Shown in pieces: positions 1 to 64,000 of a stretch of DNA of 64,000 nt. The stretch is from Alphaproteobacteria bacterium. GTDB taxonomy: Bacteria; Pseudomonadota; Alphaproteobacteria; RF32; CAG-239. The DNA is taken from contig SUUK01000004.1 in NCBI GenBank assembly GCA_015062535.1, forward strand, positions 62,001 to 126,000. The letters are read 5' to 3'. The notes beneath the pieces were generated by a model. The model ran no database searches. It was not told the DNA's origin and saw nothing but the letters and a program-made list of their open reading frames with translations. Numbering within the stretch: the stretch's first letter is position 1; every line of letters starts with the position of its first letter. Both the position numbers and the translations under genes were made by a program.

Positions 1-1630
1 TTGTTGAAATTTTTTCAGATTTAACATTTGTATTTTCAGATGAAATTAGAACAGGGTTTGAGTTATTGTTTGAATTACCCAATTGACCGCCATTTTCTTT
101 AGTGTTTATATTTACATTCACACCTCCATTAACCTTAGCATCTTTATTATACTCAGGCACAACAATCTTAGAACCATCTATGTTTATATCATATTCCCCC
201 TCTAGTTTTATGTCATTTGAAGAAGGAATAGATTTATTGTCTACGTTAACATTCACATCAACAGGCATTGTTTGAGGTACTACCTTTGGAATAGAATTAA
301 TATTAATATTTGCATTTAAGGCATCATTCTTAACAGGAATATTTAGAGCATTTGGAGTTGTTGTGACACCTGCTGGAACACCATTTACATCAACATTTGC
401 AGATAAGTTCAATGATGCTTGCCCTTTTTGATTTACATTTTGTTCATCATTGTCTGAGTCTGAGAAAAATGAGCTAAAATCAAAGAAACTTGATTTATCC
501 TTATTTACATTTTCTTGTCCGTAAACATCTTCTATTTGTTCGCTATCTTCAATATTTTCAACGTTTTCAGGTTTTGAAGCATATGAAGATTGTAAATCCC
601 ATTCGTTTGTTTTTGCATAAACAGTGTTTTCTAAACCATCTGAATCAGCTCTACGTAATTTCAAACAAACCATTCTCTTTCCAGAACGAAGAACCATATC
701 TCCCATACCTTCTACAATAATCAAGCGATTATTTGGACCAGCCGCTCTAAATCCCACTGGTGTTTCAGAACGCTCAACTATTAATGTAACTATAGGTCTT
801 TGGATAGCAGTTAAAGCTTTCTCACCTAAATCAATGTATGTAAAAATATTATCTCGCCATACACGTTCTGGCGCTATGATAATATCATCTGGATTTGGAA
901 CATATACTTCTATATCGAATCTAAACTGAGTAGGGTCAACAGGTATCTTTTCAATCCAATCTTCTTTCTGCAGATCTCTAGTATATGTAGAATCCACTCC
1001 AGCATCACTTCCTGACATTCCAGAATTACCACCACCATATACTCCGCCTGAACCATTGGCTCCTGCATACTTTGAATTCTTGTTTTTATTTACAACTTCA
1101 ATATCAATTATTGCATTAGTAATTCTATCAGTATTTACAGTTTCACTTTGTACATAAAATACATATTTATTACCGGAGCGACCAAATACAATCATATTGG
1201 TATCAACACCAACAAATTGTGACGAATCCGGATATACCATCAAACTAGAAGGCCCTTGAATTTGAGCCACAAAAGATTGACCATCTCCTAAATATACATT
1301 TTCAATAACTTCCCAGCTTGGAAAATTAATTAATGTATACATACCCTCTCTTACACGAACAGGTAAAACCAAATCTGATGTCCAATAATATTTAGAATAT
1401 CCTGGCTTTAGCTGTCCTTCCCCCATATGTTGCAATGGATCTTTCCAAGCGCTTTGCATCATACCCAAAGAGCCAACGCCACCCAAATAATTTAAGTTTG
1501 TTGCGGCATAGTTTCCCTGTGTTTGGTCTGCATTTTGATCTAAGTTATTTTTATTAACCTGCGCCTTAGCTGGCATACTAAACACCATGCTAAATATTAT
1601 TACTGCTAAGATATTATTAATTTTAATCAT
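1..1630 (-). CDS. virB9: VirB9/TrbG-like outer-membrane channel protein, partial (left edge)
   Basis: This reading frame is open from an ATG at 1630 to the window edge (543 codons, no stop). It starts after an AAGGTG ribosome-binding site, 14 bases past the stop of the upstream virB8. Residues 1-23 are a signal peptide ending PAKAQ. The body matches the VirB9/CagX/TrbG family by eye: an N-terminal domain, then a segment with APERVWRDNIFTYIDLG followed by LRSGKRMVCLKL, the usual C-terminal OM-channel domain. VirB9 normally pairs with VirB7 and VirB10 in the outer-membrane core of a T4SS. The odd part is a tail of at least 150 residues from about residue 395, rich in Asn and alternating V-N/I-N steps. 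Usual family members are about 270-300 residues. The stop and any virB10/virB11 lie outside the window. Family call fairly sure; role of the tail unknown. Confidence 0.78.
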   Translation of the reverse strand, partial: MIKINNILAVIIFSMVFSMPAKAQVNKNNLDQNADQTQGNYAATNLNYLGGVGSLGMMQSAWKDPLQHMGEGQLKPGYSKYYWTSDLVLPVRVREGMYTLINFPSWEVIENVYLGDGQSFVAQIQGPSSLMVYPDSSQFVGVDTNMIVFGRSGNKYVFYVQSETVNTDRITNAIIDIEVVNKNKNSKYAGANGSGGVYGGGNSGMSGSDAGVDSTYTRDLQKEDWIEKIPVDPTQFRFDIEVYVPNPDDIIIAPERVWRDNIFTYIDLGEKALTAIQRPIVTLIVERSETPVGFRAAGPNNRLIIVEGMGDMVLRSGKRMVCLKLRRADSDGLENTVYAKTNEWDLQSSYASKPENVENIEDSEQIEDVYGQENVNKDKSSFFDFSSFFSDSDNDEQNVNQKGQASLNLSANVDVNGVPAGVTTTPNALNIPVKNDALNANININSIPKVVPQTMPVDVNVNVDNKSIPSSNDIKLEGEYDINIDGSKIVVPEYNKDAKVNGGVNVNINTKENGGQLGNSNNNSNPVLISSENTNVKSEKIST

Positions 1631-1644
1631 AATGCACACCTTAC

Positions 1645-2400
1645 TTAATTACGTTTCACTTGCCTATAATCAACAACAGTAAATCCTAATGGATTTTTCA
1701 AACGTTCACCAAATTTAACCTTTTTGGCAACATATTTAATTTTAACATGAGCCACCCAAACACTTACCCTTGGAGTTTCAAGAGCTGGTGTCATATCTTC
1801 CATTCTAAACTCAACTTGCCACCAATCTTCACCTCTTTCACCGCCAACTTCTGTAACAGAAGCTATTTTGATGTTACGAGTTATATTATATTGGCTAATT
1901 TTCTCAATTGTTGGTTTAGCAACTTCATTATAAAATTTGCTATAAGTCCCGGGAGAAGATAATTCTCTAAGTTGCCCACGTTCACCCCAGCGTAATTCCA
2001 TTTCATCTATATCGTTTACAAATGTATTACGCAATAACACATACTCTCTTACAAATATTTCTGTTAAATACTTTTGATCATAAATATTTTTAACAGGAAT
2101 AATAGAATAAATCTGTTCCTCTTTATTATCAAAGCTCATCAAATAAGGAACAACTCGATAAAGAGGTGTTATAGCCACAATCACATAAAGTAATATCATA
2201 TTACAACACACACTAACTGCAAAAATAATTGCAAAAGCTCTTGCAGTCCATAGATATCTTTTTTCTGTAGCATTTTCTACCACAACATCACTTTTAGCTT
2301 TGCGAGAACGCATTGCTTGAGGAGGAACAGTGGCTTTTGGGCCTGACTTTCCTTCAAGTAATATTTTTTTTGTGTTATCTGATGATATTTGCTCCACCAT
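1645..2400 (-). CDS. virB8: VirB8-like inner-membrane T4SS protein (copy 2)
   Basis: A 251-residue bitopic inner-membrane protein. The N-terminal ~55 residues are cytoplasmic and basic, one transmembrane helix follows (about 56-78), then a periplasmic domain. The C-terminus has NPLGFTVVDYR, the hallmark of the VirB8 family (PF04335). VirB8 is an assembly and bridging factor of VirB-type T4SS. It lies between the VirB7-like lipoprotein and virB9, the usual neighbourhood. The start ATG at 2400 has an AAGAGG site upstream. A second VirB8-like gene lies at 2753-3511; the two differ in sequence but end in the same NPLGF motif, so they are diverged paralogues. They may form a hetero-oligomer, which is inference. 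Confidence 0.88.
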   Translation of the reverse strand: MVEQISSDNTKKILLEGKSGPKATVPPQAMRSRKAKSDVVVENATEKRYLWTARAFAIIFAVSVCCNMILLYVIVAITPLYRVVPYLMSFDNKEEQIYSIIPVKNIYDQKYLTEIFVREYVLLRNTFVNDIDEMELRWGERGQLRELSSPGTYSKFYNEVAKPTIEKISQYNITRNIKIASVTEVGGERGEDWWQVEFRMEDMTPALETPRVSVWVAHVKIKYVAKKVKFGERLKNPLGFTVVDYRQVKRN

Positions 2401-2420
2401 AAAAAACCTCTTTTACAGAA

Positions 2421-2609
2421 CTAAACGGATGCCACAAACCATTCTGGCAATCTTTTAGGCAATTCTACTTCGATACATGCACAAGGAGATAGTTTTAGTT
2501 CGTAAACATCTTTACCAATACCAACAGGTTCTGGTTCATAATAGCTTCCAACCAAACGACAAGAAGCTAATCCTAATAAAACAGATAATAAAATAAGCGC
2601 TTTATACAT
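2421..2609 (-). CDS. VirB7-like small lipoprotein
   Basis: A 62-residue lipoprotein from the ATG at 2609, which has GGGGAG close upstream; an in-frame ATG at 2621 is also possible, with AAGGAG further upstream. The N-terminus is a short hydrophobic signal ending in the lipobox LASC, so Cys would be acylated after cleavage. The mature part carries a Cys-Ala-Cys pair. VirB7 proteins are small lipoproteins that pair with VirB9. The position, between two virB8 genes and just before virB9, and the size fit that role. VirB7 sequences are too short and variable to confirm by eye, so the assignment rests on lipobox, size and context. Confidence 0.7.
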   Translation of the reverse strand: MYKALILLSVLLGLASCRLVGSYYEPEPVGIGKDVYELKLSPCACIEVELPKRLPEWFVASV

Positions 2610-2752
2610 ATTACTCCCCATATAAAAATATTCTCCTTTTATAATTAAATCTTTTAATTTTAAAAGTCTAACGAGAAAATGATTTCCCTGTAACTTATCA
2701 ACAGGGTAAATATCATTATATTTAGGATAACATGCTAATACTTAAATTTTTT

Positions 2753-3511
2753 TTAAACTTTTATCTCACTTTGCGAATAACTACTAATTATAAACCCTAA
2801 TGGATTTATTAATCTCTTAAAAGATATTATTCGCCTAGAATTTATCAATCCTCTAATTGTTACGGTCCAATATTTTTCTATTATTGTTGGCTCTACATCT
2901 GAAAGTCTTCCTAATTCTTCTTTATTATACGTATAATCATATGTTTTAAATTCTACCTCCCAAGTATTACTTTTTTCACCACCGGTTCTTCTTACAAACA
3001 ATATCTCTACCGAACGACTTGCTCTTTTTTTATCTAATTCCTCTTTTACTCTAGGGTATTCTTCTGCAAACTTTTTATATACTTTAACAGTAGATAGATA
3101 TGATACAATCCCCCCCCAAGCCCAACGATTTACCATTTCTTTTTCGTCTATAATATAGGAATTTCTCATCTCTATGTATTGTTTAATAAAATTAATCATC
3201 ATCTTTTCACGAGATTCCATCTGACTATTTACAAATTCCCTTTTCACAATAGATTGCGAATCTGACATATTTACAAAAATCTGCGGATCAATCATTATCT
3301 CTGGAGCCAACTTCATAATGGATAATGTTGTACACACACCCAAAAGTAAAGACATTGTAGCCAATAGTCCCATTAGTCTACTTAGCCATTTATAATAGAC
3401 AAGTTTAGCACGTTGCACTTCTATAACATCTTCTGTTATAAATTGCGGAGAATTATTAGCTTTATTATTTGAACCAATACGTAATACTTTTTGATTTTCT
3501 AGATTGGCCAT
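2753..3511 (-). CDS. virB8: VirB8-like inner-membrane T4SS protein (copy 1)
   Basis: A 252-residue VirB8 family protein with a cytoplasmic N-terminus, a transmembrane segment at about residues 43-65, and a periplasmic domain ending NPLGFIISSYSQ, which matches the family C-terminal motif. The start at 3511 follows AAGGAG. It sits 18 bases after the giant exported protein and is followed by a 130-base gap and the VirB7-like lipoprotein. The order virB8-virB7-virB8-virB9 means virB8 is duplicated around virB7. Duplicated virB8 genes are known from the reduced T4SS of Rickettsiales. The gap downstream contains a small inverted repeat (CCCTGT/ACAGGG, 2686-2706) without a clear T tract. Confidence 0.86.
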   Translation of the reverse strand: MANLENQKVLRIGSNNKANNSPQFITEDVIEVQRAKLVYYKWLSRLMGLLATMSLLLGVCTTLSIMKLAPEIMIDPQIFVNMSDSQSIVKREFVNSQMESREKMMINFIKQYIEMRNSYIIDEKEMVNRWAWGGIVSYLSTVKVYKKFAEEYPRVKEELDKKRASRSVEILFVRRTGGEKSNTWEVEFKTYDYTYNKEELGRLSDVEPTIIEKYWTVTIRGLINSRRIISFKRLINPLGFIISSYSQSEIKV

Positions 3512-3529
3512 TTTTTATCTTAACTCCTT

Positions 3530-6500
3530 TTAATATACTGGACAATATGCGACACTTCTTGATTGGTTATCCATAGCAACAATCGCAGCATTATCTGTTT
3601 CAAGAGATGCATTTCTATTAGCTTCAGCTTCCTTAACTGCTTCTTCAACACTTGTAGCTGTTGCTCCTGGAGAAATAACACTTAGTTCTCTTGTATCTTT
3701 ATCAAAAGCTTCAATATAATTTTTTATTTCCTCTAAACGCTCATCGACTTTAGATATATGTTTATTATAGCGAGTATTTGATTTGATTTCATTATATAGC
3801 TTTCTTGCTTCTTCAAGCTTTTGCGTCTTCACAGCATCTAATACACATGCGATAGATGTATAATAGCCTTTAGATGAATTAACATTAGCACATTTTTCGG
3901 TTGTTATATTATAATTAGTGTCTGATGAAGATGATGCCAAACCGCCATCTTCCATTATGCTCTTAGCACAAGCTTCAGTGTCTACATTACCTTCTTCGTC
4001 AACTTCTATACCTTTTACAACCATATTGCTATATTCGCCTAGCTGTTCACAAAGATTTTTTAATGTATCCAAAATTTCTTGCTTACTTTTATCGTAATTC
4101 TTTCTAGCATTAAACTCTGCATTTACGTTTTCTAAGAAAGAACCCATAACATTACGTTTAAATGATACTGTTTCTGCAAGCTGTCTATCTACATTATTTC
4201 TTTGATTTTTCTTATTTTCTAAATACTCAAAACTACTAGATAGAAGTTTTCTGTATTTTAATTTCTTTCCATCTACTCGTAAAAGTTGTGACAACTCACT
4301 ATGTTTTGTATACATTTCTTCAAAGCTTCCACCTTCAACCTTTTCTAGAGCAAAGTTTTTACTGTCTTTCTTAGAGCCATCAAAATCTGATAGTAAGTGT
4401 TGAATATATTTTGAGCTATAATATCCAACATCATGACATTGAACTCTTGCTGCTCCAGATGGAATATTTCCTGTGCGTCTAGTTATTTTTACCTTCTTGA
4501 TCTTATCGTGAGAATCCAAATCTATAACCTTACCTGATAATAGACATGGATATACACCACCTCGAGACAATACTTTGGTTGCCTCATCATTTTTAAATCT
4601 TTTTAAGTAATCTCTTATTTTATTTTGACCATATCCTCTCTCAACAAATGTTTGTTGATATTTTCCATCTCTTCTCATATTTGGACGAGCTAAGATGTAA
4701 TTCCAAACTTCAGGGAAATACTCATAGTCTTCATCTTGATATTTAAAGTCTAATAATGATGACAATGCAGGTGCTGGGTCTTTTTTCCTACCTGTCGTTG
4801 GAATTTCTTTATAATCTAAAGCACTGAAGTAGAATACTTCACGAAGAGGTGGTATTGATGCTAATGGTTCACGAGGAGCCATGTAGTCACAACCAGCATT
4901 CTTTTTGCTATCACCTCCATATGTACATCTATCTTCATCTGCAATATTTTCACTTACACCTCTTGCAGGCAATCCAACAAAATATTCACTGTCGGTTGTA
5001 ATAACTTTATCACTTGGAATACCAAATAACTCTCTTAAATTTATTCCTGCACTATTTAATACACTTTCATTTTCTGGAGTTGCCAAATCTTCAATCAACT
5101 TCAAGTGTCCAATTGTTATTTTACCTTTTTCTGGTTCTTCATTAGTTGATTTATATTCATTTACGGCATCTCTTGTTAAATAGTTTTCATGTGACATAAT
5201 GTCATATACACTACCCTTATTTGGACATGCTGGACTTACTTCATTGTCTCCTTCGCCTTCTAAACAAAGCTTAGCACCTGACCATTCATTTACTTCTTCA
5301 ATCGCTTTTTCTAGCTCTTGGTGAATAATTCTGTCTGACTGTGCAATGTATTCAACAATCTGCTTTGCCGCCTCATTTTTTATTGCTTCTTTTATTGCGT
5401 TAATAACTTTTTCAAAACTTGAATATGTTCCTGCTTCTAGTGTAACATTCATACCTAGATCTAATAGTTCACTAACTACTATCTCATTTGGTAAATTAAG
5501 AGCTCCCAAGCCTTTACTTATTTCGCTACCGATATTTTTAAGCCACTTTTCTTCTATTTGATTTTTCGCATATTTAATAGCTTCTTGCTTTGCTTTTGTA
5601 TCGTTAATTGATTTATTGTTTAGGTTTTGATAAAAGGCAGCGATTGTTACCATTAAATCATCATCACCTCTGTATTTTCCATTTTTAGCTTTCATACGAG
5701 GGCCATCTTCTTCTGCGACAAAATCCTCAAAATCACTATTTTCTTTTTCTATTTTTTCTTGAGCATCTTCTGCCATATCTATATATTTCTCAGCAAAATC
5801 TTCCGCTTTTTTCTCAAGCTCCTCATCAATTTTAATGATTTGTTGTTTGCTATCATCTATCAATATTTGTTTTTCATCTATCTTTTTATCCAAATTTTTA
5901 ATTTGTTTTTCTGCCTCTTTTATAGTTATAAAGCTATCTTTTTCGTTATAAACTTTACATCTTTGCTTATTGTTTGCTAATTCAATACATGTTTTACACT
6001 CTTTTGCATAGCTATTGCTAATACAATCACTTTCAAGAGCTAACATAACTATTGAATCGTTTAGCACATCTATTTCTTCTTTTATCTTTAGTGTTGGATT
6101 ATTATTTAATTTATCTATAAGCAGTCTCTTCTTTTGATCTATAGATTTTATATCATTATTAATCATTGTTAAGCGCTGTTTTGAATTTTCAAGCCTTGTT
6201 ACATATTCTTTTTTCTCTTCACGCGCCTTACTTAAATCTTTACTCCAACTTGTTCTATTTTGAATTAATCTCTTGCGTCTTGTTTTTAGATTTGTAACGT
6301 TTGTGTTGTACGCTTTTATATACTCTGCTATTATTTTTTCTTGAGTATCTTTCACACTCATTACATCATCTAATCTATCTGATGCAACCTCTCTTTTTCG
6401 TTTAGAGTTTTCAGCAGTAGTTTTAAGTTTAAGCACTTCTCCTTCTATTGTTGGCATACATCCACCTAACGTTGCTTTCATGAAGTTTTTAACAATACCA

Positions 6501-8977
6501 TTTATTGTATAATTCCAAGTTGGAGGACAGCCTGTGCTATTTTCCCCAATCTTTTCTATGATTGAAGTCGCATCAGCGCTTTCTTCTTTTTTAAGCTCTT
6601 CAGGATATGATTTCTCATCATTTTTAATGCTTAAATCAACGCTTCCAGATTTTGCTGTTGTTATTGCTCCACTCTTTTCTGGATTTTTTCCTTCTGTATA
6701 AGTTTGTTTTATAATATCAATGGTGCCTGCATTTTTCTTTTTAGCATAGCATTCTAAGTTAATCTCTTTACTTTTATTTACTGTATATTCATAAGATACA
6801 AGCTCTTTTTTTCCATCTCCATCTTTATCTTCCCACTTCGTACTTGTTGCAGTTTCAGTCCAAGTTGCTGTAACTTGATCTATATATTTATCTTCGCCAT
6901 TAACATATGCATACTCGTATCCTGCGCACATACCTTGTTTTGCCGCATATCTAATAGCTGAACCATCTTTAATAGCCTCATCAACTGTCTTTACAGCACT
7001 TATTTTCTTAACTAGATTTGCTACTGGCTCTTGTTCTATTTTTAATGGATCTTTAGAACTTTCGCTTCTTGCTATTTTATATGAAGCAAGAGCTTTATCT
7101 GTAGAACGAATAATCATTCTCATATTTCTATATTTATTTGTCATATACTCTTTTTGGATTTCTTGTTGGTCGTTCCATTGGGCAAATGTTAATTGACCTG
7201 ATCGTCCTAAATCACTAACAGCTTTTGCACCAATTCTCCAACTAGCCTCTGCTTTTTTGCGATTTTCTGTATCAATATCTTCAGCTTTTGTTCCGTCAAT
7301 TAGTCCTTCTGCCGCATCCTCATTATTATCATTATTAGCTGCTGGTGTTCCAGCTCCATCTTCGTCTTCATCATCACCTTTTTCATCATCTTCTTTTAAT
7401 ATCTCACCATAATTAGTAACCTTACTAGAATAGCTTCCTGCTGACATATCTGATGATGCTAACTCTACAACACATGGATATAATTTAGCATCAGTTTCAC
7501 AAGGATTATTTTTATCTGCAACATATCCTTCTGGACATGCATTTTCTTCATAATATCCATCACATGCTTTTGAATCTGTTCCTATAATTGTATCTGTGGT
7601 ATGTTGTTGATACTCTTCAATTAATTGTCTAGATACACCACCTCTTAATTCGTGTTGATTTGAAGTTACTTTAGAACCACCATACCATAAATTTACAGCA
7701 TCTTGCCTTCTTTTACTTGGAATATGTCTTTGAATAAAATCAACAACACAACTATCGCTTTCTTCTAAAACTTTAGCTGCTCTTTTTTTAATTTCTTCTG
7801 CCTTTAAGTATTTACGATATTGAGTTTTATAGTCTGGCAACTCACTTTTTAGATTATGTACTACCATTACTTCTGTTAGTAAATCCTCAATTGGTTGAAG
7901 CTTACTATTAATTTCTGTATCATCCATGGTTGTCAAATCTATTGTTGTTTTATTAACTCGAGGACAACCTTTTCCTCCATTTTTACACGCATCACTTTTA
8001 TTTATTTTCAAGTTTAACACATTACCTTTTAGATATTCTTTTACATTTAATTTTGCATTTGCATATTCTTTAGTTGAGTTATATGCAAATTGGAATTTAT
8101 TTTCTTTATTGATATTATTAAATGATGTTGTCATAGGTTCAACAGCATCAAGCTGTTTTGATGCATTGTATAGAGCTTCAATTGCTGTTAAATCCTCAAT
8201 AACTCTTAATAATCTATCATAAACTGTTGCTATAATATAAGCATTTGTACTTTCACCAACCATTCCTGCTTGGTCGCCTTCTGTTGTTGGTGTTTCTTCC
8301 ATTGTTGGATCTGTGTAACCTAATTGCATGCCAAAGAACACACAATCATTATCCCTTAATTCACCTATACGGCATTGGTCTAATCTGTTTATTGTTTTTT
8401 CTATTACATTCAATAAATCTTCATTCATTCTACCGGCAATATATGTATCAACAATCATATCTTGCTGATAGTCTAACTTTTTCTGTGCATATGCTTTTGC
8501 TAGAACTGAATAGTTTCCACTATAGCTATCCTTACTTGGTAATTGGAAAAATAGTTTGAAATAAGCATTATAATAAACTTCTTCATTTAATGCTTCTGGA
8601 CTATTTGCATCTGGTAAACCTAAATCACTATCTCTTAGGACTCCGCCTCTACCTGGAGTTTTGTTACCACCTTTTTTCTCACTCTTATTACTATTTAATA
8701 AACTTGCAAACTTGCCTTTTAGTGCTCCTTTAAGATCAAAATTACCAAGTTTTAGTCCAGCAAGACCGCCTGATAGACCATTTGTTTTTATACTTTGTAC
8801 CTTTCGATATATTGACTGAACATTTGATAAAACCTTATTAGCATTATTTGGAATATTGAACTCCAAATCCCAAGGCATAGGAGGTAAAAAGCCAAACGCC
8901 TTTGTTTCTGTTGTTACAGAGCATAAGATTACAGCACTTAATAACAAACATTTAAATAATTTAGATATGTTATTCAT
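3530..8977 (-). CDS. Giant exported coiled-coil protein of the T4SS cluster (1815 aa)
   Basis: I do not recognise a family for this protein. The ATG at 8977 is preferred over one 18 codons upstream because TAGGGAGG lies just before it and a signal peptide (about residues 1-27, ending ETKAF) begins there. The first mature residues (FGFLPPMPWDLEF, then a helical stretch) follow the same plan as the four exported proteins encoded upstream. There is an acidic linker near residue 530, long charged coiled-coil segments roughly at 870-1110, and scattered Cys residues including a CKTC cluster that suggest periplasmic disulfides. No further transmembrane helix is obvious. A region around residues 130-290 looks related to the C-terminal half of the neighbouring 433-residue protein (shared LDAVEP/LLTVEP ending). 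The gene lies in the virB4-virB8 interval and is probably cotranscribed with the T4SS. Confidence 0.8.
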   Translation of the reverse strand: MNNISKLFKCLLLSAVILCSVTTETKAFGFLPPMPWDLEFNIPNNANKVLSNVQSIYRKVQSIKTNGLSGGLAGLKLGNFDLKGALKGKFASLLNSNKSEKKGGNKTPGRGGVLRDSDLGLPDANSPEALNEEVYYNAYFKLFFQLPSKDSYSGNYSVLAKAYAQKKLDYQQDMIVDTYIAGRMNEDLLNVIEKTINRLDQCRIGELRDNDCVFFGMQLGYTDPTMEETPTTEGDQAGMVGESTNAYIIATVYDRLLRVIEDLTAIEALYNASKQLDAVEPMTTSFNNINKENKFQFAYNSTKEYANAKLNVKEYLKGNVLNLKINKSDACKNGGKGCPRVNKTTIDLTTMDDTEINSKLQPIEDLLTEVMVVHNLKSELPDYKTQYRKYLKAEEIKKRAAKVLEESDSCVVDFIQRHIPSKRRQDAVNLWYGGSKVTSNQHELRGGVSRQLIEEYQQHTTDTIIGTDSKACDGYYEENACPEGYVADKNNPCETDAKLYPCVVELASSDMSAGSYSSKVTNYGEILKEDDEKGDDEDEDGAGTPAANNDNNEDAAEGLIDGTKAEDIDTENRKKAEASWRIGAKAVSDLGRSGQLTFAQWNDQQEIQKEYMTNKYRNMRMIIRSTDKALASYKIARSESSKDPLKIEQEPVANLVKKISAVKTVDEAIKDGSAIRYAAKQGMCAGYEYAYVNGEDKYIDQVTATWTETATSTKWEDKDGDGKKELVSYEYTVNKSKEINLECYAKKKNAGTIDIIKQTYTEGKNPEKSGAITTAKSGSVDLSIKNDEKSYPEELKKEESADATSIIEKIGENSTGCPPTWNYTINGIVKNFMKATLGGCMPTIEGEVLKLKTTAENSKRKREVASDRLDDVMSVKDTQEKIIAEYIKAYNTNVTNLKTRRKRLIQNRTSWSKDLSKAREEKKEYVTRLENSKQRLTMINNDIKSIDQKKRLLIDKLNNNPTLKIKEEIDVLNDSIVMLALESDCISNSYAKECKTCIELANNKQRCKVYNEKDSFITIKEAEKQIKNLDKKIDEKQILIDDSKQQIIKIDEELEKKAEDFAEKYIDMAEDAQEKIEKENSDFEDFVAEEDGPRMKAKNGKYRGDDDLMVTIAAFYQNLNNKSINDTKAKQEAIKYAKNQIEEKWLKNIGSEISKGLGALNLPNEIVVSELLDLGMNVTLEAGTYSSFEKVINAIKEAIKNEAAKQIVEYIAQSDRIIHQELEKAIEEVNEWSGAKLCLEGEGDNEVSPACPNKGSVYDIMSHENYLTRDAVNEYKSTNEEPEKGKITIGHLKLIEDLATPENESVLNSAGINLRELFGIPSDKVITTDSEYFVGLPARGVSENIADEDRCTYGGDSKKNAGCDYMAPREPLASIPPLREVFYFSALDYKEIPTTGRKKDPAPALSSLLDFKYQDEDYEYFPEVWNYILARPNMRRDGKYQQTFVERGYGQNKIRDYLKRFKNDEATKVLSRGGVYPCLLSGKVIDLDSHDKIKKVKITRRTGNIPSGAARVQCHDVGYYSSKYIQHLLSDFDGSKKDSKNFALEKVEGGSFEEMYTKHSELSQLLRVDGKKLKYRKLLSSSFEYLENKKNQRNNVDRQLAETVSFKRNVMGSFLENVNAEFNARKNYDKSKQEILDTLKNLCEQLGEYSNMVVKGIEVDEEGNVDTEACAKSIMEDGGLASSSSDTNYNITTEKCANVNSSKGYYTSIACVLDAVKTQKLEEARKLYNEIKSNTRYNKHISKVDERLEEIKNYIEAFDKDTRELSVISPGATATSVEEAVKEAEANRNASLETDNAAIVAMDNQSRSVAYCPVY

Positions 8978-8987
8978 GGCGACCTCC

Positions 8988-10289
8988 CTATTTACTTTCC
9001 TTAAATGCGTCAATTCCGATGTTACCTTCATCTTCTATTGCTTTTACATATGAATCTGTTAGTTTATATTTTCCTAAATCAAAACCTTCGTACTCTTCTT
9101 CATCAACATTTCCCCTTCTACGAGGTTCTACTGTTAATAAATCTTTTGCTGCAATATATTGCAATTTTGCACTTTGCAATTTTGCATATAATAATAGAGC
9201 TCTCATATTTTCAACTTTTGTACCAGAATAGTAACCTATTGCTTGGAATTCACTATCTGTTGATCTTACACCATCATACATCTCTTTTATTAGATTTGTT
9301 CTTTCCGGTAATTCTCTACGAATAGTTGCTGTTACTTGCAATAAGTGTATTGCACTATTTACAACAAGATGCTTTCTATTTCTGGTTACTTTATCCATCT
9401 CTGTTTGATATGCTAACTTATCAACATCTCCAGTTATATTAAATTCACTATAAAAATATTTCTTAATGAACTTTTTATATTCATCTTCTTTTATAGTAAA
9501 ATTCTCAATAAGATTTTCATCATCCCAATTTAAATCGTTTACATCTCCAGCACCTATATTTACTTCTTCATCTTTAGATGCATCTAATGCTTTTATTCTA
9601 TCCTCATAAGCTTTATATTCAGGGTCTGCACTAGTTCCAATTATAGAAGCTTCTTTATCCAATAATTCAGAACTCTTTTCTAATTCTGTAATATTAGCTT
9701 CTAGCTCTTTTTGTCTTAATACTAATTCATCTAATTTAGATTGTGCTTCATCATATTTATCCCTAGCCTTACTAATTTCTTCTACATCATCACTATTTGC
9801 TTTTATTGTTTCATATTGAGTTTTCTGAATTTTCAAATTTTGTTCAGCTATTTTTATTTCTGTTTTTGTTTTTTTCAAATCAGTTTCTAGTTCTGTTTTA
9901 TTGTCTTTTAGTACATTCTGTTTGGTTTCATAATACATTTGGCTTGTTTTTTGATACTGTTGCTTATCATCCTCTAGTTGACCTTTTTCTTTACTTTTTG
10001 TATCTTCAACTATTGCTTTATCTGATTTAGAAAGTATTTTACCTTTATATTTTTTTAGATACTCTTTACCTTTTTTAAAAACGTCTAATTTACTAAAACC
10101 TTGTGTTGCAGTTTGTTTTATTTGTGATATTTGTTGAGTAATTTTGGTTACAGCATCAGTAACTTTTCCCATCCAGTCACTAATCTTTGCAGACAAAGAC
10201 ATTGGGTCTAGAATGAGCGCATCTGCAGGCTTTGTACCTACAAATGTTAGCATCATTATTATCATTATATAACTTGCTATTTTCCTCAT
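8988..10289 (-). CDS. Exported coiled-coil protein, VirB5-position (433 aa)
   Basis: A 433-residue exported protein. The signal peptide (1-25, ending PADAL) is followed by DPMSLSAKISDWMG and a helical stretch. Residues ~95-215 are a strongly charged coiled coil rich in K, E, Q and D. The C-terminal third is helical with a basic VEPRRRG motif. The start at 10289 has a G-rich TAGGGGGG site, and the gene ends 10 bases before the start of the giant protein. Signal peptide, short amphipathic segment and coiled coil recall VirB5, the periplasmic minor pilus subunit, but similarity by eye is weak. It shares ATQGF/AVQGF with the 239-residue neighbour and a C-terminal block with the giant protein. Function unassigned. 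Confidence 0.78.
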   Translation of the reverse strand: MRKIASYIMIIMMLTFVGTKPADALILDPMSLSAKISDWMGKVTDAVTKITQQISQIKQTATQGFSKLDVFKKGKEYLKKYKGKILSKSDKAIVEDTKSKEKGQLEDDKQQYQKTSQMYYETKQNVLKDNKTELETDLKKTKTEIKIAEQNLKIQKTQYETIKANSDDVEEISKARDKYDEAQSKLDELVLRQKELEANITELEKSSELLDKEASIIGTSADPEYKAYEDRIKALDASKDEEVNIGAGDVNDLNWDDENLIENFTIKEDEYKKFIKKYFYSEFNITGDVDKLAYQTEMDKVTRNRKHLVVNSAIHLLQVTATIRRELPERTNLIKEMYDGVRSTDSEFQAIGYYSGTKVENMRALLLYAKLQSAKLQYIAAKDLLTVEPRRRGNVDEEEYEGFDLGKYKLTDSYVKAIEDEGNIGIDAFKESK

Positions 10290-10302
10290 CTTATCCCCCC
10301 TA

Positions 10303-11022
10303 TTAATTACTCAACTGTTCGTCTAATTCATCTTTTTTTACGCTATTTTTTGAAAGTTCTTTAGTTGCATCAGCACCAATCATATATGCGCGTAATTCTA
10401 ATATTCTGCTTAGTCTTTCCTGACTTTTTAAGGTTAATGTATTATGTACAGCTAATATATCACTTTGACTTTCACCAATATCGTTACTGTATATTTCTTC
10501 AGCTTTTTCATTTCTTATACTTTGTCTTGTTGCCATTGCTTTTGCAAACAATATTGCAATTTCATCTGCTGTTACAGCATTTAATTCTTGCTTTTTCTTT
10601 GCTGTTGCTTCAAGAGAGTTTTTTTGTCCTTCTATAAATGTATAGTTTTCCATAATTTCCTTATCTAACCCTTTAGCTGATTCTGTTTTTAAGTTTGATG
10701 AAGCTAATTTTTCTGCTCCAGGAACTGTTCTAACACCAGTAATTGACTTTATACTGCCAATAGCGCCCTTTCCTAATGATCCAAGAGTTTTAATATCACA
10801 TTTTAGAGGATTAGCAAAACAGTTTGATGCAGCTTGGAAACCTTGAACGGCTCTTTTATAAGCATCCATTATTTTTTTCTGAACAGCTTCGATTTTGTTC
10901 ATTATCTCAGTTTTTAGCTCTAAACCTGATTGTATTGTTGCCATAACATCAATAATTGCATTTGCAGGTCTTGCAACTGATATCATTGATACTATTAAGG
11001 CTATCACAAATACTTTTTTCAT
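10303..11022 (-). CDS. Exported helical protein, best VirB5-like candidate (239 aa)
   Basis: A 239-residue exported protein close to the usual VirB5 size. The signal peptide ends ANAI at about residue 22. The mature N-terminus (IDVMATIQSGLELKTEIMNK) resembles the start of VirB5 proteins, where a short leader is followed by a long helix. Two Cys (in SNCFANPLKC) could form a disulfide. The C-terminal helix has a QERLSRILELRAYM segment that is typical in style for VirB5. The ribosome-binding site is GGGTGGAGGGA before ATG 11022. Of the five exported proteins in the block this is the one I would test first as the VirB5 pilus-tip subunit; family membership is inferred from architecture and position. 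Confidence 0.72.
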   Translation of the reverse strand: MKKVFVIALIVSMISVARPANAIIDVMATIQSGLELKTEIMNKIEAVQKKIMDAYKRAVQGFQAASNCFANPLKCDIKTLGSLGKGAIGSIKSITGVRTVPGAEKLASSNLKTESAKGLDKEIMENYTFIEGQKNSLEATAKKKQELNAVTADEIAILFAKAMATRQSIRNEKAEEIYSNDIGESQSDILAVHNTLTLKSQERLSRILELRAYMIGADATKELSKNSVKKDELDEQLSN

Positions 11023-11040
11023 ACTTTATCCCTCCACCCT

Positions 11041-13278
11041 TTACTCACTTTCTTCTGGAAAATAACTAAAATCAAAAGTTTGTAAATCTCTTAAAATTTG
11101 TGTTTGCAAATTAAGAGCATCTGTATCTACCATATTGAGCATTTGTTGTGTTCCATAATAGTTTATTTGAGCACCAGCTGCATAAGCATCACGAGCTTGA
11201 CTAATTTGCCTAATACCATCTTGCAAAGATACTATATTTATCTTTCCATTATCTAAACTGCTTACTGGAATATAATCTTCTGTTGAATTATAGTTTGCTA
11301 TAGTTGCTAATACTAAATTTTCAAAAGCTGCATCTTGTAATGCCATCCTTTGTCTATCTTTCCATTCTTTTTTAGTTGCATCAGATGCTTCTTCTTTTGA
11401 TTGTCCTTTAATATATCCTCTACTTGCTCCAGAGGCATACATGTACAAACATTCTTTTAATTTTTCTTCTTGGTCTGTTAGCTGTTCACCTTTTTTAATA
11501 GAAATATCTTCTGCCTTTATTCCACTTACAATTTTTTGATCATGACAATGATACAACATTACATTTGGAAAAACTTTTTGATTATCTGCTTCTATAACTC
11601 CTCCGTTATAATTAAGAGCGTCTTTCACTTCCTCATTATTTTCATCTCTTGTATCTATATAAATATCATTTTCTACAGAAAATATATTCACCATATCTTT
11701 TGCTCTAAATACAGCATCTACTTGACGAATCATACTCCAAAATCTTGGGCTCCAAAGTTCAATTGAAGCTAAGGCAGCTAGACCTGAAAGTGTGTTATCC
11801 ACATCACCTTTACTAATCATCTCTTCTAATGACTTAATTTCTGATTGATTTTCATTATCATCACCTCTAAAGCTAGATGCAAACTGCTTTGCTCTACTTA
11901 TTGTTACAATATTTGCAGAACTATAATCTTGAAGAATGTGCTTATAAACACCATCTTGTAAATAAGGCTTATATAAATCATCTTGAGATTTTTGTTCTTT
12001 TTTCGCCTCAGAAACACATACTCTCAACCAGTTGGGATTATTTAATTTTTTTAAATCATCCTTATCTTTATTATTACACATAAATTCTTTTGATATAAGA
12101 AAAGGACTTCCTTCTGATTGTTCATTATAAACAGCTACAGAAAAGACATTATTTTTCTTACTTGCAAAATTGAAAGAATATTTATCTCCTTGTGTCAAAT
12201 TAACTGGTCTTTTTAGTGGAACAGTTATTTTTTCATCAACAGACGGATTGCTTTTAAACGAAGATGTATCATTTTGTTCAGGTTCATCTTCATCAGAATA
12301 TTCTTTGCTATTACTTATAGAATCTAGCATTTCTTCTTTCAAGTTATCTATTTTTTCAACAACTGCATCAACTTGAGCAGAAAAACTATCTATAAGATTT
12401 TGAGACATTCCACTATCAAGTGAGTTTATTGTATCTTTAAATGTCTCACCTGCAGCCTTTAGCTGTTCAATGCTTATTTTACCTAAAGCATAATCATCTA
12501 TAGCTTTACTATATTGGCTATAAGCATCAGAGATACTTTCTGCATATTGAGTATCTATATTTTCTTTAGCTTGATTTATTGCGCTATTTGCTGTTTCTTT
12601 TAATTTATTAATATCATTTTTAAGATCATTAGCGCTTTGGTTTAATTTATTCTTAGCTTCTTCAGATAAATCTTGATTAGTATTTACTGCACCTACAATC
12701 ATATCGATAGATGTGTTTGCATTATCTAATGTTTCGTTTATATTATCTAAGGCTTCATCATATATTGCATTTATAGCATCTCTATTTGCTTCAGAAGCTT
12801 GTCGCGCTGCTTTTATTATTTCTTGAATATCACTACTATCATATCCACTCATTGCACTTTGATTTACGTTATTTACAGTTGATGATGCATTATCTTTTTC
12901 ATTATTTAAGTAGCCTTCAACTTTTCCTTTAACATCTTCAATTATACCTGTCATTTCATCAATAGCACCTTTTACTGTTTCAACAGCCTCTTCTATTGAT
13001 TCTTTTATTTTTGTTATAGTATTACGCAAGTCTGTCATGTATTTTTTCATTGTTGCTATTTGGTCACCAATAGCTTTAATTGTATTCATTACATTATCTA
13101 ACTGACTTTTTGCATTTGTAATTGTTGAAATCCCAGTTGTTATTGAATTAACAAATGATGATATTTGAGTAATATCAATACATGGCCAAATAAAAGCTTT
13201 TGCAGGGTTAGATAAAACCAAACTACAACATAAGGCAACTATGCCTAATATTTTTTTAGTTGTTGTTTTAATCTTCAT
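11041..13278 (-). CDS. Exported coiled-coil protein of the T4SS cluster (745 aa)
   Basis: No clear family. A signal peptide (1-28, ending NPAKAF) is followed by IWPCIDITQISSFV, very like the mature start of the next gene upstream (FWPVFDFTEIAPVY). Residues ~45-345 are an almost continuous helical coiled coil (many N, K, D, A). A more globular region follows with several Cys, and the last 100 residues are helical with YAAGAQINYYGTQQML. The translation start at 13278 has a strong AGGGAGGG site. The leader around it pairs over 13 contiguous bases with the second hairpin loop of the non-coding locus at 58140-58197. It lies 18 bases before the next gene. Likely a periplasmic or secreted T4SS accessory protein. 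Confidence 0.78.
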   Translation of the reverse strand: MKIKTTTKKILGIVALCCSLVLSNPAKAFIWPCIDITQISSFVNSITTGISTITNAKSQLDNVMNTIKAIGDQIATMKKYMTDLRNTITKIKESIEEAVETVKGAIDEMTGIIEDVKGKVEGYLNNEKDNASSTVNNVNQSAMSGYDSSDIQEIIKAARQASEANRDAINAIYDEALDNINETLDNANTSIDMIVGAVNTNQDLSEEAKNKLNQSANDLKNDINKLKETANSAINQAKENIDTQYAESISDAYSQYSKAIDDYALGKISIEQLKAAGETFKDTINSLDSGMSQNLIDSFSAQVDAVVEKIDNLKEEMLDSISNSKEYSDEDEPEQNDTSSFKSNPSVDEKITVPLKRPVNLTQGDKYSFNFASKKNNVFSVAVYNEQSEGSPFLISKEFMCNNKDKDDLKKLNNPNWLRVCVSEAKKEQKSQDDLYKPYLQDGVYKHILQDYSSANIVTISRAKQFASSFRGDDNENQSEIKSLEEMISKGDVDNTLSGLAALASIELWSPRFWSMIRQVDAVFRAKDMVNIFSVENDIYIDTRDENNEEVKDALNYNGGVIEADNQKVFPNVMLYHCHDQKIVSGIKAEDISIKKGEQLTDQEEKLKECLYMYASGASRGYIKGQSKEEASDATKKEWKDRQRMALQDAAFENLVLATIANYNSTEDYIPVSSLDNGKINIVSLQDGIRQISQARDAYAAGAQINYYGTQQMLNMVDTDALNLQTQILRDLQTFDFSYFPEESE

Positions 13279-13320
13279 GTCAGTCCCTCCCTAATAATCT
13301 ATACTCTAATTATCATCACT

Positions 13321-14757
13321 TTATACTTTTGAAACAACTTTATCTTCTGCTTTTTTTACATTATCACTTAAGATTGTTAACTCTTTTTGCATGGTTTTTA
13401 TTGAATTTTCTATATTTTGCATAACACTATTATCAGGAGTTACTTTTATTGATGCAATAGATTTTTTTAAGTTTACTCCTGCATCTTTTAATTCTTTTTT
13501 AGTTGCATCTCCTTTTACATATGCAATTGCTATTTTTTCATAGTTTTTATAACCGCCAACTATTTTATCATTGTATTCTTGGTTATAGTTATCTTTTATT
13601 GCTTCTATTACCCCTACAAGTCTTTTAGATGTTTCTTCTTGTTTTTGTTTAATGTCTGATATTTTTTGTAATAAATCTTTTTTATCTTCTTCTTCAATAT
13701 TTTGCGCTTTATTTATTACATATTCCATTTGTCTTAATTTTTCTTGATTGTACTCAAAGTTTTTATGAACTGTATTTAATGATATATCTAATAAATCATT
13801 TAATTGTTCACTCAAAGAGGCGCTTTCTGATAAAATCAAAGCAATATTTTCCTTTATAGAATCAATTCTTAATTGATCTTCTGCCTCAGAAACTTCTTCC
13901 TCCTCTTCTTCCTCTTCAATAAACATAGGAACTAAATTTCCATCTGTCTTTTTCAATGCTCCTTTACTTAAATTTTTATTTGGCAATGAAATGCCACTAT
14001 TCTTTTCATTATTTGCCGGAGCGATACTACCACTTCCTAGACTTGTTTTAGGAAGTAAAATACCTGTACTTGGTTTTAATTCTTTATTACCGCTTCCTGT
14101 TGATGGAGTAATGCTACCATTTCCTAGACTTGGCTCAGGAAGTAAAATACCTGTACTTGGTTTTAATTCTTTATTACCGCTTCCTGTTGATGGAGTAATG
14201 CTACCATTTCCTAGACTTGGCTCAGGAAGTAAAATATCTGTACTTGGTTTTAATTCTTTATTACCGCTATCTATATTGCCATCTGCTATGCTTTCTTCTG
14301 TTGAGATGTCTTTATATTTATTATCATCTTTATCATCAGAAACTCCCGTCATACTTTCTGTAGACCCTACTCCAACATTAGCCATTTCACTATTTCCAGC
14401 CTCTACATTCTTTGCAGCATCATTAGCCCCTTTACCTGCTTTTAAGTCTACACCAAGAGTACCTGCCACATCATTTGCTGCATTCTTTATTGTCTCTGCT
14501 GCATTTGTAATTTGAGTACTAATATCTTTAGCAAAAGCACCTAAGCCATTAATGGTATTTCCTAATGCACTTAGGTTATCTTTTAACTCTATAAGTTGGC
14601 CCTTTAAATTTTTAAGAGATTCAAGGGTAGTACTAACTTGAGAATAAACAGGAGCAATTTCTGTAAAATCAAATACTGGCCAAAAAGCTTTTGCTGGCTT
14701 TCCCACAATTAAAGCACAGCAAAACAACACAGCTATTAAGCTTTTAGACTTCATCAT
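13321..14757 (-). CDS. Exported coiled-coil protein with 29-residue repeats (478 aa)
   Basis: The reading frame extends to 14826, but the start is placed at ATG 14757 (or 14754) because AGGGAGGAG lies just upstream and the signal peptide (ending KPAKAF) begins there. The mature start FWPVFDFTEIAPVY is shared with the 745-residue neighbour. A helical segment (about 30-90) resembles the first helix of VirB5 proteins. Then come near-identical 29-residue repeats (unit beginning GNKELKPSTGILLPEPS), a run of eight Glu, and a C-terminal coiled coil of ~180 residues. It is the first gene after virB4, where virB5 often sits. The repeats suggest an extended, possibly surface-exposed spacer. Function unknown. 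Confidence 0.76.
   Translation of the reverse strand: MMKSKSLIAVLFCCALIVGKPAKAFWPVFDFTEIAPVYSQVSTTLESLKNLKGQLIELKDNLSALGNTINGLGAFAKDISTQITNAAETIKNAANDVAGTLGVDLKAGKGANDAAKNVEAGNSEMANVGVGSTESMTGVSDDKDDNKYKDISTEESIADGNIDSGNKELKPSTDILLPEPSLGNGSITPSTGSGNKELKPSTGILLPEPSLGNGSITPSTGSGNKELKPSTGILLPKTSLGSGSIAPANNEKNSGISLPNKNLSKGALKKTDGNLVPMFIEEEEEEEEVSEAEDQLRIDSIKENIALILSESASLSEQLNDLLDISLNTVHKNFEYNQEKLRQMEYVINKAQNIEEEDKKDLLQKISDIKQKQEETSKRLVGVIEAIKDNYNQEYNDKIVGGYKNYEKIAIAYVKGDATKKELKDAGVNLKKSIASIKVTPDNSVMQNIENSIKTMQKELTILSDNVKKAEDKVVSKV
14016..14268 (-). repeat. 87-bp in-frame tandem repeats
   Basis: Copies start at 14050, 14137 and 14224, an exact period of 87 bases (29 codons). The first two copies are almost identical, the third is partial, and a degenerate piece lies at 14016-14049. 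The repeats keep the reading frame of the exported protein. Their near-identity points to recent duplication and possible copy-number variation between strains. Confidence 0.92.
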
Positions 14758-14831
14758 AATACTCCTCCCTAGTAGAATAATATAATTCTTAGCGCATATA
14801 GTATCATATTTTTTAAATTTTGTCAAGACTT

Positions 14832-17282
14832 TTATCCTCCAAAACCTTCCAAATATTTTGTAACAAACGCTTCTTCACCATACTCTCTAATCAAGCTTTC
14901 AACCAACAATACGTTTTTAATACTAGAATTGTATAACTTAAGATATGGACCAAGCCCTCCTAAATTAACATCCAATATCACAGACTCTCCTCTACCATCA
15001 TCAGCATCAGGTCTCTTTAATAATATAGCATAAGGACAATCTCTATACGTTCTTCCTTCAATAAAGTCATATTCACTTGCTGTTAAATTCCATTTTTCAT
15101 ATGATTCAGGTGTTGCTTGAGTGTTTCTAAAGAATATCATTGTTTTACATTGCCCACGAACAGCATCACCCACACCTAATGTATCAACAATATTTGGCTG
15201 TTGGAAAGCGCAAAGATAAGCTTGTCTTTTTTTACGTCCCTCTTGAAGACCTTTGATAAAGTTATCTCTAAACATTTCATGCTTTAACATAGGCGCGGTC
15301 TCGTCGATCATAATAAGTGCAGGCGAACCAGTTTCTGTACTTTCTGATTGAATTCTATGCATAATATAGCTAATAGATGCTGCAGCTAATACATCATCAT
15401 CAAAAATTTCTGTAAAGTCAAAGGCTACAAATCTATTGCCACTCAAATCAAGACTATCATGATCTGCATTAAAAATATTACCGTATTGCTCTGGATTTAT
15501 CCATCGATATAATTCTCTACGCATACTTCCTGTTGGAGAAAAGCAACTCTTGTATAGATTTTTTAACTTTCTTTCTTCTGGGCGTAAATATTCAAATGCT
15601 GTTGTTACAGCACGAGACGCTTCTCTTTCAGATAAAGCATCTGTTGCCATAGTAATAGATCTTAACCAGTTTCGCAAAAAGTCCCTATTTGATCTAGTAT
15701 CTCTTGTATCAAAAGGATTGAGCGATACGTTTTTGCGCTCACCACTAAATCCTACATATGCCCCCCTTACTGTCCGTGTAAATATTTCTGCACCGCGGTG
15801 ACGGTCAAAGAAGTATACTTTTAAGTCTTCATGACGCATAGCTTGGCCAGCTAAAAACGTCAATAAAGTTGTTTTACCTTGACCTGTTGGACCAACAATA
15901 CAACAGTGAGCAACTGCAGCCTCACCTGCGGTAATATGAAATTGGAAACGATAAGGAGAACCTGTCATTGTCCTAAATACTGTAATAGCTCCTTCACCCC
16001 AGTCAGATCTTGGCAAACCTGTTGAAATTTGTTCAAACGAAACAGCTAGCGCCACAATTCTAGATAAATAGAAATATGTCCTACCACATGTGTCATATCC
16101 AGGAAACTGATTAAAGAATGTTGCTTGAGCTATCCAGTTTTCTCTAACAGGTGTTACACTAAATAAACGGCAAATTCTTTGTATTTCACTTTCAGCAAAT
16201 TCTATTTCTTCTAAGCTATCACCTTTAACAAGAAAGTTCATAGAATATTGAACAAGAGACTGATGATCTGCATCACTATCTTCTATTGCACTTAGAGCTT
16301 CACTATATTGAGAAACTACACCCGATGAAAAGCTTGTAGCTGTCGCCATTTTTTGCTGTTGCATTAAAATAGCTCTAGCTTTTGGCGTGTATAAAGGCAC
16401 AAGACTGTGCAACATTGTCATTTCGCAGTCTATAGACATTAATGACGAAACCATTGCTTCATCCATATAGTCACCAGAACTTCTAATACCAATTGTTAAA
16501 ACATATTTAGTTTTAGTGCCTGAAAAAAACTTAATAATACCTTCTTCACCTGTAAAATGAATCCCTTCAGAAGTCATAAGTTCTTTTAATTGAAATCCTA
16601 CTGCTTTTCTTGCTTTTGGTTTAGGTTTACTAATAGGATTTAAGACTCTCACAAATGGGTATATAGGACTTTGCTCTGCAGGGCTATTTTCATCTTCATA
16701 CATAACCCTTATACCATAATCATTTAAGTTAGCTATTGTAGACTGAGATGCTGTATTTAAATCTTTTATAGCATCTTTTCTATCTGGCACCGATAAAATG
16801 ATATAATGATCATTCTTATAAACTCTTGTTAAACTTTCTTTCCATTTACCATCAACCTTTTCAAGCCAAGGGTTACCAAAATTAGATTTATTCTCTGCAA
16901 GCTCAGCTCTTTCTCTAATAGTATATATACGACAATTTACTTGCGTACTTGATATATTATCTATCCACGATTTACGAGCTTCAAACATTGACATAATAAC
17001 TTCTTCTCTTGCCGCAGTTAAGTCTACACCATCAATTTTAAACACTCTAACATACGATCCATTACTACATCTTAATGTTGTACCATCAGAAAGAAGTCTA
17101 TCAAAAGGCAAAAAGTCAGCCACCCTTGTCTCACTTGGCTGAGGCAATACTTTTGCACCAATCTTAGAAACCAAAGACACAGAGATTAAACCAGCAGCAA
17201 TAATACCTAGCAAAGCCACAAAAACTTCTATACTTTGCAGTCCCTCCATAAATAGTGTATAAAAATCAAAATTAAGGCTCAA
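14832..17282 (-). CDS. virB4: VirB4 T4SS ATPase
   Basis: An 816-residue VirB4/TrbE family ATPase, the inner-membrane motor that energises T4SS assembly and substrate transfer. A hydrophobic segment lies near residues 18-42. The Walker A motif GPTGQGKTT is at about 464-472, and the Walker B strand ALIMIDET near 657. Length is normal for the family. The start is a TTG at 17282 with a GGGGAAT site upstream, overlapping the end of virB3 by 11 bases, which implies translational coupling; the next ATG (17249) has no ribosome-binding site. It is followed 74 bases later by the five exported-protein genes. Strong assignment. Confidence 0.95.
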   Translation of the reverse strand: MSLNFDFYTLFMEGLQSIEVFVALLGIIAAGLISVSLVSKIGAKVLPQPSETRVADFLPFDRLLSDGTTLRCSNGSYVRVFKIDGVDLTAAREEVIMSMFEARKSWIDNISSTQVNCRIYTIRERAELAENKSNFGNPWLEKVDGKWKESLTRVYKNDHYIILSVPDRKDAIKDLNTASQSTIANLNDYGIRVMYEDENSPAEQSPIYPFVRVLNPISKPKPKARKAVGFQLKELMTSEGIHFTGEEGIIKFFSGTKTKYVLTIGIRSSGDYMDEAMVSSLMSIDCEMTMLHSLVPLYTPKARAILMQQQKMATATSFSSGVVSQYSEALSAIEDSDADHQSLVQYSMNFLVKGDSLEEIEFAESEIQRICRLFSVTPVRENWIAQATFFNQFPGYDTCGRTYFYLSRIVALAVSFEQISTGLPRSDWGEGAITVFRTMTGSPYRFQFHITAGEAAVAHCCIVGPTGQGKTTLLTFLAGQAMRHEDLKVYFFDRHRGAEIFTRTVRGAYVGFSGERKNVSLNPFDTRDTRSNRDFLRNWLRSITMATDALSEREASRAVTTAFEYLRPEERKLKNLYKSCFSPTGSMRRELYRWINPEQYGNIFNADHDSLDLSGNRFVAFDFTEIFDDDVLAAASISYIMHRIQSESTETGSPALIMIDETAPMLKHEMFRDNFIKGLQEGRKKRQAYLCAFQQPNIVDTLGVGDAVRGQCKTMIFFRNTQATPESYEKWNLTASEYDFIEGRTYRDCPYAILLKRPDADDGRGESVILDVNLGGLGPYLKLYNSSIKNVLLVESLIREYGEEAFVTKYLEGFGG

Positions 17283-17562
17283 ATTTATTCCCCTTTACTT
17301 TGTAAAGATTAGTTGATTGCAAATTTGTAGCTCCATAGGCTTGAAGCATTCCAGACAAATGCGGATCTTTTGCACTAAGAACCACAACGAAAAGATGTCC
17401 CAAAACTATTGTTATGATAAATATAAGAGGGTTAGCATCAGCCATACCGATTGCCATAAACATAAAAGGAATCTGAAGCCCTGCATTTAAAGCAGCAGGC
17501 AACACAGCCCCCCAAAACAATTTTGGAGGATTAGCAACAGCTTTTAATATTACATCCCTCAT
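17272..17562 (-). CDS. virB3: VirB3 inner-membrane T4SS protein
   Basis: A 96-residue protein with two adjacent hydrophobic helices (about residues 20-40 and 42-62) after a short basic/polar N-terminus (VANPPKLFWGA), then a conserved DPHL segment. This is the VirB3 plan (PF05101). VirB3 associates with VirB4 at the inner membrane, and in some systems the two are fused; here the genes overlap by 11 bases. It lies between the VirB2-like genes and virB4, the canonical order. Confidence 0.9.
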   Translation of the reverse strand: MRDVILKAVANPPKLFWGAVLPAALNAGLQIPFMFMAIGMADANPLIFIITIVLGHLFVVVLSAKDPHLSGMLQAYGATNLQSTNLYKVKGNKFEP

Positions 17563-17675
17563 AATTAACCTCTTAACATACTTTATAGTAGTATATCATG
17601 TTAAATATTACGAAATGATTAAATTTTATATTATTTATATGATTTTATAAACAAGATATATCAAAAAACAAAAAT

Positions 17676-18062
17676 CTACTTACACAAACCACTATAACAA
17701 GAACCCGTTTGACCTGCATTTTTATAATTTTCACCAAATTCATGATCAGCAACGAGACTTGAACTCTGATCCATCGCATTATCTGTTACATAATCGATCA
17801 ACGCACCAACAGCTGAAACCATGAACAAGCTAAGCGTGATATAACCAAGGTGTTTGAAATTTATTTTTCCACTAATTGCTAAAAATGTAAACATTATTAG
17901 ACCAAAACCACTTAACACATATGCTAAATTTCTTAATCCAATAGCAAAAACACCCGCCCTCGTGGAAAGAGTGCCAAAAATATTAGCATTTGCATCAAAA
18001 CACACAAACATGCTAAGAAAAACATACATAGCAACCAATATAAATTTCAAATTCCTTCTCAT
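17676..18062 (-). CDS. virB2: VirB2-like pilin (third copy, with Cys-containing tail)
   Basis: A 128-residue VirB2/TrbC-like pilin. The start is set at ATG 18062, preceded by AAGGAGGG, rather than the longer upstream extension. A signal peptide ends near NANI; two hydrophobic helices follow, separated by the short polar loop GKINFKH, as in VirB2. Unlike the other two copies it has a polar C-terminal tail of ~30 residues ending GSCYSGLCK with two Cys. It is 10 bases downstream of the second copy. Probably a minor or specialised pilus subunit; that role is inference. Confidence 0.82.
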   Translation of the reverse strand: MRRNLKFILVAMYVFLSMFVCFDANANIFGTLSTRAGVFAIGLRNLAYVLSGFGLIMFTFLAISGKINFKHLGYITLSLFMVSAVGALIDYVTDNAMDQSSSLVADHEFGENYKNAGQTGSCYSGLCK

Positions 18063-18072
18063 AACACCCTCC

Positions 18073-18384
18073 TTACTCACCATTCAAGTTCACATCAACG
18101 CCATCCGCAAACAATTGTATAAAACCAGAGCATGATGCGATTACTATCAAACCAACAACTATTGCCATTAACCACTTCCAGTTGATATTACCAAAAAAAC
18201 CACCTATACACACACAAATAACACCAATTGCAGAAGCCGGATATATAATACTCCTTAAACCTACAAATATATTTGTACCAGAAGTCTTCAAACCCGTAAA
18301 CTGAGCCCACGCACTATCAGGAAGCAAAATCACGATAGTCGCAAGAACAACAAATAAAATAAACGACTTATCTAACTTAAACAT
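18073..18384 (-). CDS. virB2: VirB2-like pilin (second copy)
   Basis: A 103-residue VirB2-like protein. The start is ATG 18384, because GGGAGGGAGG at 18400-18391 is an ideal ribosome-binding site; the longer frame to 18402 would run through that site. A signal peptide ends SAWAQ, and two hydrophobic helices flank the loop GNINWKW, matching GKVKWTW and GKINFKH in the other copies. The leader from about 18408 to 18384 is 23/25 identical to the third loop sequence (plus strand) of the hairpin locus at 58205-58266, so this mRNA is the best candidate target of that RNA. It follows an intrinsic terminator and has its own putative promoter. Confidence 0.85.
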   Translation of the reverse strand: MFKLDKSFILFVVLATIVILLPDSAWAQFTGLKTSGTNIFVGLRSIIYPASAIGVICVCIGGFFGNINWKWLMAIVVGLIVIASCSGFIQLFADGVDVNLNGE

Positions 18385-18413
18385 AACATACCTCCCTCCC
18401 AATTATATCTTTT

Positions 18414-18442
18414 ATCATACCACATTTTTTCTAATTTTTCCA
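18414..18442 (-). promoter_or_regulatory. Putative promoter for virB2 copies 2-3 and downstream T4SS genes
   Basis: On the minus strand a TGG-extended -10 TATGAT (18419-18414) lies 17 bases after TGGAAA (18442-18437). It is just downstream of the terminator that follows the first virB2, and it would let the rest of the operon be expressed independently. Consensus match is moderate. Confidence 0.42.
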
Positions 18443-18540
18443 CTAAAAAAAGACATCCTTAAAAACTTCCAACACATTGTTTTATAACTATTTTTACTGC
18501 TTGTAACAAAAGTTTAATATTGTAAACTTTTATTTATATA

Positions 18541-18574
18541 AAAAAGTATCGGGAGCAAAACTCCCGATACTTTA
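18541..18574 (-). terminator. Intrinsic terminator/attenuator after the first virB2
   Basis: A perfect 13-bp stem (AAAGTATCGGGAG/CTCCCGATACTTT, 18543-18573) with a five-base loop is followed on the minus strand by a T-rich run. It separates the first virB2 from the other T4SS genes, so this pilin can be made in excess while partial read-through feeds the operon. Confidence 0.85.
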
Positions 18575-18597
18575 TTTTGTTTAGTGATACACACAGA

Positions 18598-18975
18598 TTA
18601 TTCACCAGTACCACCAGCAATACCTGTACCAGCACCTTCAAATGTATCTATCACTTCTGCGTTATGTGCTGCACCTCTACCCATTATATCACCTGTTGCG
18701 TAGTTTACAATAGATGCTGCAGCAGCCAAGATAGCCATACCAACTGCAAGACCTGCAAACCATGTCCATTTTACTTTACCGAAAATAGCTTGGAAAGCAA
18801 TACCTACTAAACCGAAACCACCTACAACAAAGATAATAATTTTAACGTGGTTAAAAATTGTAACAGCTTTTTCTGTCGCTGTGTTCATAACTTGCGCATG
18901 AGATGCATCCGCAAATAATAAAGTAAACAAGAATGCTAAAGAGCACAATGTTAACATTTTTTTCAAGTTTCTCAT
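18598..18975 (-). CDS. virB2: VirB2-like major T4SS pilin (first copy)
   Basis: A 125-residue VirB2/TrbC-like pilin. The start is ATG 18975 after TAGGAGAACG; the frame upstream to 19035 overlaps the promoter. A signal peptide ends DASHAQ. Two hydrophobic helices are separated by GKVKWTWF, the short cytoplasmic loop of VirB2 pilins, and the C-terminus is Gly/Ala-rich. As first gene behind its own promoter and followed directly by a strong terminator it is the likely major T-pilus subunit. Two diverged copies follow. Its start is divergent from the type IVb pilus cluster, 294 bases away. Confidence 0.88.
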   Translation of the reverse strand: MRNLKKMLTLCSLAFLFTLLFADASHAQVMNTATEKAVTIFNHVKIIIFVVGGFGLVGIAFQAIFGKVKWTWFAGLAVGMAILAAAASIVNYATGDIMGRGAAHNAEVIDTFEGAGTGIAGGTGE

Positions 18976-19006
18976 TTTCGTTCTCCTAAATTTATTACAC
19001 ATTATT

Positions 19007-19035
19007 ATTAGAGCACATTTTTTAAAAAAAATCAA
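19007..19035 (-). promoter_or_regulatory. Putative virB2 promoter
   Basis: TTGATT (19035-19030), a 17-base spacer and TCTAAT (19012-19007) sit about 35 bases upstream of the virB2 start. The remaining divergent spacer (19036-19269) is very AT-rich and contains no gene that I can see. Confidence 0.45.
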
Positions 19036-19269
19036 GACCCTTGCAACTTTTGAGAAATCAAATAACTACATGTTTTTACTATATATTTTTTTCTGTAACA
19101 AAAGTTTAACACCCACAAAACCCCAAAAAACACCATTTTTCCATAAAAAAATAACTATTTTTCAAAATTTATTGTTATTAGTTCAACAAATATACTTGCG
19201 AAACTTTTCAAACAATGTTTAAAATATGGTTAATTTTGGAGTTATGCTATTTTTACAGGCTTAAGTTTT

Positions 19270-20487
19270 ATGAGTGAAGTTAAAAATTTTGTTTTAGGAT
19301 TTACTTTATCTATTCTTGGTTTTGCCATCTACAACCAAGAAACTACTTCTATCTCTCCAAAGCAATCTACAGCGCAACCAAATGTAAAAATAGATTTATT
19401 TAAAGAAAAATCTTTTTCTACGAATACCCATGTAAATTTAATCCCTATAGAAAAAGAAACCATTTTATCTGCACCAACAGCTCTTCAGCAAGAAAAAAAC
19501 GCCAAAGACTTATTAATAGCAGACACATCTTCAATAAACGGGATTGAAGATGATGAAATCTTAAACATAAATATAGAAGGCATAATACCAATAGAAATAA
19601 ACAACGAAGCACCAAACTCCGCATCTTTTTCAAACTCCGAAAAAGAAGAGAAGGTAGCATTATTGCCTTCCAACAATTTAGAAACAGAAACATCTCCATG
19701 GAGCATAACACAAACAAGCAGAAGCAAAAACAAGCTTTCAATACCACAAATAAACACTAGCAACACTCCATCATATAAGGTTGCAGAGAAAATCAAGCAA
19801 AGCATCATCTTCCCTATTCCAGAAGAAATACTTAGCGACGAAAATTTAACCCCAACTTTCATAAAACCAAACCAACCAGATAAAGCACAAAAAAACAAAA
19901 CAAAAACTCAAGATAAACCAAAAATAATACAAAAGAAACCTATCACACCTATTGAGAACAAGACTAAAGACACAAGTATCTTTAGCAATATATCTTCTTG
20001 GTTTAGCGAACAAAACAAAGATAAAAAAGAAAATAATAAAACCAAAGCACCTGCGCCAGTGTATAGTAGCCAACAACAATACACACCGACTCAAACAAAA
20101 ACAACCACTACAAATAAAAAGCAAACAACTCAAAATATTGGTGACTTTTACGAAGCTCTTCAAAACACAAAGAAAGATTACATAAAAAACAATATAGTTC
20201 CAACAGAACTAAAACTATCCTTCAACAAAGGACGTGCAGAGATATCAGGTCAAACCCTTAGATGGTTAAAAGCTTTTTCTGAGAAATCACTTAAAGACAA
20301 CTACCAACTGCAAGTTAGACTTGATGGCTCAGCCCCTGCAGAGCTACAAAAGAAAAGACTAAATCTACTATACACCATATTCACAAACCATGGAGTAAAT
20401 ATAGACAATGTAGATACAGCCTTTTCAAATGTAGAACCAAACACCTTTATTATTAGAACAATCAGAACAAATAAAACCTCATTTTAG
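19270..20487 (+). CDS. Membrane-anchored protein with OmpA-like C-terminal domain
   Basis: A 405-residue protein with one N-terminal hydrophobic segment (about 7-22), a long low-complexity linker rich in K, T, P, S, N and Q (about 25-300), and a folded C-terminus of ~90 residues. That C-terminus resembles an OmpA-like peptidoglycan-binding domain by eye: LKLSFNKGRAEIS, then LQVRLDG, then a QKKRLNLLYTIFTNHGV helix matching the usual RA..V...L...GV pattern. A cell-wall anchoring role next to a secretin-based pilus would make sense. A six-codon ORF (19244-19264) with a GGAG site ends six bases before this ATG and may act as a coupling leader, since this gene has only a weak site of its own. Domain call tentative. 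Confidence 0.72.
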   Translation: MSEVKNFVLGFTLSILGFAIYNQETTSISPKQSTAQPNVKIDLFKEKSFSTNTHVNLIPIEKETILSAPTALQQEKNAKDLLIADTSSINGIEDDEILNINIEGIIPIEINNEAPNSASFSNSEKEEKVALLPSNNLETETSPWSITQTSRSKNKLSIPQINTSNTPSYKVAEKIKQSIIFPIPEEILSDENLTPTFIKPNQPDKAQKNKTKTQDKPKIIQKKPITPIENKTKDTSIFSNISSWFSEQNKDKKENNKTKAPAPVYSSQQQYTPTQTKTTTTNKKQTTQNIGDFYEALQNTKKDYIKNNIVPTELKLSFNKGRAEISGQTLRWLKAFSEKSLKDNYQLQVRLDGSAPAELQKKRLNLLYTIFTNHGVNIDNVDTAFSNVEPNTFIIRTIRTNKTSF

Positions 20488-20601
20488 GAGATTTTACCAC
20501 ATGTATCAACAAAACGTTTCATAAATAATGTGTTAAGCTTGATTAATTATTTTTTAACATTTATTGTGAACTGAGATTACATTTTAAAGATAGGTCGAAT
20601 T

Positions 20602-21696
20602 ATGAAAAAAAGTTTGTTATTATCGTTTTGTTTATTATGCGTAGCTGGAGTATCTGCTTGCAAAAGCACTTCTGCACAAGCACCTAACGACAGTGATGTT
20701 TTTTACTTTGAGGACACAGCTGAAGTTATTGACACAACAACTCTTCCCAAAGAAAGATGTGGAGTTAATGGTATTAGCTGCAACGACACAGCTCTTGTAA
20801 ACTATACAAAGACAGAAGCTGATTACAGAGCTCATACCGAACGCACAAAACGCGACCATCTTTACACTCAAGCTGGAGCTGGCAACAATTTAACTGCAAC
20901 TCTTAGACCTGGAGTTGAGGCAGATATTGTTGTAGCAAACAACATTCCTTCTGAACCGACACCTGTTACAGAACCTGTTATAGATGAAGGAGCATTTAGC
21001 GAAACCGGTAGTTTAGATATGACACCTGAACAAATTCAAGCTCCTGAAGTTATTGAAGAAAATATTGGTAGAGCAGATAATATAGAAACTAAGAAAAAAA
21101 CTATAATACAAACTGTAACAGAAGAAGACGGCACAATATATGAAATCGTTTGCCAAGATATAGCTTGTACAGAAGTTGAAAAGATAAAACAAACAATTGA
21201 AGAAGATGGATCTAAATACGAGATAATCTGTGAAGAAAACTGCGAAGAAATCATGAGTGCAAATGCAGATGATGATGTTATTACATCTGAGTTCACAGAA
21301 GAATCTTTTGATATCGCAGATTACATAGATCAAGATGGAAATGAATTAGATATAGAATTTAATGAATATGGCCTAAAAGAACAAGTTATCGCAGATGCTT
21401 CTGTTGAAAAAGTTAAAATCACTGACGAAAGTGTGTTAACTTGGGAAGCTGAAGAAGGTGATAATTTACGTGAATTGTTAACAAAATGGAGTGAAATGTC
21501 TGGTTGGAAATTATTGTGGAAAACAAACCGCAATTACACTCTTAGTGCTGGCGTAATGTTTAAAGGTAAATTTGCAGATGTAAGTTCAGCTTTAATTAGA
21601 GCTTTTGCTAGAGCAAGACCTGCACCAATTGCTACATATTACAAAGGCAACCGTGTTATAGTTGTTGAAACAATGGAGAACGAGAATGCGTACTAA
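20602..21696 (+). CDS. TcpQ/PilL-type pilus lipoprotein
   Basis: A 364-residue lipoprotein: the signal sequence ends in the lipobox VSAC at about residue 20. A long acidic region (about 40-265) contains two near-repeated segments of the type TxxEDGxxYEIxC. The C-terminal ~85 residues match the TcpQ family (toxin-coregulated pilus protein Q): LTWEAEEGDNLRELLTKWS, then SGWKLLWKTN, then YKGNRVIVVE near the end. TcpQ-type proteins help place the secretin of type IVb pili in the outer membrane. The gene overlaps the secretin gene by 11 bases. Acid-rich paired-Cys repeats are unusual for the family. Confidence 0.85.
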   Translation: MKKSLLLSFCLLCVAGVSACKSTSAQAPNDSDVFYFEDTAEVIDTTTLPKERCGVNGISCNDTALVNYTKTEADYRAHTERTKRDHLYTQAGAGNNLTATLRPGVEADIVVANNIPSEPTPVTEPVIDEGAFSETGSLDMTPEQIQAPEVIEENIGRADNIETKKKTIIQTVTEEDGTIYEIVCQDIACTEVEKIKQTIEEDGSKYEIICEENCEEIMSANADDDVITSEFTEESFDIADYIDQDGNELDIEFNEYGLKEQVIADASVEKVKITDESVLTWEAEEGDNLRELLTKWSEMSGWKLLWKTNRNYTLSAGVMFKGKFADVSSALIRAFARARPAPIATYYKGNRVIVVETMENENAY

Positions 21697-23287
21697 TGGA
21701 AAATTTTTAATAGGATTAAGCTCTCTTTTATTTTTAGGTGTTGCTTCTTGCTCATTACCTACAGATTTTGATGCTGCTATTGAACGTGATGTTGATGCGA
21801 CTGTTCAATATAAAGAAGATGCCAAAGCTCCTCAAAAGGTTTCAGACACAGATGTTATTAGAATAAAAGATGATATTTGGCTCGGAGATACTAGTGATGT
21901 GGAATATGAAGGTGATAAACCTTTACCAAGTTATTTAGAAACAAATGATGGTATCACACTGGTTAGCAACCGCCCTATTACATTGTATGAGATTGGTAAT
22001 ACTATTAGCCAAATTACTTCTATTAAAATGCGCTTTGCAGCACAATTAGAAGGTCCAGCAAAAGCAGCTGCTGACAAAAATGCCCCAACTATTTCTAAAG
22101 TAGGTAGCAAATGGTCAGATACATCTAGAATGCTTGTTTCTTACAAAGGTTCTTTAAGTGGCTTATTAGATGAGGTATGCTCTTATTTTGGTGTATGGTG
22201 GAAATACGAAAATGGTGAAATTTACATTTATAAATATACCACAAAAACATTTACATTATACACTCTTCCAACAAAACCATCTATGACATCTAGTGTTAGT
22301 AGCTCTTCTGGTGGTGGAAGCATTACTAGTGGTGTATCTGGTATAGATTTATGGGGAAATATTGTAACTGCTGTAAAATCAATGTTAGGTTCCGGCTCTA
22401 GTTTGGTAACAGATCCTTCAAATGGCACATTAACAATAACTGCGACTCCTGTTGAAATAAAAAAGGTTGCTAAATTTGTTCATGAACAAAATGTAAGACT
22501 TTCTCGCCAAGTTGCGATTAGTGTAAAAGTTTTACAGGTAGATGTTGATGAAGCTCATGGTTATGGTTTTGACTTAGATGCAGCATTTAAAGATAGAACA
22601 GAAAGTGGTGGAAGTATATCTATCGGCGAAGTTACAACACCTAGCTCTTTAGTTGATAGCAATGCTGGTATATCTATGAAAATTTTAGGTGGTGATGTTA
22701 GTGTAAATGCCGCTATGCAAGCTCTTGCAACACAAGGTACAACAACTTTGGTTACAAGTGGTACAGTTACTACTATGAATAATAAACCAGCTCCAATCCA
22801 AGTTGTTAAAACACAAAACTACATCTCTGAGTATACAAAAACAAATAATGGTACAGTTAATGGTGATGCATCATGGGATACAACTGTTGAAACAGAAGAA
22901 ATTGAAGTAGGTTTCACATTAGATGTTTTACCAAGAATTATGGATCATGGTCGTTTGATGATGCTGTTTAGCTTAAATCTTTCTGACCTATTATCTTTAG
23001 AGAAAGTGTACCTAGATGGTTCTGAAGAATCCGGCTATATTCAAAACCCTGTTATCGAAGAACGTGGTTTCGTACAGGAAGTTGCATTGAAGTCAGGCGA
23101 AACACTTGTGTTATCTGGTTATGAAAGAGTTGAAACATCTAGTGATAAAGAAGGTTTAGGCGCAGTAAACAATATGTTACTTGGTGGCCATCAAAATGTT
23201 GGCAAAAAAAGAAGTATTGTTGTGATTTTATTAACACCTGTTGTGCTAGAATCTCCATTATTACCTGAGTCTCGCATGAATTACTAA
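21686..23287 (+). CDS. pilN: Type IVb pilus secretin PilN
   Basis: A 533-residue outer-membrane secretin lipoprotein. The start is ATG 21686 (GGAG upstream) inside the end of the preceding gene; the earlier in-frame start at 21662 would spoil the lipobox, which reads GVASC. Residues ~85-190 are an STN/N0-like region, a Ser/Gly-rich stretch (SSSSGGGS) lies near 205, then an N1-type domain and the secretin C-domain with LKSGETLVLSGYE and KKRSIVVILLTPVVLES. PilN forms the gated outer-membrane ring through which the pilus exits. It is coupled to the TcpQ-type gene upstream and to pilO2 ten bases downstream. Confidence 0.93.
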   Translation: MRTNGKFLIGLSSLLFLGVASCSLPTDFDAAIERDVDATVQYKEDAKAPQKVSDTDVIRIKDDIWLGDTSDVEYEGDKPLPSYLETNDGITLVSNRPITLYEIGNTISQITSIKMRFAAQLEGPAKAAADKNAPTISKVGSKWSDTSRMLVSYKGSLSGLLDEVCSYFGVWWKYENGEIYIYKYTTKTFTLYTLPTKPSMTSSVSSSSGGGSITSGVSGIDLWGNIVTAVKSMLGSGSSLVTDPSNGTLTITATPVEIKKVAKFVHEQNVRLSRQVAISVKVLQVDVDEAHGYGFDLDAAFKDRTESGGSISIGEVTTPSSLVDSNAGISMKILGGDVSVNAAMQALATQGTTTLVTSGTVTTMNNKPAPIQVVKTQNYISEYTKTNNGTVNGDASWDTTVETEEIEVGFTLDVLPRIMDHGRLMMLFSLNLSDLLSLEKVYLDGSEESGYIQNPVIEERGFVQEVALKSGETLVLSGYERVETSSDKEGLGAVNNMLLGGHQNVGKKRSIVVILLTPVVLESPLLPESRMNY

Positions 23288-23297
23288 GGAGCAAAAC

Positions 23298-24575
23298 GTG
23301 GCTGAAGAAGACGAAATACTTGATGATTCTACTGAAAATGGCGCAAACCTAAGTAGTAAGGAATGGGCTTCTAGCTTTACTGTTAGAGGTGTTCCATATG
23401 CTGCCAGTGTATTTTGGGAAAGTCTTCAAAATGTAGATGCACCTTTCTTAGATGCAAAAGATGCAGCTGAAAATGTTTTAGTTGGCGCAGACTTGTTTTG
23501 TGTAAAGCATGGTAAATCACCACAGCTTGGTTTAGCAATATCATCACAAGGATTTAAAAAGGGTATGAATGTAGCTGCAGTTACAGCAGTTACATCTATG
23601 AGTGATGCATCTTCTTTGCTTGCCGTTTTTAAAGTAGATGCAGGATATTGGTATCTTTGTGTTAGAAATGATGTAATTTTATCTGATGGTGACGTATTAT
23701 TTGTAAAAGAAGAAGATGCTAAAGAGCAGTTTATGTCAATGCTTTCTGTTCCTGATTGGTCAAAGAAAATTGCACCAGAAGAATGGGGAATCGATGACAC
23801 TGAACAAAGAGATATTTCTGAAGTATTTGCTCAAGGGCTTGATTCAAAACTTGAAAAGATAAATGCTCTCCGTGGTACAGAATTATTAATTGTTGTAGTA
23901 TTAAGTATTGCAGCTGGTGCTTGGTTAATTTCATACATATCAGAAACATTTTTTAAAACAGATGTTCAGCAGATGCATGTTCAAACACGAAGAGCACAGA
24001 AAAAAAAGGTCAAAAAAGTTGAAGTAGTTATTCCTGCTCCATGGGAATCTATGATTGATCCTGTTTGGATGTTAGATAATTGTCGTCAATCTATTTTATC
24101 ACTAACCTCAATTTCTGCTCCTGGTTGGAGAAATCAAGGTGTTACTTGCATGGCATCTGGTGCTATGACTTCGTGGAATAAAGAGTTTGGTCGTTTATCT
24201 TGGATTGAGATGTCTTTAGCATATTCTGGATTAAGCTTTTCAAGTAAAACTATTGATCCATCATCATCAATAGTTACTGTTTCTCTGCCATTTCAAGAAG
24301 CTAAAAGAATAAAATCAGCACCTAAAAAGACTATGACAGAATTGCGACATATGGTGAATGATTTATTTCAGGCATTAAATTTAAGGATAAGTATTTCTGA
24401 AGAAAAGTCCACTGTTGGTGGTAAAGTGTATGAATCATTAAAATTTGGTATAACATCAAAATATGATCCTGAAGTTTGGAAAGAATTGTTAACAAAATTT
24501 TCAGGACTTAGGGTTAATAATATACGTTATGTTGATGGCGTATGGAATTATGAGGGGGCTATTTATGTTCAATAG
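23298..24575 (+). CDS. Type IVb pilus inner-membrane protein PilO2
   Basis: A 425-residue protein beginning with GTG at 23298 after AAGGAGC. The N-terminal cytoplasmic half (about 25-195) and one transmembrane helix (about 197-217, LLIVVVLSIAAGAWLI) followed by a periplasmic half match the PilO2 family of R64-type thin pili. The order PilN-PilO-PilP-ATPase-GspF is that of IncI plasmid pil clusters. The protein likely links the cytoplasmic ATPase to the periplasmic alignment complex. The end overlaps the pilP start by 11 bases. Confidence 0.88.
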   Translation: MAEEDEILDDSTENGANLSSKEWASSFTVRGVPYAASVFWESLQNVDAPFLDAKDAAENVLVGADLFCVKHGKSPQLGLAISSQGFKKGMNVAAVTAVTSMSDASSLLAVFKVDAGYWYLCVRNDVILSDGDVLFVKEEDAKEQFMSMLSVPDWSKKIAPEEWGIDDTEQRDISEVFAQGLDSKLEKINALRGTELLIVVVLSIAAGAWLISYISETFFKTDVQQMHVQTRRAQKKKVKKVEVVIPAPWESMIDPVWMLDNCRQSILSLTSISAPGWRNQGVTCMASGAMTSWNKEFGRLSWIEMSLAYSGLSFSSKTIDPSSSIVTVSLPFQEAKRIKSAPKKTMTELRHMVNDLFQALNLRISISEEKSTVGGKVYESLKFGITSKYDPEVWKELLTKFSGLRVNNIRYVDGVWNYEGAIYVQ

Positions 24576-26007
24576 TAAAAAAATACATCTTTTGAGTTTA
24601 GCTGCATTAGGTATTATTTTAGGTGCAAATAACAGCTTTGCTGCAGAAAGCAAGATTGCGAGTATTGACGGCAATAATTTGCCTATAAATTCAGCTACAC
24701 CAGAAAAGGCGACAAAACCTGTGTCTACGCAACCAGCTAATTCTTTAGTATCTCCTTCAAAGCCTCAATCTACTGAAACTAAAAAAGAAGTAGATATTAA
24801 GAATGCTGAAAAAACAGTACAAAAAGCTCCTTTACCAAAAGAAAATGAAAAAACTAAAGATGATTTTGATTTTGACCTAAAAATGAAGGCAATCACACCT
24901 CCTTCTTCACCTAGTGCTACGCCAAAAGCTACTGAAGAAAAGAAAGAGGCTACTAAAGAAGTTACTAAAGAAGATTTATCAGAGGATTTGCCTAAAGATA
25001 TAAAATACAAATCAAACCCTATTGAGAATCTAGGAAATAGTGTTTTATCTCAAATGGATGATGACTTATTTAAACAAATGTCTGATATCGAAAAAAGCAC
25101 AACTCTATTAACATTAGAGTTAAAGAGAGAAAAAATACGTAACGAAATTGAGGCTCAAAAGGCTATTCGTCAAAAAAACATTGATGACATTGAAAAGCAA
25201 AAGGCAGAACAACGTATGTTAGAGCTTCAAAAGAAAAAAGAACTTGAAACAGAAGTTATTAACGCAAAGCAACACTTGCTTGACAGAGAACAAATGTTTG
25301 AAGTTTTAAAACAACGCAAACTGTTAAATGCTTATATGAATCATATGCTTGTTATGCAACAAGATTGGTTAAAAGAAAAAGAAGCATTATATGGTCAATT
25401 AGCAGCAATGGAACAAGAAAAAAGAGATTTGATTGCAGCTTTCAAACAGAGAATCGATTCTGTGTTAGAAGCTTCAGCTAAAAATATACAAGTTGCAGAA
25501 GCTGCAAAGGCTAACTTTGAAAGAGTTGTTAAAAACTTAAAAGCTCGTAACGAACAATTGCGTAAGAGAGTTGAAGCCGATGCTAAGATTATAAAAAATG
25601 CTAAAAATATGTATATTCAATCTCAATCTATTGAAGAGCTTAAAGACATGAATGCAGCGAATCGCAGTTTAGCAGAAAGCAATGCAGAGGCTTTAGCTTT
25701 AGCAGCTTTAGAAGCAGCAGAAGAAGAAGTTGAAGAAGTTGTAATTGAAAAATTAAGCACTAAATATGCCTTATTGGGTATTTCTGGACGAGCTGAATCT
25801 ATGTCTGTAGAACTAATTGGCACAGATGGCCAACCATTTTTAATAAAAGTTGGATCATTATTACCAACAGGTCACACACTTAAAGAGATTGGTTCTGATT
25901 ATGCTAAATTTAGCAAAGATGGTTATGATGATTATTTATATATAGGTAAAACTATTGATGGATATACTCCATTGTTAGGTCAAGCATCAGAAAAGAATGC
26001 AAAATAG
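24565..26007 (+). CDS. pilP: Type IV pilus biogenesis protein PilP
   Basis: A 480-residue exported protein. The start is ATG 24565 with GAGGGGGC upstream, and a signal peptide ends NSFAAES. After a Pro/Lys/Thr-rich linker comes a long coiled coil (about 165-370, Q/K/E-rich). The final ~70 residues (ALLGISGRAESMSVELIG, then a compact strand-rich end) fit the PilP/GspC-type domain that contacts the secretin. R64 PilP proteins are much shorter, about 150 residues, so the coiled-coil insertion is a notable enlargement that could span a wide periplasm. Function inferred from position and the C-terminal domain. Confidence 0.82.
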   Translation: MFNSKKIHLLSLAALGIILGANNSFAAESKIASIDGNNLPINSATPEKATKPVSTQPANSLVSPSKPQSTETKKEVDIKNAEKTVQKAPLPKENEKTKDDFDFDLKMKAITPPSSPSATPKATEEKKEATKEVTKEDLSEDLPKDIKYKSNPIENLGNSVLSQMDDDLFKQMSDIEKSTTLLTLELKREKIRNEIEAQKAIRQKNIDDIEKQKAEQRMLELQKKKELETEVINAKQHLLDREQMFEVLKQRKLLNAYMNHMLVMQQDWLKEKEALYGQLAAMEQEKRDLIAAFKQRIDSVLEASAKNIQVAEAAKANFERVVKNLKARNEQLRKRVEADAKIIKNAKNMYIQSQSIEELKDMNAANRSLAESNAEALALAALEAAEEEVEEVVIEKLSTKYALLGISGRAESMSVELIGTDGQPFLIKVGSLLPTGHTLKEIGSDYAKFSKDGYDDYLYIGKTIDGYTPLLGQASEKNAK

Positions 26008-26045
26008 AGCATAAAACATTATATATTATGTATGGATGAGTAGTA

Positions 26046-27719
26046 ATGGCTGAGGAAAATAAAAAAGAAGAGCTAAAAGACGAACAAGTTGCAGAACAAC
26101 CTAAACCTCAATCAAATTTTGAGGAAGAAGAAGGTGGATCACAAGCAAAAAAGGTAAACTTGTTTGAAAAGTTATTTGCTAATGGTAATAAATTAATTAC
26201 TGTTAGTGGTTCTGATTTTGCTCTATCTAATGAAACAAGACGCTTACTTGCTCTTTTCTCTGACGGAACATATTTAGTATCAAAAGATAATAGATTTGAT
26301 GGTGCAGTATATAACTTCGAATCGAATGTTAAAAGAAGAAAAATACCGATTAAAGCGCCAACTTTTGTTACATTAAATGAAATTGCTGCTATATATGCTT
26401 ATGCAGAGCGTGGTACAGGTACTGTTGACGTATCTGCAGAAGAAGCTGAAGATATGCAAATGATGATTGACTTTGTCAACATTATTCAACGCGCATCACA
26501 AAAAAAAGTATCCGACGTTCACATTGTTGTAGGTTCATCTTCTACGGTATTATTCCGTGAAGGCGGTATTATGGTTAAGCAAAGTGAATATGGTGGCGAA
26601 TGGGGAGAAGCTTTTGTTCGTTCCGTTTTTGCTGCAGCTGATATTTCAGACTCTAACTATAACCAAAACGAATTCCAGGGCGCACAAAAACTTGGTGCTA
26701 CACCACTTCGTGGATCAAATGGTAAATTGATGTTACCGCACAACGTTTTAGCTATTCGTTTGCAATTTAACCCTATCGCGTTTGGTTCTCAATATTTGGT
26801 TATGCGTTTGCTTTATGCAGATGATAATCCAGAAGGTAGTTCAGACTTACGATCACTTGGTCTTGGAAAATATGAAGAAGATTTGTTCTTTAAAATGCGT
26901 AGTATGGCCGTTGGACTTAACGTGGTTGCTGGTCCTACTGGTTCAGGTAAGTCTACAACTCTTCAACGTAATATGATTAAACTATTACAAGAAAAAGATT
27001 ATAAGATTAACCTATTAACGGTGGAAGATCCACCTGAGTATCCAATTCCTGGCGCTCGCCAAATGCCTGTGACCAACGCTAACACTGAGGAAGAAAAAAC
27101 AGAACAATTTACAAAAGCATTATCCGCGGCTCTTCGTTCCGACCCTGACGTTATATTGGTGGGTGAAACGCGTTCATTAGCTACTGCTGAATTGACTTTT
27201 AAGGGAGCTTTGTCTGGTCACGGTGTTTGGACAACACTTCACGCCAACTCTGCGCCTGCGATTATTACTCGTTTGAGAGACATTGGTATTCAGCCATATA
27301 TGTTAAACGACCCAGAATTAGTTAAAGGACTTGTTTCTCAACGTTTGTTTAGTAAATTATGTCCTGTATGTCGCCAATCTATAAAAACTAAAGAGGGTTC
27401 TCCAGAGTTTGAGCGTTTGAAAAATGCTCTTGGTGAATATGGTATTGAAAACGTTTATGTTAGTGGTCCTGGTTGTAAGGCTTGTGGCTATAAAGGATTT
27501 AAAGGCAGAATGGCTGTTGATGAAATTATTTTGCCTGACTCGCATTTCTTAAAATTAATTATTGATAATGAAACAGCAAAAGGTATTGACTATTGGATTA
27601 GTGAATTAAATGGTCGCCCTCTAAAAGACTGCGCTATTGAGCGTATGATTAAGGGTTTAATTGACCTTGATGAAGTTGAACGTTGGTGTGGTTTGATTGA
27701 CCAAAGACCTGTATATTAG
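26046..27719 (+). CDS. pilQ: Type IVb pilus assembly ATPase (GspE/PilB family)
   Basis: A 557-residue secretion ATPase that powers pilus extension. Walker A GPTGSGKST is at about 296-304, an Asp-box region has VEDPPEYP, Walker B DPDVILVGE begins at about 366, and a His box region has GVWTTLHANS. Two CxxC pairs near 439 (CPVC) and 477 (CKAC) form the zinc-binding C-terminal module typical of GspE/PilB. The acidic N-terminus (about 1-45) is low complexity. The symbol follows R64 nomenclature, where PilQ is the ATPase, not the secretin of other systems. It sits between PilP and the GspF-like protein. Confidence 0.93.
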   Translation: MAEENKKEELKDEQVAEQPKPQSNFEEEEGGSQAKKVNLFEKLFANGNKLITVSGSDFALSNETRRLLALFSDGTYLVSKDNRFDGAVYNFESNVKRRKIPIKAPTFVTLNEIAAIYAYAERGTGTVDVSAEEAEDMQMMIDFVNIIQRASQKKVSDVHIVVGSSSTVLFREGGIMVKQSEYGGEWGEAFVRSVFAAADISDSNYNQNEFQGAQKLGATPLRGSNGKLMLPHNVLAIRLQFNPIAFGSQYLVMRLLYADDNPEGSSDLRSLGLGKYEEDLFFKMRSMAVGLNVVAGPTGSGKSTTLQRNMIKLLQEKDYKINLLTVEDPPEYPIPGARQMPVTNANTEEEKTEQFTKALSAALRSDPDVILVGETRSLATAELTFKGALSGHGVWTTLHANSAPAIITRLRDIGIQPYMLNDPELVKGLVSQRLFSKLCPVCRQSIKTKEGSPEFERLKNALGEYGIENVYVSGPGCKACGYKGFKGRMAVDEIILPDSHFLKLIIDNETAKGIDYWISELNGRPLKDCAIERMIKGLIDLDEVERWCGLIDQRPVY

Positions 27720-27729
27720 GAGATAAACT

Positions 27730-28851
27730 ATGGCAGATGATAAAAAATCAAGTACAGGCTCTCTTAATAAAGCAATGAAGTCTTTGAACTCATTGGAAGT
27801 TTCTTTTGCTCAATTTCGTGTTGGAATGTCTGGTAAAGACAGATTAAAGATATATAAAAAATTAGCATCATTACTTAGAAACCGTTTCTCTTTGATGAAT
27901 GCTTTAGATATTATGTATGATAGTATTACCAACGAAGGAAAAAACCCTGGTGAACCGATGGCTATTGCTATTGCATCATGGGGTAAATCACTTCAAAATG
28001 GTAACTCTTTTTCAGATGCTCTAAAAGGATGGGCTCCAAGCCGCGAAAGACTTATGCTTTCTGTGGGTGATATGTCAGACTTAGAAGGTGCTTTATTAAA
28101 CTTGATTAAAGTTGCTGAAGGTACAGAAAAAATGTTAAAGCCAATTATTGGTGCTATTGCATATCCTTCGTTTTTGCTTTTAATGTCTGTGCTTGTTATT
28201 TATGCTATTGGTGCATACATGGTGCCTCCAATGGAAGACGCTGCCCCTAATGCTAGATGGACTGGTACGGCAAGAGATTTGGTGGCTGTTTCTCACTGGA
28301 TACAAGACAACTGGCTTTTAGCCTTTTCTTTCTTTCCTGCATTATTTTTAGCAATTTATCTAACAATTGGTATATGGACCGGTCCAACTAGAAAAGCTAT
28401 CGATAACTGCCCACCTTGGTCTATGTATAAGCTATTTATGGGTATTACATGGCTATTGTCTTTATCTGCTCTTATTAAGGGTGGTGTGCCTATTTCAGTT
28501 GCTCTGTCAGCTCTTAGAAAAGACTCAAATAGATATCTAATAGAAAGAATAGATAAGGCCATGGATTTTATTAAAAATGGTGATAACTTGGGTCAAGCAT
28601 TGTCTAAGTCAAAATTGGATTTCCCTGACAAAGATATTGTTGCTGACCTAAAGATTTATGCTGAATTGGATAACTTTGAAGAAGCTTTGGATAGACTAGC
28701 AAACGACTGGCTTGATGCATCAGCAGAAATGGTTGAAGCAAAAGCATCAATATTGAACATGGTTGCTATGTTTGCAATTTCTGGCATTATTGCATGGGCG
28801 GTGTTTGGAGTGTTCGAAATGCAAGACCAAATTACAAGTGCTATGGGATAA
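27730..28851 (+). CDS. pilR: Type IVb pilus platform protein (GspF/PilR family)
   Basis: A 373-residue inner-membrane protein of the GspF/PilC family, the platform onto which the extension ATPase acts. A GspF cytoplasmic domain lies at about 35-140, followed by transmembrane helices near 145-168 and 190-215. A second cytoplasmic domain (about 225-335) precedes a final helix near 340-360. It begins with a good GGAGATAAACT site ten bases after the ATPase. The symbol is that of R64 PilR, the integral membrane component. No truncation. Confidence 0.9.
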   Translation: MADDKKSSTGSLNKAMKSLNSLEVSFAQFRVGMSGKDRLKIYKKLASLLRNRFSLMNALDIMYDSITNEGKNPGEPMAIAIASWGKSLQNGNSFSDALKGWAPSRERLMLSVGDMSDLEGALLNLIKVAEGTEKMLKPIIGAIAYPSFLLLMSVLVIYAIGAYMVPPMEDAAPNARWTGTARDLVAVSHWIQDNWLLAFSFFPALFLAIYLTIGIWTGPTRKAIDNCPPWSMYKLFMGITWLLSLSALIKGGVPISVALSALRKDSNRYLIERIDKAMDFIKNGDNLGQALSKSKLDFPDKDIVADLKIYAELDNFEEALDRLANDWLDASAEMVEAKASILNMVAMFAISGIIAWAVFGVFEMQDQITSAMG

Positions 28852-28855
28852 TAAC

Positions 28856-29494
28856 ATGAATGATTTTATTTTAAGAATAAAAAACTATCTAATAAAATTA
28901 AAAAAACAAATAATGCCTTATGTTTTACTTGTTGCTGAGAAAGTTAAATCAATCAATATTGATAAAGATTTTATTATAAAGATTGGTTTACCATGCCTTA
29001 TTGTTGGATTAGGATTTTATTCTTGCTCTTTTTTGCAAAGAAGTATTAAAAAAAATATCAATGATATATTTTTAATATCAGATGACATTCGTGCTCATTT
29101 TAGCAATAAACCAGATTATTGGGGGCTTTCAACTTCATATATTACTAAAAACTCTATAATTGATAAAAGATTTATTGTTAAGGATAAAATCTTACTTGAT
29201 GACGGAAAAGAAATTTTAATTGGAAAAGGAATTAATGGAGATGTTGTTTTCTTGAGAGACTTATCATTTGATATAGTGTTAAAAAATCTTAATAAGTCAC
29301 AGTGTATCTCATATTTAGAAGCAAAATTAAGCAATGCCAACCAAGTGAAACTTGAGAGCATTTCTGTTATAAATACAAATTCAAGCACTGTTTTTACTTG
29401 GGGGGATAAAATAAATTCTTTACCTGTAAAAAATTACACAGGTAAAGATGTTTGCCTAGATGAAAATAATACCATAATTTGGTCTATTAGATAA
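28856..29494 (+). CDS. Membrane-anchored pilin-like protein lacking a prepilin motif
   Basis: A 212-residue protein starting at ATG 28856, four bases after pilR, so probably coupled (an upstream in-frame ATG lies inside pilR). It has one transmembrane segment (about 40-60) and a globular C-terminal part. The last 70 residues resemble the C-terminal disulfide region of type IVb pilins: CISYLEAKL near 150 and a terminal VCLDENNTIIWSIR. The end closely parallels SCSNNANNAIALKYI of the pilin at 58715-59332. There is no G|xxxxE prepilin cleavage site. It may be a minor pilin-like or alignment component; the similarity is only by eye. Confidence 0.75.
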   Translation: MNDFILRIKNYLIKLKKQIMPYVLLVAEKVKSINIDKDFIIKIGLPCLIVGLGFYSCSFLQRSIKKNINDIFLISDDIRAHFSNKPDYWGLSTSYITKNSIIDKRFIVKDKILLDDGKEILIGKGINGDVVFLRDLSFDIVLKNLNKSQCISYLEAKLSNANQVKLESISVINTNSSTVFTWGDKINSLPVKNYTGKDVCLDENNTIIWSIR

Positions 29495-29503
29495 CTTCTT
29501 TAA

Positions 29504-30457
29504 TTAATCAAATATAGGTTGTGACTGAGCTAATCTTATAGCTTGTCTTTCGATGATTGTTGCTAAATTTAGTGTACCACTTCTAATAATTGAACGCACT
29601 GGATCAGCTTTATTTAATTCAGGATTAGCAAAAACAGTTTCAACAACTGGGTGTCTTGCACCTTCTACGCCTATGAGTTCTTGGTTTATAACAGCCAGAA
29701 TACCTCTTGATAAAATATCATAAGCAGAATTTTCACTCATACCATATGCAGCGTATTTAACTAATGATGTAATTGCATCTGTCAATGTTCCAGCGTGAAT
29801 TGATGCCAAAACAAGGTGTCCAGAAATAGCGGCTCTTAAGCACTCAACAGCAGCATCAGGAGTTCTTATTTCTCCAATAAAAATATATCTTGGATGTGAG
29901 CGAAGAGCACTTTTTAATGGGCTTCTCCAATCATCTTCAATAACCTCAAATTGTCTACAAAAACCAATAGACCCATTTACCGCCTGATATTCTCCTTCTA
30001 AAGGCATTTCAGCAGGATCTTCAATTGCATAAGCAAAACCTCCATTAATATTTAAATATTCTGCTAATAAAGATGCTATTGCAGTTGTTTTTCCTTGACC
30101 TGTTGAACCGCTCCATAAAATAAGTCCACTTTTATCAGATAGAGACAACATATATTGGATAAATCTATGATTATAGTTTAAGTTATGAATGCTTGGTGTT
30201 TTATCAGGCATTCTTCTTAAGCACCATAACTCACCTCTAACACTTGTAGAGCATTCTACACGAAAACTTGTACCTTTATAAACTAAAGAATAAGAATTAT
30301 CTATATGTTCAACGGCTAATAACTCTTTATAAAACTCTTCTTTATCTGTTGGCTCCACTTTCTTTAGACTGTTTTTATAATGTTCGTCTGATATATAAAA
30401 TTCTTTATTTTCATTAATATAAAGATCTGAAAAATTGTATTGTAAAAGTTTCTTCAT
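29504..30457 (-). CDS. pilT: PilT-like (DotB/GspE superfamily) ATPase
   Basis: A 317-residue secretion-type ATPase without the large N-terminal domain of the assembly ATPase. Walker A GSTGQGKTT is at about 117-125, an IEDPAEMPLEGEYQ segment follows near 142, Walker B is RYIFIGEIR at about 190, and a HAGT His-box follows. Size and motifs fit retraction ATPases (PilT) or the related DotB. It is convergent with the pilus operon, nine bases from its end, and 16 bases upstream of the ATP synthase b gene on the same strand. It probably powers pilus retraction, or alternatively the T4SS, whose VirB11 is not in the window. Confidence 0.85.
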   Translation of the reverse strand: MKKLLQYNFSDLYINENKEFYISDEHYKNSLKKVEPTDKEEFYKELLAVEHIDNSYSLVYKGTSFRVECSTSVRGELWCLRRMPDKTPSIHNLNYNHRFIQYMLSLSDKSGLILWSGSTGQGKTTAIASLLAEYLNINGGFAYAIEDPAEMPLEGEYQAVNGSIGFCRQFEVIEDDWRSPLKSALRSHPRYIFIGEIRTPDAAVECLRAAISGHLVLASIHAGTLTDAITSLVKYAAYGMSENSAYDILSRGILAVINQELIGVEGARHPVVETVFANPELNKADPVRSIIRSGTLNLATIIERQAIRLAQSQPIFD

Positions 30458-30473
30458 ATAGGTATTCCTAAAG

Positions 30474-31040
30474 TTAGTTTTTTATATTTATTTTACTTAA
30501 ATTCAAAATTGACTTATCTATGAGGCTATTATAATTTGCTTTTGTTAATTTTAATTTAAAAGCATCTTTTAAAATATCCATACTTTTATTTATGATAAGT
30601 CCATTTATTTCTTTATTTATATTTTCAAGAGAAATACTAACTTTACCATCAAACTCTTTTTGTTTTTGATTTAGTTTTCGGTTTAATTCTTTTATTTTTT
30701 GTTCTTTTAACTCTTCAATAACAAGCCTTTCGCCTTCAACAATATCTTTTACTTCTTTTTCTACATTTTCTAATTTTCTTTCATACTCAGCATATGTTTT
30801 TTGTGCATCTAATTTTAATGTTTCAGCTTCTTGAAATTCATTTTTTATATGATCTATTCTTTTGGTTATTAGATTATTTATTATTCTAACCGCAGGTTTA
30901 TATATCAAAGCAACAACCAAAACAAATGCAACGCCTACCCAAAATTCAGCATTTAAATAAAAAGCCTCATCTGAATGACTAACTTCAATACTTTCTTCAT
31001 TAGATAACATTTCTATCGTATTTTCTAAATTGCTACTCAT
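30474..31040 (-). CDS. atpF: ATP synthase F0 subunit b
   Basis: A 188-residue F0 b-type subunit with one N-terminal membrane helix (about 28-48, preceded by an acidic leader) and a long charged helix, forming half of the peripheral stalk. The start overlaps the b' gene by 8 bases. It is the last gene of the I-a-c-b'-b cluster, as in other Alphaproteobacteria, where the F1 genes lie elsewhere. The F1 genes are not in this window. Confidence 0.9.
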   Translation of the reverse strand: MSSNLENTIEMLSNEESIEVSHSDEAFYLNAEFWVGVAFVLVVALIYKPAVRIINNLITKRIDHIKNEFQEAETLKLDAQKTYAEYERKLENVEKEVKDIVEGERLVIEELKEQKIKELNRKLNQKQKEFDGKVSISLENINKEINGLIINKSMDILKDAFKLKLTKANYNSLIDKSILNLSKINIKN

Positions 31041-31521
31041 TTCCTACCCTTTTTAGCGCTATTTCTTTAATATCCTCGATTGTAATGTTTTTTATCTCTA
31101 TTTTTTTTACTATATCAAAAGCTAAAATTTCTGATAATTCATCTATATGATTTAATATTTCTTTTTTTTCTTTTTCTATTTTATCTTGGCTATCCTTTAT
31201 CTTTTCCTCAAGATTTTCTTCTATTTCTTCTTCTTTTTTTTCAATAAATTCTTTTAACTCTATTTCGTTTTTCTTTATCTCTTCAGAGGCATTTTTTTTA
31301 GCCGCAGTTATTTTTTCTTCATATTTGTTTAATGCATCAAAGGCTTTTTTATTAACCTTTTCTGCTTTTAAGATAAGATCATTGTATTTTCTTTTCCTCT
31401 CTTCTATAGTTTCCATTATTTTTGGAGTTATCACCTTATCCATAACAAACCAAAAAGAGAAAAATACAACAACCAACCAAAAAATTTGTGTTGTATATGT
31501 CGAAATATCAAACTGCGGCAT
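31033..31521 (-). CDS. atpG: ATP synthase F0 subunit b'
   Basis: A 162-residue b' subunit. The N-terminal PQFDISTYTTQIFWLVVVFF helix is typical of the b' form, and a charged coiled coil makes the second half of the peripheral stalk. Two different b-type subunits are usual for Alphaproteobacteria and phototrophs. It follows the c subunit gene after 15 bases. Symbol usage varies between atpG, atpF2 and atpX. Confidence 0.9.
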   Translation of the reverse strand: MPQFDISTYTTQIFWLVVVFFSFWFVMDKVITPKIMETIEERKRKYNDLILKAEKVNKKAFDALNKYEEKITAAKKNASEEIKKNEIELKEFIEKKEEEIEENLEEKIKDSQDKIEKEKKEILNHIDELSEILAFDIVKKIEIKNITIEDIKEIALKRVGNE

Positions 31522-31536
31522 TTATTTATCCACCTA

Positions 31537-31770
31537 CTAGAGCAACATCATAATAGCTATAGCTAAGCAATATAAAGCAATAGCCTCAATTGTTGCGAAA
31601 CCAACCATTGCATAACCTTTTAATTCGTTATTTGCTTGAGGATTACGACCAACATTATCAAAAAGTGTAGTCCAGAATTTTGTGATACCCCATGCAACAA
31701 CAGCCATCGGAATAGTACATAATGCTACGCTTATATATTTTGCTGCGTCTGATGATACTAAATTTTCCAT
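31537..31770 (-). CDS. atpE: ATP synthase F0 subunit c (atypical first helix)
   Basis: A 77-residue c subunit starting at ATG 31770, where GAAAGGAA forms the ribosome-binding site; an ATG five codons upstream lies in that site. The polar loop GRNP (41-44) and the ion-binding Glu62 in FATIEAIALY are conserved, with Ala after Glu as in proton-type rings. The first helix, however, reads ISVALCTIPMAVVAWG and lacks the GxGxGxG packing motif nearly universal in c subunits, and has a Pro. This could change ring packing or stoichiometry. Identity is certain from context and the second helix. Confidence 0.92.
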   Translation of the reverse strand: MENLVSSDAAKYISVALCTIPMAVVAWGITKFWTTLFDNVGRNPQANNELKGYAMVGFATIEAIALYCLAIAIMMLL

Positions 31771-31791
31771 ATTTTTTCCTTTCAATTAAAA

Positions 31792-32514
31792 TTAATGCTC
31801 ATGAAGAGCATCGCCCAAGTATATGCATGACAAGATTGTGTATATATAAGCTTGCAAACATGCAATAAATAACTCAAATGCAATAATTGCTCCATCAAAT
31901 ACTAATGGAATAACGCCTGCAATATTCATCATAATAATAAATCCTGCAAATACTTTTAACACTATATGACCTATAATCATATTCATAACAAGTCTTACAG
32001 TTAAACTAAACGATTTTGATAAAAGAGATAGCATCTCAATTGGAATAATAAGAGGTGCTAACCATAAAGGAACACTTTTAGGTAAAAAAGTCCTCAAATA
32101 CCCCCATTTTCTTTTTCGAATGCCCTGGAAAATATTATAAAACAACCCTATAATAGAAATAGCACCAACAGCTGCAAAATGGGATGTAAAAGTAAAACTA
32201 TAAGGGAAAAGCCCTAGAATATTTCCTACTAAAATAAATAAAAAAAGGCTAAATAGAAATGATAAATATCGTAAACCTTCTTTACCAATATTATCTCTAA
32301 TCATAGAATATATAAATTCATATGCACTTTCAGGAATACTTTGTGCAACGCTTGGTATCATTGTTCTTTTACGCAAACAAAGAGAAAAAACAACTATAAC
32401 ACTTAAAGCAGAAATAACCATGCAAAGAGAAGAGTTTGTAAAACTAACATCAAATTCCCCTATGTTAATAGGAGCAACTTTCTTTATTTCAAACTGATGC
32501 ATTAAATCAGCCAT
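31792..32514 (-). CDS. atpB: ATP synthase F0 subunit a
   Basis: A 240-residue integral membrane subunit that forms the proton half-channels. The essential Arg is in SLTVRLVMNMIIGH, at about residue 173, and NILGLFPYSFT marks the conserved middle helix. The size is normal. It lies between atpI (4-base gap) and atpE (21-base gap). Confidence 0.95.
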   Translation of the reverse strand: MADLMHQFEIKKVAPINIGEFDVSFTNSSLCMVISALSVIVVFSLCLRKRTMIPSVAQSIPESAYEFIYSMIRDNIGKEGLRYLSFLFSLFLFILVGNILGLFPYSFTFTSHFAAVGAISIIGLFYNIFQGIRKRKWGYLRTFLPKSVPLWLAPLIIPIEMLSLLSKSFSLTVRLVMNMIIGHIVLKVFAGFIIMMNIAGVIPLVFDGAIIAFELFIACLQAYIYTILSCIYLGDALHEH

Positions 32515-32517
32515 TTA

Positions 32518-32814
32518 TTACCTCTTTGTTTTCTCATTATCTGCTTTTTTTAAGTAACGTTCTACATTAAAAAAACCAGCTATTCCACCCAATATTGTTA
32601 GGCATATCACGAATATATCATTTAAGTCAAATATTTCATTTAATATATATCCAACACCATACCCCACAATAACACCAGATACAAGCTCTATGCTTATTTG
32701 CAAACCAATAGCCCAATTGGAAAAATCAGAATGTTTATTATCCATTTCTTCTTTGTTTTTTATTTTTTGTATCCTGTCATCTATTGATTTTATATCATCT
32801 GGCTTTTCTATCAT
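32518..32814 (-). CDS. atpI: AtpI/AtpZ-type ATP synthase assembly protein
   Basis: A 98-residue protein with a charged N-terminus and two hydrophobic helices (about 35-56 and 63-83), the AtpI plan, with SGVIVGYGVGYILNE in the first. It is thought to help assemble the c ring or aid Mg2+ supply. Its start overlaps the stop of the DsbA-like gene as TAATG. It is first of the F0 genes. Confidence 0.88.
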   Translation of the reverse strand: MIEKPDDIKSIDDRIQKIKNKEEMDNKHSDFSNWAIGLQISIELVSGVIVGYGVGYILNEIFDLNDIFVICLTILGGIAGFFNVERYLKKADNEKTKR

Positions 32815-33524
32815 TACTTAATCTCTTTTAATTTATTATTAAAGTATTCCTCAAAATCTCCATATTTTTTTGAACCTGCAATTAATTCTTTCCCATTTTT
32901 TGTTTCTATAACAAATGACGGAGTTCCTTTAATATTTAATTTAGAAATAGCGTTATCCCTTACTTGCAAAATGCTACTTGTTAGTTTTTTATTATCTTTA
33001 CAAGCACTAATTGTTCCATCATTTAACCCGTATTGTTTAGCATATTTTAACAACACATTATCATCTTTTGCAAATCTCCAATCTTTCTTAGCATATAACT
33101 CCTCTATAAAGCTATAGTAATTATTTTCTGGCATACAGTAAGACATTTTTGCTATTTGCATAGAAAGTACATCTAGAGGAAAATGCACAAAGACATATTT
33201 AATCATTCCCTTTTCTACAAAACTCTTTTCAATTTTTGGAAGAATAAATCTATGAAAATCAGAACAATGAGAACACATCATGGATGAAAATACATACATT
33301 GTTATCGGAGCTTTATCATCTCCTTTAAAACGCATCATTTCCTTTGTTAGCATCAAATCTCCATTTACTTTAACCGAAAATTCTTCTTTTGCTAAAGCTT
33401 GATTAGAAAGCACAGGAACTCCGTCTTCAAACACGAATCCTTTTGCTGTTAGATACCCATATGCGCATATAATATACACGATTAAAATTGCTAGTATTTT
33501 ACTTATTCTATTGATTATTGGCAT
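32814..33524 (-). CDS. DsbA/Com1-like thiol oxidoreductase
   Basis: A 236-residue protein with an N-terminal membrane anchor (about 8-26) and a periplasmic thioredoxin fold of the DsbA type. The active site CSHC is at 84-87, and the cis-Pro loop is in IKGTPSFVIE near residue 205. It probably introduces or shuffles disulfides in exported proteins, such as the Cys-containing T4SS and pilus proteins encoded nearby, though that link is inference. It is cotranscribed with the F0 genes (TAATG overlap). Confidence 0.88.
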   Translation of the reverse strand: MPIINRISKILAILIVYIICAYGYLTAKGFVFEDGVPVLSNQALAKEEFSVKVNGDLMLTKEMMRFKGDDKAPITMYVFSSMMCSHCSDFHRFILPKIEKSFVEKGMIKYVFVHFPLDVLSMQIAKMSYCMPENNYYSFIEELYAKKDWRFAKDDNVLLKYAKQYGLNDGTISACKDNKKLTSSILQVRDNAISKLNIKGTPSFVIETKNGKELIAGSKKYGDFEEYFNNKLKEIK

Positions 33525-33527
33525 TGT

Positions 33528-34046
33528 TTATGTATTCTCCTTTTTTGATGATATTACATTTTCACCCAATTTTATTAAAATTTCCTTTAACTCGTCACTA
33601 TTTATTCCATCAGACAATTCTAATAAATAATTTTTATCACTTTCTTCTAGTATAGGTTTCTTTTTTGATGTTTTTATTTTTTTTATTCTCATATTTGCAT
33701 TTTGGCTAATTAATAGTTTATGAATTGCCTTATAACCAAAATACGAATTTATTTTATCTAACAAATAAATTTCTCTATGTTGGAGCTCTAGCGCAAATCC
33801 TCCAACAGGCACTTCTATATGAATGACTCTTTCATCTGTTTTAGGATTAAACTTTACTTTTACGGGAGTACTAAATGAAGATATTTCAGAACCTACAATA
33901 TCTTCCCATTTTAATATAACATCAGCTTCAATAAAATCTTTAGCATCAAACGCCCCATTCATTATAGGAATAAATATACTTCCTAAACTTTCTAATTCCT
34001 TACAATGACGCTCATCAGATATTTTAATATTTGCTTTCTTTTTCAT
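33528..34046 (-). CDS. DUF721/DciA-like protein
   Basis: A 172-residue protein with the DUF721 fold: DVILKWEDIVG near residue 45 and a following strand region, the pattern of DciA, the ancestral loader of replicative helicase DnaB. The C-terminal half is Lys-rich and less conserved. It lies between xerD and the DsbA-like gene with gaps of 3-7 bases, so it is cotranscribed. Confidence 0.75.
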   Translation of the reverse strand: MKKKANIKISDERHCKELESLGSIFIPIMNGAFDAKDFIEADVILKWEDIVGSEISSFSTPVKVKFNPKTDERVIHIEVPVGGFALELQHREIYLLDKINSYFGYKAIHKLLISQNANMRIKKIKTSKKKPILEESDKNYLLELSDGINSDELKEILIKLGENVISSKKENT

Positions 34047-34053
34047 ATTTTTC

Positions 34054-34950
34054 TCATTTTTTATTTGCTAACGGATGTTTTGATTTAACCTCTTCAACTA
34101 ACCCTTTTGTTGTTATATGGGTATAGATTTCTGTTGTTACAATATGTTCATGACCTAACATTTTCTGAATAGACCTTAAATCAGCCTTTTTATTGACCAA
34201 TTTTGTTGCAAAAGAATGTCTTAATACGTGAGGATGCACTCTACTTGGTGACACCCCTGCAATAATAGAAAGTTTTTTTAAGTTTTTAAAAAAAGCATCT
34301 CTTGTTATATGCCCACTATTAGAACGTAGAGATGGAAATAGCCAATGATTATCTTTTTTTCCTAAAAAACAATTTCTATATTCACAATATTCATGAATAT
34401 CAAATGCAACTTCTTTTGAAAGAGGAACAATACGTTCTTTTGCACCTTTTCCCTTTATTCTTATTTGTTTTAGGTCATAATTTATTGAATTATCTAAAAG
34501 AGATACTAACTCTGAAACTCGTAAACCAGATGAAAACATCAGCTTTATCATAACTTTCATTCTTCTTAGAGATGGAGTATTCGAAGCATCTGAACAAATG
34601 CAAAGTAAATTGATTTCTTCATCTGTTAAAAACTTTGGTAAACTTTTACCAATTTTAGGACTTATTATATCGCTTAATGGATTTGCTTTTATAACATTTT
34701 CACTAACTAAAAATTTGAAAAACTCTTTTATTGATGAAATCTTTCTAGATATCGTTTTTGCGCAGAATCCATTCTCTCTCATAAGATTAAAATAATTTTC
34801 AATCTCATTTTTTTTTACATTTAAGATATCTATATTTTTTAGAGAATCGCTAAACTGAACAATATCACGCTTATAGGCTGATAGAGTATTTAATGACACT
34901 CCATCTTCAACTGCTTTTTTATCTAAAAATTCATCAATATAGTTTCTCAT
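34054..34950 (-). CDS. xerD: Site-specific tyrosine recombinase XerD
   Basis: A 298-residue tyrosine recombinase. A SAM-like N-terminal domain (about 1-85) precedes the catalytic domain with Arg144 (SSGLRVSEL), Lys166/168 (IKGKGAKER), His241 and Arg244 (HVLRH), His267 (LGHEH) and the nucleophile Tyr276 (EIYTH). It resolves chromosome dimers at dif with a partner Xer protein. The C-terminus KHPLA and the position divergent from aroK are typical of alphaproteobacterial XerD. All catalytic residues are intact, and the housekeeping context makes a phage or integron integrase unlikely. Confidence 0.93.
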   Translation of the reverse strand: MRNYIDEFLDKKAVEDGVSLNTLSAYKRDIVQFSDSLKNIDILNVKKNEIENYFNLMRENGFCAKTISRKISSIKEFFKFLVSENVIKANPLSDIISPKIGKSLPKFLTDEEINLLCICSDASNTPSLRRMKVMIKLMFSSGLRVSELVSLLDNSINYDLKQIRIKGKGAKERIVPLSKEVAFDIHEYCEYRNCFLGKKDNHWLFPSLRSNSGHITRDAFFKNLKKLSIIAGVSPSRVHPHVLRHSFATKLVNKKADLRSIQKMLGHEHIVTTEIYTHITTKGLVEEVKSKHPLANKK

Positions 34951-35087
34951 TTAGAAAGCTTTAGTTCTACTTGTTTTTCTATAGTTTGTGTTGTTGGAGT
35001 TATATCCTTACAAGCCAAATATGCAACACCTGCTAATAAAACAGCCATGATGATAAATAAAACATACTTATTACTTTTATTTTTCAT
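34947..35087 (-). CDS. 46-residue single-pass membrane protein
   Basis: A short gene from ATG 35087 (AAAGGAAG upstream) to a TGA that overlaps the xerD start as ATGA, so it is very likely translated and coupled to xerD. The product has a basic N-terminus (MKNKSNKY), one hydrophobic helix ending LAGVAYLAC, and a polar tail. The Cys is not in a good lipobox because the -3 residue is Tyr. No family recognised. Confidence 0.7.
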   Translation of the reverse strand: MKNKSNKYVLFIIMAVLLAGVAYLACKDITPTTQTIEKQVELKLSK

Positions 35088-35137
35088 ACAAACTTCCTTT
35101 CATTTTTTAATAATTAACTGTTGATTATTATTATTAA

Positions 35138-35178
35138 CACTATATCCTTTGTTGTAAAGTAAGAATAACGATATAGTG
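35138..35178. promoter_or_regulatory. Inverted repeat between xerD and aroK operons
   Basis: CACTATATC (35138-35146) and GATATAGTG (35170-35178) are perfect 9-base inverted copies 23 bases apart in the divergent spacer. They could be an operator for either operon or simply -10-like elements facing both ways. Not otherwise supported. Confidence 0.3.
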
Positions 35179-35186
35179 AATTAAAG

Positions 35187-35732
35187 ATGGAAAAATATAA
35201 TAAAATAATTTTACTAGTTGGCTTAATAGGTAGTGGCAAAACAAGTGTTGGGAAAAGACTTGCAAAAAAGTTATCTCTTCCTTTTATTGATGGCGATCAA
35301 GAAATAGAAAAAGCATCAGGACTATCTGTTATTGATGTATTTAAGTGCTTTGGAGTTGAAGAATATCGCGCAGGAGAAGCTCGGATAATGAAGAGGCTTT
35401 TATCTGGTCAGCCTTGTGTCTTGGCGTCTGGTGGCGGAGCTTTTGTTGCAGAGCAAACAAGAAAGCTCGCTAAAGAAAATGCTTTAACTGTTTGGTTAAA
35501 GGCAGATATTGATATTTTATACAACAGAACAACCGGCAGAAAAAGAAGACCTTTTTTGCAATGTAGCGATTCAAAAATAAAAAACAAATTACAAACTTAT
35601 ATAAATGAAGAATCACCATATTACAATGAAGCTGATATTATTGTTGAAACAAAAAATGAAAACATTGATTGCACAGTAGATAGAGTTTTAAATGCAATTA
35701 AAGAATACTATATAGCAAAGGAGAAAGCATGA
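35187..35732 (+). CDS. aroK: Shikimate kinase
   Basis: A 181-residue P-loop kinase that phosphorylates shikimate for aromatic amino acid synthesis. Walker A GLIGSGKTS is at 12-20. The shikimate-binding Asp is in FIDGDQEIE, a Gly-rich ASGGGAF lies near 80, and the lid Arg region has RKRRPFL. In many Alphaproteobacteria aroB follows aroK; here rph follows with an ATGA overlap, so aroB must be elsewhere or absent. Confidence 0.93.
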   Translation: MEKYNKIILLVGLIGSGKTSVGKRLAKKLSLPFIDGDQEIEKASGLSVIDVFKCFGVEEYRAGEARIMKRLLSGQPCVLASGGGAFVAEQTRKLAKENALTVWLKADIDILYNRTTGRKRRPFLQCSDSKIKNKLQTYINEESPYYNEADIIVETKNENIDCTVDRVLNAIKEYYIAKEKA

Positions 35733-36448
35733 GAAATAATAATAGAAAATTTGATGAATTAAGAAATATTGAAATCATTCCCAATTACAACCTTTATGCT
35801 GAGGGCTCTTGCTTAATCAAATGTGGTAATACACATGTGTTATGTACTGCCTCTGTTGACGACAAAATTCCAAACTGGCTAAAAGGTGAAGAAAAAGGTT
35901 GGATTACTGCTGAATATGCTTTACTTCCCAGAGCAACACAAACTCGTGTATCAAGAGAAACTCATGGTGTAGGTGGCAGAACTCATGAAATACAAAGACT
36001 TATAGGTAGGTCTTTAAGAGCTATCACAGATTTAAGATTATTAACTGGATTTTCTATTCATATCGATTGCGATGTTATTCAAGCTGATGGGGGAACAAGA
36101 ACAGCTTCAATTACAGGTAGCTATGTTGCTCTTTATCTTGCCTTAGAAAAACTTGTTAAAGAGCAAAAAATCCCTTCAAATCCTATTAGAGAAGCAGTTG
36201 CTGCAATATCTGTTGGTATCTGCAACAATGAGGCTCTTCTTGATTTAGAATATGAGGAAGATTGTCATGCACAAGTTGATGCAAACTTCGTATTAACTGA
36301 AAACGGCAATATTGTTGAAATTCAGGGAACTGCAGAAGAAAAACCTTTTACTCCTGAAGAATATGCAACTTTATTAAAACTTGCTCAAAAAGGAATATCT
36401 GAGTTAATAAACATTCAAAAAGGAGCTATTGAAAATGCAAAAATCTAA
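35729..36448 (+). CDS. rph: Ribonuclease PH
   Basis: A 239-residue phosphorolytic 3' exoribonuclease for tRNA trimming. The conserved GWITAEYALLPRAT, RLIGRSLRA and DCDVIQADGGTRTASI motifs are all present and the length is normal. It has an AAGGAG site, overlaps the aroK stop (ATGA), and overlaps the start of rdgB, forming a tight operon. Confidence 0.95.
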   Translation: MRNNNRKFDELRNIEIIPNYNLYAEGSCLIKCGNTHVLCTASVDDKIPNWLKGEEKGWITAEYALLPRATQTRVSRETHGVGGRTHEIQRLIGRSLRAITDLRLLTGFSIHIDCDVIQADGGTRTASITGSYVALYLALEKLVKEQKIPSNPIREAVAAISVGICNNEALLDLEYEEDCHAQVDANFVLTENGNIVEIQGTAEEKPFTPEEYATLLKLAQKGISELINIQKGAIENAKI

Positions 36449-37040
36449 AAAAATCATATTTGCCAGTCATAATAAAGGAAAAATTTCAGAGATAAAAGAA
36501 ATTCTATACCCATTAGGTATAACTGTTTTATCAGGTGAAGATATAGAAATCCCTGAAGTTGAAGAAACAGGTAAAACCTTTGAAGAAAATGCTTATATTA
36601 AAGCTCTTGCAGCTGCAAAAAAACAAAATCTACCATGTATTGCTGATGATTCCGGTCTATGTGTAGATGCAATTGGTGGTAAGCCTGGTGTTTATACAGC
36701 AAGATATGCCCCAAATCGAAATTTTGAAATGGGTATGGATAAACTATTAAAAGAAATAAAAGAAACTAACTCAAATAATAGAGCAGCGCACTTTGCTTGT
36801 GTAATTGTTCTTGCATATCCTAATGGAAATTTCAAATCTTTTGAAGGTAGAGTTGATGGCTCAATTGCAACTCAAAAAACTGGTAAACTAGGCTTTGGTT
36901 ATGACCCAATTTTTATACCAACAGGTTTTACTCGCTCTTTTGCTGAGTTTGATAGTGATGAAAAAAATAAAATTTCACACAGAGGACGTGCTCTTCAAAA
37001 GTTTATTCAATATCTAACAGAAAATGAAGATGTTTTATGA
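36435..37040 (+). CDS. rdgB: XTP/dITP diphosphatase (RdgB/HAM1)
   Basis: A 201-residue nucleotide-sanitising pyrophosphatase that removes dITP and XTP. Motifs are FASHNKGKISEI at the N-terminus, ADDSGLCVDA and GKLGFGYDPIF. ATG 36435 is chosen because AGGAG at 36421 has proper spacing; an in-frame TTG six bases earlier is too close to it. The stop overlaps addB (ATGA). Confidence 0.93.
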   Translation: MQKSKKIIFASHNKGKISEIKEILYPLGITVLSGEDIEIPEVEETGKTFEENAYIKALAAAKKQNLPCIADDSGLCVDAIGGKPGVYTARYAPNRNFEMGMDKLLKEIKETNSNNRAAHFACVIVLAYPNGNFKSFEGRVDGSIATQKTGKLGFGYDPIFIPTGFTRSFAEFDSDEKNKISHRGRALQKFIQYLTENEDVL

Positions 37041-39949
37041 GTAAAATATTAAAAAATGTTTTTAATATTCCTGGTAGCTGTTCTTTTTGGGACACTATTG
37101 CTGAGATTTATATAGATAAATTCAAAGATAAAAAATTTGAGCTTGGCTCCGTTTTATTTATGGTACCAAATCGCAGAGCATGTACAGCTCTTTTGAATGC
37201 ATTTTTAAGATATTTTGGCTTAAAACCTACAATTTTACCACAAATTGTGCCTATAAGCGAAATAGATGATGATGAGATGTTTTTTAGTGCTTTCAATCTA
37301 GAAAATATTTGGCCAGATTTAGATTTATCTATTAGCAAAGAAGAGCGCTTATTTTTATTTGCAAGACTCATAAAGTCAAAACCTAATGACTTTGGAATAA
37401 AACAGCTATCTCCTGCCCAAGCATTAAGTTTAGCTGGTGATTTAGCCTCTTTAATAGATACAGCATATAATCAAGAATTATCTTTTGATAATCTTTATAA
37501 TTTAGTTCCTGAAAAATATGCAACCCACTGGCAAGAAACATTAAAACTACTTAAAATTATTACTCAATATTGGCCTGAAATCCTAAAAGAAAGAAAAGCC
37601 ATAGATACGAGTTTTATGAAAAATTATGTATTATCTAAACAAGCAGATCTTTGGCTTAAAGAAAATACTCAAAAACACATTGTTGTTGCGGGTGTTACAG
37701 CAAGTTTTCCCTCCATTGTAAAAATGATGAAAACAATCCAACAACTTCCCAATGGCAAAATTTATTTTTCGGGAATCGATAAAATTGCTGACGATAAATA
37801 TTGGGATGCCATAGATGAAACCCATCCTCAATATGAATTAAAAGATTTATTAGAAAAATTAGAAATTAATCGTTTTGATACTTTAGATATCAAAGAAGAA
37901 ATAAACAAAGACAGAGAACAACTAGTATCGGAGATAATGCGTCCTGCGATTGTTTCTGATGTTTGGAGAAATATTTATAACAAATTTAATCTACCAAATG
38001 CAATCAATGGAATCGAAACCATTACATTAAAAACTCAACAAGAAGAAGCTTTAGCAATTGCTCTTAAAATGAGAGAAACATTAAATTATCCAGAAAAAAC
38101 AGCAGCTCTTGTAACATATGATAGAGCTCTTGCAAGACGTGTATCTAATGAATTAAAAAGATTTGGGATTATTGTTGATGATTCTGCTGGCATTCCTTTT
38201 AGTCTATGTCCTAGTGGTGTGTTTTTACGACTTATTGCAGAAGCCTCTTTAGATTTATATTCTAAAGCAAGAATCCTAGATTTATTAAAACATCCTTTAA
38301 CACTATTAAAAAATAACCCCAATGATTTTAGAAAAAAAGTATATGATTTAGAGTTATGTTTAAGACAAAAAAATGCTAAACCAATTATAGATAATGACCA
38401 ATATCCTTTTTATAATAATCTCATCGAACATTTAGAAGAATTTTCTAAAATTTTAGAAAATCCTAAAATTGATTTTAGTGAAACATTAAAGTTACATATT
38501 TCAATTGCAGAAAAAATTGCAAGTTCCGACACCATAGATGGTAAAAACTTTATATGGAGAGGTGATGAAGGAAAAATTGGGGTAAAATTTATCTCTAAGA
38601 TGCTTGAATATAGCTCTTTAATTGGAGAGATTGATGGTAAAGACTATCTTCCTATGCTTTGCCAACTTATGAGTAATGAAACAGTTAGAACAAATCATGG
38701 CACACATCCTAGATTAAGTATTTTAGGTCCTATTGAAGCTCATTTACAGCATTTTGATTGTATTATTATCGGCGAGGTTAATGAAGGAATTTGGCCAAAG
38801 ATACCTGATGCAGATATGTGGATGTCACGACCGATGATGAAAGATTTTGGATTTTCACTTCCTGAAAAAAACATTGGCATTTTGGGCGCAATATTTGCAA
38901 ACTTTTTAAAAACTAAAAATGTTATTCTTACAAGAGCTGAGAGAATTGGAGAATCGCCTGTTCAAAAATCTAGGTGGTGGCTTCGCATAGAAACAGTACT
39001 TAAAGCTCTAAATATGAGTATCAATGATATAGAAAATAAGTTCTTTCCAATTATTGCCAATAAAATTGATACTCCTTTGTCATATACACCAATAAAAGCT
39101 CCTGCTCCAACACCTATTGCAAAGTCAAGACCTCGAAAACTTTCTGCAAGCGGTGTTGATTTGCTTATAAATGACCCTTATAGCGCTTATGCCAAATATA
39201 TCTTAAAATTATACCCATTAGATGATTTAGATAAAAAACCAGACCAACGAGATTATGGTACGCTAATTCATGGAATCGTTGAAGAGTTCAATAATACGTA
39301 TAATTCTAAACTTCCAAATAATCCTTTAGAAAAAATAATAGAAATAGGCACAAAGCATTTTGAAAAAATAAATCTAGATAAAGACATAAAAGCCTTTTGG
39401 TATCCTAAATTTCTAACCACCGCAGAATGGATTATTGAGCAAGAATTAGAATACAGAAAAGATGTAAAAAAAGTTCATAATGAAATCGAAGGAAAAATAG
39501 AATATAATATTCAAGGTGGACCTTTCGTCTTTACTGCAAAAGCAGATAGAATCGACGAGCTTACTGACAACACAATAAACATTCTAGATTACAAAACAGG
39601 AAGCATCCCAACAAAAGCACAAATTCATTCAGGACACGCTATTCAGTTACTTCTAGAAGGGCTTATTGCTAGAAAAAAAGCATATCTACTATCATCTACA
39701 GGAAAAGTATCTAGCCTTATATATTGGAGATTAGGTAAAGAAAAATTAGAAATAAATGAAGACATTGATGATCTATTAGATAAAACAGAAGAATACTTAG
39801 TTAAATTAATGAATACTTTTGATTTTGAAACGACACCATATCATTCTAGACCAACTCCAAAATACATCCCAAAAAACAAAGATTATGAACATTTGGCTAG
39901 AATAAAAGAGTGGTCAGTACAAGAAGATGGAGAAAATAGTGATGAATAA
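37037..39949 (+). CDS. addB: AddB, double-strand-break repair helicase-nuclease subunit
   Basis: A 970-residue AddB subunit of the alphaproteobacterial AddAB type. The N-terminal part is an inactivated UvrD-like region, with VPNRRACTALLNAFLRY near residue 45. The C-terminal PD-(D/E)XK nuclease domain has ADRIDE, ILDYKTGSIP and QLLLEG near residues 830-880. With AddA it processes DNA ends for RecA. It overlaps rdgB upstream and addA downstream. Confidence 0.92.
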   Translation: MSKILKNVFNIPGSCSFWDTIAEIYIDKFKDKKFELGSVLFMVPNRRACTALLNAFLRYFGLKPTILPQIVPISEIDDDEMFFSAFNLENIWPDLDLSISKEERLFLFARLIKSKPNDFGIKQLSPAQALSLAGDLASLIDTAYNQELSFDNLYNLVPEKYATHWQETLKLLKIITQYWPEILKERKAIDTSFMKNYVLSKQADLWLKENTQKHIVVAGVTASFPSIVKMMKTIQQLPNGKIYFSGIDKIADDKYWDAIDETHPQYELKDLLEKLEINRFDTLDIKEEINKDREQLVSEIMRPAIVSDVWRNIYNKFNLPNAINGIETITLKTQQEEALAIALKMRETLNYPEKTAALVTYDRALARRVSNELKRFGIIVDDSAGIPFSLCPSGVFLRLIAEASLDLYSKARILDLLKHPLTLLKNNPNDFRKKVYDLELCLRQKNAKPIIDNDQYPFYNNLIEHLEEFSKILENPKIDFSETLKLHISIAEKIASSDTIDGKNFIWRGDEGKIGVKFISKMLEYSSLIGEIDGKDYLPMLCQLMSNETVRTNHGTHPRLSILGPIEAHLQHFDCIIIGEVNEGIWPKIPDADMWMSRPMMKDFGFSLPEKNIGILGAIFANFLKTKNVILTRAERIGESPVQKSRWWLRIETVLKALNMSINDIENKFFPIIANKIDTPLSYTPIKAPAPTPIAKSRPRKLSASGVDLLINDPYSAYAKYILKLYPLDDLDKKPDQRDYGTLIHGIVEEFNNTYNSKLPNNPLEKIIEIGTKHFEKINLDKDIKAFWYPKFLTTAEWIIEQELEYRKDVKKVHNEIEGKIEYNIQGGPFVFTAKADRIDELTDNTINILDYKTGSIPTKAQIHSGHAIQLLLEGLIARKKAYLLSSTGKVSSLIYWRLGKEKLEINEDIDDLLDKTEEYLVKLMNTFDFETTPYHSRPTPKYIPKNKDYEHLARIKEWSVQEDGENSDE

Positions 39950-42900
39950 ATACGAACTAGAAAAAAAACATTTATCTTCTATTGCCTCATCTCAACAAAT
40001 ATCTGCAGCAAACCCTGATGCTTCTGTTTGGGTAGAAGCGTCTGCTGGAACAGGAAAAACAAAAGTATTATCTGATAGAGTTTTAAGATTATTACTAAAT
40101 GATGTTCAACCTTCAAAAATTTTATGTTTAACCTATACAAAAGCTGCCGCAGTAGAAATGAATGAGCGAATCGCTAAAAGATTAAGCTCTTGGGTTATAA
40201 TTGATGAAACAGAACTATACAAAGAACTGTCGGGTTTATTTGGAGATGATTTTAACAAGTGCGATAAAAATGAAATAATAAAAAAAGCAAGAACGCTCTT
40301 TGCTCAGATTTTAGACGCTCCAGGAGGCATGAGAATCCAGACAATTCATAGTTTTTGCCAAGATATATTAAAGCGCTTTCCCTTAGAAGCAAATGTTTCC
40401 CCTTATTTTGAAATTTTAGATGATAGAAGTAGTAAAAACATATTACAAAAAATTCAATCAGATTTATTAAAATCTATAGATAATGATAAAAATTTAATTC
40501 TAGCTCAAGATGTAGCTTTTCTTGTAAAGTCTGTTAGTGAATTTAAATTTCCTGAAGTAATGAATATGATCACAGGAAATAGAAATAAAATTGATATATT
40601 ATTAAAGCAATATGCCGATATATCCCTTATAACTAAAGAACTTGAAAAAAGACTTAAAGTTTCTGTAGATTTGTCTCCAATTGAGGTTAAAGAAGATTTA
40701 TTTGATAAAATTGATAAGAAAACCTTTAAGCTTTGTATGGAAGCATTTTTCAAAGGAGGAAAAGAAGATAATAAAAGAGCATTGTCTTTTGCTTTAATTA
40801 GTCAGAATAATTTTAATATAGAATATTATGAAGAATATAAAAATGTTTTTCTAACAAAAGAAGGAGGGAAACGTGCAAATCTTGCTAGAAAAGATGCTAT
40901 AAAACATTTTCCTGATATTTTAGAGGTTATGAAAAAAGAACAAGATAGAGTTTTTGAGGTTGAAAACACCTTAAAATCTATAAATGTTTTACATTCAACT
41001 TTGGCTATTTTAAGAATATCAAAAAACATTATTGATGCCTATAATGAATACAAAGAACATTTTTGTGTTTTAGACTATGATGACCTTATTTTAAAAACAA
41101 AATATTTACTCGAAAATAAAGATACATCTGACTGGGTTTTGTTTAAATTAGATGGTGGAATCGAGCATATTCTTATTGATGAAGCCCAAGACACTTCACC
41201 AAACCAATGGGCTATTGTTAGAGCTTTAACAGAAGAATTTTTTGCAGGTCTTGGTGCTTATGAAAATCAAAAAAATCGGTCTGTTTTTGTGGTTGGAGAT
41301 AGAAAACAATCAATTTATAGTTTCCAAGGAGCAGACCCTAAAGAATTTGATAAAATGTATAATTATTTTAAGCAAAAATCTGCAGATTTTTTAAAAATTC
41401 ATCTAGATGTATCATTCCGTTCAACTAAAGCTATTATGGATTGTGTAAATACTTTATTTGATACAGATATTGCTAAAAAAGGTGTTATTCCTGATGGAGA
41501 AAAAATCAATCACTGCCCATATAGACTTGGTGATGGAGGTGTCTTTGAAATATCACCAATAGTAAAACAAATTCAAGATGAAGACAATGCTGAGATAAGT
41601 TGGCACATTCCATTAGAGAGAATACAAAAAAGTTCTCCATCAAGCATACTTGCAAAACAAATTGCAAGAAATATAAAAGACATGGTTCAAAACAAAGAAA
41701 TTCTAGCCTCCAAAAACAGACCTATTCAATATGGCGATTTTATGTTTTTAGTTCAACGCAGAAATAGTTTTGTTGAAGAGTTTGTAAGAGCTTGTAAAGA
41801 GATTGGCGTAAATGTGGCAGGTGTAGATAAATTAATCCTTTTAGAACAAATTGCTGCACAAGATTTAATCTCTCTTGCTAAGTTTTTATTATTACCTAGT
41901 GATGATTTATCTTTAGCTGAAGTTTTAAAATCACCAATTTTTGGGTTAACAGATGAAGATTTGTTTGATTTATGTTATAACCGTCAAGGTTCTTTATTTG
42001 AAAATATTGTAAATAATCCTAAATACACATCTATTGTCAATGACTTAAAAAATCTTCTAAATATGACAGGATATTGTCGACCATTCGAGTTATATAATTA
42101 TATTTTAGTAAACATGGAAGGAAGAAAAAAATACATTTCACGCATGGGGCTAGATGTTGTAGACGTTTTAGATGAATTTTTAAATCTTACTATAAATTTT
42201 GAACAAACCAATACTCCTACATTACAAAACTTTATTGATTGGATTAATCAAGACGAGGTTATTGTTAAAAAAGAAATGGAACAAGGCGATAGTAATACTG
42301 TAAAAATAATGACCGTACATGGTTCAAAAGGCTTACAAGCCCCTATCGTTATTTTAGCAGATACCGTTAGGGTAAAAAAGAAACCTCAAAATGCATCATT
42401 TTTATGGGATGACGATTTATTTTATTTTCCTATTTCTTCAAGTGATTATAATGATATTTGTTTAGATATAAATAATTCAATCTGCGAAGATAATATGGAT
42501 GAATATAGACGTTTATTGTATGTTGCCTTAACTAGAGCTGAAGATAGAATTTATATTGCTGGGTATACCAAAGACAAAAACATCAACAGCGAATCGTGGT
42601 ATAGTTTACTAAAAGACAATATTAAATCTAATATTGAACTTTTAGAAAATGATAAGCGTATTGTTTATGAAATAAATCAAGAAAACACTTTTGAAAAAGA
42701 AAATGAAATAATTAAAGATGCTATTGATAAAATTCCTGATTTTTCTTCAATACTTACAGATGCTCCTATTGAAAGTCCTTTAGCTAAACCTTATACCCCT
42801 TCAAAAGATGAAACCCAAAATGATGAAGTAGTATCTTCTCCACTAGAAGATAGTGGTAATTTTTACAAACGAGGAATTGCTATACATAAGCTATTGCAAT

Positions 42901-43316
42901 ACATAACAAATATTGATGAAGCTAATAGATATAATGTATGTTTGTTATTCTTAAAAAAGGAATTGCCAACATTTAGCGATAAAGAGTATGAAGATATCTC
43001 AAAAGAAGTATTAGGTCTTTGCAATAAATATAAAGATATTTTTTCAAGCAACTCTTTATCTGAGGTGCCTATTATTGGTGAAGTAGATGGTAAAATTATA
43101 TCATCAAAAATAGATAGATTAATTATAAAGGATGATGTGGTAATAATTGTTGATTATAAAACCAATAGACCTGCAGCTAAAACATTAGATGATGTTCCTT
43201 TAATATATTTAAAACAATTATCATCTTATAAAAGGTTATTAGAATCTATTTATCCCAATAAAAAGGTTGAAACATACTTATTGTGGACTAATACTTGTAA
43301 TATGATGAAAATATAA
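39942..43316 (+). CDS. addA: AddA, UvrD-like helicase and nuclease subunit
   Basis: A 1124-residue helicase-nuclease. ATG 39942 is preferred (GGAG upstream, overlapping the addB stop); an ATG five codons earlier is possible. Motif I SAGTGKTKVLSDR starts at about 34, motif Ia is TYTKAAAVEMNERI, motif II is DEAQDTSPNQW, motif III VVGDRKQSIYSFQG and motif V TVHGSKGLQAPI. The C-terminal nuclease has EVDGKI and IVDYKTNRP. All motifs look intact. Confidence 0.94.
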   Translation: MNKYELEKKHLSSIASSQQISAANPDASVWVEASAGTGKTKVLSDRVLRLLLNDVQPSKILCLTYTKAAAVEMNERIAKRLSSWVIIDETELYKELSGLFGDDFNKCDKNEIIKKARTLFAQILDAPGGMRIQTIHSFCQDILKRFPLEANVSPYFEILDDRSSKNILQKIQSDLLKSIDNDKNLILAQDVAFLVKSVSEFKFPEVMNMITGNRNKIDILLKQYADISLITKELEKRLKVSVDLSPIEVKEDLFDKIDKKTFKLCMEAFFKGGKEDNKRALSFALISQNNFNIEYYEEYKNVFLTKEGGKRANLARKDAIKHFPDILEVMKKEQDRVFEVENTLKSINVLHSTLAILRISKNIIDAYNEYKEHFCVLDYDDLILKTKYLLENKDTSDWVLFKLDGGIEHILIDEAQDTSPNQWAIVRALTEEFFAGLGAYENQKNRSVFVVGDRKQSIYSFQGADPKEFDKMYNYFKQKSADFLKIHLDVSFRSTKAIMDCVNTLFDTDIAKKGVIPDGEKINHCPYRLGDGGVFEISPIVKQIQDEDNAEISWHIPLERIQKSSPSSILAKQIARNIKDMVQNKEILASKNRPIQYGDFMFLVQRRNSFVEEFVRACKEIGVNVAGVDKLILLEQIAAQDLISLAKFLLLPSDDLSLAEVLKSPIFGLTDEDLFDLCYNRQGSLFENIVNNPKYTSIVNDLKNLLNMTGYCRPFELYNYILVNMEGRKKYISRMGLDVVDVLDEFLNLTINFEQTNTPTLQNFIDWINQDEVIVKKEMEQGDSNTVKIMTVHGSKGLQAPIVILADTVRVKKKPQNASFLWDDDLFYFPISSSDYNDICLDINNSICEDNMDEYRRLLYVALTRAEDRIYIAGYTKDKNINSESWYSLLKDNIKSNIELLENDKRIVYEINQENTFEKENEIIKDAIDKIPDFSSILTDAPIESPLAKPYTPSKDETQNDEVVSSPLEDSGNFYKRGIAIHKLLQYITNIDEANRYNVCLLFLKKELPTFSDKEYEDISKEVLGLCNKYKDIFSSNSLSEVPIIGEVDGKIISSKIDRLIIKDDVVIIVDYKTNRPAAKTLDDVPLIYLKQLSSYKRLLESIYPNKKVETYLLWTNTCNMMKI

Positions 43317-43405
43317 AACTTTGTGATTACAATTAATCAAATCTTTAATAATTAAAATAAGAGATTATATTGTTCTTATACATTTAATAAGAAAGGGGAA
43401 AAGTA

Positions 43406-43720
43406 ATGTTAGCTATTAATGATAGTCAGTTTGATGCTGAAGTTTTAAATTCAAAAGGTTTAGTTTTGGTTGATTTTTGGGCTGAATGGTGTGGTCCTTG
43501 CCGTCAGTTGACACCTATTTTAGAAGAAGTAAATAAACAAATGGGTGATCAAGTAAAAATTTGCAAAATGAATGTAGATGAAGCTCCAAATGTTGCAGCA
43601 TCTTATGAGATTAGAAGTATTCCTACAATGTTTTTATTTAAAGATGGCGAAAAGATTGATACAAAGGTTGGTTTTAATTCTCAATCTTCAATTGAAGAGT
43701 GGTTAAGATCTCACTTATAA
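43406..43720 (+). CDS. trxA: Thioredoxin
   Basis: A 104-residue cytoplasmic thioredoxin. The active site WCGPC is at 28-32 and the cis-Pro is in IRSIPTMFLF. No signal peptide. It has a strong AAAGGGG site and is 89 bases from addA, a linkage often seen in Alphaproteobacteria. An intrinsic terminator follows. Confidence 0.97.
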   Translation: MLAINDSQFDAEVLNSKGLVLVDFWAEWCGPCRQLTPILEEVNKQMGDQVKICKMNVDEAPNVAASYEIRSIPTMFLFKDGEKIDTKVGFNSQSSIEEWLRSHL

Positions 43721-43745
43721 TATTATCTAATCAATTTATTAAATA

Positions 43746-43775
43746 AAAAGCTCACTTAAATAGTGGGCTTTTTTA
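43746..43775 (+). terminator. trxA terminator
   Basis: A 9-bp stem (AAGCTCACT/AGTGGGCTT, one T-G pair) with a five-base loop is followed by a run of T on the plus strand. Confidence 0.88.
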
Positions 43776-43785
43776 TATTCTAACA

Positions 43786-43817
43786 AAAATAAAAGAGGAT
43801 TTCTCCTCTTTTATTTT
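43786..43817. terminator. Bidirectional terminator between trxA and the histidine kinase gene
   Basis: A perfect 14-bp stem (AAAATAAAAGAGGA and its complement) with loop TTTC (43800-43803). The A/T ends give a T tract on either strand, so it can stop the convergent kinase operon as well as read-through from trxA. Confidence 0.85.
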
Positions 43818-43847
43818 GCTCTAAATACATATTTTCTTATGTGAGAA

Positions 43848-45209
43848 TTATAAGGGAATAGAAATGAGAACCCTCAAGCCTCCTAATTTACTATCCATTA
43901 ACTCAATTTTACCACCATGAGATGTAATAATATCTCTTGCAATAGACAAGCCTAGACCTACCCCACCTGTTTCCTTATTTCTAGACTCATCTATACGATA
44001 AAAAGCCTTGAATACCTCTTCTCTTTTTTCTTCAGGAATACCTGGTCCATCATCATCTACGCTTATTTCTAGTTTATTATTATTACTCTCTAATGCAACC
44101 GCTATAGTTTTTCCATAATTAAATGCATTAGATATAATGTTTGTAACAGCTCTTTTTAATGCCTGCTCACGTCCTTGAATTGCACTAACTTGGTCATTTG
44201 TAGAATAGCGTATCATAGCTTTACTGTTACGAAATTTATTGATGATACTTAAGATTAATTCATTCATATCAACGAACGTATTTTTCTCACCACCTTCTCC
44301 AGATACAAAAGCTAAATAACCATCAAGCATTTTTTCCATTTCACCAATATCTTCGATAAATTCTTTATTATCTTCTGTTTCTGGAAGCATTGCTAATTGT
44401 AATTTCATTCTTGTTAAAGGAGTTCTTAAATCGTGAGAAACTCCAGCTAACATTTGAGTTCTTTCAGATATTTGTTTTTGAATACGCTCTTTCATTTTAA
44501 TAAAGGCAATACCTGCTTTTCTTACTTCTGATGAACCATAAGGTTTGAAGGGCGTATTAATTCCTTTACCAAAATCTTCTGCTACTTGGGCAAGTGTTGC
44601 AATTGAGCGAACTTGTATTCTTAAGAACAATGTTGCAACAATAAATAACAACATAGATATACCAATCATCCATGCAACAAATCCAAATATAGATGTACTA
44701 AAAATATTTTTTGTTGATGCGGTAAAACGATATAAACCTTGAGATGTTTCAACTAGCACAACAACATCATCTCTTCCATTTGCCAAATAAACGCTAGTCA
44801 TTGCATTTGGGAATTTTTCATGTAATGAATACTCTAAAAATCCTGTTACAATTTTATAGTCTTTTCCATAGTGAGTATTGGTTTTCACAGATAATTTATT
44901 TTCCTCTGTTACCTTTTCCATCTTTATTTTATAATTATTTTTATATAATTCTTCAATTTCAGGCAATAATACTGGATTTGTTTCAACAATTTCGATAGCT
45001 GACGCAATATTGTTTGATAGATTATCAGATAATCTTTTTCCAACTTTTTCCCAGTTACCATTTAAAAATGCAACGACTACTGCAACTTGCAAAGAAATTA
45101 GCGGAATAAAAATAAGCAACATTGTTCTAAAAAACAATGTATTTGGAAGCATTTTTAATTTCATATATTGAATTAGTTTTTCTATTTTTGATGGAAATGT
45201 TATATGCAT
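43848..45209 (-). CDS. EnvZ-like sensor histidine kinase
   Basis: A 453-residue membrane sensor kinase. Two transmembrane helices (about 28-48 and 172-195) enclose a periplasmic sensor region, and a HAMP segment follows. The phospho-accepting His259 is in GVSHDLRTPLTRMK; then come NIISNAFNYG (N box), DDGPGIP (G1) and GGVGLGLSIA (G2). It is the last gene of the operon, 12 bases after its response regulator, and a GGAG site precedes the ATG. EnvZ-type kinases report osmotic or envelope stress; the signal here is unknown. Confidence 0.92.
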   Translation of the reverse strand: MHITFPSKIEKLIQYMKLKMLPNTLFFRTMLLIFIPLISLQVAVVVAFLNGNWEKVGKRLSDNLSNNIASAIEIVETNPVLLPEIEELYKNNYKIKMEKVTEENKLSVKTNTHYGKDYKIVTGFLEYSLHEKFPNAMTSVYLANGRDDVVVLVETSQGLYRFTASTKNIFSTSIFGFVAWMIGISMLLFIVATLFLRIQVRSIATLAQVAEDFGKGINTPFKPYGSSEVRKAGIAFIKMKERIQKQISERTQMLAGVSHDLRTPLTRMKLQLAMLPETEDNKEFIEDIGEMEKMLDGYLAFVSGEGGEKNTFVDMNELILSIINKFRNSKAMIRYSTNDQVSAIQGREQALKRAVTNIISNAFNYGKTIAVALESNNNKLEISVDDDGPGIPEEKREEVFKAFYRIDESRNKETGGVGLGLSIARDIITSHGGKIELMDSKLGGLRVLISIPL

Positions 45210-45221
45210 TATTATCTCCTT

Positions 45222-45911
45222 TTATTCAGAAATTAACATATACCCTTTACCTCTAATAGTTTGTAAATATCGAGGATTTTTGGTATCAGTTTCAATTTTT
45301 TTTCTAAGCCTTGTTATCTGAACATCTACTGTTCGAAGATTTTCAGTTACACCAAGAACTTCTGCTAGTTCATCTCGCGTATGAACTTCACCAACTCTTT
45401 TACCTAAAAAATTTAAAAGCATTCTTTCTACAGGGGTTATATGAATAACTTTACCATCTTTTGTAGAAAGCTCCCCCTTGTTTAAATCATAGTAAATATT
45501 ATTGAAAATTAATCTTGCTAATTGCTCTTTAGTATTTAGAGCTCTTTTTAAAATATTATTTATTCTTAAAACCAATTCTTTGGGCTCAAATGGTTTGGGC
45601 ACATAATCATCTGCACCTGTTTCTAAACCGGTTATTCTATCTTGAGCCTCCCCCATTGCTGTTAATAAAATAACTGGTATTTGATTGTTATCTTTTCTAA
45701 TTTTTTTTAAAAATTCTATTCCTGTCATATTGGGCATCATAACGTCGACAATCATTATATCAACCTTATATACATCCAAAAACAGTAAAGCATCATTTGC
45801 ATCTTTTGCTGCAGAAACTAAAAATCCTTGCTCTCTTAAATAACGTTGCAAGAGACTACGCAAACGAGTATCATCATCAACGACTAAGATATGTTTTTGT
45901 GTCTCTTGCAT
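45222..45911 (-). CDS. ompR: OmpR-family response regulator
   Basis: A 229-residue response regulator. The receiver domain (1-118) has acidic residues VDDD at 11-14, phospho-acceptor Asp56 in MIVDVMMPN and the KPF motif; the winged-helix DNA-binding domain has VDVQITRLRKKIE. Close in style to OmpR (LRSLLQRYLREQGF). It is paired with the kinase downstream and lies 15 bases after pgsA. Confidence 0.92.
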   Translation of the reverse strand: MQETQKHILVVDDDTRLRSLLQRYLREQGFLVSAAKDANDALLFLDVYKVDIMIVDVMMPNMTGIEFLKKIRKDNNQIPVILLTAMGEAQDRITGLETGADDYVPKPFEPKELVLRINNILKRALNTKEQLARLIFNNIYYDLNKGELSTKDGKVIHITPVERMLLNFLGKRVGEVHTRDELAEVLGVTENLRTVDVQITRLRKKIETDTKNPRYLQTIRGKGYMLISE

Positions 45912-45926
45912 TTATTTTCTCTATTA

Positions 45927-46565
45927 TTATTTTTTACCTTTTGCAGGTGTTTTCTTAGTTGTGCTTTTTGTTGCTACTTTTTTTACTGTTTCTTTAGGAG
46001 TTTCTGATGATTTCTTTTTATTTTCATCATTAATATACTCCATGCTTTTTTGAAAATATTGATATCCTGTAACAAATGTCAAGATACCCGCAATCCATAG
46101 TAAAAACTCACCTAACGCGCCCCAGAACAACCAACCATCAAAAAAGATCATTGATAGAGCGGTCATTTGAAAACCTGTTTTCCACTTAGCAAGACGAGTA
46201 ACAGGAAGCCCTACATTTACCTCACGTAAAAATTCTCTCAACCCTGAAACAAGCAATTCGCGACATAAAATAACAAAAACAGGAATTATGCTAATTGGGT
46301 GCAAAACACCAGCTTTTGCAGTGAACACGATAAGAGCTGAAGCTACAAGCAATTTATCAGCAATAGGATCAAGCAAGCGCCCAAAAGCAGAAACAATGCC
46401 TCTAGCTCTTGCGATTTTACCATCGTAATAATCTGTTATTGATGCAAAAACAAATAACACGCCAGCAAAATAGTTATAAAAACGACAATCCACATATACC
46501 GCTAAAAATATTAGTGGAATAACAACAATTCTAGAAATTGTAAGTATATTAGGCAAATTATACAC
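45927..46565 (-). CDS. pgsA: CDP-diacylglycerol-glycerol-3-phosphate 3-phosphatidyltransferase
   Basis: A 212-residue membrane enzyme for phosphatidylglycerol synthesis, starting with GTG after AAGGAAG. The CDP-alcohol phosphotransferase motif is present as DGKIARARG...GRLLDPIADK, with several membrane helices. Unusual is a C-terminal tail of ~30 residues made mainly of Lys, Thr, Ser and Pro. It sits downstream of uvrC, a common alphaproteobacterial order. Confidence 0.93.
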   Translation of the reverse strand: MYNLPNILTISRIVVIPLIFLAVYVDCRFYNYFAGVLFVFASITDYYDGKIARARGIVSAFGRLLDPIADKLLVASALIVFTAKAGVLHPISIIPVFVILCRELLVSGLREFLREVNVGLPVTRLAKWKTGFQMTALSMIFFDGWLFWGALGEFLLWIAGILTFVTGYQYFQKSMEYINDENKKKSSETPKETVKKVATKSTTKKTPAKGKK

Positions 46566-46618
46566 GATTACTTCCTTTCAAATAATATAAGTTCTATCTG
46601 TATGATAAAGTGTTTTTT

Positions 46619-48424
46619 TTATTTGTGAAAGTATTTATATATGTTTTCAGCTGTTTTTTTATTTATTCCATCAACTTTTGTAATGTCTTTTATAGATGCA
46701 TTTTTTATTGCTTCAACAGAGCCAAAATAATTTAATAAATCTCTTTTTTTCTTAGGACCTATACCTTCTATATCGTCAAGTTTTGAATACATCATAGATT
46801 TAGAGCGTTTTTTACGGTGTGTTCCTATTGCAAAACGATGAGCTTCATCCCTTATTGTTTGCAAATAAAAAGCAATTGCTGATCTATATGGTAAAGAAAA
46901 ACTTTCTCTTCCTTTTTGATGATAAAATTCTTTACCAGCATTTCTATCTACACCTTTTGAAATAGCAATAATATTTATTCCTTCTAAATTATAATTTTTT
47001 AGTATTTCATGAACTGCATGAAGTTGCCCTAAACCTCCATCTAGCAAAATAACATCAGGCTTATTTTCATCACTCATTTTATCAAAACGACGTTTCAGCA
47101 CTTCTTTCATCATTGCAAAATCATCATTTGTAATGTCTTTATTTTTGATATTAAAAGTTCTGTATGATTTTTTATCAAAACCATCTGGAGTTGCAACAAT
47201 CATAGCACCAACAGCATACGAACCTTGGTTATGTGAGTTATCATAAACCTCAATTCTTTGAGGAATTTTATTTAAGTTAAAATAGCGCATCATTTCTTTT
47301 AGATTTTCTTTTATACTACTAGTTTCTGCCATTTTTCTTTCTAGTGATATTTGAGCATTTTTTCTTACATTTTCAATTATTTTATATTTATCACCTTTAG
47401 AAAAAGTTGATATCTTGGCATTAATAGCATTTTCCATAAACTCTTTATTTTCAATTTTATCTGACAAATATATTTCTTTAGGTGGTTCTTTATTTGAATA
47501 AAAACTACTTAAGAAAGCTTCTAAAATTTCAGAAGAATCGACATCATCTTTTATGCTAAAAAAGTTAGAAGAATTTCCGCAATTTTGCCCTCCCCTTATG
47601 AAAAAGACTTCAATACAATATTTATTATTATTTTTCGCCATTGCTATTATATCGACTGATGTCATACCAATATATTCAAGATTTCTATTTGCTTGAATAC
47701 CTGTTAGAGCTTTTATTTTTTCTCTTAGTAATATCGCTGTTTCAAAATCTTCGTTTATGCTCGCTTTAAGCATTTTTTTAGATATATCTTCTTGAATTTG
47801 ACTACTTTTACCTTCTAAATAAGAGATAACATCTTGAACGATACTATGATATTCTTCTTTGGTTATTTTCCCAACGCAAGGTGCAGTACATCTTTTTATT
47901 TGGTAGAGCAAACAAGGTCTTTTACGATTATTAAAAACATTATCTCGACAACTTCTTAGCATAAATATTTTTTGAATAACTTCCATTACTTCACTAATAG
48001 CGGTCACGCTAGCATAAGGTCCAAAGTATTTACATTTATCATCTCTTTTACCTCTAAATTTACGAAGAGCAGGATAGTCTTCTAAAACATTTAATGACAA
48101 ATAAGGATACGATTTATCATCTTTAAGTAATATATTATATTTAGGGTGGAGTTTTTTGATTAATTCATTTTCTAGAATTAAGGCTCTATTTTCATTTTCA
48201 ACAACAATAAATTCCATTTTAAAAATTTCTGCGACCATTTTCTGCAATCGCAAAGTTAACTTATCAATATGAGTATATGAAGTTATTCTCTTTTTAATAT
48301 TTTTTGCTTTTCCGACATATAAAACTTCTCCATTTTGATTTATCATACGATAAACACCTGGCAAATTAGGAGCTAATTTGACGTTTTCTTTTAGTACTTC
48401 AAGACCTCTTGTTATATTAAACAT
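46619..48424 (-). CDS. uvrC: UvrABC excinuclease subunit C
   Basis: A 601-residue nucleotide-excision repair nuclease. The N-terminal GIY-YIG domain reads LPGVYRMINQNGEVLYVGKAKN. A Cys-rich segment (RPCLLYQIKRCTAPC) is followed by the UVR region, the RNase H-like domain with DGG in VILLDGGLGQL and RDEAHRFA, and C-terminal helix-hairpin-helix motifs (IEGIGPKKKRDLL). GAGG precedes the ATG, two bases after the upstream glycosyltransferase stop. Confidence 0.95.
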   Translation of the reverse strand: MFNITRGLEVLKENVKLAPNLPGVYRMINQNGEVLYVGKAKNIKKRITSYTHIDKLTLRLQKMVAEIFKMEFIVVENENRALILENELIKKLHPKYNILLKDDKSYPYLSLNVLEDYPALRKFRGKRDDKCKYFGPYASVTAISEVMEVIQKIFMLRSCRDNVFNNRKRPCLLYQIKRCTAPCVGKITKEEYHSIVQDVISYLEGKSSQIQEDISKKMLKASINEDFETAILLREKIKALTGIQANRNLEYIGMTSVDIIAMAKNNNKYCIEVFFIRGGQNCGNSSNFFSIKDDVDSSEILEAFLSSFYSNKEPPKEIYLSDKIENKEFMENAINAKISTFSKGDKYKIIENVRKNAQISLERKMAETSSIKENLKEMMRYFNLNKIPQRIEVYDNSHNQGSYAVGAMIVATPDGFDKKSYRTFNIKNKDITNDDFAMMKEVLKRRFDKMSDENKPDVILLDGGLGQLHAVHEILKNYNLEGINIIAISKGVDRNAGKEFYHQKGRESFSLPYRSAIAFYLQTIRDEAHRFAIGTHRKKRSKSMMYSKLDDIEGIGPKKKRDLLNYFGSVEAIKNASIKDITKVDGINKKTAENIYKYFHK

Positions 48425-48426
48425 AT

Positions 48427-49905
48427 TTAATCCTCATACCTCCAGGTATTTCCATCAAACACACAATTATTTTTTTGATATTCTTTTTTTAGCATATATA
48501 AATCTCCAACAGATGTCGGGTTATAATATTTATTTAAGATATCTCTATCAATCCAATGTACTATATTTTTCCTACCTCTTTCTTCAAGATACGTATTCCA
48601 ATATATACCACTTGATATGATTTTGGGTTTATATTTTACTATTAACTCATTTAGGTTATCTTTAGGTGCTATATTTAATTTATCTCCCAATACATCTATC
48701 TGTCCTAACAAAATTGAATAAAACCCAGGGTCTTTTGACTTTAGATTATATACTGCATAATATCCATTGATAACATAATCGCAAAAATTGGTATTTTCAA
48801 AAACATACTCGTAATTTGTTTTATGTTCTAACCTCTTTTTTTCGACTAAATATGCATTTTTATAAATATATCCTAAAGAAAATAAAATATAAGCTATAAA
48901 AATAAATATCACCCCATCCTTTAGCTTAAAATATTTACCTACATAAATTGCAAATATCATTATAGATAGCATTAACAATAAAACATTATAATGCAAGAAT
49001 GCAGAGAAATAAAAAAGGCGCAAACCTAACTCTTCAAAAAACAACACACTTAAAAACTTCTCTTTTATATCTCCTTTTTTGAATAAAAGAATCGCAAAAA
49101 CTATAGAAATAGGAACAAACACATAAAATTCATAATATTCTAAAGGCGGAAAAACTATACGATTTTGTTTAAAAATAAGAGGAATATGCGCATTAAATAA
49201 GTAATTAGATTTTATATATATACTTAATGCATCATTTACATATAAATAACTAAGAAAAAATACCAAACATAATACCGGCAAAATAATTGCATATAGAAAA
49301 TCTTGCTTTTTTATTTTATTTTTAATAAGTGCGTAGATAATAAATAAAACGATTATTACCATATTTAAGATAATTTTTTGAGAACTTAAAAAGCTTAAAA
49401 ACAAACTAAAAAAGCTTATGACAATGCTTGATAGTTTGTTTTCATCTAAGTACCTAAATAAATAATCTATACCTATGAATAAAAATAGATACATTAAGGT
49501 ATCTGGCCTAAAATCTGTTGAATAAAATACAGAATATGAAGATAAAACAAGGCATGCAAATATTATGCAAACAAGTTTATTTACTTTACATTTCTTTAAT
49601 ATTTGCACCATGTAAAACACTATTCCAAATGTTATAAAAACACTTATAATGTTAAATATCATAAATATATGCTTACTATTTATAAGTAAGGCAACTAGTG
49701 GCGAAAAGATATACCAGATAAGTGGATTGTGGTGTTGAAAAAAATCTCTATATGGAACAAGTCCTTTCCATATTAGCCATGATTCGTGAAGATGCTCTAT
49801 ATTATCTCCATTAGAGCGAACAGTTATTCCATACACAAGAATAGCAAAGATAGCACTTATAATTAGTAAAGCACGAAAGATTATATTACTTAATTTAGTT
49901 TGCAT
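48427..49905 (-). CDS. Multi-spanning membrane glycosyltransferase (PMT/ArnT-like), copy B
   Basis: A 492-residue protein from ATG 49905 (AAGGAATGG upstream), overlapping the preceding paralogue's end by 11 bases. It has about ten membrane helices. A conserved first-loop motif (GDNIEHLHESWLIWKG, then PYRDFFQHHNPL) is of the type seen in lipid-linked sugar transferases of the GT39/GT83 group, with an acidic residue and HH for metal or substrate binding. Acceptor unknown, perhaps envelope polysaccharide or lipid A. Paralogue of the next gene upstream. Confidence 0.75.
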   Translation of the reverse strand: MQTKLSNIIFRALLIISAIFAILVYGITVRSNGDNIEHLHESWLIWKGLVPYRDFFQHHNPLIWYIFSPLVALLINSKHIFMIFNIISVFITFGIVFYMVQILKKCKVNKLVCIIFACLVLSSYSVFYSTDFRPDTLMYLFLFIGIDYLFRYLDENKLSSIVISFFSLFLSFLSSQKIILNMVIIVLFIIYALIKNKIKKQDFLYAIILPVLCLVFFLSYLYVNDALSIYIKSNYLFNAHIPLIFKQNRIVFPPLEYYEFYVFVPISIVFAILLFKKGDIKEKFLSVLFFEELGLRLFYFSAFLHYNVLLLMLSIMIFAIYVGKYFKLKDGVIFIFIAYILFSLGYIYKNAYLVEKKRLEHKTNYEYVFENTNFCDYVINGYYAVYNLKSKDPGFYSILLGQIDVLGDKLNIAPKDNLNELIVKYKPKIISSGIYWNTYLEERGRKNIVHWIDRDILNKYYNPTSVGDLYMLKKEYQKNNCVFDGNTWRYED

Positions 49906-51388
49906 ATAACCATTCCTTTTTTTGTTCATCATAAAGACATTTCTTTTTATGATATTCATATTTTAACAAGTAAAAATCCTTAAAGGGTGTTGGTAAATAA
50001 TATTTATCTAACACCTTATCATCTACTTTTTGTATTGGTATAGAATACCCTCTATTTTTAGAATAATTATCGTAGTATGTACCGCCATAAACTAATTTAG
50101 GTTTATATTTTAATACAATATCTGTTACATCTGGCTTTGGATAAATTCCAATTTTCTCCCCTGCAACATCTATATGCCCTAGAAGTGCCCAGTAATAATG
50201 AGGATCTTTACTTATTATTGATTGATTACCCAAAAAACTACTTAATACATAATCGCAAGGTGTTACATTGTTTGCAATATATCTTGCAAAACTTCTATCA
50301 TACCCTCTTGCTTTTAAATACTGTTCTTTTGAATTTACTGCATAAAATGATGCTAGTATTAAAAATAGTACTGATATCTCTTTTCTAAAGTTTAGTATTT
50401 TTTCTATAACAACACTATTTAAGCAAACAGTATATATCATCAATGGCAACATATAATATGGCGAAATTGCAAAATAAAAATATCTTTGCCATACTTCGAA
50501 TACAAATAAAATAGATATAATCTTAAAGTATATTTTAGATTTTACAAAAAAGCATAAAATACTGATAATCGCAAGTGCTAACGAAAATCTTAAAACATCT
50601 CTATCAACAACGTTTATTTTATAATTACCGTAGTATTCTTGCATTTCTATATTAAATAGATAGTTTGTTTCAAAGTACAATCCTAAAGCACCTTTACTAT
50701 ACAAATACGCTAAGAAAAAGATTAGTCCCATTATAGGAAGCAGTAAAGAGTATAAAATATTACCTATTGAACTTTTCTTTTTATAAAAAATAAATAAGCT
50801 TAACATTCCTAACACAAACAAAACCACTAAAATCTTTTGCGTAAACAAGAATGATATAAAAAAGCTAAAAAAAGATATTACTAAAGAATTTAGTTTAGTT
50901 TTTTCCCAATATAAAAATAAATAATATACTCCTATTGCATAAAAAAGCGCCATAAATGTATCAGGATTATAATTAAAGCAATATATATAGAAATATGGAG
51001 GGCATAACACCAAAATACTTAAAACAGAAGCTAATTTGCTTGCAAAAAACTCTATACATATTTTATATACAAAAATCAGTGTTAAAACACCACCCAACAT
51101 ACCCAGTATATGAGCTAAATCCAGTAACAACATCTGATTTGTTATTTTTCCAATTAGTGGCGCAAAAATATACCATAGCAAGGGATTATGGTGCTGAAAA
51201 AAATCTTTATATGGTATTTTTCCTTGACTTATTAACCATGTAGAATGGATATGCTCTACATTATCTCCATTACCTGTTTCCGTATAGAGAACAGTCCAAA
51301 CCATAAAACCAATCATATAGCACAATAAAGAAACACTAGTTATAGCTATCAGAGTTTTAACTATATCTTTTTTAATTTTTTCAACCAT
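49895..51388 (-). CDS. Multi-spanning membrane glycosyltransferase (PMT/ArnT-like), copy A
   Basis: A 497-residue membrane protein, clearly paralogous to the next gene: the same GDNVEHIHSTWLISQGK and PYKDFFQHHNPL motifs in the first periplasmic loop, similar helices, and a shared C-terminal pattern (LDKYYLPTPFKDFYLLK against LNKYYNPTSVGDLYMLK). Likely uses a polyprenyl-linked sugar donor. It lies between nth and copy B on the same strand. Exact substrate cannot be read from sequence. Confidence 0.75.
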   Translation of the reverse strand: MVEKIKKDIVKTLIAITSVSLLCYMIGFMVWTVLYTETGNGDNVEHIHSTWLISQGKIPYKDFFQHHNPLLWYIFAPLIGKITNQMLLLDLAHILGMLGGVLTLIFVYKICIEFFASKLASVLSILVLCPPYFYIYCFNYNPDTFMALFYAIGVYYLFLYWEKTKLNSLVISFFSFFISFLFTQKILVVLFVLGMLSLFIFYKKKSSIGNILYSLLLPIMGLIFFLAYLYSKGALGLYFETNYLFNIEMQEYYGNYKINVVDRDVLRFSLALAIISILCFFVKSKIYFKIISILFVFEVWQRYFYFAISPYYMLPLMIYTVCLNSVVIEKILNFRKEISVLFLILASFYAVNSKEQYLKARGYDRSFARYIANNVTPCDYVLSSFLGNQSIISKDPHYYWALLGHIDVAGEKIGIYPKPDVTDIVLKYKPKLVYGGTYYDNYSKNRGYSIPIQKVDDKVLDKYYLPTPFKDFYLLKYEYHKKKCLYDEQKKEWLYAN

Positions 51389-51453
51389 ATCTATCTCTTA
51401 AAAAAATAATTTTTATTTATGTTAAAAAATTATAGTTAAAAAGTCTATAACAT

Positions 51454-52089
51454 CTACAATATTTTATCTGTTGAATTACAATATTTAGCAATTTTACAAT
51501 TATGACATTCTGGCTTTTTAGCCTTACAAATATATCTTCCAAACAAAACAAGCCAATGATTTGCATTTATAATATATCTATCTGGCAATACTTTTAACAA
51601 ATCTAATTCTATCGCCGTTGGTGTTTTGGATTTACTAAAGTTTAAGCGATGAGATATACGCATAACATGAGTATCAACAGCAAGCGCTGGCTTTTTGTAC
51701 CATACATTTAAGACAATGTTAGCCGTTTTTCTTCCTACCCCAGCTAAACTTTCTAATTGTTCTCTATTGTCAGGAACATTGCCTAAATATTTTGTTACAA
51801 GCTCTTTACTCATTAAAATGATATTTTTAGCTTTATTATTAAATAGGCCTATTGATTTTATGTGTTTTTTTAATCCTTCTTCGCCAAGCTCTAGCATTTT
51901 TTGGGGAGAATCTACTTTTTTAAATAATTCTTTAGTTGCTTTATTTACCCCTTTATCCGTTGCTTGTGCTGACAAAATAACTGCAACAAGCAAGGTGTAT
52001 GCATTACAAAAATTTAATTCGCATTCAGGATTTGGATTTTCCTTTTCGAAAATCTCCATAATCTCTAATATTTCTTTTTTAGAGCGCAT
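51454..52089 (-). CDS. nth: Endonuclease III
   Basis: A 211-residue base-excision glycosylase/AP lyase for oxidised pyrimidines. The helix-hairpin-helix is LAGVGRKTANIVLN, whose Lys is the catalytic residue. The Asp is in LAVDTHVMR. Four Cys at the C-terminus (CKAKKPECHNCKIAKYC) bind the [4Fe-4S] cluster. AAAGGA precedes the start. It follows tsaD by 15 bases. Confidence 0.96.
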   Translation of the reverse strand: MRSKKEILEIMEIFEKENPNPECELNFCNAYTLLVAVILSAQATDKGVNKATKELFKKVDSPQKMLELGEEGLKKHIKSIGLFNNKAKNIILMSKELVTKYLGNVPDNREQLESLAGVGRKTANIVLNVWYKKPALAVDTHVMRISHRLNFSKSKTPTAIELDLLKVLPDRYIINANHWLVLFGRYICKAKKPECHNCKIAKYCNSTDKIL

Positions 52090-52104
52090 TAGGATTTCCT
52101 TTTT

Positions 52105-53184
52105 TTAAGCTTTTACCCCACCAGCACCTGCTGCTTTAGGCGCATTTATATCTAGTGGCCAACGTGGTCTTGGTTTAAAATCAAGTGGAGATGTGTAGTT
52201 TTTACGAAAACGCTCTAATCCAGCCCAAGCTATCATCACTCCATTATCTGTACAAAAACGAATTGGTGGAGCTGCAAAAATAAGATTATTTTCGTCTGCT
52301 AGTTTTTGCAATTGACTACGTAAATATACATTAGAAGCAACACCTCCTGACACAACTAGGTGTTTACCATTTGGATATTGCTTTTTAAAATATTCTATTG
52401 CTTTTTTTAGTTTACGGCACAAACAATCTGTTGCTGTGTATTGAAAACATGCACAAATATCTGCCATATCTTGAGCTGGAATATTAGCATGAGCCAAATT
52501 GCCATCAGGAGAATATGTTTCTATAATTTTACGAACAGCAGTTTTAAGGCCAGAAAAAGATAAGTTATAGTCATTGCTTCCAATCAATGGACGAGGCAAA
52601 GTAAATCTTGTTTTATCTCCTGATTGGGCAATCTTTTCTATAGCAGGGCCTCCTGGATATCCAAGTCCTAACATTTTTGCAACTTTATCAAAAGCTTCTC
52701 CCACAGCATCATCAATAGTTGTTCCTAAACGTTCATATTTATCAACATCTTTAACCACTAAAATTTGGCAATGCCCTCCAGAAACAAGCAATAACAAATA
52801 AGGAAACTCTACATCATTACTAATTCTTGCTGCCAGAGCATGTCCTTCTAAATGATTTACCGCAACAAAAGGTTTATTTAATGCAATAGCCATTGCTTTT
52901 GCAGCCATTACACCAACAATAACACCACCAATCAGACCAGGGCCAGATGCCGCAGCCACTGCATCAATATCCTTTGGTGATATGTTAGCTTTTTTAAAGC
53001 ATTGTTCGATAATACTATCAATGTGCTCTAGATGAGAACGTGCAGCTATTTCTGGCACAACTCCACCAAAGGCTTTATGCTCTTCTTGCGATAGCAAAGC
53101 TTCACCCAAGATTTCCTTTTTATAATTTACTATTGCTGCAGCTGTTTCATCACAACTACTTTCTATTCCTAAAACAATCATCAT
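52105..53184 (-). CDS. tsaD: tRNA threonylcarbamoyladenosine synthase subunit TsaD
   Basis: A 359-residue ASKHA-fold protein that transfers the threonylcarbamoyl group to A37 of ANN-decoding tRNAs. The N-terminus is VLGIESSCDETAAAIV, metal ligands His111 and His115 are in HLEGH, and VSGGHCQILV and VSGGVASN follow. The start is taken as ATG 53184; a TTG three codons earlier and an ATG one codon later are possible. Divergent from the Mic60-like gene. Confidence 0.95.
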   Translation of the reverse strand: MMIVLGIESSCDETAAAIVNYKKEILGEALLSQEEHKAFGGVVPEIAARSHLEHIDSIIEQCFKKANISPKDIDAVAAASGPGLIGGVIVGVMAAKAMAIALNKPFVAVNHLEGHALAARISNDVEFPYLLLLVSGGHCQILVVKDVDKYERLGTTIDDAVGEAFDKVAKMLGLGYPGGPAIEKIAQSGDKTRFTLPRPLIGSNDYNLSFSGLKTAVRKIIETYSPDGNLAHANIPAQDMADICACFQYTATDCLCRKLKKAIEYFKKQYPNGKHLVVSGGVASNVYLRSQLQKLADENNLIFAAPPIRFCTDNGVMIAWAGLERFRKNYTSPLDFKPRPRWPLDINAPKAAGAGGVKA

Positions 53185-53272
53185 TTTTTCCAATATATAT
53201 TGAAGTTTATTTTTTTATTTTATAGACTATATTTTATAGAATGCAAATAACTATTGTGAGGAGATATATAAA

Positions 53273-54298
53273 ATGTCTGAAAAAACAGCAAAAATCATTA
53301 AAAATGAACCTAAAAAAAGAAATTATAAGTGGCTTTTATATGTATTAATTGCAATTATTTTAGAGTTAGGGGCTATTGGTAGCGCTGTTTTTATTTGCGA
53401 ATCGAAAGCAAAAAATCAAACTAATCTTTTAGATAGAACTGTTGAACAACTAGTTTTACAAAACGACCGTATTGTTACTTTAGAAAAGATACCTTTGGTT
53501 ATTAGCCAACTTTCTTCTAATATATCAGAAAACAAAGGAAACATTGGTCTCTTACAAGAAAACCTAAATACCCTCAAAGAAGAAGTTGGAAACAAAAAAA
53601 TAGAAATTTTATCAGAAAAAATGAATAAATTAGCACAAAGAATCGAAGGGGTTGAAGAAACTAAAAACCGGGAATCTTTAATATTAAGTATTGCTTTGCT
53701 CATAAAAGAAAATATTCTTTATGGAAGAGATGCTTCTTATGAAATAGATATATTATCCTCAATGGCTCAAGAGCAAAATAGCCTTAAAGATAGTATAGAT
53801 ACAATCACAAACTTAAAAAATAAAATCATCTTAACCGATAATAACTTACAAGAACAATTTAATCAGATTATTGAGGATTTTGATTTTGAGAAAAAACAAA
53901 AGACACATCAAAATACAAAAGAAAACCAAACAACCATGTCAAAAAGTATCCAAATGATAAAAGACACTGTTGCAGGAATTAACTTTGACAAAGTTGTTGT
54001 TGTAAAAAAAGACAACAAAACTGCTAAACAAAAAGAATTGATTGCAACTCTTAAAAATCTTGTAGCATTACATAATTTTAACAAAGCTATTGAATTTGTT
54101 GATGAAAATAAAGAATTTTCAAATGCCGAAAATCCTTTGTTCAATACTTGGCTAGAAAACGCAAAAAACAAAGTAGCTTTTGATAGAGCAATATCCAAAA
54201 TCATCTCAACAGAATTAAATGTTTTAAGAGAAAATCTTAGAGATAAAAAACTCGCCATACAACCTAACGAGAGCGCAGAAACCATAGCCAAGGAATAA
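53273..54298 (+). CDS. Mic60/mitofilin-like inner-membrane protein
   Basis: A 341-residue protein with a basic cytoplasmic N-terminus, one transmembrane helix (about 21-44) and a coiled-coil periplasmic region (about 48-120) followed by helices. Alphaproteobacteria carry a Mic60 homologue (COG4223) between the heme genes and hemY near tsaD; here the gene lies between tsaD and hemY. It may shape inner-membrane contact sites. The short C-terminus makes the mitofilin signature hard to see, so the call leans on order and topology. GGAGAT precedes ATG. Confidence 0.7.
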   Translation: MSEKTAKIIKNEPKKRNYKWLLYVLIAIILELGAIGSAVFICESKAKNQTNLLDRTVEQLVLQNDRIVTLEKIPLVISQLSSNISENKGNIGLLQENLNTLKEEVGNKKIEILSEKMNKLAQRIEGVEETKNRESLILSIALLIKENILYGRDASYEIDILSSMAQEQNSLKDSIDTITNLKNKIILTDNNLQEQFNQIIEDFDFEKKQKTHQNTKENQTTMSKSIQMIKDTVAGINFDKVVVVKKDNKTAKQKELIATLKNLVALHNFNKAIEFVDENKEFSNAENPLFNTWLENAKNKVAFDRAISKIISTELNVLRENLRDKKLAIQPNESAETIAKE

Positions 54299-54303
54299 CC
54301 TAA

Positions 54304-55686
54304 ATGATAGTTCGCCTATTTAAGCAATTTATTATTCTTTCTTTAGTGTATTTTTATTTTGATTTTACGAACAAAGATACCTTTTTTACGATAACATATA
54401 ACAGCCACACAAATAACATCTTACTAAAAGATGCGCTTTGTGTGTTATTCTTGGTTTACGCTGGTTTTGAGATTGTTGTTTTTCTATTTAGATTGGTTGT
54501 AAATTTAATAAAAAAGGATGTCTTAATTTCTAATCATGACTTTCTTAAAGATAAAGAATCGCTTGAAATACAACAAACAGATGACACAAACAAGCTTGTT
54601 TTGAGTCACAACCAATTTGATGAAGCAGCCATTCTTATCGTAAAAGCTATGAGTGATATCACTTCTGGTTTAATGAACAATGCTAGACGCAATCTAGTTA
54701 GTTTAAGAAAATTAATTGGTGATGATGCCATAATTGATATACTTATGCTAAAAATATATAAAGGCGAAAAAAACTTTGATAAGATGGAAACTTTATCTCA
54801 AAAGCTAATGCAAAATGAAGACATTCAATTAGTTGGAATGAAAGCCGCCCTTGAAGCGCAAATAGAGAAAAAAGCATTTAATGATGCCTTAAAAACTGTT
54901 AATCAAGCATTTGAAGTTCGCCAAGACCTATATTGGGTTGTTGGGAGTGCTTTTTTACTTAGAGCCAAAAACAATGATTGGCTTGGCGCATTAGAGGTTT
55001 TAGAATCTTCAATAGACAAAGGAATTACTCCGCCTCACAAAGCATCACGATTAAAAGCTGTTGCTTTATATGAGTTATCAAAAATAGCAAAAGAGGAAAA
55101 CGACCAAACAAAATTCTTCAAATTTATAACCCAAGCGCTTGAAGAAAATCCAAAGCTTGTTCCTGCATCTTTGGACTTAGCTGATTTTTATATTAAAAAT
55201 GATAATCAAAAGCGCAAAGCAGAAAGAGTCTTGTGTAAAATATGGTCAATAAATCCGACATATGAAGTTGCGCAAAAATACTTAAATCTGTTTGAAAAAG
55301 ACACAAAATTAGAGCGCATACAGCGAATGGAAAGACTTGCTTTAGCAAATAGCATTAGGCCGTCATTAAATAATTTATTGCTTGCAGAGTTATATATAAA
55401 AGCTAAAAAACTAGCAAAAGCCAAAACAGAATGCAGAATCTTTTTATTAAAAAATCCTGCAACAGAAAAAATGGCATCACTACTTAATATGCTAGATAAA
55501 AAGAACAATAAAGATACAAAAGACATGATAAAAGATTGCCCAAAAGATTTCCAATGGGTTTGTGCTAATTGTGGAACAGTTCACAGCTCTTGGGAGCCAA
55601 TATGCAATAAATGTAATGAAATCGGCAGAATCTATTGGCACTTATATTTAGATAACAATATAACTTTAGAAGAAGATAACTATTAA
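54304..55686 (+). CDS. hemY: HemY-like TPR membrane protein with C-terminal zinc ribbon
   Basis: A 460-residue inner-membrane protein. Two N-terminal helices (about 8-24 and 40-63) match HemY_N topology, followed by TPR-like helical repeats (about 100-400) and a rubredoxin-like zinc ribbon CANCGTVHSSWEPICNKC near 417-434, typical of alphaproteobacterial HemY. HemY is not protoporphyrinogen oxidase, and its exact role in tetrapyrrole metabolism or envelope regulation is debated. It follows the Mic60-like gene by five bases. The usual hemC and hemD are not next to it. Confidence 0.85.
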   Translation: MIVRLFKQFIILSLVYFYFDFTNKDTFFTITYNSHTNNILLKDALCVLFLVYAGFEIVVFLFRLVVNLIKKDVLISNHDFLKDKESLEIQQTDDTNKLVLSHNQFDEAAILIVKAMSDITSGLMNNARRNLVSLRKLIGDDAIIDILMLKIYKGEKNFDKMETLSQKLMQNEDIQLVGMKAALEAQIEKKAFNDALKTVNQAFEVRQDLYWVVGSAFLLRAKNNDWLGALEVLESSIDKGITPPHKASRLKAVALYELSKIAKEENDQTKFFKFITQALEENPKLVPASLDLADFYIKNDNQKRKAERVLCKIWSINPTYEVAQKYLNLFEKDTKLERIQRMERLALANSIRPSLNNLLLAELYIKAKKLAKAKTECRIFLLKNPATEKMASLLNMLDKKNNKDTKDMIKDCPKDFQWVCANCGTVHSSWEPICNKCNEIGRIYWHLYLDNNITLEEDNY

Positions 55687-55696
55687 GGAGTTTACT

Positions 55697-57100
55697 ATGG
55701 ACAATCAAGAACTAAAAAAAATATGGAAAGAAAAATATTTAGTAGTCCCACAATGCTTAGAAAAATTAAAAAAAATATCTAAAACAGCAACAGCCTTTAA
55801 CACAAATATAGATGCAATATACAAAATTAAAGGTTCTCAATTAGAAACTCTTTTAAAAGACTTTAATATAGAGGCTAAAGAAATAGAGCATATTACTATT
55901 TCTAGCTTTAATGAACCAAGAGATATTATCTTAGGCATAACCAAATGCTTTACACGTGGCATTGCAGAAGAATGGGTTACAGAAGATATAAATATATATA
56001 ACTGGCTTAAAGATAACATTGGTTATCAACGTTTACAAATGGGTGGACAAGGTGGCATTATAGGAAACACTTTAGCTCTTCTTGGCATAAAAGAAGTTAT
56101 CGCCCACACTAATTCTCACCCCAAATTACAAGCTGAGCAATTTCTTGATTTAAGCAATTTACTTGCTTTTGATGATGAGGGCAAATTAAGACAAGCGTCT
56201 TTAGTTGAGCGCAAAGAAGATACACCACTTATTCACTGGATTATAGAATTTGATAAAGGTGATGCATTTTTGCTCGATGATAAAACATTTACTTGTCCAA
56301 AATCAAATCGCTTTATCGCAACTTATGATCCATGTAATATGAACCTAGTTATGAACAAAGATTTTGTTTCATATCTAAACACAACAAAAACTGATTATTT
56401 GCTATTATCAGGCTTCAACCCTTTGCTTGAAAAAAATAATGGTCTAGCACTAATAGATAATGCGGTTAATGTTATATCAGAATGGAAATCATCAAACAAG
56501 GACATGATTATTCACTTAGAAATTGCATCAACTCAAGATAAAGCCATTAGAAAAGCCATTGTAGATAAAATAGCTCCTCTTTCAAATTCTATTGGTTTGA
56601 ATGAACGTGAGACAATCGACCTACTTGAAGTTATGGGACAAAATACTCTTGCTAAAAAAATAGAAAATAACACAACAAGTACAAACTTATTTGATGCTAT
56701 TTTGTATCTAAAAAAGACATTAAAAGTTGAACGCATCCAACTTCATATGTTTGGGCTTTACCTTACAATTCAAGATAAAACTTTTAAACACACACCAGAA
56801 AACAACATAAATGGAATGATTACTGCATCTGTTGTATCATCAAGCAAAGCTTATAATGGTGAGATAACAAAGTATGAGCACTTAACTCTTGCATCAGACA
56901 GGTTTGTTTCAGATATTGGTTTAAGTGAATTATCTAATCTTGCTAATAAGCTTAACAAACCAGAATTACTCAGCACTGGTCTTTGTAACTTTGATGATTT
57001 TATTATAACCGCAATACCAACCATTATTATTGACCAACCCAAGACATTGGTTGGTATGGGTGATACTATTTCGTCAGTATCACTATTAGCTGGTGCATAA
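55697..57100 (+). CDS. ADP-dependent glucokinase/phosphofructokinase family sugar kinase
   Basis: A 467-residue protein matching the ADP-specific PFK/GK family (PF04587), a ribokinase-fold group best known from archaea. Seen: FNTNIDAIY near the N-terminus (substrate region), GGQGGIIGN (about 114-122), the metal-coordinating NxxE motif in GLNERET (Asn302 to Glu305), and the catalytic GMGDTISS at the C-terminus with Asp456 as base. It would phosphorylate glucose or fructose-6-phosphate using ADP; which sugar cannot be decided. AAGGAG precedes ATG, ten bases after hemY. The C-terminus is complete. Confidence 0.86.
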   Translation: MDNQELKKIWKEKYLVVPQCLEKLKKISKTATAFNTNIDAIYKIKGSQLETLLKDFNIEAKEIEHITISSFNEPRDIILGITKCFTRGIAEEWVTEDINIYNWLKDNIGYQRLQMGGQGGIIGNTLALLGIKEVIAHTNSHPKLQAEQFLDLSNLLAFDDEGKLRQASLVERKEDTPLIHWIIEFDKGDAFLLDDKTFTCPKSNRFIATYDPCNMNLVMNKDFVSYLNTTKTDYLLLSGFNPLLEKNNGLALIDNAVNVISEWKSSNKDMIIHLEIASTQDKAIRKAIVDKIAPLSNSIGLNERETIDLLEVMGQNTLAKKIENNTTSTNLFDAILYLKKTLKVERIQLHMFGLYLTIQDKTFKHTPENNINGMITASVVSSSKAYNGEITKYEHLTLASDRFVSDIGLSELSNLANKLNKPELLSTGLCNFDDFIITAIPTIIIDQPKTLVGMGDTISSVSLLAGA

Positions 57101-57105
57101 TTTTG

Positions 57106-57174
57106 TTACATTACAAGCGAGATAATTACTGCAAAAATAAAAACTATAACAATGATTATTTCTTTAACATTCAT
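57106..57174 (-). CDS. 22-residue hydrophobic mini-protein
   Basis: A perfect AGGAGG (57185-57180) lies five bases before ATG 57174, followed by MNVKEIIIVIVFIFAVIISL and two more residues before TAA. The peptide is a single membrane helix with a charged N-terminus, like known small membrane proteins. It lies beyond the pyrE terminator, so it would need its own promoter (an AT-rich TATATA element lies at 57201-57208). Translation is likely from the site; function unknown. Confidence 0.5.
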   Translation of the reverse strand: MNVKEIIIVIVFIFAVIISLVM

Positions 57175-57215
57175 ATTCCCTCCTTTTTGTTGTAGGGCTT
57201 ATATATAATCATCAA

Positions 57216-57259
57216 ATAAAAAATAAACACCTGCTATATGAAATAGCAGGTGTTTATTT
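57216..57259. terminator. pyrE terminator (bidirectional)
   Basis: A perfect 17-bp stem with arms at 57221-57237 and 57243-57259 and a five-base loop. The core is ACACCTGCTAT. T-rich flanks on both sides suit termination of pyrE (minus) and of the sugar kinase operon (plus). Confidence 0.9.
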
Positions 57260-57262
57260 TTA

Positions 57263-57910
57263 TTAGTTCAGTGTATTGTAGAATTCCAGAAGCTTATCAG
57301 CGACTTCTTCATCCAATAACTGATTTTCAACTCCGTAGTCAAGCAGTGTCTTTACAGTAACAAGGCTGTACTTTTCGATATTGTTTTCTTCAAACATTTT
57401 GTTTACAGATGGGATATCCCAATCAAAAACGCTATAAACACTCAAAACTTCGGCCCTTTTACCATTTTTTCCTGCTCTTAGAGCATTTACAACACTTAAA
57501 GCAGACTTTCCGGTTGTAATCACATCATCAAGCACAACAACTTTTGCCCCATCAAATGGAAGCTCTCCTGCTATCTGGTTATACAACCCATGGTCTTTGG
57601 GTGATGTTAACACATAAAGCAATGGCACAATTTTGCTATTTGCTATAGGTGATGCCCAGACAGTTCCGCCATTGGCAATACCAACAACCGCATCAGACTT
57701 GGGATGATGTTGATTTATCCAAAACAGCATTGAACCGCAAATTCTAGCCCTTGCATCAAAATCACTTATCAGCACGCTAGCGTCAATATAAAGAGGTGAT
57801 AAAACACCCGAGCTTAACAAGAATGGCTCTTTAAAATTTATTTTCAAAGCACCATTTTTGTAGAGATACTTCATGACTCGTTCTTTTGAGTCTTTTTCCA
57901 TGTCGAACAT
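57263..57910 (-). CDS. pyrE: Orotate phosphoribosyltransferase
   Basis: A 215-residue enzyme of de novo pyrimidine synthesis converting orotate and PRPP to OMP. The PRPP-binding motif is VVVLDDVITTGKSA at about 120-133, and the flexible-loop region has SPKDHGLYNQIAGE. The ATG at 57910 has only a weak site; ATG 57901 is an alternative. It stands alone with its own promoter and terminator. Confidence 0.93.
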   Translation of the reverse strand: MFDMEKDSKERVMKYLYKNGALKINFKEPFLLSSGVLSPLYIDASVLISDFDARARICGSMLFWINQHHPKSDAVVGIANGGTVWASPIANSKIVPLLYVLTSPKDHGLYNQIAGELPFDGAKVVVLDDVITTGKSALSVVNALRAGKNGKRAEVLSVYSVFDWDIPSVNKMFEENNIEKYSLVTVKTLLDYGVENQLLDEEVADKLLEFYNTLN

Positions 57911-57947
57911 AATTTCTAAATAATTTTTTCAATTAATAATAGGTTAG

Positions 57948-57984
57948 TTGCATAGATACTATAAAACCTATGCAATTATGTCAA
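57948..57984 (-). promoter_or_regulatory. pyrE promoter with overlapping palindrome
   Basis: On the minus strand TTGACA (57984-57979), 17 bases, then TAGTAT (57961-57956). An inverted repeat TTGCATAG/CTATGCAA (57948-57955 and 57968-57975) straddles the -10, an arrangement typical of a repressor operator. The regulator is unknown. Confidence 0.6.
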
Positions 57985-58032
57985 TAATTTTATTTTTATA
58001 AATAATTTATGATTTTTAATATCATTTAAAAC

Positions 58033-58062
58033 AAAAAAACCGCCAGAGCACATTCTGGCGGT
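58033..58062 (-). terminator. Terminator of the hairpin-array RNA
   Basis: A 9-bp GC-rich stem ACCGCCAGA/TCTGGCGGT (58039-58047, 58054-58062) with a six-base loop is followed on the minus strand by seven T. On the plus strand no T run follows. This fixes the likely direction of the non-coding transcript as minus. Confidence 0.9.
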
Positions 58063-58068
58063 ATACAA

Positions 58069-58127
58069 ATAAGCCACTTTAATATTTTATAAAGTAAGGG
58101 AGATGAGATATGAGCTAAGTGGCTTAT
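58069..58127 (-). repeat. Hairpin unit 1
   Basis: Arms ATAAGCCACTT and AAGTGGCTTAT pair without mismatch. The loop (58080-58116, plus strand) has AAGGGAGATGAGATATGAG. It lies nearest the terminator. On the minus strand it is preceded by a run of ten T that would also follow unit 2. Confidence 0.88.
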
Positions 58128-58139
58128 AAAAAAAAAGAA

Positions 58140-58197
58140 AATAAGCCGCGTTTTAAGATATTAGGGAGGGAGATTGAATTATGAGCAGCGGCTTATT
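58140..58197 (-). repeat. Hairpin unit 2
   Basis: Arms AATAAGCCGC and GCGGCTTATT are perfect complements. The loop (58150-58187) has TTAGGGAGGGAGATT on the plus strand. Compared with unit 1 both sides of the stem change together at the third position from the loop, a compensatory pattern. On the minus strand T-rich sequence follows the stem, so unit 2 could itself terminate. Confidence 0.88.
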
Positions 58198-58204
58198 AAA
58201 GGGA

Positions 58205-58266
58205 AAATAAACCGATTAAGATATATTTGGGAGGGAGATATGATAAATGAGAAAATCGGTTTATTT
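58205..58266 (-). repeat. Hairpin unit 3
   Basis: Arms AAATAAACCGATT and AATCGGTTTATTT form a perfect 13-bp stem. The loop (58218-58253) has TTTGGGAGGGAGATATG on the plus strand. That segment and its flank are 23/25 identical to the leader of the second virB2-like gene (18384-18408), so the minus-strand loop is nearly fully complementary to that mRNA start. Confidence 0.9.
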
Positions 58267-58442
58267 ATGGGGGTGAGGCACCTCTTGACTTCCACATTCG
58301 TGGAGGACAATCTTTATTATTCTTCTTTTTATTTAGGATATTAATGCGAAATATCAAAAGATACCCCAATGGTCTATATAAGTAATAACTTAAGCAAAAT
58401 CTTTATTTTTTTTGTGATTTGTTTCAACCACCTTATATAGAC

Positions 58443-58470
58443 AAAATACACAAAAAATAATATTTGTCAA
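58443..58470 (-). promoter_or_regulatory. Putative promoter of the hairpin-array RNA
   Basis: TTGACA (58470-58465), 16 bases, TATTTT (58448-58443) on the minus strand. Immediately downstream is GTCTATATAAG (58442-58432), with its exact inverse CTTATATAGAC at 58382-58372, possible paired operator sites around the transcription start. No other element in the AT-rich stretch 58471-58600 could be supported. Confidence 0.45.
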
Positions 58471-58610
58471 CAATATTTTTCATTTTTTTTGATTTTTTTC
58501 TTTTAAATCCGTCCATCACACTGTTTTTACGCACATATTTTTTTGACAAATTTATTGATTAACCGACCTATTTTCATAACACACACTAGACTTGCCCACT
58601 CTCCAAACCC

Positions 58611-58650
58611 GTCATCCCTCGATTGCGTCAGCAATCGTCAAGGGATCTCT
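58611..58650. repeat. REP-like palindromic intergenic element
   Basis: GTCATCCCT, stem CGATTGC, loop GTCA, stem GCAATCG, then a three-base bulge and AGGG pairing with CCCT. The GTCATCCC...GGGATC frame resembles dispersed palindromic repeats found between genes in many Alphaproteobacteria. Only one copy is seen in the window. Confidence 0.5.
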
Positions 58651-58658
58651 TTTACCAC

Positions 58659-58690
58659 AAAAAAACTTGGGAGCAAATGCTCCCAAGTCT
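58659..58690 (-). terminator. Pilin gene terminator
   Basis: An 11-bp stem ACTTGGGAGCA/TGCTCCCAAGT (58666-58689) is followed on the minus strand by seven T. It lies 25 bases after the pilin stop. Confidence 0.88.
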
Positions 58691-58714
58691 TATCACATTC
58701 AACCTATGCTAAGA

Positions 58715-59332
58715 TTAGATATATTTCAAAGCAATAGCGTTGTTTGCATTGTTACTACAAGATGTTTGTGCATTAACAATGCTCATTGGCGTACCATTAC
58801 TTGGATCACCAGGAATTGCTATAGATGACTTAGCTGAAATATCTGACCCTTTTAATTCAGCAGCAGCTGCTGATCCATCACCAGTACCACTTACAATCAT
58901 AGCAGCAAAACCAGAACCTACGTCACCACCCCAGTCTGTTGTTGCAGCAGCAACACATGCAGCTTTTGGAAGACCATCAAAACCAATGATGTAAGCAGCA
59001 TCTTCTTGACCATTATGGTTACCTGTCAAAATAGTAATCTTACCTTGGAAAGCGTTAGTAATTGTATCGTTACTTTCACTACTAAACATATCACCAGAAA
59101 CAGCACCAGCTTTTTTAGCTAATTGGTTATTCAAACCATTGTAGTTTCTTTGAGAAGAATACAATGTTCTGATGTTTGTAGAAATCATATTGATTTGGTC
59201 AATAACTTTGTTTGTTTTGAATTTGTTCATAGCTTTTGAGTAACCAGCAATACCACCCACTGATAACACACCAACGATGGCCAAAACGCCGAGCATCTCA
59301 ATCATAGAACGACCTTGTTCATTAACTCTCAT
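58715..59332 (-). CDS. pilS: Type IVb major pilin (PilS-like)
   Basis: A 205-residue prepilin. The leader MRVNEQG is cut after Gly7, giving RSMIEMLGVLAIVGVLSVGG with Glu at mature position 5 and a hydrophobic N-terminal helix. Leader length and the missing N-terminal Phe point to a type IVb form. Two Cys (KAACVAA and TSCSNNANNAIALKYI) bound the C-terminal disulfide region. TAGGAG precedes the ATG and a strong terminator follows, as for an abundant subunit. The matching assembly genes are at 19270-30457; no prepilin peptidase is in the window. Assignment as subunit of that pilus is inference. Confidence 0.88.
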   Translation of the reverse strand: MRVNEQGRSMIEMLGVLAIVGVLSVGGIAGYSKAMNKFKTNKVIDQINMISTNIRTLYSSQRNYNGLNNQLAKKAGAVSGDMFSSESNDTITNAFQGKITILTGNHNGQEDAAYIIGFDGLPKAACVAAATTDWGGDVGSGFAAMIVSGTGDGSAAAAELKGSDISAKSSIAIPGDPSNGTPMSIVNAQTSCSNNANNAIALKYI

Positions 59333-59392
59333 TTTATATCTCCTAAAAATATAGTACCTTAAACATTTTTACTTTACATTAAATCCACATTT

Positions 59393-59408
59393 TTTACAAT
59401 TATGTAAA
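59393..59408. promoter_or_regulatory. Palindrome upstream of the pilin gene
   Basis: TTTACA ATTA TGTAAA is a perfect dyad about 60 bases before the pilin ATG, of operator-like form. The rest of 59333-59608 is AT-rich, with a longer imperfect inverted repeat AAGGCAA/TTGCCTT around 59440-59487 that could be part of a structured leader. Confidence 0.3.
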
Positions 59409-59608
59409 TAGTAATAGACATTAACTAAAGTTATATAACAAGGCAACTGTACTCCATTTTTATAACAGAAACCTTGCCTTTGTTACCACCTTTATCATAA
59501 AAAAATTAAATTTTAGTTAATGCAAATATTTTCCACATTTTGCTAAAAACAAAACTCTTGACTAACCTTTAAAAAAACAATATATCCTTATTAACAAAAG
59601 GAAACAAA

Positions 59609-60079
59609 ATGGCAAAAAAAGTAAAAAAATCAGACTTTATCTCGACAGGGCAAGTTGCTGTTAACAGAAGAGCAACCTTTGATTATGCTATTGAAGAAAC
59701 ATTTATTGCCGGCATAGAACTCAAAGGCACAGAAGTAAAATCTCTTCGCCTTGGCAAAGCAAATCTTAGTGACACGTACGGCTCTTACGAAAATGGCGAA
59801 CTATTTATAGAAAACCTAAAAATTGAAGAATATTCTAATCGTGGTTATGAGAGCCATGATGCCAGCCGCAAGAAAAAGCTTTTACTTACCCGCCATGAGA
59901 TAAATAAGATAATTGGCGCTATTTCTAAAAAAGGTTATTCGCTTATTGCTAAAAAATTATTTTTTGACACCCATGGTAGAGCAAAGTTAGAACTCGGCTT
60001 AGGTAAAGGTAAAAAACTTTATGACAAACGAGAATCCATAAAAGAACGAGATATAAACCGCAAACTAAAAGAATACTAA
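59609..60079 (+). CDS. smpB: SsrA-binding protein SmpB
   Basis: A 156-residue tmRNA partner for ribosome rescue. Motifs: NRRATFDYAIEETFIAGI, GTEVKSLRLGKANLSD and a basic C-terminal tail (RESIKERDINRKLKEY). AAAGGA precedes the start. The tmRNA gene is not in this window. A terminator follows. Confidence 0.96.
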   Translation: MAKKVKKSDFISTGQVAVNRRATFDYAIEETFIAGIELKGTEVKSLRLGKANLSDTYGSYENGELFIENLKIEEYSNRGYESHDASRKKKLLLTRHEINKIIGAISKKGYSLIAKKLFFDTHGRAKLELGLGKGKKLYDKRESIKERDINRKLKEY

Positions 60080-60095
60080 TCACCCACAATAAAGG

Positions 60096-60125
60096 AAAGC
60101 CCCTTGGAAAACCAAAGGGCTTTTT
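60096..60125 (+). terminator. smpB terminator
   Basis: AAAGCCCCTTGG and CCAAAGGGCTTT pair with a loop of four A and end in a run of T on the plus strand. The stretch 60126-60205 up to valS holds nothing else evident. Confidence 0.88.
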
Positions 60126-60205
60126 ACTTGGATTATCGGACTATCACAACTTTTATAACATATAATTTTATTAATGCAAGCAAAAAGTTGTATTTCATCT
60201 AAATT

Positions 60206-62800
60206 TTATGCAACAGCCTCCAAATCTAAAGTTATTTCACCAACCAAAAGTTCTTGAGCTTCGTTAAATTCTAAAGCATTTGGATTTAAGTTACCAACAT
60301 TGATAATATCTTCCAAACCCTCTTTTAAGACATCTTGAAGTTCAAGTGGCGCAGAAATTACAACTTTAGAAACGGCAGTTCTTTGAGATGTATTTGCTGT
60401 TGTTTTAGCTTTTCTAATCTCAGATGTGATTATTGAAGCATTGTCATATAGCGCACTATCTTTTGCAATCAATCCTTCAAAATCATTTGCCTTTGGCCAA
60501 GATATACCATGTAGAGAACCTAATGTTTCTCCCCAAGGACGACATTGGTAAACTTCTTCTGTAATAAATGGGCAGAATGGTGCAAATGCTTTTAAGAAAG
60601 TATCTATTGTTTTCATCAAACTTGCTACCGCTGATGTATCTGTTTCAGAATATGCACGTTTTTTAACAATCTCTAAATAGTAGTCACAGAAATCCCAAAA
60701 ACGTTTTTCTATCAACTCTAATGCTGAAGCATAATCATATGTTGCAAAGTTTGTTGATGCTTGTTTCATCATCAAATCCATCTTATAAAGCCAAGATTTA
60801 TCCATTGGATTTGTAATATGAGATTCATAATTGTTAACGCCTTTTAATGGGCTATTTTCAACCATTGAGAACACAAACTTGCTCGCATTAAAGATTTTGT
60901 TGATGAGCTTTTTACCCTGTGCCATAATTTGCTCTTCAAAAGCAGTATCAACACCAAGTCTTGCACGAGATGCCCAATAACGAACAGAATCTGCTCCATA
61001 GTTATCAAGCAAATGTTGAGGAGTTACAACATTACCTTTTGATTTAGACATTTTTTTACGATCTGGATCTAAAATAAAACCACTAATCAAAATTTCTTTC
61101 CATGGAATAGTTTTGCTGTGCATTACTGCTTTTGCAATAGTATAAAATGCCCAAGTTCTAATAATGTCGTGTGCTTGTGGGCGAATATCAAATGGAATTT
61201 CCAAAGCATCATTTTTTACAACATCTAATGCAATTTGTGGAGTTAAAGCAGATGTTGCCCAGGTATCCATAACGTCTTTATCACCAATAAAACCATTTGG
61301 TTTACCTCTCATATCCTCTGTAAACCCATTTGGCACGTCAATCATTGGGTCAACAGGAAGAGCTGAGCGGTCTGCTATAATTGGATTATTATAATCTGGA
61401 TTTCCATATGCATCTAACTTATACCAAACAGGGAAAGGAACACCAAAGAAACGTTGACGTGAAATACACCAATCTTGATTTAATCCTTTTACCCATTCTT
61501 CATAACGGTGTTGCATATAAGATGGCTTCCACTTAATTTGACGACCAGCCTCTACCATCTCATCTTTTTTATCAAGAAGTTTTATAAACCATTGTCTTGA
61601 AGTTACAAACTCTATTGGTTGATTTCCTTTTTCATAAAATTTAACCATATGAGTTATTGGACGAGGCTCACAAGCCAAAATACTATTATCACGAAGCATA
61701 TTAACTAATACTTCACGAGCTTTTACAACCTTTAATCCTTTAATTTGAGAATAAACCTCATTAGCCTTCTCAGGATTATTAGAAACAAATGCACCTTTAC
61801 CAAATTCTACATCCATCAAGCAACCATTTTGACCAATGATTTGCTTTAATGGAAGACCAGATTGCTTCCACCAAGCAACGTCGGCAGCATCACCAAAAGT
61901 ACAAACCATCATAATACCTGTACCTTTATCTTTTTCTGCATGTTCTGATGGAACAATTTCAACAGGTGTTTCAAACAATGGAACTATTGCTTTTTTACCA
62001 AAATATTTTTGATAACGTTCATCATCTGGGTGAGCCACAATTGCAATACATGCAGGCAAAAACTCCGGACGTGTTGTTGCAATAGTAATAAACTCATCTG
62101 TTCCTTCTACTTTGAATTTAATATCATGGAAGAATCCTGCAACCTCTTTATCCTCTATTTCTGCTTGTGCAACTGCTGATTGGAATGTTACATCCCACAT
62201 TGTTGGAGATTCAACAGATGATACATAGCCTTTTTCATACAAATCAATAAAACTTTCTTGTGAAACTCTAATTGATTTTGGACTAATTGTTGAATAGCTA
62301 ATATTCCAATCATATGAGTGACCAATATTCTTAAATACATTTTCAAAAATATGTTCATCTGAAGCAGTTAAGACTTCACACGCTTCAATAAAGTTTTTAC
62401 GAGAGACTTCTTTTCTTGGAGATTTGTCATTTTCTATATGTTCTAGTTTAAAATTTGGGTCATAAGGAATTTCAGGATTACAAGCAATGTTATAGTAGTT
62501 TTGAACACGACGTTCTGTTGGTAAACCATTATCATCCCAGCCGATTGGATATAATACTGTCTTTCCAGACATGCGTTGAAATCTTGCTACAACGTCTGTT
62601 TGAGTATAGCTAAAGATATGACCGATATGTAAAGAACCAGAGACTGTTGGAGGAGGTGTATCGACGATAAATGTTTCTTGTCTTGATTTTGTGTTATCAT
62701 AACGATATACGTTTGTTTCTTGCCAAAAAGCCTTACAATTATTTTCAATCTCAGGCAAATTTATTCTATTATCTAAAGTCTTTGTTTCTTTATATGACAT
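60206..62800 (-). CDS. valS: Valyl-tRNA synthetase, Rickettsia/archaeal-like type
   Basis: An 864-residue class I synthetase. HIGH is at 58-61 within PPPTVSGSLHIGHIFSYTQT, the editing domain has TTRPEFLPACIAIVAH and GTGIMMVCTFGDAADV, an RPQAHDIIRTWAFYT block follows, and KMSKS is at 583-587. The wording of these motifs (IGWDDNGLPTERRVQ, DVMDTWATS) is that of the archaeal-like ValS of Rickettsia rather than the ~950-residue standard bacterial enzyme with its long C-terminal coiled coil. GGAG precedes the ATG. Confidence 0.94.
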   Translation of the reverse strand: MSYKETKTLDNRINLPEIENNCKAFWQETNVYRYDNTKSRQETFIVDTPPPTVSGSLHIGHIFSYTQTDVVARFQRMSGKTVLYPIGWDDNGLPTERRVQNYYNIACNPEIPYDPNFKLEHIENDKSPRKEVSRKNFIEACEVLTASDEHIFENVFKNIGHSYDWNISYSTISPKSIRVSQESFIDLYEKGYVSSVESPTMWDVTFQSAVAQAEIEDKEVAGFFHDIKFKVEGTDEFITIATTRPEFLPACIAIVAHPDDERYQKYFGKKAIVPLFETPVEIVPSEHAEKDKGTGIMMVCTFGDAADVAWWKQSGLPLKQIIGQNGCLMDVEFGKGAFVSNNPEKANEVYSQIKGLKVVKAREVLVNMLRDNSILACEPRPITHMVKFYEKGNQPIEFVTSRQWFIKLLDKKDEMVEAGRQIKWKPSYMQHRYEEWVKGLNQDWCISRQRFFGVPFPVWYKLDAYGNPDYNNPIIADRSALPVDPMIDVPNGFTEDMRGKPNGFIGDKDVMDTWATSALTPQIALDVVKNDALEIPFDIRPQAHDIIRTWAFYTIAKAVMHSKTIPWKEILISGFILDPDRKKMSKSKGNVVTPQHLLDNYGADSVRYWASRARLGVDTAFEEQIMAQGKKLINKIFNASKFVFSMVENSPLKGVNNYESHITNPMDKSWLYKMDLMMKQASTNFATYDYASALELIEKRFWDFCDYYLEIVKKRAYSETDTSAVASLMKTIDTFLKAFAPFCPFITEEVYQCRPWGETLGSLHGISWPKANDFEGLIAKDSALYDNASIITSEIRKAKTTANTSQRTAVSKVVISAPLELQDVLKEGLEDIINVGNLNPNALEFNEAQELLVGEITLDLEAVA

Positions 62801-62987
62801 ATACGTTCTCCAAATTAAAAAAATTCCTATCGTTTATATCTTGAAAAGCTATATCTGTCAAGGGGTTGTTTTGTATATTTTACAACGGCATTTTTTGATA
62901 AAATTCTTTCATAAATTTGCTTGAAAAGAAAAAATCCACCGCTAGTATTATGTAATCAATTATTTTATATTATAAAAGGAGCAAAAT

Positions 62988-64000
62988 ATGGAAAACACTC
63001 AATTGACTAAAAATGTTTTTTATGTAGGCGTTGACGATAAAGATATCGATTTATTTGAAGGTCAATATGTTGTACCTGATGGTATTTCTTATAACTCATA
63101 TGTAATTATGGATGAGAAAATTGCAGTAATGGACACCGTTGATTTAAGAAAATGTAATGAATGGTTGGAAAACTTAGAAAAAACATTAAACGGTAAAGAA
63201 CCTGATTATTTGGTTGTATTACATATGGAGCCAGACCATGCTGGAAGTATGGAGAAATTTTTAAATAAATACACAAACGCAAAAGTTGTTGCTAATGATA
63301 AAACTTTTGTAATGATGGGACAATTTTTTGATAAATTAAACCTAGAAAACAGAAAAGTAGTAGTTAAAGAAGGCGACACTTTGAGCTTAGGCGATAGTGA
63401 ACTCACATTTGTTATGGCTCCTATGGTTCATTGGCCAGAGGTTATGGTTGCGTATGAAAGTAAAGAAAAAATCTTATTTTCCGCAGATGGTTTTGGTAAA
63501 TTTGGCGCACTTGACGTTGATGATGAATGGGACTGCGAAGCAAGACGCTATTATATTAATATTGTTGGAAAATATGGCGCACAAGTTCAAGCATTACTTA
63601 AAAAAGCAGCAACTCTTGATATTCAAAAGATTTTCCCTCTTCACGGCCCAATGCTTACAGACAACTTAAGTCATTACATAAACAAATACGATATTTGGAG
63701 TAGCTACAGACCGGAAGATGAAGGTATTTTTATTGCCTACACATCTATTTATGGCAATACAAAAAATGCAGCTTACAAACTAAAAGAAATTATCGAAAGC
63801 AAAAGTAATGTAAAAGTCAGCATTGCAGACCTTGCTCGTGATGATATGCACGAATCTGTTGAAGACGCTTTTCGCTATGACAGACTCGTTTTAGCATGTC
63901 CTACATATGATGGCGGACTTTTCCCTTATATGGAAAAATTCATAAACCACTTAAAAGCTAAAAATTATCAAAATCGCACAGTTGCTTTTATTGAAAATGG
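62988..64000 (+). CDS. fprA: Flavo-diiron protein (A-type flavoprotein), partial
   Basis: The gene begins at ATG 62988 (AAAGGAGC site) and is open to the right edge (337 codons seen). The metallo-beta-lactamase-like domain carries the diiron ligands: HMEPDH near residue 78, a His in MVHWPE, an Asp in SADGFG and a His in PLHGPM. A flavodoxin domain begins at about 245 with FIAYTSIYGNTKNAA (FMN phosphate loop). These enzymes reduce O2 to water, or NO, and protect anaerobes and microaerophiles. The end of the gene lies outside the window. Confidence 0.94.
   Translation, partial: MENTQLTKNVFYVGVDDKDIDLFEGQYVVPDGISYNSYVIMDEKIAVMDTVDLRKCNEWLENLEKTLNGKEPDYLVVLHMEPDHAGSMEKFLNKYTNAKVVANDKTFVMMGQFFDKLNLENRKVVVKEGDTLSLGDSELTFVMAPMVHWPEVMVAYESKEKILFSADGFGKFGALDVDDEWDCEARRYYINIVGKYGAQVQALLKKAATLDIQKIFPLHGPMLTDNLSHYINKYDIWSSYRPEDEGIFIAYTSIYGNTKNAAYKLKEIIESKSNVKVSIADLARDDMHESVEDAFRYDRLVLACPTYDGGLFPYMEKFINHLKAKNYQNRTVAFIEN

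Follow-up and report, generated by a model that had tools for sequence, protein, structure and literature searches.

Our analysis reveals a multi-gene VirB5-like set in the type IV secretion system (T4SS) of a gut alphaproteobacterium. It is a real set, conserved across the family of the source genome, of five related, fast-evolving and mostly enlarged proteins (P1 to P5). To our knowledge, other T4SSs have a single VirB5, and for Rickettsia none is reported. A multi-gene VirB5-like set has apparently not been described so far, and a limited literature search gave no earlier report. With a probability of about 0.58, we consider P1 to P5 to be expanded and divergent exported VirB5-type subunits of a chromosomal T4SS, which would form a multi-subunit stalk or pilus tip, inflated in this lineage, on a base of several VirB6 paralogues. 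The window analysed here is a stretch of 64,000 nucleotides (bases 62001-126000 of contig C11) from a 1.73-Mb genome, and its T4SS features are listed in Table 1.

Table 1. T4SS features of the window (positions counted from its first base)
Feature	Position	Strand	Length (aa)	Description	Basis
Second VirB8	1645..2400	-		VirB8	PF04335, E 1.5e-17
VirB7-position lipoprotein	2421..2621	-	66	Kept in relatives	Sequence and synteny
First VirB8	2753..3511	-		VirB8	PF04335, E 1.4e-9
P5	3530..8977	-	1815	Class d; e4-alignable N-terminal module, then Cys-containing d-core with coiled-coil insert	
P4	8988..10289	-	433	Class c; C-terminal helical hairpin preceded by an inserted long coiled-coil hairpin	
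P3	10303..11022	-	239	Class b; exported helical protein, VirB5-sized	
P2	11041..13278	-	745	Class a; paralogue of P1	ORF and profile
P1	13321..14757	-	478	Class a; exported VirB5/TrbJ-like N-terminal module, then low-complexity and coiled-coil extension	ORF
virB4	14832..17282	-		ATPase; synteny anchor	Orthologues in relatives
VirB3-like protein	17272..17562	-	96	Small membrane protein	ORF, position and appearance
Three consecutive small pilin-like ORFs	17676..19035	-	135, 109, 145	Two are TrbC/VirB2	

The five same-strand ORFs that the initial annotation had placed between virB4 and virB8 are present with the lengths it gave, and their order and starts fit. Arranged head to tail on the minus strand, they fill the interval from virB4 to the first of the two virB8 genes, with intergenic gaps of 11 to 42 bp among them and a gap of 74 bp between virB4 and P1. 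By inspection, a signal-peptide-like stretch opens each of them, ending in KPAKA, NPAKA, RPANA, KPADA, and TETKA for P1 to P5, respectively. The P-A-x-A end once ascribed to all five thus stands for P1 to P4 and fails for P5. As read from the sequence, the mature proteins start with FWPVFDFTEI (P1), FIWPCIDITQI (P2), and LILDPMSL (P4). Such a start, a hydrophobic run followed by Asp or Asn, is found in 86 of 365 interval proteins versus 27 of 480 other exported ORFs of the same loci. The corresponding odds ratio of about 5, a figure that ignores phylogeny and refers to a motif picked post hoc, agrees with the hydrophobic/Asp mature start noticed at the outset. Coiled coil had also been claimed for each protein. 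P1, P2, P4, and P5 exceed composition shuffles in heptad-like windows, but P3 does not clearly do so and stays within the shuffle maximum. P5 is of mixed character: it contains 30 cysteines, its conserved core is not coiled, and coiled coil is not its main part. The interval genes share with VirB5 a Sec export signal (by inspection) and a location beside virB4.

Around the interval, both VirB8 proteins pass the Pfam cut-off. Among the three pilin-like ORFs, PF04956 matches those of 109 aa (E 6e-10) and 145 aa (E 2e-10); the 135-aa ORF is pilin-like by position and size only. VirB9, named by position and appearance, is also in the window. Beyond it are VirB10, which bears beta-flower repeats, as well as a giant repeat protein and VirB11; a VirD4 is on contig C13. 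VirB10 (1470 aa; L004:4718-16688) has eight beta-flower (PF21785) stretches and adjoins a 2516-aa protein with NGNVIGYVDENG-type repeats, which together suggest an unusually repeat-rich outer complex. Two more VirD4/TraG-like genes with similar scores are located at contig ends (G000:C4:866-2092 and G000:C5:328-1554) and perhaps belong to a conjugative element; the conserved VirD4 is the C13 copy, distinct from these two. Directly upstream of the T4SS genes, on the opposite strand, is a pilus operon (TcpQ, secretin, T2SSE ATPase, and T2SSF; window 19270-28851). Also present are a further minus-strand T2SSE ATPase (29504-30457) and an ORF resembling a type IV pilin (58715-59332).

A synteny survey of relatives found the same interval in VirB4-anchored loci of about 60 related MAGs, most of which are titled as Alphaproteobacteria of the gut, ruminant or other. 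HMMs for four classes, a to d (about 590, 222, 405, and 1293 positions, respectively), were built from 27 four-gene loci. Class a matched P1 (E 4e-9) and P2 (E 7e-12), class b matched P3 (E 2e-27), class c matched P4 (E 4e-19), and class d matched P5 (E 3e-77). The four-class synteny holds in these 27 loci and is recognisable in most other loci of the family. In one six-gene lineage, the gene number is explained by a and d having each split into two halves with export signals of their own, and another lineage has extra a-like pieces. Across 24 four-gene genomes, classes a to d had mean corrected distances of 1.75 to 2.63 versus 0.24 for VirB4 (about 7 to 11 times as large), with classes a to c near saturation.

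Related sets occur in at least three other alphaproteobacterial families, two of which have VirB5-sized members (217 to 268 aa) along with the conserved core of P5 (d-core). In family f74, the interval holds four exported genes of 225 to 268 aa (e1 to e4) and a d-core of about 640 aa, and TrbJ_Ti matches the first of these genes in one species (E 8e-5). In f4, it holds four genes of 217 to 244 aa together with a d homologue of 811 aa, and all of them show an export signal. Class d relatives of about 430 to 810 aa are present in further alphaproteobacterial families, P5 relatives being found in f4, f51, and f74. In f91, the d-core is preceded by an exported gene whose start reads PVFD and followed by a VirB8-like ORF. 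The d-core of P5 constitutes a conserved exported T4SS protein family in f1, f4, f51, and f74, and more weakly in f33, f40, and f91; no convincing Pfam, NCBIfam or PHROG model was found for it. Since the N-terminal part of class d aligns with e4, and a later, partly overlapping part with the d-core, a fusion is suggested for P5. From these sequences we infer an ancestral tandem of VirB5-sized genes and a d-core, which would have been inflated later in the family of the source genome.

The curated Pfam cut-off of the VirB5 model PF07996 (24.7 bits) was passed by no protein, either in the protein scan or in a six-frame search of the whole genome. Below this cut-off, PF07996 matched residues 27-128 of P1 in the protein scan (E 0.0065, 17.3 bits), and P1 (E 4.4e-4, 20.8 bits) and P2 (E 7.9e-4, 20.0 bits) were the sole matches in the six-frame search. 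Almost none of the class a, b, and c members in relatives matched PF07996 at E<0.05. Apolipoprotein and SMC matches of P2 and P4 in Pfam and NCBIfam were rejected as coiled-coil artefacts.

Profiles were also compared by hhalign, with scores that coiled coils may inflate, both with one another and with a combined VirB5 (plasmid) and TrbJ (chromosomal) profile; reversed profiles served as controls. Against VirB5/TrbJ, the P1 profile reached 86.5% (E 4.6e-6; reversed control 0.15%), class a 44% (reversed control <0.2%), and P2 a weaker 16%, whereas classes b, c, and d compared directly with VirB5 gave weak scores (<2%). P1 and P2 aligned with each other at 100% (E 4.5e-43; 3.5% reversed), and class a with P2 at 99.8%. 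The remaining classes were linked stepwise: a-b at 89% (2.7% reversed), a-c at 94% (1.4% reversed), e2, e3, and e4 with c at 70 to 81% (reversed controls up to 1.4%), e4-d at 95% (E 1.6e-8), and d-core with d at 98.6% (E 7.7e-16). Reversed controls did not exceed 3.5% for P1-VirB5/TrbJ, P1-P2, a-b, a-c, e2/e3/e4-c, and e4-d; the pair c-P2 (27% versus 31% for its reversed control) was set aside. The identification of P1 and P2, together with class a, as distant VirB5/TrbJ homologues is supported by these profiles. For P3 to P5, a VirB5 origin is plausible through the links via classes a, c, and e2 to e4, for which reversed controls were mostly negative. The initial proposal that all five stem from a VirB5-like ancestor, duplicated and expanded repeatedly, is to be graded likewise, and the homology of the set to VirB5 is moderately shown.

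These links bear on an alternative in which only P1 and P2 are VirB5, and P3 to P5, exported coiled-coil proteins without relation to it, joined the operon later as adhesins or periplasmic scaffolds. Direct VirB5 matches are indeed confined to P1, P2, and class a, and P5 possesses a large separate Cys-containing domain. However, the links a-b, a-c, e2/e3/e4-c, and e4-d are strong where their reversed controls are not, and the small interval genes of other families are all VirB5-sized, exported, and arranged in tandem. We regard this alternative as rather unlikely.

The AlphaFold2 (AF2) model of P3 (pLDDT 72) comprises three long helices and a small appendage, and the long helices of P3 and P4 (pLDDT 71) are laid out compatibly with VirB5. 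Foldseek gave a best E of 0.4 for P3, with CagL at E 3.1, and the VIA Z of 7.4 is within noise for helical bundles; for P4, the best E was 0.04, to generic coiled coils. Thus, on these two models, Foldseek and VIA returned generic helical bundles, CagL among them, and did not single out the VirB5 fold, a three-helix bundle with an appendage as in TraC. Searching PDB by sequence profile with classes a, b, and d likewise gave generic coiled coils only. As models of pLDDT 71-72 gave no decisive fold match, the structurally new pilus tip put forward in the initial annotation is still conjectural.

The initial annotation had seen no VirB6 in the window and took the exported genes to replace it. The absence from the window is correct, as a profile search of the whole genome found no VirB6 outside contig C9. 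Replacement is not: a weak VirB6 (PF04610) signal on C9 was resolved into an array of five paralogues, the fourth of which is split into ORFs of 171 and 314 aa, and a missing or replaced VirB6 is thereby ruled out. In relatives with both loci on one contig (G027, G029, and G054), about 27-28 kb separate virB4 from the array. VirB6-3 is present as two ORFs (N- and C-terminal halves; L006:14309-15770) in nearly all genomes of the window's genus and in several other lineages, and as a single ORF in others, the split being a conserved gene split. The VirB6 paralogues (L006:10343-18286) open with signal-peptide-like stretches, and lipobox-like N-termini (e.g., LCSCDE and LLCACSE) are seen in VirB6-2 and one VirB6-1 copy.

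Four orthologue groups, with support of 0.98-1.0, were resolved in a tree of 299 VirB6 cores. Only VirB6-1 is duplicated: independently in the window's genus and in two further lineages, and in G024 as a recent tandem. Placed on the VirB4 tree, exported genes and VirB6 copies numbered 4:4 in 24 genomes and 5:5 in 15, and all three large five-VirB6 lineages had more than four exported genes. When gains were placed on this tree at random, such agreement was reached with a P of 0.019 (branch-length weights) or 0.005 (uniform weights). The extra exported genes in two of the five-VirB6 lineages may be either duplications or rearranged class a pieces. Most six-gene loci with four VirB6 reflect the a/d gene fissions, which leaves G066 and G069 (6:4), G102 (5:4), and G024 (4:5) as exceptions. 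Strict one-to-one pairing of VirB5 and VirB6 is contradicted by G024 and, in other families, by f74 (5:3) and G043 (2:5). A mirror-tree comparison did not favour the partners a-1, b-2, c-3, and d-4, this diagonal ranking 17th of 24 assignments, with low power as the exported proteins are near saturation. Since counts are unequal outside the family and the mirror-tree lent no support to fixed partners, the paired VirB5/VirB6 expansion is a suggestive within-family pattern and no rule. A true hetero-oligomer, in which VirB5-type subunits would take different positions on a hetero-oligomeric VirB6 ring and VirB6 duplication would select an extra VirB5-type partner, is a possibility that we put forward tentatively.

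Alternatively, the paralogues could be alternative versions of VirB5, used one at a time as homopentamers and varying target binding, as in a Bartonella Trw-like variant tip. Tandem duplications of trwJ-trwH (virB5-virB7) in Bartonella (PMC2610397) offer a precedent, and the exported classes evolve very fast. Nevertheless, this explanation is improbable: the copies are old, diverged orthologue classes kept family-wide, with no recent near-identical tandem copies among them, and the VirB6 copies form old orthologue groups, too. That P1 to P5 are secreted substrates or surface proteins using the T4SS and not building it is very improbable, as their Sec-type signals, fast evolution, and large size are outweighed by a fixed place in the core operon between virB4 and virB8, kept in several families, and by the VirB5-like N-termini of P1 and P2.

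If P1 to P5 are indeed expanded VirB5-type subunits, tandem VirB5-sized genes and one larger partner (the d-core) would predate the family of the source genome. Within the family, coiled-coil insertions would have inflated the genes, and e4 and the d-core would have fused into P5; genes would have split in some lineages, and the P1-type gene would have been duplicated. In R388, VirB6 forms a pentamer that carries one VirB5 pentamer, and the latter is pushed outward as the pilus tip (PMC9259494), and DotA/IcmX pentamers are used similarly in Dot/Icm (PMC12857230). By analogy with the R388 arrangement, we infer that different VirB5-type subunits could assemble into a hetero-oligomeric stalk or cylinder and pilus tip on top of several VirB6 paralogues, of which there are five here, and that the fast-evolving coiled-coil extensions may be exposed and contact target cells. 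A conserved multi-gene VirB5-like set alongside a multi-paralogue VirB6 would thus suggest a hetero-oligomeric stalk or tip and, if true, would make it possible to test why four or five VirB6 paralogues are retained in some alphaproteobacterial T4SSs. Besides, the d-core represents a conserved T4SS protein hitherto without a name.

The set shares with VirB5/TraC/TrwJ/TrbJ (PF07996, TIGR02780) the place after virB4, the export signal, the mature N-terminal motif, and the profile match of P1 and class a. Where those systems have one gene of about 220-240 aa, however, five genes of up to 1815 aa are present here, all below the Pfam cut-off. Bartonella Trw likewise has several VirB5 and VirB6 copies within one system (PMC2610397), but there virB5-virB7 homologues were duplicated jointly in tandem as variants, whereas the classes here are old and the VirB5-like and VirB6 arrays separate. 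The Rickettsiales rvh system resembles ours in its several VirB6 paralogues (five in Rickettsia), duplicated VirB8, and scattered genes (PMC2653234), but VirB5 is unreported in Rickettsia, in contrast to the multi-gene VirB5-like set described here. The VirB5-on-VirB6 assembly of the R388 stalk and of Dot/Icm DotA/IcmX is the presumed template, although those stalks are homopentamers of single proteins.

What the first reader, a model, noticed from the sequence alone, without database searches (positions are those of the whole stretch)
18384..18408. Hairpin-3 loop is almost fully complementary to the leader of a virB2-like gene
The minus-strand loop of unit 3 (58217-58241 region) matches the complement of the virB2 copy-2 ribosome-binding region in 23 of 25 positions; one of the two differences leaves a G-U pair. 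The match extends past the Shine-Dalgarno core on both sides (TATATCTT on one, CATA on the other), more than a purine-rich RBS alone would give. The RNA may repress this T4SS pilin; alternatively a plus-strand transcript would mimic the leader and act as a decoy.
Basis: seen in the sequence. Interest (0 to 1): 0.85.

Follow-up and report, generated by a model that had tools for sequence, protein, structure and literature searches.

The report
Three-hairpin anti-ribosome-site RNA near T4SS
A gut alphaproteobacterium carries a small-RNA gene with three open loops complementary to ribosome-binding sites, and its best predicted target in the sampled genome is the start of the secretion-pilus gene virB2, so the RNA may turn down a whole secretion machine; this is a new variant of a known kind of regulator, and its targets are unproven.

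Summary
The match is real, but its frame is off by 3 nt. Window 18387-18411 (-), the virB2 copy-2 leader, pairs with the loop at 58242-58218 (-): 23 Watson-Crick pairs, 1 G-U, 1 mismatch. It is the only non-self site in the whole genome at 3 or fewer mismatches. By duplex energy it ranks first of 407 sampled leaders (-37.8 kcal/mol; next -29.9).

The hairpins belong to a minus-strand small-RNA gene (about 58435-58033) with a promoter, three hairpins whose long open loops carry an anti-Shine-Dalgarno core, and a terminator. Stems covary. The gene occurs in 8 of 18 congeneric genomes and was not found as an array elsewhere in 153 genomes of the order. It resembles alpha-r14/cuckoo RNAs such as NfeR1, but core, stems and locus differ, so I do not file it as a member.

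Type IV secretion operon leaders as a set match the loops better than other genes in four genomes, also after correcting for ribosome-site strength. The extra-long virB2 match is not conserved in relatives, and flank scores as good occur in about 1% of loop-leader pairs. Best reading: an anti-SD RNA that dampens T4SS translation, with virB2 the strongest target here. The plus-strand decoy idea is disfavoured.

The parts
58443..58470 (-). promoter of the small-RNA gene: TTGACA, 16 nt, TATTTT, within a conserved block TTGACA...TGTGTA(A/T)TTT..TGTCYATA(A/T)AAG
   Evidence: a similar block lies 144-221 nt upstream of the first hairpin in all 8 genomes with the array
58033..58435 (-). predicted small-RNA transcript (about 400 nt; both ends inferred)
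   Evidence: fold z-score -6.75
58268..58330 (-). 5' region with small stems and a further CCUCC in a partly open stretch
   Evidence: the region varies between species
58205..58266 (-). hairpin unit 3 (first transcribed): 13-bp stem AAATAAACCGATT, 36-nt loop with UCUCCCUCCC
58218..58242 (-). loop-3 stretch complementary to the virB2 copy-2 leader (23 WC + 1 GU of 25)
58140..58197 (-). hairpin unit 2: stem AATAAGCCGC, loop with UCUCCCUCCCU
58069..58127 (-). hairpin unit 1: stem ATAAGCCACTT, loop with UCUCCCUU
58033..58062 (-). intrinsic terminator ACCGCCAGA...TCTGGCGGTTTTTTT
18387..18411 (-). virB2 copy-2 leader: predicted target of loop 3; directly follows a -10-like TATGAT, so it may be nearly the whole 5' UTR (inferred)
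18073..18384 (-). virB2 copy-2 pilin gene (TrbC/VirB2, Pfam E 6e-10 for the longer ORF 18073-18402), first gene after a putative promoter
11041..13278 (-). 745-aa coiled-coil protein of the T4SS operon; leader AGATTATTAGGGAGGGACTGACATG is the second-best non-array site for loop 2
13285..13304 (-). conserved leader motif of the 745-aa gene (GATTATTAGGGAGG or close to it in most congeners)
3530..18981 (-). T4SS operon (virB2 copies, 96-aa gene in VirB3 position, virB4, coiled-coil proteins, 1815-aa protein) whose leaders as a set match the loops best

Best explanation
The hairpin array is a minus-strand trans-acting small-RNA gene. It makes an RNA of about 400 nt with three large, single-stranded loops, each carrying a U/C-rich anti-Shine-Dalgarno core (UCUCCCUCCC; UCUCCCUU in unit 1) and closed by a covarying stem. 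Each loop can pair with the ribosome-binding region of an mRNA and block initiation. Targets are mRNAs with the uncommon GGGAGG(G)-type site, above all leaders of the type IV secretion operon: virB2 copy 2 through loop 3, the 745-aa gene through loop 2. Loop 1 may take dnaA. Shown by computation: gene anatomy, strand, conservation, loop accessibility, rank of the targets. Inferred: transcription, pairing in the cell, repression, any role of Hfq (which is encoded), and the signal that turns the RNA on.
For: Promoter and terminator on the minus strand, the promoter block conserved in 8 species. Stem covariation: 7 of 11 pairs with changes on both sides, 98.3% of cells paired against 27-47% when slid. 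Loops open: cost 0.2-0.4 kcal/mol. Genome-unique virB2 match, rank 1 outside the array among 46,216 windows. Leaders only: virB2 1st, dnaA 2nd, 745-aa gene 3rd of 407 in the own genome; 745-aa gene 1st of 173 in G005 and 2nd of 322 in G012; virB2 1st of 115 in G017. T4SS leaders against the rest: p = 8e-7, 3e-4, 1e-3, 3e-3; after regressing out 16S anti-SD energy p = 4e-5, 0.016, 0.006, 0.012. GGGAGG leaders: 4/10 T4SS, 2/397 others. Hfq encoded.
Against: The virB2 extension is not conserved: the cognate leader ranks 1st only in the own genome and 4th-13th of 15 in the 7 relatives. Flank gains as large occur in about 1% of loop-leader pairs. T4SS leaders keep GGGAGG sites in species without the array (G008, G009, G010, G014, G016), so the leaders were not shaped by this RNA alone. 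The bare core already ranks virB2 first. T4SS leaders also have stronger than average ribosome sites in general. The virB2 site costs about 6.6 kcal/mol to open. No expression data.
Confidence: 0.55

Rival explanations
1. A broad anti-SD repressor without a dedicated T4SS regulon. The loops hit any mRNA with a strong purine-rich site, as proposed for BbsR14 of Bartonella, and the extended virB2 match is a by-product.
For: Loop cores are the conserved part and flanks vary. Loop energy correlates with 16S anti-SD energy across leaders, r about 0.5-0.6. dnaA and other non-T4SS leaders rank high. Flank z of -4 or lower is found for 12 of 1221 pairs.
Against: The core fits GGGAGGG (3 of 407 leaders), not the common AGGAG (80 of 407). 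T4SS enrichment remains after correction for 16S anti-SD energy in four genomes.
Confidence: 0.27
2. The virB2 match is coincidence on top of a shared ribosome-site core; the RNA's true targets lie elsewhere, for example dnaA.
For: No conservation of the virB2 extension in relatives. dnaA leader is 2nd of 407 in the own genome and 3rd of 322 in G012, and EcpR1 of Sinorhizobium represses dnaA by a loop (PMC4414408).
Against: -37.8 kcal/mol against -29.9 for the next site, genome-unique; virB2 also 1st in G017. The dnaA leader is equally conserved in G011, where no array was found.
Confidence: 0.13
3. A plus-strand RNA carries Shine-Dalgarno-like loops and acts as a decoy for the repressor, for ribosomes or for a CsrA-type protein.
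For: The plus-strand loops look like GGGAGGGAGAU...AUG. The plus strand also folds well, z -7.78.
Against: Conserved promoter and terminator are on the minus strand. Seven stem cells are G-U on the minus strand and would be A-C on the plus strand. In the plus-strand minimum-energy fold parts of loops 1 and 3 are paired.
Confidence: 0.04

Closest known systems
alpha-r14 / cuckoo RNAs, e.g. NfeR1 of Sinorhizobium meliloti (PMC10746234)
   Same: Three hairpins, each with an anti-SD motif in its unpaired part; alphaproteobacteria; the motifs are reported as redundant and pair at the target's translation start (ntrB).
   Different: Core is UCUCCCUCCC, not CCUCCUCCC; loops are 22-50 nt with flanks that vary by unit and species; stems share AATAARCC; no match to an Rfam family; different gene neighbourhood.
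CcsR1-4 of Rhodobacter sphaeroides (CIN1 locus; PMC10253847)
   Same: A tandem cluster of homologous small RNAs in one transcript that ends in a Rho-independent terminator; alphaproteobacteria.
   Different: CcsR RNAs are co-transcribed with a DUF1127 protein; no DUF1127 gene was found in any of the 18 genomes.
BbsR14 of Bartonella bacilliformis (PMC7717549)
   Same: Stem-loops with anti-SD motifs in an alphaproteobacterium.
   Different: [quoted passage not shown] its seed regions are described as solely anti-SD, without extension.
EcpR1 of Sinorhizobium meliloti (PMC4414408)
   Same: A loop that pairs with the dnaA 5' UTR over ribosome site and start codon.
   Different: Two hairpins, GC-rich loop motif UCCGCCGCAUCU; here dnaA is only a prediction for one loop.

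Membership tests
alpha-r14 / cuckoo RNA (NfeR1) | Three hairpins, each with an anti-SD motif in the unpaired region | tested here: met
   three units in the own genome, 1-4 clear units in the 8 genomes
alpha-r14 / cuckoo RNA (NfeR1) | Identical, ultraconserved motif CCUCCUCCC (PMC10746234) | tested here: not met
   core is UCUCCCUCCC, with variants UCUCCCUU, UCUCCUUCC, UCUCUCCCU
alpha-r14 / cuckoo RNA (NfeR1) | Stems that differ strongly in sequence between hairpins | tested here: not met
   outer stem AATAARCC shared by nearly all units, inner pairs covary
alpha-r14 / cuckoo RNA (NfeR1) | Match to a curated covariance model | tested here: inconclusive
   no Rfam family matched at gathering score, and only chance-level matches at E<=10; whether the library holds an alpha-r14 model was not checked
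CcsR / CIN1 locus | Co-transcription with a DUF1127 protein | tested here: not met
   no PF06568 match in 18 genomes; the control search rang only in E. coli, so sensitivity for short proteins may be limited
Trans-acting sRNA repressing T4SS translation | Independent promoter and terminator | tested here: met
   (consensus matches; promoter block conserved)
Trans-acting sRNA repressing T4SS translation | Base pairing over the ribosome site of T4SS mRNAs, better than other genes | tested here: met
   (computational only; extension in virB2 not conserved)
Trans-acting sRNA repressing T4SS translation | Repression in vivo | not testable with these tools
   needs a reporter assay

The most novel reading that the evidence does not exclude
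A modular, multi-target anti-SD RNA in which each hairpin loop is individually fitted to the leader of a different gene, so that one transcript ties the T4SS (virB2, 745-aa gene) to replication initiation (dnaA), and loops are re-fitted from species to species.
Probability: 0.15. Interest if true: 0.75.

Novelty: new variant of a known kind. Interest (0 to 1): 0.5.

Why it matters
If true, an uncultured gut alphaproteobacterial genus controls a whole secretion machine after transcription through one RNA with several anti-ribosome-site loops. Eight species with diverging loops give a natural series for asking how anti-SD RNAs gain specificity from the sequence around a generic core.

Tried and rejected
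Plus-strand decoy or CsrA-type sponge: rejected on promoter, terminator and wobble asymmetry. Known Rfam family: none. One-to-one coevolution of loop and virB2 leader: tested with an 8 x 15 matrix, not supported. Full-length target for the conserved loop-2 sequence: no site outside the arrays at 3 or fewer mismatches in 18 genomes. Hidden arrays in species without a model hit: other TCTCCCTCCC sites are not in such hairpins. The flank z-score scan timed out before G012. A pyrE search for named relatives found none; a DnaA search did. Gene starts in the leader scans come from a simple ORF and ribosome-site heuristic, not a gene finder.

Full report
Observation. The claimed match is in the sequence. 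The virB2 copy-2 leader, read on the minus strand, is AAGATATAATTGGGAGGGAGGTATG (18411-18387); the plus strand of unit 3 reads AAGATATATTTGGGAGGGAGATATG (58218-58242). Pairing the minus-strand loop with the leader gives 23 Watson-Crick pairs, one G-U and one mismatch. Shuffles of the window give no match at 3 or fewer mismatches, and in the 1.73-Mb genome the leader is the only match besides the array.

How unusual. I paired the three loops with 46,216 windows of 50 nt from the window and a 399-kb sample of the genome. Outside the array, loop 3 pairs best with the virB2 leader (-37.8 kcal/mol, next -29.9), loop 2 with the same leader (-30.9) and then with the leader of the 745-aa T4SS gene (-27.7), and loop 1 with a leader at L101:9861 (-29.9) that belongs to dnaA (named DnaA from its sequence, from my own knowledge of the family; conserved homologues genus-wide). 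The bare core TCTCCCTCCC also ranks virB2 first, so part of the score is the ribosome site itself. With the core fixed and the flanks shuffled, the virB2 flank gain has z = -4.1, p = 0.001. As calibration, 12 of 1221 loop x leader pairs in the genome reach z of -4 or lower. The flank extension alone is therefore roughly a 1% event; the sum of core and flanks is what is unique.

What the array is. On the minus strand there is a TTGACA-16-TATTTT promoter (58470-58443), a 5' region with small stems, three hairpins and an intrinsic terminator (58062-58033). The loops, about 36-38 nt each, are open in the fold, with an opening cost of 0.2-0.4 kcal/mol. DNA and covariance-model searches found the same gene in 7 further species of the genus, with 1-4 clear hairpins of this kind, a conserved promoter block 144-221 nt upstream of the first hairpin, and terminator-like hairpins downstream. 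In 16 hairpins from 6 genomes, 98.3% of stem cells pair and 7 of 11 pairs show changes on both sides; slid controls pair 27-47%. Seven cells are G-U pairs, which would be A-C on the other strand, so the minus strand is the likelier RNA. The loop core is the conserved part and the flanks vary. No Rfam family matches. In 153 genomes of the order, arrays were found only in these 8; the weak hits elsewhere are 31-38-nt stretches, too short to be such a unit. On a dnaA tree the presence is patchy on both sides of the midpoint root, which fits one old gene with losses, although the label is not clustered more than chance. The host is an uncultured gut alphaproteobacterium; named relatives are rumen and gut MAGs.

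Targets. Among leaders only, in the own genome virB2 is 1st, dnaA 2nd and the 745-aa gene 3rd of 407; in G005 the 745-aa gene is 1st of 173; in G012 it is 2nd and dnaA 3rd of 322, the 1st being another gene within the same fetched T4SS region; in G017 virB2 is 1st of 115. As a set, T4SS operon leaders pair better than the rest in all four genomes (p = 8e-7, 3e-4, 1e-3, 3e-3). They also have stronger ribosome sites in general, but the preference remains after regressing out the 16S anti-SD energy (p = 4e-5, 0.016, 0.006, 0.012). In the own genome 4 of 10 T4SS leaders have GGGAGG against 2 of 397 others. The four genomes are relatives, so these p-values are not independent.

What does not fit. 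The virB2 extension is not shared: across 8 genomes the cognate virB2 leader is the best partner of the loops only in the own genome. T4SS leaders keep GGGAGG sites in species without the array, and the dnaA leader is nearly invariant in all species where it was found, including G011, where no array was found. So loop and leader have not visibly changed together, except perhaps in G017, where the odd site GGAGAGATGAG meets a loop with CTCATCTCTCC. Two species (G003, G011) lack both the virB2 homologue and the array, but two are too few for a test.

Comparison. Cuckoo or alpha-r14 RNAs such as NfeR1 have three hairpins, each with CCUCCUCCC unpaired, and silence ntrB at its start (PMC10746234). 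This RNA works like them, if it works as proposed. The exact core and the strongly differing stems were tested and not met, and the DUF1127 partner of the CcsR/CIN1 type (PMC10253847) is missing, so I do not call it a member. BbsR14 of Bartonella (PMC7717549) and EcpR1 (dnaA; PMC4414408) are further parallels. In Brucella, links between small RNAs and VirB have been reported, with the direct mechanism left open (PMC9751625).

Verdict. Observation confirmed; interpretation partly supported. The find is larger than the match: a conserved small-RNA gene with several anti-SD loops whose best predicted targets are T4SS leaders. Whether each loop is fitted to one leader or all act as generic anti-SD loops is open.

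Noticed in passing
L101:9861-9910 (own genome, C11 about 39.9 kb): The dnaA leader (AATATCTAANGTGGGAGATGGATATGG) is nearly invariant across the genus and is the best non-array site for loop 1; the invariance is also seen in G011, where no array was found.
   Followed up: partly
13285-13304 (-) and orthologous leaders: The 745-aa T4SS gene has a conserved leader GATTATTAGGGAGG in most congeners, also where no array was found; the reason is unknown.
   Followed up: partly
17676-18981 (-): Three small VirB2-like genes in a row, two with TrbC/VirB2 Pfam matches; their leaders differ strongly.
   Followed up: no
58715-59332 (-): A type IV prepilin-like gene (Bundlin/PilS) lies upstream of the small-RNA gene; pyrE lies downstream. 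A pyrE-like neighbour is also seen in G007 and G013.
   Followed up: partly
58600-58650: A palindromic stretch (GATTGCGTCAGCAATC) in the intergenic region beside the array looks like a dispersed repeat.
   Followed up: no

Follow-up and report, generated by a model that had tools for sequence, protein, structure and literature searches.

In rhizobia, the alpha-r14/NfeR1 RNAs (RFMSmelA075 and RFMSmelA099) fold into three or four hairpins, in which a near-identical anti-Shine-Dalgarno (anti-SD) loop sits on stems of divergent sequence, and NfeR1 silences ntrB via pairing at the start region of this gene (PMC3927594, PMC10746234). Hairpin number varies both in this group and in the cuckoo/CcsR RNAs, and their CCUCCUCCC loops are borne by stems that diverge in sequence (PMC3927594, PMC10746234, PMC10253847). 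The loops of LhrC from Listeria contain redundant CUCCC/UCCC sites through which this RNA binds a surface-protein mRNA at its SD region (PMC4132741). The locus described here resembles LhrC in its CUCCC/UCCC loop sites, which appear to be aimed at SD regions, whereas LhrC belongs to an unrelated organism and is short and multicopy, with two loops plus a linker. The transfer system of F-like plasmids is controlled by FinP, a stem-loop antisense RNA that covers a ribosome-binding site (RBS). FinP is cis-encoded and fully complementary to traJ, whereas the RNA proposed here lies about 40 kb from its predicted target and is only partly complementary to it.

The array analysed in this work is located in the genome of an uncultured gut alphaproteobacterium, near one end of a stretch of 64,000 nucleotides, hereafter the window (Table 1). 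As judged by comparison of genomes, it represents a genuine, conserved family of multi-hairpin anti-SD sRNAs in one gut genus, a family absent from Rfam 15, and the locus almost certainly functions as an RNA read from the minus strand. An earlier sequence-only reading had described three adjacent units with perfect but mutually different stems of 10-13 bp, and these were found again as inverted repeats of 11, 10 and 13 bp. The common loop motif that it assigned to all of them stands for the units at 58140 and 58205, the minus strand of which contains CUCCCUCCC, and not for the unit at 58069. Of the 14 inverted repeats in the window that combine 10-bp arms with a loop of roughly 20-50 nt, exactly three contain CUCCC/GGGAG in the loop, and these three are neighbours; in each of 12 dinucleotide-shuffled versions of the window, the count was 0 or 1. 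Three adjacent structures with the CUCCC motif are thus not expected by chance. The predicted minus-strand fold has an energy of -94.9 kcal/mol against -65.8 +/- 4.9 in shuffles and leaves the CU-rich loops unpaired.

Table 1. Features of the proposed sRNA locus and its predicted targets, in window positions.
Feature	Position	Strand	Basis
Proposed sRNA, ~400 nt	58030..58436	-	fold z -5.9, homologues, promoter alignment; start inferred from -10, 3' end from terminator
Promoter: -35 TTGACA 58470-58465, 16-nt spacer, -10 TATTTT 58448-58443	58443..58470	-	consensus scan and homologue alignment
5' domain: small hairpins, then long stem GGGGUAUC...ACCCC (hairpin 0)	58273..58436	-	folds of 8 homologues
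Hairpin 1: 13-bp stem 58205-58217/58254-58266, 36-nt loop 58218-58253 with CUCCCUCCC	58205..58266	-	perfect inverted repeat, fold
Hairpin 2: 10-bp stem 58140-58149/58188-58197, 38-nt loop 58150-58187 with CUCCCUCCCUAAUA	58140..58197	-	perfect inverted repeat, fold
Hairpin 3: 11-bp stem 58069-58079/58117-58127, 37-nt loop 58080-58116 with CUCCC(UUAC) only	58069..58127	-	perfect inverted repeat, fold
Intrinsic terminator: 9-bp stem, 6 GC pairs, then T run	58039..58062	-	terminator scan, minus strand only
Predicted target: SD and start codon of 103-aa gene (MFKLDKSFILFVV...), small T4SS-operon protein, AAGAUAUAAUUGGGAGGGAGGUAUGUUAUG	18384..18414	-	duplex -38.5 kcal/mol
Second predicted target: start region of 745-aa T4SS-operon gene, GAUUAUUAGGGAGGGACUGACAUG	13276..13303	-	rank 2 of 373, hairpins 1 and 2

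The boundaries 58033-58310 proposed earlier fit the array; the RNA itself probably starts about 125 bases further 5', near 58436. The promoter consensus scan by itself performs no better than chance, and it is the alignment that places a TTGACA-N16/17-TGTGTAATTTATGTC block at the matching position in 8/8 homologues, from which the RNA is put at about 400 nt in this genome and, in relatives, at about 310-430 nt. At the other end, the strong terminator, which the earlier reading had placed exclusively on the minus strand, was found there (58062-58039), and each homologue likewise ends with a G+C hairpin followed by T's. The closing pairs of hairpin 0 in relatives, GGGGUAUC/GAUACCUC, GGGGUAUU/AAUGCCCC, CGGGAUA/UAUCCCG and CGGAUAG/CUGUCCG, covary by eye, and CCUCCACG lies inside hairpin 0 of three genomes (G000, G007 and G013). 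In addition, an 11-bp inverted repeat (GTCTATATAAG/CTTATATAGAC, 58372-58441) overlaps the expected transcription start and might serve as an operator or form a 5' hairpin.

The proposed RNA is similar to alpha-r14/NfeR1 in its three anti-SD-loop hairpins with divergent stems; in relatives, one to four such hairpins are recognisable. Nevertheless, the loop motif is CUCCCUCCC or CUCCC here, whereas theirs is the ultraconserved CCUCCUCCC; exact CCTCCTCCC is absent from the window, and its one-mismatch version from the sRNA locus. It also differs in its long loops of 20-50 nt, a conserved AATAA[AG]CC stem base, a long 5' domain within a total of about 400 nt, occurrence at a single locus per genome, confinement to a single gut genus and predicted targets in a type IV secretion system (T4SS). 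With CcsR/cuckoo of Rhodobacter and others it shares tandem anti-SD hairpins and a variable module number. Whereas in Rhodobacter a single transcript is processed into several sRNAs, one array with one terminator is present here, and whereas a DUF1127 neighbour is frequent, though not universal, for CcsR/cuckoo, no listed neighbour of the own locus (ORFs of at least 60 aa) is DUF1127. Rfam gave no match to the sRNA locus at the gathering threshold, and a search of four loci at E up to 1 gave nothing on the sRNA of three (L001, L002 and L003). At the 5' end of the fourth (L005), matches to the miRNA mir-627 and to STnc50 were weak and far below gathering, and were set aside. The sequence-only reading had named CcsR and the cuckoo RNAs as a precedent in principle for a different RNA, a distinction that is borne out by the Rfam searches, which gave nothing relevant up to E<=1, and by the differing motif and loop size. 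Because the loop motif is not theirs, the loops are much longer and Rfam gives no match, the RNA is not filed as a member of alpha-r14/cuckoo. By all visible signs it would work like the alpha-r14/NfeR1/cuckoo sRNAs, and common ancestry with them is neither shown nor excluded.

The sRNA is flanked by a pilin-like gene, a phosphoribosyltransferase gene and an ADP-dependent kinase gene. The first (58715-59332) encodes a Bundlin/PilS-like pilin with the segment RSMIEMLGVLAIVGVLSVGG, and proteins that share its N-terminal segment are encoded several times over in sister genomes. Downstream lie an orotate-type phosphoribosyltransferase gene (57263-57910) and an ADP-dependent glucokinase/phosphofructokinase-like gene (55697-57100), a type of gene that is unusual in bacteria. 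Among several relatives, the gene neighbourhoods of the sRNA vary.

At the DNA level, diverged copies were recovered from sister genomes, and a search for the stem-loop-stem pattern was positive in eight genomes of the genus. Covariance model R1, built from 19 hairpins, detected the same eight among 18 genus genomes, the top-scoring hairpin reaching 1e-8 to 1e-10. In the seven other genomes, the gene has the shared promoter and comprises 1-4 hairpins that can be recognised. Their loops retain CUCCC(UCCC) on covarying stems, which supports the signature of functional RNA proposed earlier, a conserved loop on compensating stems. In the ten other genus genomes, a TCTCCCTCC search gave 45 sites, and no similar hairpin was seen at the 30 with examined flanks. 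Model R1 gave no convincing match across the rest of the 153 genomes of the order, its matches outside the genus being weak, the best at 1e-3 in G143. Each positive genome has one sRNA locus and no scattered copies; no further copy was found elsewhere in the own genome, and searches of plasmids and of IMG/VR viral contigs yielded no match to the sRNA. The true matches in the genome collection are alphaproteobacterial metagenome-assembled genomes (MAGs), whose sources, where named, are ruminant guts; most non-alphaproteobacterial pattern matches have no other part of the locus and were dismissed. The sole occurrence found outside the genus is an array at 3365-3719 of a mosaic-looking contig of a Prevotella MAG (JAFZRU010000017.1), which has 1.7 kb (neighbour gene, array and promoter) in common with genome G015 at 85% identity. 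A neighbouring reading frame on this contig fuses an ABC-ATPase start to RHS-like sequence, which makes a chimeric contig as likely as gene transfer.

In the reading that we favour as the probable one, the locus specifies a trans-acting minus-strand sRNA that pairs with ribosome-binding sites, with genes of the T4SS operon as its leading targets. Transcription of the minus strand would yield an sRNA of about 400 nt, whose repeated hairpins may present long single-stranded loops with CU-rich anti-SD sequence. These loops would pair with the region from the SD to the start codon of target mRNAs and thereby block 30S binding, and several hairpins could offer several docking sites per molecule. 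Pairing may be assisted by Hfq, which was detected over the cut-off (PF17209) in 15/18 genus genomes, including the own genome. That the RNA acts by pairing at ribosome-binding sites is likely on the predicted duplexes. The earlier proposal that minus-strand loops block such sites is upheld as far as pairing is predicted, and the blocking itself belongs to the model. On the whole, the mechanism is strongly suggested and the target is partly supported.

A VirB-type T4SS operon occupies 1645-19035 of the window (minus strand), with two VirB8 paralogues, VirB4 and a VirB2/TrbC-like gene; VirB4 is kept in 16/18 genus genomes, with about 78-83% identity among full-length cases. A type IVB pilus cluster faces this operon on the plus strand (20602-28851) and encodes a TcpQ-like protein, a PilN-type secretin, PilO, a PilQ-type ATPase and a PilR-type protein. 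Upstream of the 745-aa T4SS gene (13278, minus strand), GATTATTAGGGAG is conserved in most relatives examined, G013 being different, and its conservation exceeds what a ribosome-binding site needs.

The complements of the loops resemble start regions, that is, GGGAGGGAG followed by AUG. Four CTCCCTCCC sites exist in the own genome: two in the hairpins, one inside a coding sequence and one at the RBS of the 103-aa T4SS gene, which is foremost among the candidate targets. The start region of this gene was matched to the sRNA at the DNA level (E 0.002 in the own genome), and its predicted duplex with hairpin 1 covers about 25 nt, interrupted by a single mismatch and including one G-U pair. Among 373 start regions, a sample from 23-27% of one genome ranked by hybridisation energy alone, it was first for hairpin 1 (mean -12.1, sd 4.6), followed by the 745-aa gene (-23.9) and the pilin-like gene (-23.7), in which the pairing spans the SD and the start codon. 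When the flanks of the hairpin 1 loop were shuffled and the core was kept, 0/3000 loops equalled the duplex with the 103-aa gene, and in a scan of both strands of 444 kb, which passed over windows without a G-rich seed, the next non-self site reached -29.9, i.e., 8.6 weaker. The duplex of hairpin 2 with the 745-aa gene was equalled by 10-20% of flank-shuffled loops, and hairpin 3 had no standout T4SS target in either the 373 start regions or the 444-kb scan. Since the leading predicted targets lie in the T4SS operon, the RNA would most likely hold down translation of the T4SS.

Several results are also consistent with a second reading, namely that the same minus-strand sRNA is a broad anti-SD regulator of stress or metabolism, NfeR1/cuckoo-like, and that the T4SS match is one of many or arose by chance via strong SDs. 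Known alphaproteobacterial multi-hairpin anti-SD sRNAs act in this way (PMC10746234, PMC3927594), and many non-T4SS start regions are found at -24 to -29. The loops favour T4SS start regions over those of other genes in G000, G005, G013 and G017 (Mann-Whitney p 5.6e-6 to 0.03). The 16S tail shows the same preference (p 7e-5, own genome), so the general enrichment may partly reflect SD strength. In a cognate test of three T4SS genes, same-species loops did no better than the loops of other species, except for the own hairpin 1 with the 103-aa gene, and a common target sought for the loops UUCUCAUCUCCCUCCC and AUAUCAGUCUCCCUCCC, which are conserved in other species, was not found. A T4SS is present in 8/8 sRNA-positive genomes and the sRNA is undetected in the two genomes without detectable VirB4; eight T4SS-positive genomes have no detected sRNA. 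Against a broad regulator stands the 25-nt match of hairpin 1 to the 103-aa gene, which is far outside the distribution and extends beyond the core motif, and we consider this second reading rather unlikely. Because of the SD-strength confound, the failed cognate test, the T4SS genomes with no detected sRNA and the loops for which no target was found, control of the T4SS is put forward as the leading hypothesis and not as a result, and the chances that the operon is among the true targets are about evenly balanced.

The covariance-model search suggested by the sequence-only reading recovered the homologues in related genomes, the stems of which covary. In the alignment of 19 hairpins from eight genomes, 98.1% of stem cells are paired, 7/11 stem pairs have double-sided changes, and double-change cells number 29 against 10.2 in shuffles. 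The covariation score (0.407 vs 0.189 in shuffles) was reached by 0/500 shuffles and fell to 0.03-0.07 in slid-partner controls; as the units are partly paralogous and form two stem classes, the cells are not independent events. Read on the minus strand, the stem cells contain eight G-U and no A-C combinations, and since a G-U pair turns into A-C when the opposite strand is read, this count favours a minus-strand RNA, the strand chosen earlier, in agreement with the conserved promoter and the terminator. On the plus strand, the loops read (A)GGGAGGGAG...AUG and the fold also beats shuffles (z -3.6), by which GGGAGGG followed by AUG in each loop might act as decoy ribosome-binding sites, or GGA loops might sponge a CsrA-type protein; with no plus-strand terminator at the array, promoter and terminator both conserved on the minus strand and wobbles of 8 vs 0, such a function is very improbable. 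Equally hard to credit is a DNA element (mobile-element ends, a recombination site or a transfer origin) whose hairpins covary as DNA, for the similar AATAA[AG]CC/GG[TC]TTATT unit ends, the secretion and pilus genes close by and the differing neighbourhoods in several relatives are outweighed by the constant order between conserved promoter and terminator, the single locus per genome, the G-U asymmetry and the absence of plasmid or IMG/VR matches.

Within the favoured reading of a trans-acting sRNA directed at ribosome-binding sites of the T4SS operon, a more specific version can be imagined. Each loop would be an antisense copy, from SD through start codon, of particular T4SS or type IVB pilus mRNAs, hairpins would be gained and lost as the operon start regions evolve, and the RNA would be dedicated to dosing the secretion machine; we regard this as doubtful. 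To our knowledge, almost nothing has been known of regulatory RNAs in uncultured gut alphaproteobacteria, for which a well-supported sRNA family with a clear anatomy and no Rfam entry is now at hand, and the near-perfect 25-nt match between one loop and one mRNA offers a ready experiment. Should the RNA have no kinship with alpha-r14/cuckoo, this architecture would have evolved on two occasions. If the link to the T4SS is true, this would be a chromosomal multi-hairpin RNA that controls a secretion system through many ribosome-binding sites.
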